23,335 bases of DNA from a virus: positions 1-23,335 of the IMG/VR virus record IMGVR_UViG_3300017971_000775. One strand, given 5' to 3'. How positions within the stretch are numbered: the stretch's first letter is position 1; each line of letters starts with the position of its first letter. Of the stretch, positions 1 through 23,335 are shown piece after piece. The position numbers were made by a program, and so were the translations under genes. The notes under the pieces were generated by a model that was not told the DNA's origin, ran no database searches, and was given only the letters and a program-made list of their open reading frames with translations.

Positions 1-361
1 ATAATTTTGTTTGGGCTGAAACAGAGCTAAATAAAACGTCAGAAGATGTTAATACATTTTGATTCATATCAAAAAGATTATTATTTCCTTGGCCCGTGTT
101 AATTGTATTGCATGTAATAGAAGAAGATGAGGTAAGACTTTGATCCATGGGATAAAGTTCATTTGCTCCTTGGCCAGTATTTACTGTTGCGAAAGTAACT
201 GCATCTGTTGTATCTAGCGTCTGATCGTATAAATTATCTTTATATAAGGCAATTCTCTGAGCATTACTAACTCGTCGAGAAGTTCCGCTTTGGTCACATT
301 CATCTTGGTCAACTAAAAATGCTGCTGCCGCTGGATCTAAATCACTTATCTTTTTTGCCAT
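1..361 (-). CDS. Phage appendage/tail protein with internal repeats (C-terminus beyond window)
   Basis: The frame is open from an ATG at 361 to the window edge, giving 120 residues of an incomplete protein. It begins MAKKISDLDPAAAAFLVDQD. After about residue 50 it carries two copies of a roughly 28-residue repeat containing NTGQG, then N-x-L-[YF]-x-M-[DN]-Q, then a Ser/Thr-rich stretch. Repeats of this kind with Gly, Asn and Ser/Thr are common in phage fibre shafts and other trimeric appendages, but I cannot assign a family. It follows the 51-aa gene at 363-518 with a gap of one base, so it belongs to the same transcript as the tail fibre. Function as an appendage is an inference from position and repeats. 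Confidence 0.7.
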   Translation of the reverse strand, partial: MAKKISDLDPAAAAFLVDQDECDQSGTSRRVSNAQRIALYKDNLYDQTLDTTDAVTFATVNTGQGANELYPMDQSLTSSSSITCNTINTGQGNNNLFDMNQNVLTSSDVLFSSVSAQTKL

Positions 362-362
362 G

Positions 363-518
363 TTATGCCCCTTCTGTTACTCTCTGCTCGCCATCTTCTG
401 TAACCCTTAGTTCACCATCTTCCGTTATTCTTTCTTCAGAAGGTGGGGGTGGTATGCTAAATGTTAATTGAGATATAATTAACCACCACTGATCGTTCCC
501 AACCCTTTCATTAAGCAT
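363..518 (-). CDS. Small tail-region protein with EDGE-type repeats
   Basis: This is a 51-residue frame starting MLNERVGNDQWW. A hydrophobic centre (WWLIISQLTFSIPPPP) is followed by two copies of [IV]TEDGE[LQ]RV, ending at residue 51. Short R-[IV]-T-E-D-G-type repeats are seen in many phage tail and fibre proteins, which supports a structural role. A purine-rich GGCGGGA lies upstream of the ATG. The gene fits exactly between the stop of the 522-815 gene and the start at 361, which is good evidence that it is real in this compact operon. Its precise role is unknown. Confidence 0.6.
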   Translation of the reverse strand: MLNERVGNDQWWLIISQLTFSIPPPPSEERITEDGELRVTEDGEQRVTEGA

Positions 519-521
519 TGA

Positions 522-815
522 TTAAGTCCCGCCATACCAGAATATACCAGTAGCTGTAGTATTCGCACTCAACACAGCTGTTCCCCATCCTGGATGATAT
601 TCGCCTGGTTGAGCATCAATGATAATATAAGAATTTCCATCAATGCCTTTTACCTCGACATCACCCGCTGTTCTAACCCTTAGAAATTTAAATACAAATC
701 CTAAATCTTGATCTAAAGTCATTGGTGCATTAGCTCCATTTAAAAGCCAAATGCCCACCTGTTCAGTCCTAGACGCTGGGTTTACATTTCCAATCTGATT
801 GTTTAAATAACTCAT
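522..815 (-). CDS. Small virion-associated protein, function unknown
   Basis: The 97-residue product starts MSYLNNQIGNVNPASRTEQV and is rich in beta-forming residues, Gly and Asn, with no membrane segment. A GAGGT ribosome site lies about seven bases upstream of the ATG at 815. It sits among tail-fibre-region genes in the same direction. The compact, mostly beta composition would suit a tail or fibre accessory or decoration domain, but I recognise no family. Role inferred from position only. Confidence 0.7.
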   Translation of the reverse strand: MSYLNNQIGNVNPASRTEQVGIWLLNGANAPMTLDQDLGFVFKFLRVRTAGDVEVKGIDGNSYIIIDAQPGEYHPGWGTAVLSANTTATGIFWYGGT

Positions 816-848
816 TATATACCTCTATCTATTAATTGTCTTATAAAT

Positions 849-1199
849 CTATGCTGCTATTACTTGAAGGTCGCCCGCATCATCTACGTATGCCAAATAA
901 TTTGTGCCATTTTCTGATGTAAATTGACAGTATGTGGTTTTATTAATTGTTCCAGATGCAGCTTCATGCGTAGCCACTATGTTATCCAGTATTGTTTTAT
1001 CTCCTGGAGATAATTCTTCCGTCATTTCAACTTTTGCCTCTGAGTTTAAGTACACCCCATGCAGTTTGCTGCCAATAGTTTCATCTTGATATATTCTTTC
1101 GGCTAATGTAACTGGATTGCCATCACCATCTACATCATTTGGATTGTTGATATTCCATTCGCCATCTGAAAATGTTCTTGTATATATATAAATTGCCAT
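849..1199 (-). CDS. Tail-region protein of unknown function
   Basis: The 116-residue product begins MAIYIYTRTFSDGEWNIN. I prefer the ATG at 1199 over an upstream in-frame start, because it directly follows the stop of the 1201-1881 gene and has AGGA about nine bases upstream. Residues 20-30 read DVDGDGN, an Asp/Gly loop that resembles a calcium-binding DxDxDG motif but has no second copy. The rest shows no recognised domain. Its place after the tail fibre and two other small proteins suggests a fibre-associated or chaperone role, which is inference. Confidence 0.7.
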   Translation of the reverse strand: MAIYIYTRTFSDGEWNINNPNDVDGDGNPVTLAERIYQDETIGSKLHGVYLNSEAKVEMTEELSPGDKTILDNIVATHEAASGTINKTTYCQFTSENGTNYLAYVDDAGDLQVIAA

Positions 1200-1200
1200 G

Positions 1201-1881
1201 CTAAGAAGTCCTATAGTAAAGCTCAATCATTGTATAACTTATTTGTGCTCCGACATTATTTTGTTTTATATTAACTGCGCCTGTGTCGGCAGCCTCCACG
1301 TCAGTCAATACTCCTGATAAATCTATTCCGAATTTTATGTGATCTACTGGATGCACAAACGAAATCCCCACCAGTGATTCATTATGCACCTGGTTATCTT
1401 CTCCAATAGCTCCGTAATTAGAAGTTAAGTTAATGGTTCCGCTTGCCGGGTCTTCTGCCCACCCTATTAAGTTAATAGATTCAATGGATACAAAATCCAA
1501 AGGGATACTAAAATTAAATGAAAAGTTAGCGTTAGACGAAATTCTTCGTGCCCTATATTGTTCGTTAGTATTGTTAGTTTCTGCCGGATAAACTATATAT
1601 TTCACTTCGCCAATATTAGACATCGCTATTTCGATAACTAAAGGATCAAGATTTATTATCCTATAAACTCTAATTAATGGAGTAGTGTCTTGAGTTAATA
1701 TTAAATCATTAATTTTAATTACATCTCTCGCAAAACCTATAAAAGGGGGAAAATAGTTTGGCTGAACAATATCATCAAAACTATCTACATTTGTATTATA
1801 TCGATGCCATCCAACTCCATTGGATGTTATTGTATTATAGTTCCCTCTATCTTTGGTAAAACCTAAAGATGTATAAGCCAT
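1201..1881 (-). CDS. Tail-region protein of unknown function
   Basis: This 226-residue protein starts MAYTSLGFTKDRGNYNTITS. It has no membrane segment and alternates short hydrophobic strands with Asn/Thr/Gly loops, as in beta-rich virion proteins; the C-terminus has a plausible globular beta domain. A weak AGAGA lies upstream of the ATG at 1881, and the stop abuts the next gene's start at 1199. It is directly downstream of the tail fibre, where many podoviruses carry fibre partner proteins. I cannot name a family. Confidence 0.7.
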   Translation of the reverse strand: MAYTSLGFTKDRGNYNTITSNGVGWHRYNTNVDSFDDIVQPNYFPPFIGFARDVIKINDLILTQDTTPLIRVYRIINLDPLVIEIAMSNIGEVKYIVYPAETNNTNEQYRARRISSNANFSFNFSIPLDFVSIESINLIGWAEDPASGTINLTSNYGAIGEDNQVHNESLVGISFVHPVDHIKFGIDLSGVLTDVEAADTGAVNIKQNNVGAQISYTMIELYYRTS

Positions 1882-1890
1882 AATATTTCT

Positions 1891-3564
1891 CTATAATTTA
1901 ATATGTAAGTACCAAAATCGCGTTGGCTGCATATTATTATGCGGCTGATTTCCACCAGTACCACCAGTATCTTGAGTGCTATCACCTATCCATGCCGCGA
2001 CACCACTATCAAGGGGCTTTATTTCAATGCCACCCCTATAAGAATATGTATGGGCATGATTGGCTAATTGATCAACATTTAAAGTATGATATTGATCCCC
2101 AAAAAGATCGGATGCTACAGGCGCAAAATCTAAATATAAAGAAGATGAACCAGCAACACCAAAAGCCGACCCAGAATATACTTCTAATGACATATGTTTA
2201 TTTGCATCAAAATCAGCATCTGCGCTTGCTCCTCTTGACCCAGCAACTGGAAATACAGAGTCTGGGTAATTGTTCCAATATAGTCTATACAGGTTTCTAG
2301 TTGCTTCTCCAGAAAAAGTTGCTCCAGATAATCCAACTGTATCGGTAGAGCTTGATATAACGATCCATCCCGTGGAAGCCGCTGCGGGCGGCACAGCGCT
2401 CCACTTCATATCACCTGTTGTGTGGAGATTAGCACTAATCATTTCCATGATAACTTTATTTGCTGTCTGATTAAAGTTTTGATATATAAAATCATTAGAT
2501 GGCGGTGTTCCAGTTTGCATTTGGAGATTAGTAAGGGCCCATCGACCAATTGTATTTAATGGAAATCTCCACCTCAATCTTAATGATGAGTCTCTATTTG
2601 TACCTAAACTTTTTCCAGCAATGGATGGTATGTTAATGCTGGAAAGAGCAATACGCGCCCAAACACCATTTGGGAAATTAAAATTAACAGGCGTTGGAAC
2701 TGACGCAGAAGGTGCCCCACCAGTACCAAAATTCTGCTCAATAATAAGCTCTGTTGCTGCTGGAACAGATCCGAATGCATCAAAATTAATATGGACTGTT
2801 TCGCCTGAAAAAGCCCTAACATCATTAATTACGTACACTAGGTCTAAAGAGGTTGAAGCAGCCGTTCCTATTGCTTCATATTCAAAATATCTAGGAGCAT
2901 TTTTAGACGGACCATTAGGGATTCCAACCCCTACAGAAGAATCTACAAATCGAATAACATCATTTATTCCATCTGCTCCAGTTTTTTCAAATAACCAACC
3001 AGTTGTAACCTTTTCTGTCGAGCCCGTAAGAGATCCGTTATTATTAACAACTGAGCCAGAAGTGTAATAACCGTCAGCAGTAGTGATCCCAATGCTGCCT
3101 CCTCCCGGCGCTACTCGAGTAAATCCCTGTGATGGAACCCTCGGTAATTTAGGAACCAAGCCAGAAACAAGACCATTAAATATATCGTTTGATATAACAT
3201 GGAAATTTCCATTTATTATGAAGTTCGCAACATCCGCATTGACTGTAATAGGGGGACCTGTTCCAGAAGTAACAATTGGATAATCATCGATTGATAAAAT
3301 CATTCTTCCGCTAGCATCTCTAATAACAACAAAATATTTATCCGTTCCGTTATCTTCCCAATACATTGGTACAGGGGTTCCACCAGTTCCATCTAATGGG
3401 ATTGGATTTATATAAGCTCCAATTCCAGCAGGATCAGAATACACTGGTTTCGGAGTAATCTTATCTAACGAGCTGTATGTTTCCATCGTTCCATTAGCGG
3501 CCAGCTTCCCTTCTGCATCATGAAAATACCACTTAGGGGATGGTGCTAAAAAAAATGTTGCCAT
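1891..3564 (-). CDS. Tail fibre / receptor-binding protein
   Basis: The 557-residue protein has an N-terminal domain (about 1-95) of a type common at the start of phage fibres: SPKWYFHDAEGKLAANGTME, then TPKPVYSD, NPIPLDGTGG and MYWED. This part probably anchors the fibre to the virion. A long beta-rich middle follows. The C-terminus (about 495-557) has NHAHTYS and PHNNMQPTRFWYLHIKL, which resembles the H-x-H and PHxNMxP...Y pattern of metal-binding tail-collar/receptor tips (T4 gp12-like). It starts just after the 24-aa gene at 3567-3641, whose 3' end holds the AGGA ribosome site. Host receptor binding is inferred from architecture and position. Confidence 0.85.
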   Translation of the reverse strand: MATFFLAPSPKWYFHDAEGKLAANGTMETYSSLDKITPKPVYSDPAGIGAYINPIPLDGTGGTPVPMYWEDNGTDKYFVVIRDASGRMILSIDDYPIVTSGTGPPITVNADVANFIINGNFHVISNDIFNGLVSGLVPKLPRVPSQGFTRVAPGGGSIGITTADGYYTSGSVVNNNGSLTGSTEKVTTGWLFEKTGADGINDVIRFVDSSVGVGIPNGPSKNAPRYFEYEAIGTAASTSLDLVYVINDVRAFSGETVHINFDAFGSVPAATELIIEQNFGTGGAPSASVPTPVNFNFPNGVWARIALSSINIPSIAGKSLGTNRDSSLRLRWRFPLNTIGRWALTNLQMQTGTPPSNDFIYQNFNQTANKVIMEMISANLHTTGDMKWSAVPPAAASTGWIVISSSTDTVGLSGATFSGEATRNLYRLYWNNYPDSVFPVAGSRGASADADFDANKHMSLEVYSGSAFGVAGSSSLYLDFAPVASDLFGDQYHTLNVDQLANHAHTYSYRGGIEIKPLDSGVAAWIGDSTQDTGGTGGNQPHNNMQPTRFWYLHIKL

Positions 3565-3566
3565 TA

Positions 3567-3641
3567 TTAATCTTCCTCAAGCCCTTTTAGAGCATCTGCA
3601 ATTAAAACCAAGCCAATACCAATTAAAAAATAACCAACCAT
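3567..3641 (-). CDS. 24-residue membrane microprotein
   Basis: A TAATG overlap couples its ATG (3641-3639) to the stop of the ejection-protein gene. The product is MVGYFLIGIGLVLIADALKG plus LEED: one hydrophobic segment of about 16 residues and an acidic tail. It exactly fills the gap between that stop and the tail-fibre start and its end holds the fibre gene's ribosome site. This tight fit makes translation likely. It may be a small holin-like, pinholin-like or ejection accessory peptide, or only a coupling leader; nothing in the sequence decides. Confidence 0.55.
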   Translation of the reverse strand: MVGYFLIGIGLVLIADALKGLEED

Positions 3642-5089
3642 TAAAATAGCTCCCTTCCCGCTTTAATTCCGCCGCCAACTGCTGCCCCAGCTCCGGCTAA
3701 CTCTAGCCCGCGCAACCCGTATTTTCTAATTAGTTTAGAGGATCTAAATTGATTTTCTATCTTATCATTCATGAACTCATGAGTTGGGTCTACAAATTCT
3801 CTTAAACCTTTATTTTCTAATTTATTAAACTCATTTATAAATTTTGCCGGATTTATTTTTAATTTCCCACCAATGCGTCTAACCGCCGGAGAAAGTCCAT
3901 GCGCAACAAATAAATCTCTATCTTCTGGAGATAATCTTTCTTTTATAAAGCGTGCGCTTTCTTCTGGTTGTTGCAGAAGGTTAAATATTCCTTCTGGATT
4001 ATGCTTCATTCCTTTTCTTTTTAAAAGCATATTCGAAACAAGTCTATTTTCTAAAAAAGGAGCTACTTCATTTTTATGAAACTCAGATGCATCTAGATAT
4101 GCTTTTTTTAGAACTTGGTTGGTATTACTCCATCCATTTCCAGCTTGATCAAAGGAATCTAAAATGTCTTCTCTCAATGCATTTCTTGCTTGTCCTGTTG
4201 CAAAAGATTTTGCGCGATCGGCTGGATCGAGGCTATTTCGCAATGCTGATTGCTCCTTAAATAGTTCCGATTGCAATTTGTGAGCATTTTTAAATGAGGG
4301 TGTTTTTTTAAAATCTAATAAGGCTTCTTTTGCTTCTGGTCGATAAACATTTAATTCCCCCATCAAAGGAGTTGATTTTGAGGAAATAATTTGCAACCCT
4401 TCTTTCTCAATTCTATCAGTAGGAGCGACTAATTCATCTCCAAATCCAGCTTTTTTAGCTAATTCATGTACATAGTCATAGTTTTTTTTGCTGGCTAACT
4501 TCGTATTTTTGTATAATTCTTTGATCTTATTATTTAAAGGGGTGTGGAGATCTCTTAAGCCTCTTCCTCGCGATATTTTTTTGAAAAAATTAACGGCCGT
4601 ATCCGCAGCATTTTTACCTGAAATAGGAGAAGCAAGCCTAGAAATTCCTCTTCCTGCCGCTCCAGCCACTCTTTCTGCCCCTCTTAGCCCTGCTGCGCCA
4701 CCAGTACCAAGGTATCCTAATGCTTCCGTAGCAGCCTGTGGTATTTGAGTCATTATATCTTGTTGCTGAACTCCAGGAATAGCCATTGGATGAACCGATG
4801 GTAACTTAGCTAATTGACGTACGCCAGGCACCCCAAAATATCGCCCTAACAATCCAACATCCCGCGGTAGATTTTCTAATCCGGCCACTGCGCTTTCTGC
4901 ACCTTGAGCTATTCCGCCACCTATATTTAAAAGAGCTTGTAATGGAGAATGTTGAGGTTGAAAAGAAATACCCATGAATTTTGTTGGTTGAGCTTGTTGT
5001 GGAATATCAGCTAGCGAAGGAGTAAACCCACCTTCACTAGGCTTCTGTTGAATCTCTTCTATGTCTGATAATGTTGGTTTATAAGCCAT
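3641..5089 (-). CDS. Large ejection (DNA-injection) protein, P22 gp16/gp20-type position
   Basis: The 482-residue product starts MAYKPTLSDIEEIQQKPSEG. The N-terminal third is Gln/Pro/Gly-rich. Residues about 130-180 have small-residue-rich helices (AAGLRGAERVAGAAGRG), the middle (about 185-430) is strongly charged and helical, and the C-terminus ends in a Gly/Ala-rich possible membrane helix (LELAGAGAAVGGGIKAGREL). P22-like phages carry three proteins here (gp7, gp20, gp16) that leave the capsid with the DNA and form a channel through the cell envelope. Assignment rests on gene order, size and composition, not on recognised motifs. Confidence 0.65.
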   Translation of the reverse strand: MAYKPTLSDIEEIQQKPSEGGFTPSLADIPQQAQPTKFMGISFQPQHSPLQALLNIGGGIAQGAESAVAGLENLPRDVGLLGRYFGVPGVRQLAKLPSVHPMAIPGVQQQDIMTQIPQAATEALGYLGTGGAAGLRGAERVAGAAGRGISRLASPISGKNAADTAVNFFKKISRGRGLRDLHTPLNNKIKELYKNTKLASKKNYDYVHELAKKAGFGDELVAPTDRIEKEGLQIISSKSTPLMGELNVYRPEAKEALLDFKKTPSFKNAHKLQSELFKEQSALRNSLDPADRAKSFATGQARNALREDILDSFDQAGNGWSNTNQVLKKAYLDASEFHKNEVAPFLENRLVSNMLLKRKGMKHNPEGIFNLLQQPEESARFIKERLSPEDRDLFVAHGLSPAVRRIGGKLKINPAKFINEFNKLENKGLREFVDPTHEFMNDKIENQFRSSKLIRKYGLRGLELAGAGAAVGGGIKAGRELF

Positions 5090-5091
5090 TG

Positions 5092-6159
5092 TTATTTACC
5101 TAGCTGAGATTTTACTTGTTGCTGTTGCTGTGGATTCAGAGATTGATACCAACCCTGAAATTGTTCTTTATTTTCAAATGATGGGACCTCTACTTGCGCA
5201 GGTTGTTGCATTTGCAAGTCTGGAGTATCCCAAGTTACGCCAGTCTGTTTTTCTAAAACTCCAGGATATAAGGGTTGAGAAGCCCTGCTTAAACCTTTTC
5301 CAAGAGATGATATTTCTTTCTTCAATCTATTAAATTGATCTAAGGCAAATCTCGGATTAGATCTCCATGAATTAGTTGCCTTTGTAAGCATATCTTTTAA
5401 TTCATTCATTTGAGATGCGCGCACACTTAACCCTTCAATATTTCTCATTATGTTTGCCTCATTTTGAGCTAGAATATTTCCAAACTCAAAATAATCGCTA
5501 TAGGCTTTAGGTTTATCTTTCTTGAGAGAATCCCAAAAAGCTTGGCCTTTTCCCATTGCTCCAGCATATAATGATGCGTTTTTAACTACCCTTTCTATTC
5601 TCGGATCGTTTAATACATTTTCTGCTGCAACAGCAGCACTAAATCTTTTATAAGTTGCCGGATCACTTCCGCCCATATTCTGCTTAATTTGAGCCGTTGT
5701 TCTCAACCTGTCTTGATAAGCATCTGGCCCAATAGTTTGAGTTGGGTCATGAGGATTTTGCGGTGTTTGTTTTGGCAATTGAGGGAATAATCCAGGCTCA
5801 ACGTTCCGCAAAATCTTCCTTCCTATTCCAGGATTATATACATTTAACGTTTCTTTTTCTGTTGGAGTCAGATGAGAATAAGCAGTGGCAGCTCTATACC
5901 ATGGATTTTGTGCTTGAGAGGCAGTCTGGGCTTGCATACGCTTAATGTCTAACAATGATGGCATCTCACTAATTTCTGTTTGCATTTTTTGCAATTGTAG
6001 AGGCCTTAATTTCTCTTGAAATGCAGCCTGTCTTCTAGCGGTTTCAGCTTGCCTAAGAGCATTCGCAATATTTAATCCGCTTTGTATGCCGCTTTGTGCT
6101 CCACCTATCAGTCTTTGAAGTGGAGTAGGTGCAGGTTTTACAATTGGAATATTATACAT
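5092..6159 (-). CDS. Ejection protein, P22 gp20-type position
   Basis: The 355-residue protein starts MYNIPIVKPAPTPLQRLIGG. The frame could extend four codons to a TTG at 6171, but the ATG at 6159 has GGGA eight bases upstream and avoids that rare start. It is mostly helical, Ala/Gln-rich and charged, with Gln-rich ends (LNPQQQQQVKSQLGK). This composition and the place between two other such genes fit the second DNA-ejection protein. It overlaps neither neighbour in coding, and its stop lies two bases before the next ATG. Family not proven by a motif. Confidence 0.65.
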   Translation of the reverse strand: MYNIPIVKPAPTPLQRLIGGAQSGIQSGLNIANALRQAETARRQAAFQEKLRPLQLQKMQTEISEMPSLLDIKRMQAQTASQAQNPWYRAATAYSHLTPTEKETLNVYNPGIGRKILRNVEPGLFPQLPKQTPQNPHDPTQTIGPDAYQDRLRTTAQIKQNMGGSDPATYKRFSAAVAAENVLNDPRIERVVKNASLYAGAMGKGQAFWDSLKKDKPKAYSDYFEFGNILAQNEANIMRNIEGLSVRASQMNELKDMLTKATNSWRSNPRFALDQFNRLKKEISSLGKGLSRASQPLYPGVLEKQTGVTWDTPDLQMQQPAQVEVPSFENKEQFQGWYQSLNPQQQQQVKSQLGK

Positions 6160-6160
6160 A

Positions 6161-6805
6161 TTATTTCCCAAATAAATAATTTCCTAGAGCGCCCCCGCCG
6201 GGACCGCCCAAGAATGCTCCGCCAAGAGTTCCGCCTATCTTGCCCAGGCCACCCAATAGTTGCCCACCAATTCCAGGTTGTTGCGCTTCACCGATGTCAG
6301 ACCTAGCAATTCCTCCATACCCTTGGCCTATCTCTTGGCCTAATTGACCAGTCATTTGGCCAATTCCTCCAGCTGCTTGCTCACCCATTCCGGCTAATCC
6401 GCCTAATCCGCTAAGATATTGTCCACGCATTCCAAGCATTCTATTCAGGTAGTTTTGGACATCTTGTCCGCGGAGTGATTGCGCCCTTTCAGCGGCATGC
6501 TGCATTTCAGCGCCAGACCCAAGCATTCCACTGGCTGCCGATGCTCGTCCAGCTGCTTGTTCGCCAGCTTGAATTTGAGCTTGTAATTCTGGGGACTCTC
6601 TATATTGGGACATCATTTGCTGATAGAGTGCATTTGGATCTGAATATGCGCCCAAAGCTTCCTCATATTTAGGAATTGCATATTGACCGGCACCTAAATA
6701 AGGTTGATACGCTTGCTCTCCGCGCTGCTCAATCTGTTGTTGCTGCCCCATTCCTTGCTGGATCGCCTGCCTTGCTTCATCGTATCCGCCGCTGCTAGTG
6801 CCCAT
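6161..6805 (-). CDS. Gly/Gln-rich internal virion (ejection) protein
   Basis: I place the start at ATG 6805 because GGAG lies seven bases upstream; an ATG two codons earlier (6811) would leave only two bases. The 214-residue product starts MGTSSGGYDEARQAIQQGMG. Gln/Gly/Met-rich helices fill residues 10-130 (QAGEQAAGRASAASGMLGSG), and the C-terminus is nearly all Gly/Leu/Ala (GKIGGTLGGAFLGGPGGGAL), a glycine-zipper-like segment that could insert in a membrane. This matches P22 gp7/gp14-like injection proteins in style and position. It overlaps the acetyltransferase gene by 11 bases. Confidence 0.65.
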   Translation of the reverse strand: MGTSSGGYDEARQAIQQGMGQQQQIEQRGEQAYQPYLGAGQYAIPKYEEALGAYSDPNALYQQMMSQYRESPELQAQIQAGEQAAGRASAASGMLGSGAEMQHAAERAQSLRGQDVQNYLNRMLGMRGQYLSGLGGLAGMGEQAAGGIGQMTGQLGQEIGQGYGGIARSDIGEAQQPGIGGQLLGGLGKIGGTLGGAFLGGPGGGALGNYLFGK

Positions 6806-7235
6806 TCTCATACTCCAAATAATATCTATTATTATGCGTGGAACAATGTTTGAATCCACACCATTTTGCATTTAAGAGGGCTTTTTTGTTATGTTCGTAA
6901 ATAAGCGATATTAATTTCTTACACTTATTTTCTTTAAAGAATTTCTTGAGGGCGAGCTTTGAAAGCTTTAATGCTATTTTACCCCGATATTCCTTAAAAA
7001 AGCCAATATCTACAACATAAATTTCTTTTAAATTCATACTTTTTTCAAGATTCAAACAAATGCCCACTCCTGCTACTTCGTGTTTATAAATAAGAAGATA
7101 ACATTTATGGTCTTCTCCCAGTTCACTTATATACTTATCTAATCTATTTGCATCTGTGAATCCATCTATAATATCTTCATGAGATATTAATTTCTTTAAT
7201 ATCTCTTTGTCTTTCACTGACTCCACATGAAACAT
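6795..7235 (-). CDS. GNAT-family N-acetyltransferase-like protein
   Basis: The start ATG at 7235 forms TAATG with the previous stop. The 146-residue product starts MFHVESVKDKEILKKLI. The centre has strand VAGVGICLNL, then the acetyl-CoA-binding region IYVVDIGFFKEYRGKIALKL followed by a helix, and later a typical C-terminal GNAT part (LISLIYEHNKKALLNAKWCG, FKHCSTHNNRYYLEY). E-Y-R-G-K-I-A is close to the R/Q-x-x-G-x-G/A signature, with Ala in place of the last Gly. GNAT genes at this position occur in several podoviruses with T7- or P22-like tails. The substrate is unknown; modification of a host or virion protein is possible. Confidence 0.75.
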   Translation of the reverse strand: MFHVESVKDKEILKKLISHEDIIDGFTDANRLDKYISELGEDHKCYLLIYKHEVAGVGICLNLEKSMNLKEIYVVDIGFFKEYRGKIALKLSKLALKKFFKENKCKKLISLIYEHNKKALLNAKWCGFKHCSTHNNRYYLEYENGH

Positions 7236-7579
7236 TAAGCGGCAACCGGTGTAAATGTGACCCACGCCCCGCCTTCTCTAAAATTAAATCTGTCGGTTGT
7301 TAGATTGTAAATAATTGCTCCATCTCGTGGGTTTACAAGTTCATCTCTTTGAGTTTCAGTAAATCTTGTAACCTCAATAATAGCCGTTTCATTTCCTTTG
7401 GTTACATCTGGCGCAATCGATGAATTTGAAAATCTAGCGTGAGTAATTGCATATCCAGTTACTCGAGTGATTGAGTTAAACCAATTCCTCCATGGATCGG
7501 TTAATTTACCACTTTCTAATAGGTCGTCGTATATTGGAGCTTCTGGTAAAAATGGAGGAGAAATAGATCGGTTTGTCAT
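7235..7579 (-). CDS. Small structural protein at the tail-needle position
   Basis: The 114-residue product starts MTNRSISPPFLPEAPIYDDL, has an N-terminal helical part with PWRNWFNSI, and ends with a small beta region NLTTDRFNFREGGAWVTFTP. That last pattern (N-L-T-T-x-R-F-x-F-R-E) is familiar from short phage proteins and fibre tips. In P22 the gene after gp10 is the needle gp26, but this protein lacks the long heptad repeats of a needle, so I do not call it one. Its start shares ATGA with the stop of the gp10-like gene, so the two are translationally coupled. Confidence 0.7.
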   Translation of the reverse strand: MTNRSISPPFLPEAPIYDDLLESGKLTDPWRNWFNSITRVTGYAITHARFSNSSIAPDVTKGNETAIIEVTRFTETQRDELVNPRDGAIIYNLTTDRFNFREGGAWVTFTPVAA

Positions 7580-9039
7580 TCTGGCAATACCTCTATATCT
7601 GCTGCCGCACCAAGAATGTAATAAACAACATTATTAAACATCTCTAGCTTAATAATAGCGTCTCTTCTGGTTCCAAGCCTTCTCCAAATTGTGCGCTTTA
7701 CTCTTGCGCCACTCTTTCCAACTTCTCTTCTATCAAAATTATGATAAGTTACTCCGCCATCTTCCGATATTGAAAGGAAGATAACAGGGTCAGCATCTAT
7801 CCCTAAAGTATCAGGGATGCCAACACCTTGAAGCATATCCACGTGGAATCTATTGAGGCGTATTCTTTCATAAGTTGGCGAGCTCATCACATGAGCAATG
7901 CGTGTTCTCTTTATGCGCTCACCAGCATTTGTTAAGAAATCATTTCCTAATTCATATAAGAACGAATCATTATATGAACCCATGAAATGTCGTCCTTTAT
8001 AGAATGCGTGAGTATTTCCAATGTGCCTCGTTTCATCTAGCATCTCTAGTTCATGCCATTTGTTTGTATCAACATTATAAACAAATGTTCTTTGGTCAAT
8101 CGAAAAGTTTATCTGATAAAATATTTGTCCATTTATTTTAAATACAAATCCAGTAGCATCTTCCGGTGTTGTGAAATTCTGGATTGTCTCATCTATTTCT
8201 CGCGTACTAATCGGGCGTGGCATCGTTCCCATTATCATCATAATGGAGCCTACGCCATCTTCATCATTAGAAAGATAAAATAATCTATCAAATCCTTCGG
8301 TTAACGAAGCTTGAGCTTTTATACCATGCTCTAATAATAGGTTGTTGTCACGTCTAAATGGAAAGTCAGCTAAACCAGCATCTAACCAAACCTCACTCTT
8401 TGTTTCTCCAAAAAAGAATACTCGTCTTTTTAAAACTGCACATGCTGATAATATAGTGGGGCGAGATTCTATTAATGCAAAATTACCGGAAGTCCATGAT
8501 TTACCATTATTTTGATCACTTATATAAAATTGATTAGTTATAGTAGATGACCCATTTACTACTATAAAATAACTATCCATATAAGTAATATCTAATGGGT
8601 CAACATTTACAGCGGTTAGCTGCGCCGTCTCATCAGTTAGGGTAGCTGTTCCTGTGTCCCATATTAGAAGAGTTGCATTATCTACAAAAGCAACTTGAGT
8701 TTCATTGGCTGCGACTCCGACATGTCCGACTGATGTTGCTAATGTTGGCCCTGAAAGAATGCTAATTATGAAGCCACTGTCCATCCGATAGATAGAGTTG
8801 CCTACCGCGAAATAAACGTCACCCTTAAATACAATGGATGCCCGCGCTATTCCGCCTGCTGAGAATTCACGGAATTGGTCTAATCCGGGCCATGGAGCTA
8901 AATGTTTTGGCTTCTTCCCATCTGGATCTAACACTTCATACATATTTATAGTGCGCTGGGCATCAATTTTGCCAACTGGATCTTCGGCAAAGCTTCCAAC
9001 AACAGGGAAATCTATTCTTTTGTCAGCACCAATTGTCAT
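7576..9039 (-). CDS. P22 gp10-like packaged-DNA stabilisation (tail hub) protein
   Basis: The 487-residue protein has about the length of P22 gp10 (about 470). The N-terminus (FPVVGSFAEDPVGKIDAQRT, INMYEV, then APWPGLDQF) fits the family's opening, where an R-x-[IV]-N-M-Y segment is followed by a P-G turn. The body is beta-rich with many aromatic residues, as expected for a hub built of beta repeats (VYFAVGNSIYRM, VFFFGETKSEVWLDAG). In P22 this protein joins gp4 and the needle to close the portal after packaging. The ATGA overlap with the gp4-like gene upstream supports a shared assembly pathway. Confidence 0.85.
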   Translation of the reverse strand: MTIGADKRIDFPVVGSFAEDPVGKIDAQRTINMYEVLDPDGKKPKHLAPWPGLDQFREFSAGGIARASIVFKGDVYFAVGNSIYRMDSGFIISILSGPTLATSVGHVGVAANETQVAFVDNATLLIWDTGTATLTDETAQLTAVNVDPLDITYMDSYFIVVNGSSTITNQFYISDQNNGKSWTSGNFALIESRPTILSACAVLKRRVFFFGETKSEVWLDAGLADFPFRRDNNLLLEHGIKAQASLTEGFDRLFYLSNDEDGVGSIMMIMGTMPRPISTREIDETIQNFTTPEDATGFVFKINGQIFYQINFSIDQRTFVYNVDTNKWHELEMLDETRHIGNTHAFYKGRHFMGSYNDSFLYELGNDFLTNAGERIKRTRIAHVMSSPTYERIRLNRFHVDMLQGVGIPDTLGIDADPVIFLSISEDGGVTYHNFDRREVGKSGARVKRTIWRRLGTRRDAIIKLEMFNNVVYYILGAAADIEVLPE

Positions 9040-9764
9040 GAAAATATCCCAAATGACTCTAATGCGAAGTCGCCATATTTATTCATTAGAATATTATCTG
9101 TCCATATTGCCATATCAACATCATTTGCAACTTTGAGGTTTTCTTTCATTTCTTGATATGCGGCTTCAGCTGTTGGGCTCCAATTTGCTGATGGGTACAC
9201 ATCTTTTAGTTCACGAGCTAAAGCATATCGTAAGAATCTAAAATAGTAAGGAGGCACTTCGTCTAGATTGTCGTATAGCTCCACATGGTCTAACATAAAC
9301 TTAGCTCTTACATGACATTCATATTGAAATGATGGAACCGGATAGAATTTTAATTTAGTTAATAAGTCATCTTTCATTAACATGACGTATCCAGGACGGC
9401 TTTTTAAGTCAAATAGCCTCGTATTATTAAGAACGTCGGAACGCTTAACAATTCTTACTGGATAAGAGATAGAGTCTCTAATAATATTTACATAATCTAG
9501 CTCAACTATTCGTTCAGCTTCTATATCAGCTGGAATAACATTTGAGATGGTATATTCATCCTGACCATCAACCATATTAAAGACTAATTCTCTAATGAAT
9601 GGTATAAAAATTCCTAGCGATGAAAAGTGATCGAATAAATCGTTAAGGTAATAAAGTCCTTCCGTTATTTGAGATCCCGACGGCGTTTCATCTGGGGAGA
9701 ACTCACCAATAAGATAGAAAGCTTTAACAATGATATCATTTGCTGTTCTGGGTGTTTGCGGCAT
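9036..9764 (-). CDS. P22 gp4-like tail accessory factor (portal-proximal adaptor)
   Basis: The 242-residue protein starts MPQTPRTANDIIVKAFYLIG. Its features (ANDIIVKAFYLIGEFSPDET, then EGLYYLNDLFDHFSS, a central FNMVDGQDEYTI and late helix RYALARELKDVYPS) match the head-to-tail adaptor proteins of the gp4/gp6-like class. These form the ring between portal and tail hub. It is longer than P22 gp4 (166 aa). P22 gp4 also has a muramidase activity, but I see no catalytic motif to claim that here. The gene overlaps the end of the AT-hook gene by 29 bases and the gp10-like gene by four. Confidence 0.8.
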   Translation of the reverse strand: MPQTPRTANDIIVKAFYLIGEFSPDETPSGSQITEGLYYLNDLFDHFSSLGIFIPFIRELVFNMVDGQDEYTISNVIPADIEAERIVELDYVNIIRDSISYPVRIVKRSDVLNNTRLFDLKSRPGYVMLMKDDLLTKLKFYPVPSFQYECHVRAKFMLDHVELYDNLDEVPPYYFRFLRYALARELKDVYPSANWSPTAEAAYQEMKENLKVANDVDMAIWTDNILMNKYGDFALESFGIFS

Positions 9765-10116
9765 TATCCGATACCTTTATTTTGGGTGGTCTACCGCGCC
9801 TTTTCTTGGGGCGCGGTATCTCACTAGATTCAGCATTAATTACTTCATCTTTTTTTTGCTTTTCGTCCAAGCTGTTCCCGTCTTTTTTGGAGTTGATGGT
9901 ATTGGCATCTTTCCTGGAGGCGGTGTTAACTTGTTCGTATTTGGGTTCTTCTCTTTTGATTCGTAAGCCATTTTTCTTCTCCTCATCAGTATGATAAATA
10001 GTTTTGTCATACCACTTGCCGGTATCTAATAATTGCTGCGCATGATCGCGTGAGCAAATCTTATAGACACCGGCAAAGTGCATAACCTTATAAAGCTTTT
10101 TAGGGCTATAACTCAT
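9736..10116 (-). CDS. AT-hook protein of the head gene cluster
   Basis: The 126-residue product starts MSYSPKKLYKVMHFAGVYKI. Residues 1-45 look like a small fold ending in KICSRDHAQQLLDTGKWYDK. Residues 46-100 are a charged, low-complexity linker. Residues about 103-114 read PKKRRGRPPKIK, a classic AT-hook core (R-G-R-P flanked by basic residues) that binds the minor groove of AT-rich DNA. The gene lies directly after the coat gene (two-base gap). An AT-hook on a head protein could contact packaged DNA or host DNA; this is an inference. No family name can be given for the N-terminal part. Confidence 0.75.
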   Translation of the reverse strand: MSYSPKKLYKVMHFAGVYKICSRDHAQQLLDTGKWYDKTIYHTDEEKKNGLRIKREEPKYEQVNTASRKDANTINSKKDGNSLDEKQKKDEVINAESSEIPRPKKRRGRPPKIKVSDNAANTQNSK

Positions 10117-10117
10117 A

Positions 10118-11350
10118 TTAAGAAACTAACTTAGTTGCGTATTGACCATGCCACTTCCAACCACAAAGAGCATCTAAACGCATAACGTTAACGTCATTTA
10201 ATATGTCACCTTGGAAACTTACACGCAAAGATACATTTGTATCTGGACTTGTTTTGATGTAAGTGCGATTCACGTCAATAGTTTCAAGAGGTGGAACAAC
10301 TAAATCCAATCCGCGTTTTGCGTACGCCAAGTTAACGTTATAAGTAACAGGAGTTCCAGGAACTGTAACACCAAGAATAGAAACGGCTGCCCCATCTAAA
10401 ATTGGGCTAGTTACATTTCTACGAGCATCTGCTAAATCGCTAACAATACTTGGGCTTACAGTAATAGTTACGTTACCGCCGACGTCTGCGCTAGCATCAG
10501 CTAACACAACGAATTGCATTAATTGACCTGTATCTGCGCGACCAACTGGATTAACCGAATTCGATCCTGCAAACGTAACAACATCACCAGCTCTGAATAC
10601 ATTAGCTGCGGAAGGTGTGGCGCCATCAAGAACAATTGTATTTCCAGAATTAACTTGTCCGTTGACAACAACAGTTCCAGCCAAACTACCGGTTGTATGA
10701 CGAGCAATAGATTGATTTTGGAAAATGTCGAAATAAGACAGATGTCCTAATTGTGATTTAAAGGAAATATCATCATTCAAGGTATCATTGAATGCATTTT
10801 GCAAAGATGCTTTTAAAGCAGATGCATCACGCACAGATAACCCCATATAAGCGTTGTCTAAAATTGGCATCGCTTGTTCAAGCATTTTAGCGCCAGCTAA
10901 ATCAACTGCTGCAAATGAGTTGACGGGAGTTCCTGGTGTTCCAGTTGCAAAGTTAACTTGTTGAACGCCGTCTAAAGCAATTTGAGTTTCCATCTGCTTA
11001 ACAATTTCTTGCACAGCTGGCTCAATATATCTTTCTGAAAATCTTTCTAAACCGTTATCAACCTCAAGAGTAAGTTCTTTTGAATTGTATTCGGTAAGGA
11101 CGTGATATTGATGCTCAACAACTAATGGTGTGGTTTCTTCATCAACGTCTTGTATTGCTCCAATTCGACCATCGCCAACCGTAAAATGGTTTTGACGACG
11201 AATATTAACGGTATCGCCAATGCGATATTCTTGCATTTTAAAATCACTTTCATAACCGCGATTAGCAGTCATAACAAATGAGTTATTGTTTTCAAATTTA
11301 GCCAAGGCAATATTTGCCACTAGCTCGGTAACACTAAATTGATTAGCCAT
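10118..11350 (-). CDS. Major coat protein, P22 gp5-like
   Basis: The 410-residue protein starts MANQFSVTELVANIALAKFE and continues to VDNGLERFSERYIEPAVQEI. The opening (anchored Asn-rich helix, YRIGDTVNIRRQ, then L-T-x-E-V-D) is typical of the P22 coat family (HK97 fold with an extra insertion domain); P22 gp5 has 430 residues. Central Gly/Asn/Val-rich segments (TVVVNGQVNSGNTIVLDGAT) would form the inserted beta domain. A GAGGT site lies seven bases before the ATG. It follows the scaffold gene, as expected for co-assembly of the procapsid. Confidence 0.85.
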   Translation of the reverse strand: MANQFSVTELVANIALAKFENNNSFVMTANRGYESDFKMQEYRIGDTVNIRRQNHFTVGDGRIGAIQDVDEETTPLVVEHQYHVLTEYNSKELTLEVDNGLERFSERYIEPAVQEIVKQMETQIALDGVQQVNFATGTPGTPVNSFAAVDLAGAKMLEQAMPILDNAYMGLSVRDASALKASLQNAFNDTLNDDISFKSQLGHLSYFDIFQNQSIARHTTGSLAGTVVVNGQVNSGNTIVLDGATPSAANVFRAGDVVTFAGSNSVNPVGRADTGQLMQFVVLADASADVGGNVTITVSPSIVSDLADARRNVTSPILDGAAVSILGVTVPGTPVTYNVNLAYAKRGLDLVVPPLETIDVNRTYIKTSPDTNVSLRVSFQGDILNDVNVMRLDALCGWKWHGQYATKLVS

Positions 11351-11372
11351 GTTTTATACCTCAAAAAATAAG

Positions 11373-12254
11373 TTATCGTTTTCGACGGCTTCGTTCTTTT
11401 TCTTTATAGTAAGCTCTCAAATCTTTTGGATTCTGAGCCACCCTAGAAAATGAATTCATGGGCTTTTGACCCACCGTCTCCCCTACTGGTTGTACCGGAG
11501 CTGGCGCACTTGATATCGTTGGCTTGCTAGCTAACTTAAATGCGTGCTTCACAACTTCCGCTTGTTGTTGCCGAGGATGTAATTTAGAAATGCGCTGGAC
11601 TTCTTTAGGATTTTTGGCCAAATAATAGAGTAAATCAGCTCCATTAGGAGATACTTTCGCTACTCCTAGCATAGATTCACTTAAAGGCAAGTTATCATTT
11701 CGCACTACGTCGTCGAAGTCTTCATATTTGCTAGCAGCTTCATCAATGGAATCAAAAAATCTTTCTTCCTGCAGCTGCTCGTAATATTTGTCTTCTCTCC
11801 GTTGTTGCTCTTGAGACGCTTGATACGCATACTGTTCTTTTTGTTGATTAAAAAGAGCAGCCCCATATCTAGGGTCACTTGGGTCAAGATATTGCCCAGT
11901 AAATGGGTCAATCACTTGTCCTGGTTGAGCAGATGGCGCTTGCTGAGCTTGCGGTGTTTCATATCCTGCTTGAGGATATTGAGCACCTTGACTCAACTGT
12001 TGAACTTGCGCTTTTAGATCAGCTATTTCTTGCTGAACTCTCTTATTTTTTCTTTCAATCCTACGTTTTGCATATTCAGGGTTATCATTAGTTTCAGTTG
12101 AAGCTTCTGAACTATTCGGATTTTCCGAACTGTTCGAAACACTTGTAGACTCAGCTTCCATATGGCTGGATTCTTGAGCTACAGGCTCACTACTAACTTC
12201 ACTAACAGGAGCAGCTTCCACTGCATCTGAACTTTGCATTGCTTCATCACTCAT
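11373..12254 (-). CDS. Scaffolding protein
   Basis: The 293-residue product starts MSDEAMQSSDAVEAAPVSEV at ATG 12254, with AGGA about seven bases upstream; an in-frame TTG six bases earlier is less likely. The N-terminal third is acidic and Ser/Glu-rich, the middle is Gln-rich (KAQVQQLSQGAQYPQAGYET) with a coiled-coil helix, and the C-terminus is strongly basic (YKEKERSRRKR). In P22 gp8 a basic C-terminal helix-turn-helix binds the coat protein, and here too the C-terminus is charged and basic. Length is close to gp8 (303 aa), and the place between portal and coat is diagnostic. Confidence 0.85.
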   Translation of the reverse strand: MSDEAMQSSDAVEAAPVSEVSSEPVAQESSHMEAESTSVSNSSENPNSSEASTETNDNPEYAKRRIERKNKRVQQEIADLKAQVQQLSQGAQYPQAGYETPQAQQAPSAQPGQVIDPFTGQYLDPSDPRYGAALFNQQKEQYAYQASQEQQRREDKYYEQLQEERFFDSIDEAASKYEDFDDVVRNDNLPLSESMLGVAKVSPNGADLLYYLAKNPKEVQRISKLHPRQQQAEVVKHAFKLASKPTISSAPAPVQPVGETVGQKPMNSFSRVAQNPKDLRAYYKEKERSRRKR

Positions 12255-12322
12255 AATCAATCCTCATATTTTTTAAAGGTTAAAATAAAACCACTCGTAT
12301 AAACGGACGCTTTAAGGTGCGC

Positions 12323-14440
12323 TTACCTCTCGCTTTCGCGGTCGAAACCCATTAAACTCTGCGCAGTCGCGCTATTGTGTTTAGCAATGTTGCTATGTGC
12401 GCTCATAATCTTTGACATAGCATTAGCTACATCTCCCTCGTATCCAAGCTGAGCTTTACTTATTTCGGCTCCAGTCTTCATACGGTTCATCTGTTGATCG
12501 TTTTGCAATTTCATCATTTCTAATTCTGTTTTTGCGGCATCTATTTGTTGTTGCTGCTGCGCTTGCTGTGCTTGCAATTGTTGTTCTTGCTGTTTAAGTT
12601 GAAGTTCAGCCTGCTTTAGTTGCATCTCTTGTTGAGCCATCATCATTTGTGGATTAGGTTGAGGTGGTGGGGGTGGCTGACCTTCCTCTTTTGCTAAGAT
12701 ATCTTTTGGAACTAACGTCTTAAATCTCTCAACTAATTGTGGGTTATTTTCCACATCAATGTTTTCAGCTATTAAATCTGCAACCAATGGGAACGTTTGA
12801 GGGTTAATCTTAGCCATTTCCACTAGGATTTGAAGCGCATTTTCTCGTTGAACAGCAAAGCTTGGGCCGCTTTCAATGACGACATCATATTCGCCGCCCT
12901 TCAAGTTATTCTGTACTCCACCGGCTACTTGCTGATTAACTGTTATGTCTCTATCTTTTCCATTCTGAGTTTGGATGCTTACTTTTCTTTCAGTATCGTA
13001 GATTTCAGGCAATAAAGACAAGATAACGCGACCTGTTTGCTCAATACATCTATCTAAGTTGTCCATATAAACAGCTACTGACATATTCCCTGTGCGTTGG
13101 CGCTCTTTCAAAGCTACCCCAGATAGCTCTTGACCTTGAGCTCCGCGATTAGCTTCGTAGTAACCAAGAACGCTCTGTATATCCATCTCCGCACGTTTGT
13201 ATTGCTCTAGTAAAGTGGTTGGAACCTCAGAGGCTGGAAGTCTTGTTGGAAGTTGTTTTGTAATTGGATCAGGTTTAGCTAATAAAATACCTTGCTGAAC
13301 GGATGGATTGCGCCACATATCAATCAACCCTTGGCCGCTCATGTTGTCAGGAGTTCCAATAAACTGTTCTCTGCGGCTATTTTTTATAGCTTGAGCAATT
13401 TCACTTCCGCAATAGTTAAGGAATCGTTGCGCATCTCTAACATAGCGAACAAAAGATATGGTTCGCTCTTCGGCATCTACAACATGAACTGCACCAGGAC
13501 AAAATATAATTGGGAAATGTTTTGACGGCCATTTATATTTTTCTAGAATCTTTCCATAGACAGCTTTGTAACACATTATTCGATAGTCGCTAGATTTTCT
13601 GCTAGATATGATTTCAGGAAGAATTATTTGCTGATCGATTCCGCTAACATCTTCCATCTCAACCATTTCTTCATAACGAACTTTTATTTCTCTATATTCT
13701 TTATCGGTAACAGTTTTGCCATTGTCTAATTTGTGTAATGTGAACGTATACCATTCTTTTTTGTAATACTCGACGACGCTTATGGTATCTTTTGTCCCCC
13801 ATTTAAACTCTTGTATTTGTGATTGTTCTGGGAACGACTCAGGATAGGGAACATCTGGATATTCTCTTTTGAACTCTTTTCGATCGCGAATGTCGTAATA
13901 TCCGCAAAATTCCCCATCATGCTTCGTAGCTTCTTTAGCATTTGGATCGAAGAATACACGCTCTGGATTCTCTATTCTTCTAAGGAATATATGTTGATCA
14001 AACGACTTTGGCGTCTCATAGTCAACCATGATGCGTAATGCGCCGAAACCACCGGCTAGCGCATTTTCAAAAGCGGTTTGATAAACAATATCTGATTTAG
14101 AATCGTATGCTATTTTACGTACAATATCAGTGCGCAGGTCAATAGCTTGTTGATCTGATTCTCCATTAAGACTTCGTACTTTAAGGTTTGGTGTGTTATA
14201 TCTTTGCTCTCCAACTACCTTCTTAAAGAAGTCATATATTTTGTTGAAGGTGAGCATGGGCTTCTGAAGTCGGTTGAATTCAGACCTGTCAGTTTGATCC
14301 CATTGAGATAAAAATAAGAAATTCTTATCTTCTCGCATGAACTTCAAATTTTCGGTATAGCTTTCGTACCAGCGTCCGACGTTCTTTGATATTTCTTCGA
14401 GTAGATCTATTTCTTTTTCAGACGAACTTTTGCGCGCCAT
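12323..14440 (-). CDS. Portal protein, P22 gp1-like
   Basis: The 705-residue product has the size of P22 gp1 (725). It starts MARKSSSEKEIDLLEEISKN, with WYESYTENLKFMREDKNFLF early on, a pattern typical of the P22 portal family. The stem/clip part includes SFVRYVRDAQRFLNYCGSEI and a region with GVALKERQRTGN. The C-terminal 100 residues form a very Gln-rich helix (QMMMAQQEMQLKQAELQLKQ), which would build the long barrel seen in P22. I see no clear ribosome site before the ATG at 14440, which is unusual for so important a gene; the start is supported by the absence of other ATGs. Confidence 0.9.
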   Translation of the reverse strand: MARKSSSEKEIDLLEEISKNVGRWYESYTENLKFMREDKNFLFLSQWDQTDRSEFNRLQKPMLTFNKIYDFFKKVVGEQRYNTPNLKVRSLNGESDQQAIDLRTDIVRKIAYDSKSDIVYQTAFENALAGGFGALRIMVDYETPKSFDQHIFLRRIENPERVFFDPNAKEATKHDGEFCGYYDIRDRKEFKREYPDVPYPESFPEQSQIQEFKWGTKDTISVVEYYKKEWYTFTLHKLDNGKTVTDKEYREIKVRYEEMVEMEDVSGIDQQIILPEIISSRKSSDYRIMCYKAVYGKILEKYKWPSKHFPIIFCPGAVHVVDAEERTISFVRYVRDAQRFLNYCGSEIAQAIKNSRREQFIGTPDNMSGQGLIDMWRNPSVQQGILLAKPDPITKQLPTRLPASEVPTTLLEQYKRAEMDIQSVLGYYEANRGAQGQELSGVALKERQRTGNMSVAVYMDNLDRCIEQTGRVILSLLPEIYDTERKVSIQTQNGKDRDITVNQQVAGGVQNNLKGGEYDVVIESGPSFAVQRENALQILVEMAKINPQTFPLVADLIAENIDVENNPQLVERFKTLVPKDILAKEEGQPPPPPQPNPQMMMAQQEMQLKQAELQLKQQEQQLQAQQAQQQQQIDAAKTELEMMKLQNDQQMNRMKTGAEISKAQLGYEGDVANAMSKIMSAHSNIAKHNSATAQSLMGFDRESER

Positions 14441-14506
14441 AGATATTTAAAATCATTAAGTTTGGAGGGACTTAATAACATTAAAAGATAGAATCTGATA
14501 GAGGGG

Positions 14507-16015
14507 TCAGATTTTAATAGAGGGATTAAGTAATCTTTTAATATTTACGCTATTATCTACACAAGGGAATGCAAATGTCAAGGCTAAAGCATCAGCTTCA
14601 TCAGGACTTCTATGTCTTTTTTTAATCTCATCTTTCTTTTCAAGCAAAATACGTGTATTTGAATCATAACTATATGCTGGAGAGCATAAATCTTCGTGCA
14701 GAGATTCTTCATCAGGGATAGAGCATGGCTCATCTTCTAACCACGCTTTCATTTCACCCCACATTTCAGCGCGAACATTTCTATATCTTTCGGCATTGTA
14801 TGGGGTTGCGCCTGCATTTATTCCCTTCACGGTATCAACATGACCAAGCTCTCTTAATCTATCGACAATACCGGCTCCAATTCCAATAACATCCACGAGA
14901 ACCTTGTCCGGATTTTCTTCTTTTATTAGCTTAGTTATTATTCCAACAGTTTTCATGGTATCGCTTTCATTAAAGCTTTGTAATTTATAAGCGACTCTTC
15001 CATGTCTAAATATAATTGATGTTCTATCTTTTCCTGGGCCAGCTGGATCAACGCCCATAAACTTTGTTCCATAAGGCTTATTGTAATCACTCTGCCTAGC
15101 CTTCACTACAGAATTCGATGGAATAAATGAGTCTCCACTTGTGCTTTGGAACGCTTCCACAGGCGTACATGGATATTCTTGCATAAATGCTTTGTCACCC
15201 ATCATTCCTTTAGACGTAAGTTCTTTTATCTTCTTACGACGCCATACCAATTGTTCGTTTGATAGTTTATATATCTTACGTAGCTCATCCTCTTCTGGAG
15301 TTATTTTAAATCCGTCAGGTACTGTCTCCTTATATTCTTGTTGCCAAAACCAAGGAATAAATATAGGAATGTAGTCTGAATCTTTTTGGAGAGAAGCTTT
15401 CCATTGTTCGTGAAAATAATTTCCGAGACCGTGAGCTGTTGATTCAAGTATAATTTCGGTGCCTTTCTCACCTGGAACAGCTTGAAGAATTCCCTTTGCG
15501 TGGTCATCAGCATTCGGCCAAAATGCAACTTCGGAACCGTGGAATAATTGCAATGTGCTAGAGCGGCCAACGCCTCGTGTTCCAGCTGTTCCAACCTTAT
15601 AACCTGAATCTAAGTTAGGAAAGTCTAGCTCTTTAGCATTCTGCGTTCCAACGATAGGTCGGAACATCTCAGGGCAATTTTCATGGTACCTCTGGGACAT
15701 TTCAAATAGATTGTTGGTTGCTTCTTGGTCGTGAGTAAGGATGAATGCGCGCAGACCTTGATTGTGTGTAACCTTCCAATAGAATCGGCCCTCAACGTAA
15801 GTAGAGCATCCTTGCTGCCGACCTTTGAGTATGACGGCTCTTACTTTCCCTGTTTTCTTATATTGTTCTTCTAATTTCTCGTGAATATATCGCTGCGCAC
15901 TATTAAGAATGAATGGAATTACTTTACCACTTTTTAACCTAATCTTTAGGCATGACCTTGCATAATAGTGGAAATCTTCTTTTAATTTAAGTCTTATTTC
16001 ATCTTCGGTTGGCAT
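14507..16015 (-). CDS. terL: Terminase large subunit
   Basis: The 502-residue ATPase-nuclease packages DNA through the portal. Walker A is GRQQGCST (65-72), the Walker B end is IILES (188-192) followed by coupling motif TAHG. The nuclease domain has MGVDPAGPGKDRTS (catalytic Asp323), VLVDVIGIGAG (Asp375) and SPDEADALALTF (Asp472/Asp475). These are the expected three acidic sites of the RNase H-like fold. Length is near P22 gp2 (499). The ATG at 16015 forms TAATG with the upstream membrane-protein gene. The small subunit lies nearly 4 kb away rather than next to it. Confidence 0.95.
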   Translation of the reverse strand: MPTEDEIRLKLKEDFHYYARSCLKIRLKSGKVIPFILNSAQRYIHEKLEEQYKKTGKVRAVILKGRQQGCSTYVEGRFYWKVTHNQGLRAFILTHDQEATNNLFEMSQRYHENCPEMFRPIVGTQNAKELDFPNLDSGYKVGTAGTRGVGRSSTLQLFHGSEVAFWPNADDHAKGILQAVPGEKGTEIILESTAHGLGNYFHEQWKASLQKDSDYIPIFIPWFWQQEYKETVPDGFKITPEEDELRKIYKLSNEQLVWRRKKIKELTSKGMMGDKAFMQEYPCTPVEAFQSTSGDSFIPSNSVVKARQSDYNKPYGTKFMGVDPAGPGKDRTSIIFRHGRVAYKLQSFNESDTMKTVGIITKLIKEENPDKVLVDVIGIGAGIVDRLRELGHVDTVKGINAGATPYNAERYRNVRAEMWGEMKAWLEDEPCSIPDEESLHEDLCSPAYSYDSNTRILLEKKDEIKKRHRSPDEADALALTFAFPCVDNSVNIKRLLNPSIKI

Positions 16016-16257
16016 TAAAAATCGTCTACCACATTAATTGCTATTAGAAATCCAACAAATAAAATCATAAGAGGAATTCCTATTCCTCCGCCATAGATGA
16101 CTGCATAGACAATCAAAACTTTGGCCATCACAGCAGCTCCGCCCGTTCCAATTCCAATTAAGTCAATCATCCATGGAAGCATCATACCCCAAAAGAAGTA
16201 GCCAACTGCTGCACTTAAAAACAGTGCGCACCCCATTACCGATAAAAATGCTTTCAT
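16015..16257 (-). CDS. Small membrane protein, possible holin
   Basis: Starting at ATG 16257 the product is 80 residues (MKAFLSVMGCALFLSAAVGY). A start at 16284 would add nine residues, but its ATG lies inside a perfect hairpin and has no good ribosome site, whereas GGA precedes the later ATG. There are two hydrophobic segments (about 3-30 and 45-75), the second with many Gly/Val/Ile. Size and two-membrane-span layout fit a class II holin, and no other lysis gene is visible, but this is only a suggestion. It is coupled to the large terminase by TAATG. Confidence 0.6.
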   Translation of the reverse strand: MKAFLSVMGCALFLSAAVGYFFWGMMLPWMIDLIGIGTGGAAVMAKVLIVYAVIYGGGIGIPLMILFVGFLIAINVVDDF

Positions 16258-16282
16258 TATGTTATTCCAATAAGAGTTGCAC

Positions 16283-16301
16283 ATGAAGACATGATCTTCA
16301 T
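16283..16301 (-). other. Perfect 7-bp RNA hairpin over an upstream start codon
   Basis: In minus-strand RNA AUGAAGA and UCUUCAU pair perfectly around the loop UCAUG. The stem directly follows the stop of the 16302-16514 gene and covers the upstream candidate start (16284) of the membrane-protein gene. No U-run follows, so it is not an intrinsic terminator. It could favour use of the downstream start at 16257. Confidence 0.4.
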
Positions 16302-16514
16302 TTATTGTCTCCGATTAGTGAATGGGTAAGGAATGCTAGAAAAACTATCTCTATATTTAGTGGCTTCCTCTTCCCCATGTTTTTCTTTAATATTGCTAAC
16401 TACTTTATTAAAGCTTCGGCTAACAGCTCTGAAAAACATTAATTCCATAGTTTCTTCATTCAGACAATTTGGATCCGTATTTTTACTTTTGCCATATGCT
16501 ATTGTTCTTGGCAT
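16302..16514 (-). CDS. Small phage protein of unknown function
   Basis: The 70-residue product starts MPRTIAYGKSKNTDPNCLNE and is mostly helical and charged in the middle (FFRAVSRSFNKVVSNIKEKH). There is no membrane segment. Its ATG is four bases after the stop of the 16519-16761 gene. I do not recognise a family. It belongs to the small-gene block between the terminase genes. Confidence 0.6.
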   Translation of the reverse strand: MPRTIAYGKSKNTDPNCLNEETMELMFFRAVSRSFNKVVSNIKEKHGEEEATKYRDSFSSIPYPFTNRRQ

Positions 16515-16518
16515 TCTT

Positions 16519-16761
16519 TTATCTCACTATATCGGATGGAATTAAATTCTGATACCCACAATTCACGCATTTTATTTCACACATTCCACCCTCTGAATTC
16601 TCAGTAACACTGAAAGAATGGTCGCCCTTCAAACACCTAGAAGCAGTCGCCTCACGTTTGCTTTTTGCTTCTTCCCGGGATTTCTCGGTTATCATATCGA
16701 TCAACTGATAAACCCAAAATATAATGGCGCCAACACCAACAATCATACCTAAAGCAATCAT
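16519..16761 (-). CDS. Membrane-anchored Cys-pair protein
   Basis: The 80-residue product starts MIALGMIVGVGAIIFWVYQL with one membrane segment at residues 2-20. A basic linker (KSREEAKSKREA) follows, then a small Cys domain: Cys at about 43, a His in GDHSF, Cys at about 61, and KCVNCGY at about 65-70. This could be a zinc ribbon held at the inner side of the membrane. It shares ATGA with the stop of the 16758-16952 gene. Function unknown. Confidence 0.6.
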   Translation of the reverse strand: MIALGMIVGVGAIIFWVYQLIDMITEKSREEAKSKREATASRCLKGDHSFSVTENSEGGMCEIKCVNCGYQNLIPSDIVR

Positions 16762-16952
16762 TTATCTTTAAATCCTAAGCACTTAGTCCCGCATATCTTG
16801 CATTTAAGCCAATCGTAGACTTTATCATATGATCCATCTTTTCGATAGTCGTGATGTCCCGTCTTGCAATTAGGCTTAAAAGAATCATCGCGCTTCTTTC
16901 TTAATTTACGCTTAAATAATCTATCTTTATCTGTAAAAAAATCATCCTTCAT
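16758..16952 (-). CDS. Small basic CxxC protein
   Basis: The 64-residue product starts MKDDFFTDKDRLFKRKLRKK. The C-terminal half has a Cys/His pattern (CKTGHHDYRKDG, then LKCKICGTKC), which looks like a zinc-ribbon-like knuckle with an H-H-D-Y in the same place as the H-S-F of the next gene. The two neighbours may therefore be distant relatives (C-x(3)-[DH]-H then C-x2-C); this is inferred from a short pattern. It overlaps the 16942-17160 gene by 11 bases. Confidence 0.6.
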   Translation of the reverse strand: MKDDFFTDKDRLFKRKLRKKRDDSFKPNCKTGHHDYRKDGSYDKVYDWLKCKICGTKCLGFKDK

Positions 16953-17160
16953 TCTTTACCTCCTCACATACTGATTGAGCCCACGATAATGCACCAGGAG
17001 AAAGAAGCCAATCAATATTTGGCGCAAGATGGAAGCTCCCATTAAGTCCATGCACCTGCGGCGGAAGCTCGGAAAGCTTCAATATTGGCGCAGGCTTCTT
17101 AAATACCCTCTCCCTCGCTATGTGAAAATCATCTTCCATCTGTTGTAAGTTCATAAACAT
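16942..17160 (-). CDS. Small phage protein of unknown function
   Basis: The product is 72 residues from ATG 17160 (MFMNLQQMEDDFHIARERVF), or 70 from the ATG at 17154, which has GGTG at a better distance. It contains HGLNGSFHLAPNIDWLLSPG in the centre, mixed charge, and no membrane span. It overlaps the end of the 17129-17644 gene by 32 bases, so it relies on coupled translation. No family recognised. Confidence 0.55.
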   Translation of the reverse strand: MFMNLQQMEDDFHIARERVFKKPAPILKLSELPPQVHGLNGSFHLAPNIDWLLSPGALSWAQSVCEEVKNEG

Positions 17161-17644
17161 TCACCATTTTCTTAAAATTTTCGAGAGTTGTTTCGGGTAG
17201 CATTTCATCAAATGTGCTTCCATGATAATGTGCTAACCAAAATCCACGATCGTTTATTGTTTCAACTGACTCATCTTTACCTAGTCGATTGGGAATCATC
17301 CAGTAGTTACTTTCCCAATAAACTTTCTTAATCTCATATGGCAAACAATCCATATCCTCATGATATTCATATGGTGGCCCAGCATTATGCTCATATGGCG
17401 CATCGTCCCAATCATCACCCCATTGAAGTTTTACATCTTGCGTAGTAAACCAAGCTTGATTGTCTAAGACTAGGCATAGCTTGAAATGTTTATCCATCAA
17501 TTTTCCACGGCCGCATTTGCAAAATTTTATGTTAGTCAAATCTATATCTATTTCACTAGTCAGCCCTAAATTCCCTCTCATTTTCTCCCCACAAGGTTCT
17601 GTATACTTCTTTGTAAAATAATCTTGATTTTCTTCATCAGTCAT
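17129..17644 (-). CDS. Acidic phage protein with Cys cluster, unknown
   Basis: The 171-residue product starts MTDEENQDYFTKKYTEPCGE. Residues about 42-57 read CKCGRGKLMDKHFKLC, a possible metal site. The rest is acidic and rich in Trp, Tyr and Asp (WGDDWDDAPYEHNAGPPYEY). It is among the larger proteins of the block between the terminase genes. The start overlaps the previous stop by ATGA. No known family could be assigned from reading. Confidence 0.6.
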   Translation of the reverse strand: MTDEENQDYFTKKYTEPCGEKMRGNLGLTSEIDIDLTNIKFCKCGRGKLMDKHFKLCLVLDNQAWFTTQDVKLQWGDDWDDAPYEHNAGPPYEYHEDMDCLPYEIKKVYWESNYWMIPNRLGKDESVETINDRGFWLAHYHGSTFDEMLPETTLENFKKMVNVYELTTDGR

Positions 17645-17928
17645 TTCTTTTTCCTGTAATAACTAACGTTTCCCCAGCAATCACTGATTCCACTTGCAAT
17701 ATCTTCTCCTTTTTTATCAAAAAACGTTATGCATTCTGAATGCGGCTCTCCAGTTATTTTAACAGTGTGCACATCATCCACATCAATTATTGAATCAGGA
17801 GCAGGTGGGTATTCAGTGCAATCTAACCTATTTGATAAAAATATATTACTTTTTGCTGTTTGTGGTTTTACCAACCAACACACAATAAAGCCACAAATAA
17901 ACCAAACGAATCCAGCTAAATAAATCAT
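17641..17928 (-). CDS. Membrane-anchored small protein, unknown
   Basis: The 95-residue product starts MIYLAGFVWFICGFIVCWLV, one N-terminal membrane span (2-20). The remaining 70 residues are a soluble domain (VKITGEPHSECITFFDKKGE, then GISDCWGNVSYYRK) with three Cys. N-terminal anchoring with a soluble tail recurs in several neighbours. The start shares ATGA with the stop of the 17925-18338 gene. Confidence 0.6.
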   Translation of the reverse strand: MIYLAGFVWFICGFIVCWLVKPQTAKSNIFLSNRLDCTEYPPAPDSIIDVDDVHTVKITGEPHSECITFFDKKGEDIASGISDCWGNVSYYRKKK

Positions 17929-18338
17929 TTCTTTATCTCCAAAGTTTCACTAGTTGCTCTATTTATCTTCATGTTTTTTCCTTCCAGCATGATTTCTAGT
18001 AATTTATAAATATGCATATCAGTACATTCTATAGGGCCAACATACGCCCCACCTTCAACTGGGCTCCACCTACTATATTTCCACCCATTGAAATTCTTGT
18101 TGTCCGCTCCATCAATCTCACAAATACTTCCATCTTTATTTACTGCAACCCGAACAAGCAAAGGAGATCGATCGGGTTCATTTACGATTTCATTTTCTAT
18201 ATAGAGCACCTTATCTTTAAATTTATAATAATCACCTATTTTTCTTTCAATGCTATTAATTCGGCTGCGAGTCATAAGGACCAACACAAACACAGCAAAA
18301 GGGAATGCCGCACTTAATATATTTATAATTTCATTCAT
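17925..18338 (-). CDS. Membrane-anchored protein, unknown
   Basis: The 137-residue product starts MNEIINILSAAFPFAVFVLV with a membrane span at about 5-22, then a basic helix (SRINSIERKIGDYYKFKDKV) and a beta-rich domain with WKYSRWSPVEGGAYVGP. It ends with a helical charged tail. No family recognised. The start lies four bases downstream of the 18343-18582 stop, in the same compact series. Confidence 0.6.
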   Translation of the reverse strand: MNEIINILSAAFPFAVFVLVLMTRSRINSIERKIGDYYKFKDKVLYIENEIVNEPDRSPLLVRVAVNKDGSICEIDGADNKNFNGWKYSRWSPVEGGAYVGPIECTDMHIYKLLEIMLEGKNMKINRATSETLEIKK

Positions 18339-18342
18339 TTCT

Positions 18343-18582
18343 TTACCTCGTAGTCATAACTGCTATTGAATGCACTTCATCTTCGCGCGGATGCCTTCCG
18401 AATATATATTTAACTCCATCTTCTTCTGATTCTCTGATGCTCAAATCTTTAAATCTTTTTATCAATGGAAGTTCTAAAGCATCTTTTTCCGCTTCAACAA
18501 CAGCTTCCCACGCCTCTTCAAGGCGATATGTTGGAGCAATCCTACCATCTGAAACGCCATATGCATTTTGAACTCTGATCAT
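18343..18582 (-). CDS. Small phage protein of unknown function
   Basis: The 79-residue product starts MIRVQNAYGVSDGRIAPTYR. A long acidic helix follows (LEEAWEAVVEAEKDALELPL), then a short beta part ending in HSIAVMTTR. No membrane span or Cys. It shares ATGA with the stop of the 18579-18818 gene, which supports it as translated. Function unknown. Confidence 0.6.
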   Translation of the reverse strand: MIRVQNAYGVSDGRIAPTYRLEEAWEAVVEAEKDALELPLIKRFKDLSIRESEEDGVKYIFGRHPREDEVHSIAVMTTR

Positions 18583-18818
18583 TTCTCACCCTCTAGCTTA
18601 ATAACTTTCGTTTTTACCAACCAATCAAGTTGTTCTTTAACTTCCATCTTAATGGCGCAGTTCATCTCTCCAAGTAAATTGAGCCTCAGATCTATTTCTT
18701 TGTTGAACTCAATGGATGTCTTATCTTTCCTACTGCGCTCCCACTCCTCCATAATTCTGTTAAGTTCCTCACTAAAGGTTTCTCGCTTCTTTTTTCTAAA
18801 TAAATTTGAGATTCTCAT
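18579..18818 (-). CDS. Small charged helical protein, unknown
   Basis: The 79-residue product starts MRISNLFRKKKRETFSEELN and is nearly all helix with alternating charge (RIMEEWERSRKDKTSIEFNK, then DLRLNLLGEMN). A coiled-coil or small adaptor is plausible. Its ATG overlaps the stop of the 18815-18970 microprotein by ATGA, so the two are coupled. No family recognised. Confidence 0.6.
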   Translation of the reverse strand: MRISNLFRKKKRETFSEELNRIMEEWERSRKDKTSIEFNKEIDLRLNLLGEMNCAIKMEVKEQLDWLVKTKVIKLEGEK

Positions 18819-18970
18819 ATTTTCATCCCCCTACCTATAGGTGGATCAAAACTTAAAATAACAATAACTTGCACTAATATTGGAAGCCACACATGAAACC
18901 ATGATATCGCAATCCACCCCATAAACTTTAGGATAACCAATACTAAAAATATAACAAAACAAATACTCAT
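18815..18970 (-). CDS. 51-residue hydrophobic membrane protein
   Basis: The product starts MSICFVIFLVLVILKFMGWI and continues AISWFHVWLPILVQVIVILS, giving two hydrophobic spans of about 17-20 residues, with tail FDPPIGRGMKI. AGGAG stands before the ATG at 18970 with good spacing. Its TGA overlaps the next ATG. This makes a good case for a real gene although it is short. A holin-like or membrane accessory role is possible but unproven. Confidence 0.65.
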   Translation of the reverse strand: MSICFVIFLVLVILKFMGWIAISWFHVWLPILVQVIVILSFDPPIGRGMKI

Positions 18971-18982
18971 ATTTACATTCTC

Positions 18983-19240
18983 CTAATCTTTCAAATCAAT
19001 CAAATATGCAAATGGCCTATACTTGCCATCACTAACTTTACATATAGCATAGTGTTGGCCATCATCTTCAACATTATCTAACGGAACAAACTCTATCTCA
19101 TCATTTCTAGTGAATCCAAGATGGTCTTTGATATCCTTACGACTCTTAAACGATTCTTTAAGCTCATCCTCAGCATAAGTTTTAGATGAATTTATCTTGC
19201 CGAATCCTTCGAATGGATTATGTATGAATTTATAGGTCAT
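18983..19240 (-). CDS. Small phage protein of unknown function
   Basis: The 85-residue product starts MTYKFIHNPFEGFGKINSSK. A charged helical middle (YAEDELKESFKSRKDIKDHL) is followed by beta strands (EIEFVPLDNVEDDGQHYAIC) ending in FAYLIDLKD. The layout resembles a small alpha/beta domain. It shares ATGA with the previous gene's stop. No family recognised. Confidence 0.6.
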   Translation of the reverse strand: MTYKFIHNPFEGFGKINSSKTYAEDELKESFKSRKDIKDHLGFTRNDEIEFVPLDNVEDDGQHYAICKVSDGKYRPFAYLIDLKD

Positions 19241-19518
19241 TTTTCATCCCAGCTGAGCGCTAATTTCTTTCGAATTTCTTTCAAATGATTTATCTTAGCT
19301 TCTGAGTACTTGTCGTTCCACATGCGGTTAACGGTTGCCTTTGTCTCCTGAAAATTAATCGCCTGATAAAGCATTTTTTTTTCAAACTCTTTATCTGCTT
19401 TTTTCATATCTCTTTTTGGTTTACCAATCAATGCCTCGTATGAAAGCTTTGAAATTACAATTAAAAAGCATAAACACACCATAAACCCACCAAAGTTACT
19501 CCAGTCGATGTTATTCAT
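19237..19518 (-). CDS. Membrane-anchored helical protein, unknown
   Basis: The 93-residue product starts MNNIDWSNFGGFMVCLCFLI with one membrane span at about 10-28. A basic helical tail follows (KPKRDMKKADKEFEKKMLYQ) and continues helical to the end. Layout (N-out or N-in span plus long helix) recalls inner-membrane spanins, but there is no outer partner I can identify. It shares ATGA with the 19515-19712 gene. Confidence 0.6.
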   Translation of the reverse strand: MNNIDWSNFGGFMVCLCFLIVISKLSYEALIGKPKRDMKKADKEFEKKMLYQAINFQETKATVNRMWNDKYSEAKINHLKEIRKKLALSWDEK

Positions 19519-19712
19519 TCTTCACCCCCAAAGTTTCTAATAACCAATGACACTATCCCAACAACACTTAGCGGTAACCATATTGGCAGCGTTAACGCTA
19601 ATGGAGACAAATCAAATACGCCCCTATACTGCATTGCACACAACAACGCAGTTAATATGCAGCATAAGAACATAAATGCTGTGAAACTAATCTGATCGTT
19701 TTGTTTATTCAT
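19515..19712 (-). CDS. Two-span small membrane protein, unknown
   Basis: The 65-residue product starts MNKQNDQISFTAFMFLCCIL. Spans are at about 8-26 and 34-57 (LTLPIWLPLSVVGIVSLVIR) with a short loop. A charged FGGEE end follows. Like 16015-16257 it could be a holin by size and topology; there are at least three such candidates, so no single one can be called. Confidence 0.6.
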   Translation of the reverse strand: MNKQNDQISFTAFMFLCCILTALLCAMQYRGVFDLSPLALTLPIWLPLSVVGIVSLVIRNFGGEE

Positions 19713-19714
19713 CT

Positions 19715-19819
19715 TTACATCCCCATTCTTCTAATTGCTTTAACATTCCAATTAAGATATTCCATCGCCTGAATAATGCTAGATAGTTTTAGCTCGCACA
19801 TAGCGGATTCATCAATCAT
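19715..19819 (-). CDS. 34-residue candidate microprotein
   Basis: An ATG at 19819 overlaps the end of the small terminase gene by eight bases, and the frame runs MIDESAMCELKLSSIIQAME, then YLNWNVKAIRRMGM, ending two bases before the next ATG. It would be an amphipathic helix. The tight fit favours translation, but the length is short and no ribosome site is obvious, so it may only be a spacer. Confidence 0.4.
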   Translation of the reverse strand: MIDESAMCELKLSSIIQAMEYLNWNVKAIRRMGM

Positions 19820-20252
19820 CATCGTATAACTCCGCTAATCTCTTCAATTCTTCTTCATGAGTTTTAACATTCACTTCCATTTTATCGGTGAACATCTGCA
19901 AATGTTTTCCTAACAGCTCCAATGATTTGTTAGCGCCATTAGCATTGAATTTATAAACGCCTGTTTCATTTCCGTCTTTATCAAGTACCGGCTCATTCTG
20001 CATGCATCTCTCAACTATATCTTTTAAATTAGTTAGCACATAATCATTAGTAATATTTGTTCTTTCTGACCTCATTTTATTTGCCTCTTTTATAGCTTCG
20101 TAAACGTTAGCATATGTTAGCAGCCGTGACCCTATCTCTTTAGCCGCAGCAGAGCTATACCCAGCCCGTATTGATGCCTGGGAAGCATTCCCATCTTTGA
20201 TATATTCTTGCACAAAGCGCTCTTGCTTAATTGTTAGTTTCTTGCTCACCAT
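19812..20252 (-). CDS. terS: Terminase small subunit
   Basis: The 146-residue product starts MVSKKLTIKQERFVQEYIKD and has the N-terminal helix-turn-helix pattern of the Terminase_2 small-subunit family (N-A-S-Q-A-S-I-R-A-G-Y, then EIGSRLL). The middle has an oligomerising helix (VLTNLKDIVERCM), and the C-terminus is a coiled, charged helix that would contact the large subunit. It recognises the packaging start on the phage DNA. Its ATG directly follows the stop of the 20253-20582 gene. About 3.8 kb of small genes separate it from the large subunit. Confidence 0.9.
   Translation of the reverse strand: MVSKKLTIKQERFVQEYIKDGNASQASIRAGYSSAAAKEIGSRLLTYANVYEAIKEANKMRSERTNITNDYVLTNLKDIVERCMQNEPVLDKDGNETGVYKFNANGANKSLELLGKHLQMFTDKMEVNVKTHEEELKRLAELYDDD
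20220..20241. repeat. 22-bp imperfect direct repeat, copy 1 (in terS start)
   Basis: CTCTTGCTTAATTGTTAGTT plus TC recurs at 20590-20611 with two changes (20/22 identical). This copy encodes residues 4-11 of the small terminase. The two copies are 370 bp apart and bracket the signal-peptide gene. Confidence 0.6.
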
Positions 20253-20582
20253 CTAAATCCAGCCATTAATTTCAAAAACTATAAACCCACCTACCACCAG
20301 CGCTACTGCCAAAAGAATCGCACTCCAAAAGTTCTCCCACCAACTGTTATTATCATATTTCTTCTTCAACTTTAGAAGGCACACTCTTTGCATTTCTCTT
20401 GTTTCTAATTTATTACATAATGCTATCTCAAGAGATGCATATTTAGCATCTTGAATATCTTGTTCAGCTCCAGCAGCCATAGCCATTGCGCCTGCTGATA
20501 ATGCAAGTGAGCCAGCATCTGCGAATGCAACACCAGGCACAGGAATCAATAAAATTAAAATTAAAATCAGTTTTCTATACAT
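20253..20582 (-). CDS. Secreted/membrane small protein with signal peptide
   Basis: The 109-residue product starts MYRKLILILILLIPVPGVAF with AFADA at the end of a hydrophobic segment, a good type I signal peptide (cleavage after about residue 22). Residues 25-45 are Ala/Gly/Ser-rich, the middle has two Cys (ALCNKLETREMQRVCLLKLK), possibly a disulfide, and a C-terminal span follows at about 86-106 (NFWSAILLAVALVVGGFIVF). A periplasmic protein anchored at its C-terminus would result. A spanin- or exclusion-type role is possible, not shown. It lies between two near-identical 22-bp repeats. Confidence 0.65.
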   Translation of the reverse strand: MYRKLILILILLIPVPGVAFADAGSLALSAGAMAMAAGAEQDIQDAKYASLEIALCNKLETREMQRVCLLKLKKKYDNNSWWENFWSAILLAVALVVGGFIVFEINGWI

Positions 20583-20589
20583 TGTTTTT

Positions 20590-20611
20590 CTCTTGTTTAA
20601 TTGTTAGCTTC
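20590..20611. repeat. 22-bp imperfect direct repeat, copy 2
   Basis: CTCTTGTTTAATTGTTAGCT plus TC matches 20220-20241 with two changes, both C/T. This copy covers the stop of the 20597-20926 gene and the short gap after it. Confidence 0.6.
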
Positions 20612-20926
20612 GCGCTCTTTAACCATCGAATTGTATAGATGTACTTCATTATTAAGACTTCTATCCATAAATTTTATTTTTTCCTCACATTCTTTTGAGC
20701 AATACTCCTTGTATTTATCAAAAATTAATTCTAAATTATCCATAGAAAACTCCAGTGAGTTGCTGTCATCAAAATAATCCTTCCTATAACATCTTCCCGC
20801 ATCATACTTAACACCAGAAGATGAAATGATGATTTTCCTAATCATGCCTACATCAATATAAGATACTTCTTCGAACCTATAATAAATAACAATATCACCT
20901 ACATTAAATTTATGTTTCACTCTCAT
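20597..20926 (-). CDS. KFNVGD-domain protein, paralogue of the 21108-21446 gene
   Basis: I start at ATG 20926 (MRVKHKFNVGDIVIYYRFEE, 109 residues). A longer frame to 20986 would run through a strong RNA stem and have no ribosome site, whereas AGGAG (20932-20928) lies just before 20926; a GTG at 20920 has even better spacing. Residues about 6-40 (KFNVGDIVIYY, then V-x-x-I, S-S-G-V-K-Y) resemble the neighbour's KFNVGDKIIYTFQW and S-A-E-G-V-K-I-Y. Such G-D-x-[IV]-x-Y openings suit a small SH3-like beta barrel. The rest is a charged helical tail with Cys in YCSKECEEK. Confidence 0.65.
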   Translation of the reverse strand: MRVKHKFNVGDIVIYYRFEEVSYIDVGMIRKIIISSSGVKYDAGRCYRKDYFDDSNSLEFSMDNLELIFDKYKEYCSKECEEKIKFMDRSLNNEVHLYNSMVKEREANN

Positions 20927-20936
20927 TCTCCTAATA

Positions 20937-21095
20937 TCTAAATTAAGGACACCAACACAAATTATTAGCGAATCATTGCAAACCAAACCTTTCCGAAGTT
21001 AAGGTTACAAGCTGATGTCCTTAAGTTAAATAAAGGCGCTCACTACTAAAATAATAATTCCTTCCCGAACATTATGCTAAAGCAGTAAGCGCCTT
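20937..21095 (-). ncRNA. Structured RNA element between two paralogous genes
   Basis: In minus-strand RNA, 21095-21084 pairs with 21044-21033 over 12 bp (AAGGCGCUUACU with AGUGAGCGCCUU, one U.G). Then 21030-21011 pairs with 20956-20937 over 19 of 20 positions with three G.U pairs and one C.U mismatch. Inside the second stem a 6-bp hairpin (21006-21001 with 20991-20986) caps a loop with CUUCGG. The wobble pairs fit RNA from this strand only. The second stem ends four bases before the AGGAG of the 20597-20926 gene, so it may control its translation. A long loop and lack of U-run argue against a terminator. Confidence 0.6.
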
Positions 21096-21107
21096 GTTCA
21101 TTACCAT

Positions 21108-21446
21108 CTATCTTTTACAAAAACAGCATGTGCACGGTGGCTCAGGCATCATTACTTCTTGGCAGTTATCACAATCACACCGCGTGTCTTTCAGCTCCTC
21201 ACAATATTCATCTTTAATCTCTTTTGAATTCTTCTTTATTTTGTCAATTAATTTTTGAGCAAACATATCAACGTTATTTCTGCATGCTGAGTCAACGTTT
21301 TGCTGCCACATAAAACCAGGCTCTTCATCATAAATCTTCACGCCCTCGGCTGATGCCTCAATTCTGCTTACTTCTCTGCATACAATTTCCCACTGAAAAG
21401 TGTATATAATCTTATCCCCAACATTAAACTTAATTTCTTCTGGCAT
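21108..21446 (-). CDS. KFNVGD-domain protein with Cys-rich C-terminus
   Basis: The 112-residue product starts MPEEIKFNVGDKIIYTFQWE with AGGAG before its ATG. The N-terminal 45 residues resemble those of the 20597-20926 protein. A helical middle follows (DMFAQKLIDKIKKNSKEIKD) and then a Cys cluster: CDCDNCQ and PPCTCCFCKR, with eight Cys in the last 28 residues, which suggests metal binding. The two genes are likely a local duplication that has diverged at the C-terminus. Function unknown. Confidence 0.65.
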   Translation of the reverse strand: MPEEIKFNVGDKIIYTFQWEIVCREVSRIEASAEGVKIYDEEPGFMWQQNVDSACRNNVDMFAQKLIDKIKKNSKEIKDEYCEELKDTRCDCDNCQEVMMPEPPCTCCFCKR

Positions 21447-21478
21447 AATTTTCTCCTAATAAAATTACAACTAACACG

Positions 21479-21496
21479 AGCATTAACTATAATGCT
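21479..21496 (-). other. Perfect 7-bp hairpin after a stop codon
   Basis: AGCATTA and TAATGCT pair perfectly around a four-base loop, starting about 12 bases after the stop of the 21509-21877 gene. No U-run follows, so it is not a standard terminator; it could protect or separate the mRNA. Confidence 0.35.
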
Positions 21497-21508
21497 TTAT
21501 CCTCATTT

Positions 21509-21877
21509 TTAATCTTTATGTCTACAGTGGTTCCTTACTACATTAAGGCAATCTGACACCAAAAAACCAACCCCACCCTCTCCAGGCAAAAAATCATCTG
21601 GGCGTCTTCGATAACTAGCGCAATTGTTATTACTAACGATCTCACATTCTTTTAAATAAATCTCGTGCTCTAATCTTCGTTGCTTTATAATCTCTTTCCA
21701 CTCCCTAAACTTCTTCTTATCTCTAACTACAGCCTTATCTTCTGAGCTATCATACTCAGCTATAACTTTATCTCCATCAAAGATTTGAATAAGATTAGTT
21801 TTCTTATACTTCAATCCTGCTGGCGGACGAGCATATAAATCTTGGATTATTTCTTTATTTGATAAATCTTTTTTCAT
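21509..21877 (-). CDS. First gene after the structured leader, unknown function
   Basis: The 122-residue product starts MKKDLSNKEIIQDLYARPPA with AGGAAAGG before the ATG. It has an N-terminal mixed region (YKKTNLIQIFDGDKVIAEYD), a long basic helix (KKFREWKEIIKQRRLEHEIY), and a Cys-containing tail (CASYRRRPDDFLPGEGGVGF, ending NVVRNHCRHKD). No family recognised. As the first open frame after the promoter and leader RNA, it would be the most 5' protein made from the transcript if the leader is read through. Confidence 0.7.
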   Translation of the reverse strand: MKKDLSNKEIIQDLYARPPAGLKYKKTNLIQIFDGDKVIAEYDSSEDKAVVRDKKKFREWKEIIKQRRLEHEIYLKECEIVSNNNCASYRRRPDDFLPGEGGVGFLVSDCLNVVRNHCRHKD

Positions 21878-21896
21878 ATTACCTTTCCTACAGGGT

Positions 21897-22299
21897 GGGG
21901 GCAGGACGCCGGTACCTAGCGTGGATTTTTAAAAGAGTCAAAAGGATTTACTAAATTTAAAATCGTTCGTCCAAAATACCTTAACCCCGCCTAAATATTC
22001 ATCTAGGCGTCCCTTCCCATCGAAAGCTAGAATATCCCGCGGAATACTCTAGCTACATCTCTAGGCTAACTCGTACTTTATTCGGAGCCATAGCCGCCCA
22101 TCAATGTTCTAACAAACCTATCTTAAAGACACCGAGTCCAATTCGCTGGAATTAGGCATGCATACATCTAAATAAGCCGCGATATTAACCCTTCAGAATA
22201 ATATACATTCTCAGTGCCTTTAAGATAGATTTAATTGGGGGACCGAAGCATCAATTAATAGAGGGCAATCAATGCTCCGGCACAACAAACTAACTATTA
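21897..22299 (-). ncRNA. Large structured RNA (leader or independent noncoding RNA)
   Basis: This stretch has no gene. Read as minus-strand RNA it folds into long stems. (1) 22280-22266 with 22257-22243: 15 bp, four G.U. (2) 22232-22210 with 22136-22114: 23 bp, three G.U, enclosing hairpins 22204-22199/22187-22182 and 22150-22146/22141-22137 (CGAA loop). (3) 22095-22091/22068-22064 plus 22088-22085/22072-22069. (4) 22053-22041/22038-22026: 12-13 bp, two G.U. (5) 22009-22001/21996-21988: 9 bp, one G.U. (6) weaker GGACG/CGUCC, 21972-21968/21908-21904, with outer GGGG/CCCC. Nearly all differences between arms are G.U-compatible, so the RNA, not the DNA, is paired. It begins just after a strong promoter. 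No known class could be recognised by reading. Confidence 0.75.
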
Positions 22300-22305
22300 A
22301 ATAAC

Positions 22306-22334
22306 ATAATATAACATTATTTCACTTATGTCAA
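22306..22334 (-). promoter_or_regulatory. Strong sigma70-type promoter
   Basis: On the minus strand a perfect TTGACA (22334-22329) is followed after 17 bases by TATTAT (22311-22306), one base off TATAAT, and TG precedes an overlapping TATATT. Transcription should start near 22299, about 20 bases before the first stem of the structured RNA. It is placed to serve the whole minus-strand gene block. Confidence 0.75.
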
Positions 22335-22355
22335 CATTATTTTAATCTTTTTTTA

Positions 22356-23105
22356 GATTCATTTCTGTAATGTGGTAATCTAAATACTCATGATTCATTT
22401 TATTCTTTCGGATATCTTAAGCCTCTTGATACATTCAGTAATCATGGTTATCTCCCTCTTCGTGATTCATTAACACCTATTGGTTATCTTAAGTTGATTG
22501 ATTCATTTTGTGTCTTTGATTATCTTCGTATGGATGATTCACTACCTGTTTCTGGTTATCTTTTATTCAACGGTTCATTTGCAATCATTGGTTATCTATA
22601 TTATATCGATTCATTTGCATTGATCGGCTATCTAGTTTTACCTGATTCACTTTACAATGCTGGTTATCTTGCATACACTGATACATTCACATCTTTTGGA
22701 TTCCTGTTCTTCTCTGATTCATTTGATACATTTTGTTTTCTTGGCTATCTTTTCGCAACTGATAATTTTTAATTCACTTTAGTATATATAATATATACCT
22801 AGTACTTATGATACATTTATATACCTCGGATATCATTTAATTCTGATACGTTAAACAAGTGTGGTTATTTTCTGTTTTGCGACTCATTTCAATAAACTGG
22901 TTACCTAAAACAGGATGATACATTTGATTTAGATGGTTATCTGTAACACATTGATTCATTTAAACACTCTGGGTATATTCATTTTATTGATACATTTATT
23001 TGTACTGGTTATCTTGCATTAGCTGATTAACTTCGGTCTCTTGGAAACCTTTCATTGATTGATGCATTAATTATTCCGGGTACCTGCCATAGAATGATTA
23101 CTTAC
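22356..23105 (+). repeat. 36-bp-period array of two alternating 9-bp boxes
   Basis: Box A (GATTCATTT and variants) and box B (GGTTATCTT and variants) alternate every 18 bp. A boxes start at 22356, 22392, 22428, 22464, 22500, 22536, 22572, 22608, 22644, 22680, 22716; then 22725 and 22761; then 22810, 22845, 22881, 22917, 22953, 22989, 23025, 23061 and a weak one at 23096. B boxes lie 18 bp after nearly every A. The spacers of about 9 bp are not alike. The phase slips by +9 at 22725 and is irregular at 22761-22845, then resumes. Read on the plus strand, boxes encode D-[ST]-[FL] and G-Y-L in one frame. Confidence 0.9.
22371..22772 (+). pseudogene. Open segment of a 12-residue-repeat protein, probably decayed
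   Basis: The frame is open for 133 codons on the plus strand, against the phage genes, and encodes repeats of D-[ST]-[FL]-x3-G-[YF]-L-x3, for example IDSFALIGYLVL. No ATG occurs before 22530; a TTG at 22494 and the ATG lack ribosome sites. The same repeat continues, after two small frame slips that cancel, through 22863-23085 with three TAA codons, and another TAA at 22368 precedes the segment. Third codon positions vary most in the boxes, which fits past selection on a protein. I judge it a remnant; an expressed short form cannot be excluded. Confidence 0.45.
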
Positions 23106-23325
23106 TTAGCTTACGTGGACTTAATCCTAATTCAGGTTTTGTTGTCACAGATTCTCTCGCGTATTCTTCGTATATGGTATTCAATTTACTTAATGCTTCA
23201 AAAAAACCCTTTAGCGGGGATTGTGGCGACAATAGCTCTCTATTTAACTCCTCTGCTGTGTAGATATCCTGATTAGGTTTATTTTCTGTATTCTCTGTCT
23301 TTGGTGATATAAAAAATCTAAACAT
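23098..23325 (-). CDS. Small protein of unknown function
   Basis: The 75-residue product starts MFRFFISPKTENTENKPNQD and continues IYTAEELNRELLSPQSPLKG, FFEALSKLNTIYEEYARESV. It looks like a normal small soluble helical protein with a disordered start and end. Only ten bases precede the ATG in the window, so the ribosome site is hard to judge. Its stop falls inside the last, weak unit of the 36-bp array. Overlapping plus-strand frames look less protein-like. Confidence 0.6.
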   Translation of the reverse strand: MFRFFISPKTENTENKPNQDIYTAEELNRELLSPQSPLKGFFEALSKLNTIYEEYARESVTTKPELGLSPRKLSK

Positions 23326-23335
23326 TTTACTTTTC

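Follow-up and report, generated by a model that had tools for sequence, protein, structure and literature searches.

Genomic context of the locus

The question raised by this locus is what a strongly folding stretch, here named RNA1, does ahead of the late genes of a virus. The window analysed was the whole of virus record IMGVR_UViG_3300017971_000775 (23,335 bases). All recognisable virion genes, i.e. those for the small and large terminase subunits, portal, major head protein, head closure, and tail fibre protein, are located on the minus strand. The first of these late genes encodes the terminase small subunit (19812-20252, minus strand; phrog_51, E 1.4e-37). The preliminary description had placed the RNA ahead of the late block, and the span in question indeed lies upstream of all recognisable virion genes. 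Genes for the small and large terminase subunits are usually adjacent; in the window, about a dozen small ORFs are located between them (16015-19712, minus strand).

The first gene after RNA1 is orf122 (21509-21877, minus strand). It has no known relatives, the single phage match being weak (E 0.2), and relatives of orf122 were not found as a route to homologues of RNA1. The next ORF, orf112 (21108-21446, minus strand), is a paralogue of the gene at 20597-20926 (minus strand), with which it shares 34% identity and the motif KFNVGD. The latter gene directly follows a second structured element, RNA2. Its start was set at ATG 20926 instead of the listed TTG 20986, since RNA2 overlaps the TTG version and the ATG fits the alignment with orf112 better. 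A structure model of orf112 was discarded as too poor for use (pLDDT 40.9).

Fold and extent of RNA1

The minus-strand transcript of positions 22310-21880 folds with a minimum free energy of -141.4 kcal/mol (z -4.53), and none of 100 shuffled sequences folded as well. The plus strand of the same stretch is unremarkable (z -1.25; 13 of 100 shuffles as good). Most of this stability resides in a core on the minus strand, 22285-21985, which reaches -120.8 kcal/mol and z -7.25. Judging by length, the span is non-coding: the longest stop-free stretches are 36 codons on the minus strand and 56 codons on the plus strand. To our knowledge, few phage RNAs fold as strongly as RNA1.

Five stems, spanning 22281-21988, make up the core, all on the minus strand. 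H1 (22281-22266/22257-22242; 16 bp, five G.U), the branched H2 (22233-22210/22136-22113; 24 bp, four G.U), and H4 (22054-22042/22037-22025; 13 bp, two G.U) each have a mean pair probability of 0.97-0.98. H5 (22009-22001/21996-21988) is a stem of 9 bp with one G.U and a mean pair probability of 0.88. H3 (22107-22055) comprises 17 bp with five G.U in several pieces, for which pair probabilities are 0.82-1.0. The five stems with at least ten G.U pairs that had been described earlier were thus recovered, with 17 G.U in total, except that H3 is interrupted. The extent originally given, about 400 nt at 21897-22299, applies in part. The core at 22281-21988 is highly structured, but 21987-21897 is only weakly so. 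In this 3' part of the leader (21897-21984, minus strand), which runs up to the gene start at 21877, pair probabilities are lower, and windows over the last ~90 nt gave z values of 1.2 and -0.8.

Promoter-like and terminator-like sites

A promoter-like sequence, TTGACA-17-TATTAT, is located at 22306-22334 on the minus strand and agrees with the consensus at 11 of 12 positions. Transcription from it would start near 22299, and H1 begins about 25 nt past this site. The window contains two sites of this quality, as compared to a mean of 1.0 in 20 shuffled sequences. Such sites therefore occur in about chance number, and the promoter sequence alone is no evidence, while its placement is good. Accordingly, what had been called a strong promoter directly upstream is better described as a well-placed 11/12 match. 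The other site of the same quality is located at 14581-14552 (minus strand), within the last part of the large terminase gene and upstream of that for the portal.

No terminator-like site was detected on the minus strand from 23335 to 17024. Over 3500-23335, such sites are at the shuffled level (15 versus 13.6). The leader continues to orf122, and no terminator-like site stops RNA1 or RNA2 short of the genes.

Strand bias of the stems

The G.U pairs had been taken as a sign that the minus-strand transcript is the functional form. As folding programs favour G.U, this was examined by an inverted-repeat search over the whole window in which G.U and A.C were weighted equally. The five inverted repeats within RNA1 and RNA2 contain 13 G.U and no A.C, versus 113 G.U and 121 A.C in the remaining 118 repeats (Fisher p 1.8e-4). 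This bias upholds the earlier argument and supports the upkeep of both elements as RNA; the form maintained is probably the minus-strand RNA.

A second element in the same operon

RNA2 (20930-21100, minus strand) consists of a 15-bp hairpin followed by a stem of 22 pairs with one mismatch (-58.2 kcal/mol, z -6.08). It is located 1.2 kb downstream of RNA1 in the same operon, between two paralogous genes. RNA1 precedes orf122 and RNA2 precedes the gene starting at 20926, both elements being on the coding strand of the late genes. Promoter-like matches near RNA2 reach 9 of 12 positions only, and none is clear. RNA2, as well as the repeat array described below, is an addition to what the preliminary description had reported.

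With G.U and A.C weighted equally, the two best inverted repeats of the window are H2 of RNA1 (22232-22114) and the closing stem of RNA2 (21032-20935). These stems are alike at 27 of 44 positions, which is rarely reached by shuffled stems (Monte Carlo p 0.0008-0.00165). Counted by pair, 10 are unchanged, six are changed on one side, five are changed on both sides, and one is broken. This count adds little to the similarity test, because paired changes will appear between any two stems of comparable composition. An alignment of the whole elements was not above chance (60 of 300 shuffles as good). The covariance model of RNA1 scored RNA2 at 10.1 bits (E 0.31), its best match after RNA1 and its own complement. 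RNA1 and RNA2 are likely akin, although this kinship is unproven.

The upstream TIGR array

TIGR arrays are defined by two alternating repeats of 8-12 nt, 9-nt spacers, and a unit of 36 nt (PMC12045711). The stretch at 22355-23068, upstream of RNA1, has this organisation: repeats AGATAACCA and AATGAATCA alternate with 9-nt spacers at a period of 36 nt. A degenerate stretch divides the array into two blocks, located at about 23068-22844 and 22750-22355. The two repeat patterns match 15 and 16 times, versus 0.10 and 0.06 matches expected.

A repeat scan showed that the same repeats flank a gene at locus L028, whose product matches TasH in the PDB (E 3.9e-99). It shares 49% identity with a Salicola phage CGphi29 protein, which is given as a TasH example by Faure et al. 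(2025; PMC12045711). The repeats of the array are also present beside a TasH relative in locus L122. A periodicity of 36 nt was seen in all nine loci from the TasH scan (L030 and L028 represent one contig, and next to TasH, L031 looks near-identical to L032). By its repeats, the stretch at 22355-23068 is identified as a TasH-type TIGR array. The repeats of the Salicola locus, taken along the tas gene strand, read AGACAACCA and AAGCGAGCCA by inspection; with this orientation as a guide, the array in the window reads on the minus strand, like the late genes. No Tas protein is encoded in the window (best tblastn E 0.43), and the contig ends 267 bases past the array. The identity of the array leaves RNA1 unexplained.

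Several further observations concern the array and its counterparts. A plus-strand frame of 92 codons (22494-22772) runs through the array in the opposite direction and would encode a repeat peptide, GYLxxxDSFxxx, so that a false annotation is possible. A repeat protein was rejected here because spacers elsewhere in the array contain in-frame stops, as seen by inspection. Self-targeting by the spacers was also rejected: 22 candidate sites with up to three mismatches were counted, versus 22-35 in ten shuffles. By inspection, the TasH relative and array of L122 (8905-10140, minus strand) directly follow a DNA polymerase I-like gene, and at L028 (1289-2536), TasH has arrays on both sides, next to terminase-subunit-like genes. 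In locus L033, TasH is followed, downstream of 3607, by a long TIGR array with well over ten units.

Searches for homologues

Two of the checks suggested in the preliminary description, a comparison with Rfam and a search for homologues, were carried out. No Rfam family matched at its gathering score; at E values up to 10, two snoRNA families appeared, far below their cut-offs. No homologue was found in sets of phage, plasmid, contig, and genome sequences. Namely, blastn of 22330-21880 gave no convincing match in 50,697 phage and 72,556 plasmid records, and blastn together with nhmmer revealed no convincing RNA1 homologue in the related loci. The same was true of folding scans of the noncoding stretches of six TerL/TerS relatives and of five of the nine TasH loci (best z in the latter, -4.3). 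The nearest terminase relatives are 59% identical and may be too distant for an RNA of this kind to be recognised by sequence.

The covariance model of RNA1 was run over the window and 89 of 121 loci (1.42 Mb; all except L001, L019-L028, and L039-L059) and matched only RNA1 and its own complement. It also gave no match in eight records and in 143 genomes from the order of the Legionella bin, empty answers that are uninformative without a known match. When viral contigs were scanned for a paired motif, 21 stretches were returned, about the chance number estimated by hand, none of which was convincing on folding. Four stretches were returned by a scan for a 17-base stem motif, none having the RNA1 fold by inspection. 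Literature searches for structured phage RNAs with a late promoter and leader RNA, and for HK022 put RNA and antitermination, yielded no paper.

Interpretation

RNA1 is a genuine orphan RNA with a strong fold; its operon also holds a likely relative, and a TIGR array lies beside it. Computation on the sequence shows two elements at defined positions, their folding, and the strand bias of their pairs. The explanation we prefer, although we hold it only tentatively, is that RNA1 is a structured leader that acts in cis on the late mRNA, has an internal relative in RNA2, and serves as a processing or stability element. Here, minus-strand transcription beginning near 22299 would place RNA1 at the 5' end of the late-operon mRNA as its leader, acting in cis, and RNA2 would be a related element between two genes of that operon. 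In both, a long near-perfect duplex (24 and 22 pairs, about two helical turns) would form upstream of a gene start. These duplexes may be substrates for RNase III or another double-strand RNase, or may shield the 5' end of the mRNA, and downstream cistrons would thereby gain stable ends of their own. Transcription from the promoter-like site, action in cis, and cutting or protection are what we infer. A duplex of about two helical turns suits RNase III, and both H2 (24 bp) and the RNA2 stem (22 pairs with one mismatch) are of this length. Stems H3-H5 count against processing, as they are superfluous to the role of an RNase III substrate.

Four other explanations were weighed against a leader of this kind. 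An antitermination or late-leader element, similar to put or to the leader of lambda pR', would modify the polymerase for read-through of the late operon. This is unlikely: the position of RNA1 agrees with it, as a promoter-like site immediately precedes the RNA and every recognisable late gene lies downstream, but no terminator-like site was detected on the minus strand from 23335 to 17024, such sites are at the shuffled level over most of the window, and RNA1 is much larger than put. A function tied to a promoter also fails to explain RNA2, which has only 9/12 promoter-like matches in its vicinity, whereas a function tied to preceding a gene does explain it; processing or stability is favoured for this reason. 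The large, multi-stem, and very stable fold with its branched H2, combined with a promoter-like site of its own, would suit a free-standing ornate RNA acting in trans in the style of GOLLD and ROOL. We consider this unlikely, given that no Rfam family matches, that no terminator-like site supplies a 3' end, and that no tRNA genes are present in the 23,335 bases of this possibly incomplete fragment.

RNA1 might instead be an accessory of the TIGR-Tas system that follows the array and helps to process or end the pre-tigRNA. The array immediately precedes RNA1 and shares its orientation, and no terminator-like site separates the two. Yet no comparably strong fold was seen in the five TasH loci folded, the covariance model matched in none of the nine, RNA2 is distant from the array, and RNA1 has its own promoter-like site; Faure et al. 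(PMC12045711) report no accessory RNA. Such a role is therefore improbable. Least probable of all is a DNA feature, i.e. decaying inverted repeats, such as those of a packaging or replication site or remnants of a mobile element. The strength of the inverted repeats and their location close to where the packaging genes begin would fit it, but decay without an RNA function predicts A.C as often as G.U, in conflict with the 13:0 observed. Beyond the processing or stability leader, one may speculate that an undescribed family of phage RNAs, reused within one late operon, has its first two members in RNA1 and RNA2, and that the copy beside the TIGR array couples guide-RNA production to late transcription, e.g. 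if it ended, processed, or protected the pre-tigRNA running into it; we regard this as quite unlikely.

Comparison with known systems

Resemblance to GOLLD and ROOL or to a put-type leader had been suggested earlier; kinship with GOLLD or ROOL is not supported, and put has no support beyond position. RNA1 is an elaborate phage RNA, like GOLLD and ROOL, but it is smaller and has no covariance-model match; by the Rfam models, it is neither of the two. GOLLD and ROOL are often found near tRNA islands (PMC12286853), while the window contains no tRNA. Like HK022 put, RNA1 is located behind a promoter-like site and has stem-loops at its 5' end. It differs in being about four times larger, in having a relative, RNA2, that lacks a clear promoter, and in that no terminators needing antitermination were found nearby.

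With TIGR-Tas (PMC12045711), the likeness is confined to the array, with its 36-nt units, two alternating 9-nt repeats, 9-nt spacers, and repeats matching TasH loci. The fragment has no tas gene, and RNA1 itself is no tigRNA. According to Faure et al. (PMC12045711), the processing enzyme and the biological role of TIGR systems are still open. With a TIGR array directly ahead of its late genes and a stable RNA between the two, this phage offers a concrete case for asking whether tigRNA production accompanies late-gene expression.

RNA1 matches no Rfam family, and a second, probably related element in the operon provides an approach to studying it that a lone orphan RNA would not. It differs from the structured leaders and RNase III sites of T7 and lambda in being larger and in having several stems. 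What it has in common with them is that the stems precede genes of the same orientation within a long phage operon.

What the first reader, a model, noticed from the sequence alone, without database searches (positions are those of the whole stretch)
22356..23105. Array of about 22 units: two different 9-bp boxes alternating every 18 bp with unlike spacers
The phase is strict for 11 units and again for 7 units, while the ~9-bp spacers share nothing. This is not a simple tandem repeat, CRISPR or iteron array. It lies beside the promoter of the structured RNA, with box A1 22 bp upstream of the -35 element.
Basis: seen in the sequence. Interest (0 to 1): 0.85.

Follow-up and report, generated by a model that had tools for sequence, protein, structure and literature searches.

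The report
Phage TIGR guide-RNA array, TasH-like
The striking array of two alternating short boxes is a store of small guide RNAs of the TIGR-Tas type, a recently described phage-borne DNA-targeting system that resembles CRISPR; here it sits in a podovirus fragment that breaks off before the matching protein gene can be seen.

Summary
In detail: two alternating boxes, 36-bp period, exact phase for 11 and then 7 edges, spacers unlike one another. It is a TIGR (Tandem Interspaced Guide RNA) array, read on the minus strand like the recognised genes of the window: edge repeat AAATGAATCA, about 9-nt spacer A, loop repeat AAGATAACCA, about 9-nt spacer B, 19 units. Pattern scans with the boxes found seven other virus contigs with such arrays, and all seven encode a Tas (Nop-domain) protein. 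The contig with the same repeat consensus (IMGVR_UViG_3300024238_000001) has its array directly before a full-length homologue of the solved nuclease TasH (E=6e-91). A profile built only from other phages' TasH arrays picks out the window array, on the minus strand only. No Tas gene lies on the 23.3-kb fragment, which ends about 230 bp beyond the array; no spacer target was found. So it is a new member of a known kind (Faure et al. 2025, PMC12045711), most likely TasH type, in a podovirus lineage whose examined relatives show no Tas.

The parts
22355..23103 (-). TIGR array, 19 dual units: edge (A)AATGAATCA, spacer A, loop (A)AGATAACCA, spacer B; 36-nt period
   Evidence: nhmmer with this array finds TIGR arrays of other Tas loci
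22355..22769 (-). 3' sub-array (in minus sense); 11 edges in exact 36-nt phase
22770..22809 (-). decayed junction between the two sub-arrays, 49 instead of 36 nt between edges, holds the palindrome GTATATATTATATATAC
   Evidence: and sequence
22810..23103 (-). 5' sub-array (in minus sense); 7 edges in exact 36-nt phase plus flanking weaker ones
23095..23103 (-). first, imperfect edge repeat AAGTAATCA; the stop codon of the upstream 75-aa ORF lies inside it, as the tas stop codon does in L016
23098..23325 (-). 75-aa ORF just upstream of the array (frame still open at the contig end); not a Tas C-terminus, no homologue found
22306..22334 (-). TTGACA-17-TATTAT promoter downstream of the array, for the next transcript
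21885..22290 (-). structured RNA after that promoter; neighbour, not shown to belong to the array
   Evidence: (z -5.8)
22494..22772 (+). spurious antisense ORF (DSFxxxGYL repeats) caused by the 36 = 12-codon period

Best explanation
The array is the guide-RNA store of a TIGR-Tas system carried by a podovirus. It is transcribed from the minus strand into a long precursor, which with a Tas protein is cut within the edge repeats into 36-nt tigRNAs. Each tigRNA holds two spacers of about 9 nt between the box motifs of edge and loop repeats; a Tas dimer binds one tigRNA and unwinds a DNA site read as spacer A followed by the reverse complement of spacer B, each spacer pairing with one strand. If the partner is TasH, as the repeat match to another phage suggests, the HNH domains cut both strands. 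Shown here: the array anatomy, its strand by homology, recurrence beside Tas genes, and a TasH partner for the same repeats in another phage. Inferred from the published system: transcription, processing, DNA targeting. Not known: the partner gene of this phage, the targets, and the biological role (competition between mobile elements is the usual guess).
For: Anatomy matches the published definition (two alternating 8-12 nt repeats, 9-nt spacers, 36-nt units; PMC12045711). All seven virus contigs found through the boxes that hold a true array encode Tas: L002, L003, L004, L005, L006, L007 and L043. In reverse, of 24 rows returned by two Tas searches 23 show a 36-bp array beside tas or within about 2 kb, the other (L012) being cut at the contig end; some rows are duplicate contigs. 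L043/G020 has the window's repeat consensus directly before a Tas that matches solved TasH 21kl over residues 20-315, E=5.7e-91, and TasR 9mty, E=8.6e-14. The Salicola phage CGphi29 system, studied in the TIGR paper, has repeats AAGCGAGCCA/AAGACAACCA; its loop differs from the window's by one transition. A profile from nine other TasH loci gives 10 window sites of 10 bits or more, all in the array and all minus; shuffles average 0.003.
Against: No Tas gene is on the 23.3-kb fragment by profile or phmmer search. No terminator follows the array, unlike the typical TIGR array. TerL relatives of this phage show no Tas and no array in the stretches read. No spacer pair has a target above chance. 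Some loops and edges are decayed, so part of the array may be dead. The TasH assignment rests on repeat similarity; some TasA arrays (L011, L016) have nearly as similar repeats.
Confidence: 0.93

Rival explanations
1. An orphan or decaying TIGR array: the phage has lost its tas gene, and the array is a remnant or uses a Tas from a co-infecting element or the host.
For: No Tas on the contig; decayed middle; no Tas in TerL relatives.
Against: The contig ends 232 bp past the array, on the side where tas often lies; relatives suggest about 13-15 kb are missing; most box columns are still about 80-95% conserved.
Confidence: 0.12
2. Binding-site array for a phage DNA-binding protein (partition site, iterons or nucleoid-like positioning).
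For: Short boxes at fixed spacing, unlike spacers; TIGR-TasA loci can carry a ParB-like gene (PMC12045711).
Against: Recurrence is tied to Tas genes, with a fixed strand relative to tas, and the repeats match those of characterised tigRNA arrays.
Confidence: 0.02
3. Degenerate coding repeat: a 12-aa repeat protein DSFxxxGYLxxx read on the plus strand.
For: Frame open for about 11 units with wobble-like third-position changes.
Against: In-frame TAA in the first unit and later; opposite to all recognised genes; no family match; L002 has mixed 35/36/37-nt spacing that breaks frame.
Confidence: 0.01

Closest known systems
TIGR-TasH of Salicola phage CGphi29 (NC_020844.1; SpTIGR, Faure et al. 2025, PMC12045711)
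   Same: 36-nt dual-repeat units; 10-nt repeats ending in CA; loop AAGACAACCA against AAGATAACCA; tailed phage; array co-directional with its neighbouring genes
   Different: Edge AAGCGAGCCA against AAATGAATCA (more AT-rich here); tas adjacent and a terminator-like hairpin in CGphi29, no tas seen and no terminator in the window
TIGR-TasH of IMGVR_UViG_3300024238_000001 (L043/G020), found here
   Same: Same repeat consensus, AAATGAATCA and AAGATAACCA
   Different: Unrelated phage by TerL and portal; array of about 7 units placed directly upstream of tasH
CRISPR arrays
   Same: Repeats with unlike spacers that act as guides
   Different: CRISPR has one 25-36 nt repeat and spacers of similar size; here two alternating 9-10 nt repeats and 8-9 nt spacers
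IS110 bridge RNA and box C/D snoRNA
   Same: Guide RNAs bound by Nop-type domains (per PMC12045711)
   Different: Not arrays of 36-nt dual-repeat units

Membership tests
Dual-repeat TIGR array | Two distinct alternating repeats of 8-12 nt | tested here: met
   AATGAATCA and AGATAACCA (9-10 nt)
Dual-repeat TIGR array | Spacers of about 9 nt, unlike each other, 36-nt unit | tested here: met
   17 of 19 units are 9/9; column information
Dual-repeat TIGR array | Edge and loop share end motifs | tested here: met
   both start AA and end (T/C)CA on the minus strand
Dual-repeat TIGR array | Adjacent tas gene (Nop domain) | tested here: inconclusive
   none on the contig, which ends 232 bp past the array; an array elsewhere with these repeats has tas
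Dual-repeat TIGR array | Truncated edge at the end followed by rho-independent terminator (typical, not universal) | tested here: not met
   no terminator; final edge is nearly full and followed by a promoter
Dual-repeat TIGR array | Processing into 36-nt tigRNAs | not testable with these tools
   needs small-RNA sequencing
Dual-repeat TIGR array | Spacer pair matches a DNA target as A + rc(B) | tested here: inconclusive
   matches at chance level in about 0.49 Mb of held sequence; natural targets of published systems are also unknown
TasH subtype | HNH-Nop effector | tested here: inconclusive
   only by proxy: same repeats in G020 go with a TasH homologue
CRISPR array | Single repeat of 25-36 nt | tested here: not met
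Protein-coding repeat | Open frame through the array | tested here: not met
   in-frame stops

The most novel reading that the evidence does not exclude
An array that works without its own tas: the phage borrows a Tas encoded by another element or the host, or the array and the neighbouring structured RNA form a Tas-independent unit.
Probability: 0.07. Interest if true: 0.65.

Novelty: new member of a known kind. Interest (0 to 1): 0.4.

Why it matters
It adds a podovirus lineage to the carriers of TIGR guide arrays and ties its repeat type to TasH nucleases in other phages, including the experimentally studied CGphi29 system. With 19 spacer pairs it gives material for the open question of what natural TIGR arrays target and how they change, once the phage's host and complete genome are known.

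Tried and rejected
Simple tandem repeat, CRISPR and iteron readings. Coding repeat on the plus strand. Rfam families, none. The 75-aa ORF as a Tas C-terminus: its end (KPELGLSPRKLSK) looks a little like AKLGLNH of other Tas, and its stop overlaps the first edge as in L016, but the conserved RYMIKMF region is absent and the Tas profile does not hit it. The 75-aa ORF as a handle to relatives: no hit. TerL relatives for the same array: none in the stretches read; weak lag-36 signals in L024 and L027 are not arrays on inspection. A look-alike RNA upstream in L003: folds no better than shuffles. Self- or cross-targets of spacers: chance level. Bacterial genomes: no contig with the box pattern, and no TasH relative found through two peptide patterns; a negative there is weak. 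Three of four short-pattern hits (L041, L042, L044) are single chance matches without array or Tas.

Full report
The window is a 23.3-kb IMG/VR virus record of podovirus type: terminase subunits, portal, major head protein and head closure protein are recognised, all on the minus strand. Its large terminase is 51% identical to that of Pseudoalteromonas virus vB_PspP-H6/1 and 52% to Vibrio phage 1.182.O; relatives are about 36-41 kb, so perhaps 13-15 kb are missing. The array lies at the right end, 22355-23103; the contig ends 232 bp further on.

Observation. GATTCATTT and GGTTATCTT alternate every 18 bp on the plus strand. Read on the minus strand the edge repeat is AAATGAATCA and the loop repeat AAGATAACCA, with spacers of 8-9 nt; 19 units were parsed, 17 of them with 9/9-nt spacers. 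Lag-36 identity is 0.495 against at most 0.349 in 500 dinucleotide shuffles.

What it is. An exact pattern of the window's boxes found one further virus contig, L002, with a 3.7-kb array; a broader pattern found five more. These arrays lie next to a protein with weak similarity to the IS110 transposase domain that matches the solved entry 9mty (E=1e-11; a protein of 331 residues, the length given for TaTasR in the paper) and TasH 21kl (E=5e-7). This led to TIGR-Tas (PMC12045711; [quoted passage not shown]

Tests of the link. (a) From array to protein: L002, L003, L004, L005, L006, L007 (pattern hits) and L043 all carry Tas. L003, L004 and L006 are close relatives of each other, so these are about five independent cases. 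(b) From protein to array: 23 of the 24 rows of Tas relatives returned show a 36-bp periodic array beside or near tas, upstream or downstream; L012 is cut at the contig end, and some rows are duplicates (L008-L010 repeat L003, L006, L004; L056 and L063 repeat L055; L059 repeats L058). (c) A profile from nine TasH-linked arrays, without the window, scores 10 bits or more at ten window places, all in the array and all on the minus strand, against a mean of 0.003 in shuffles. (d) nhmmer with the window array lists TIGR arrays of L054, L016, L002, L011, L055 and others; composition bias is large there, so this is supporting only.

Which subtype. L043/G020 has the same consensus repeats, directly upstream of a 318-aa protein that matches TasH over residues 20-315 (E=5.7e-91) with weak colicin-type HNH similarity at its N-terminus, and 48% identity to the CGphi29 protein. 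Other TasH loci have AAGTGATTCA/AAGACAACCA (L054), AAGTGAACCA/AAGACAACCA (L055) and AAGCGAGCCA/AAGACAACCA (CGphi29). Some TasA loci are nearly as close (L011, L016), so TasH is probable (about 0.6), not shown.

What is missing. No Tas in the window by profile, phmmer or six-frame search. The 75-aa ORF that ends inside the first edge is not Tas. No terminator follows the array; a near-consensus promoter (22334-22306, minus) starts the next transcript, a 406-nt structured RNA (z -5.8) with no relatives found, so a functional link between array and RNA has no support. Spacer pairs, read as A + gap 0-2 + rc(B), have no targets beyond chance in about 0.49 Mb of held sequence; that order of the two halves was derived from the 8-nt 3' overhangs reported in PMC12045711.

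Mechanism. By homology the minus-strand transcript would be cut into 36-nt guides that program a Tas dimer to bind, and if TasH to cut, DNA. In the published work TasR reduced plasmid maintenance but not phage infection or conjugation in E. coli, so the role in phage life is open.

Verdict. Real, well explained, a new member of a known kind; interest is moderate because the kind is recent, its biology is unsolved, and the partner gene lies off the contig.

Noticed in passing
L002:2690-6440 (+): Exceptionally long TIGR array: about 93 to 110 edge repeats (published arrays mostly 5-15 units), bounded by hairpins that look like terminators, next to a 473-aa Tas with insertions.
   Followed up: partly
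L005:1-3250 (minus sense), tas at 3336-4940: Another very long array, reaching the edge of the held locus, with a 534-aa Tas that has large insertions; same metagenome (3300010167) as L002.
   Followed up: partly
window 21885-22290 (-): 406-nt RNA region that folds far better than shuffles (z -5.8), after a near-consensus promoter; no Rfam, phage or plasmid relative.
   Followed up: partly
window 22770-22809: Palindrome GTATATATTATATATAC in the decayed junction of the array, where the 36-nt phase slips by 13.
   Followed up: no
phage collection: 74 Mycobacterium phage records carry weak Tas relatives, some annotated as transposase; arrays beside them were not examined.
   Followed up: no
L049 (G020:C1 about 41561-41883): Tandem repeats of about 12 bp (AAGCTGACTATC) at the contig end of the phage with the matching TasH array.
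   Followed up: no
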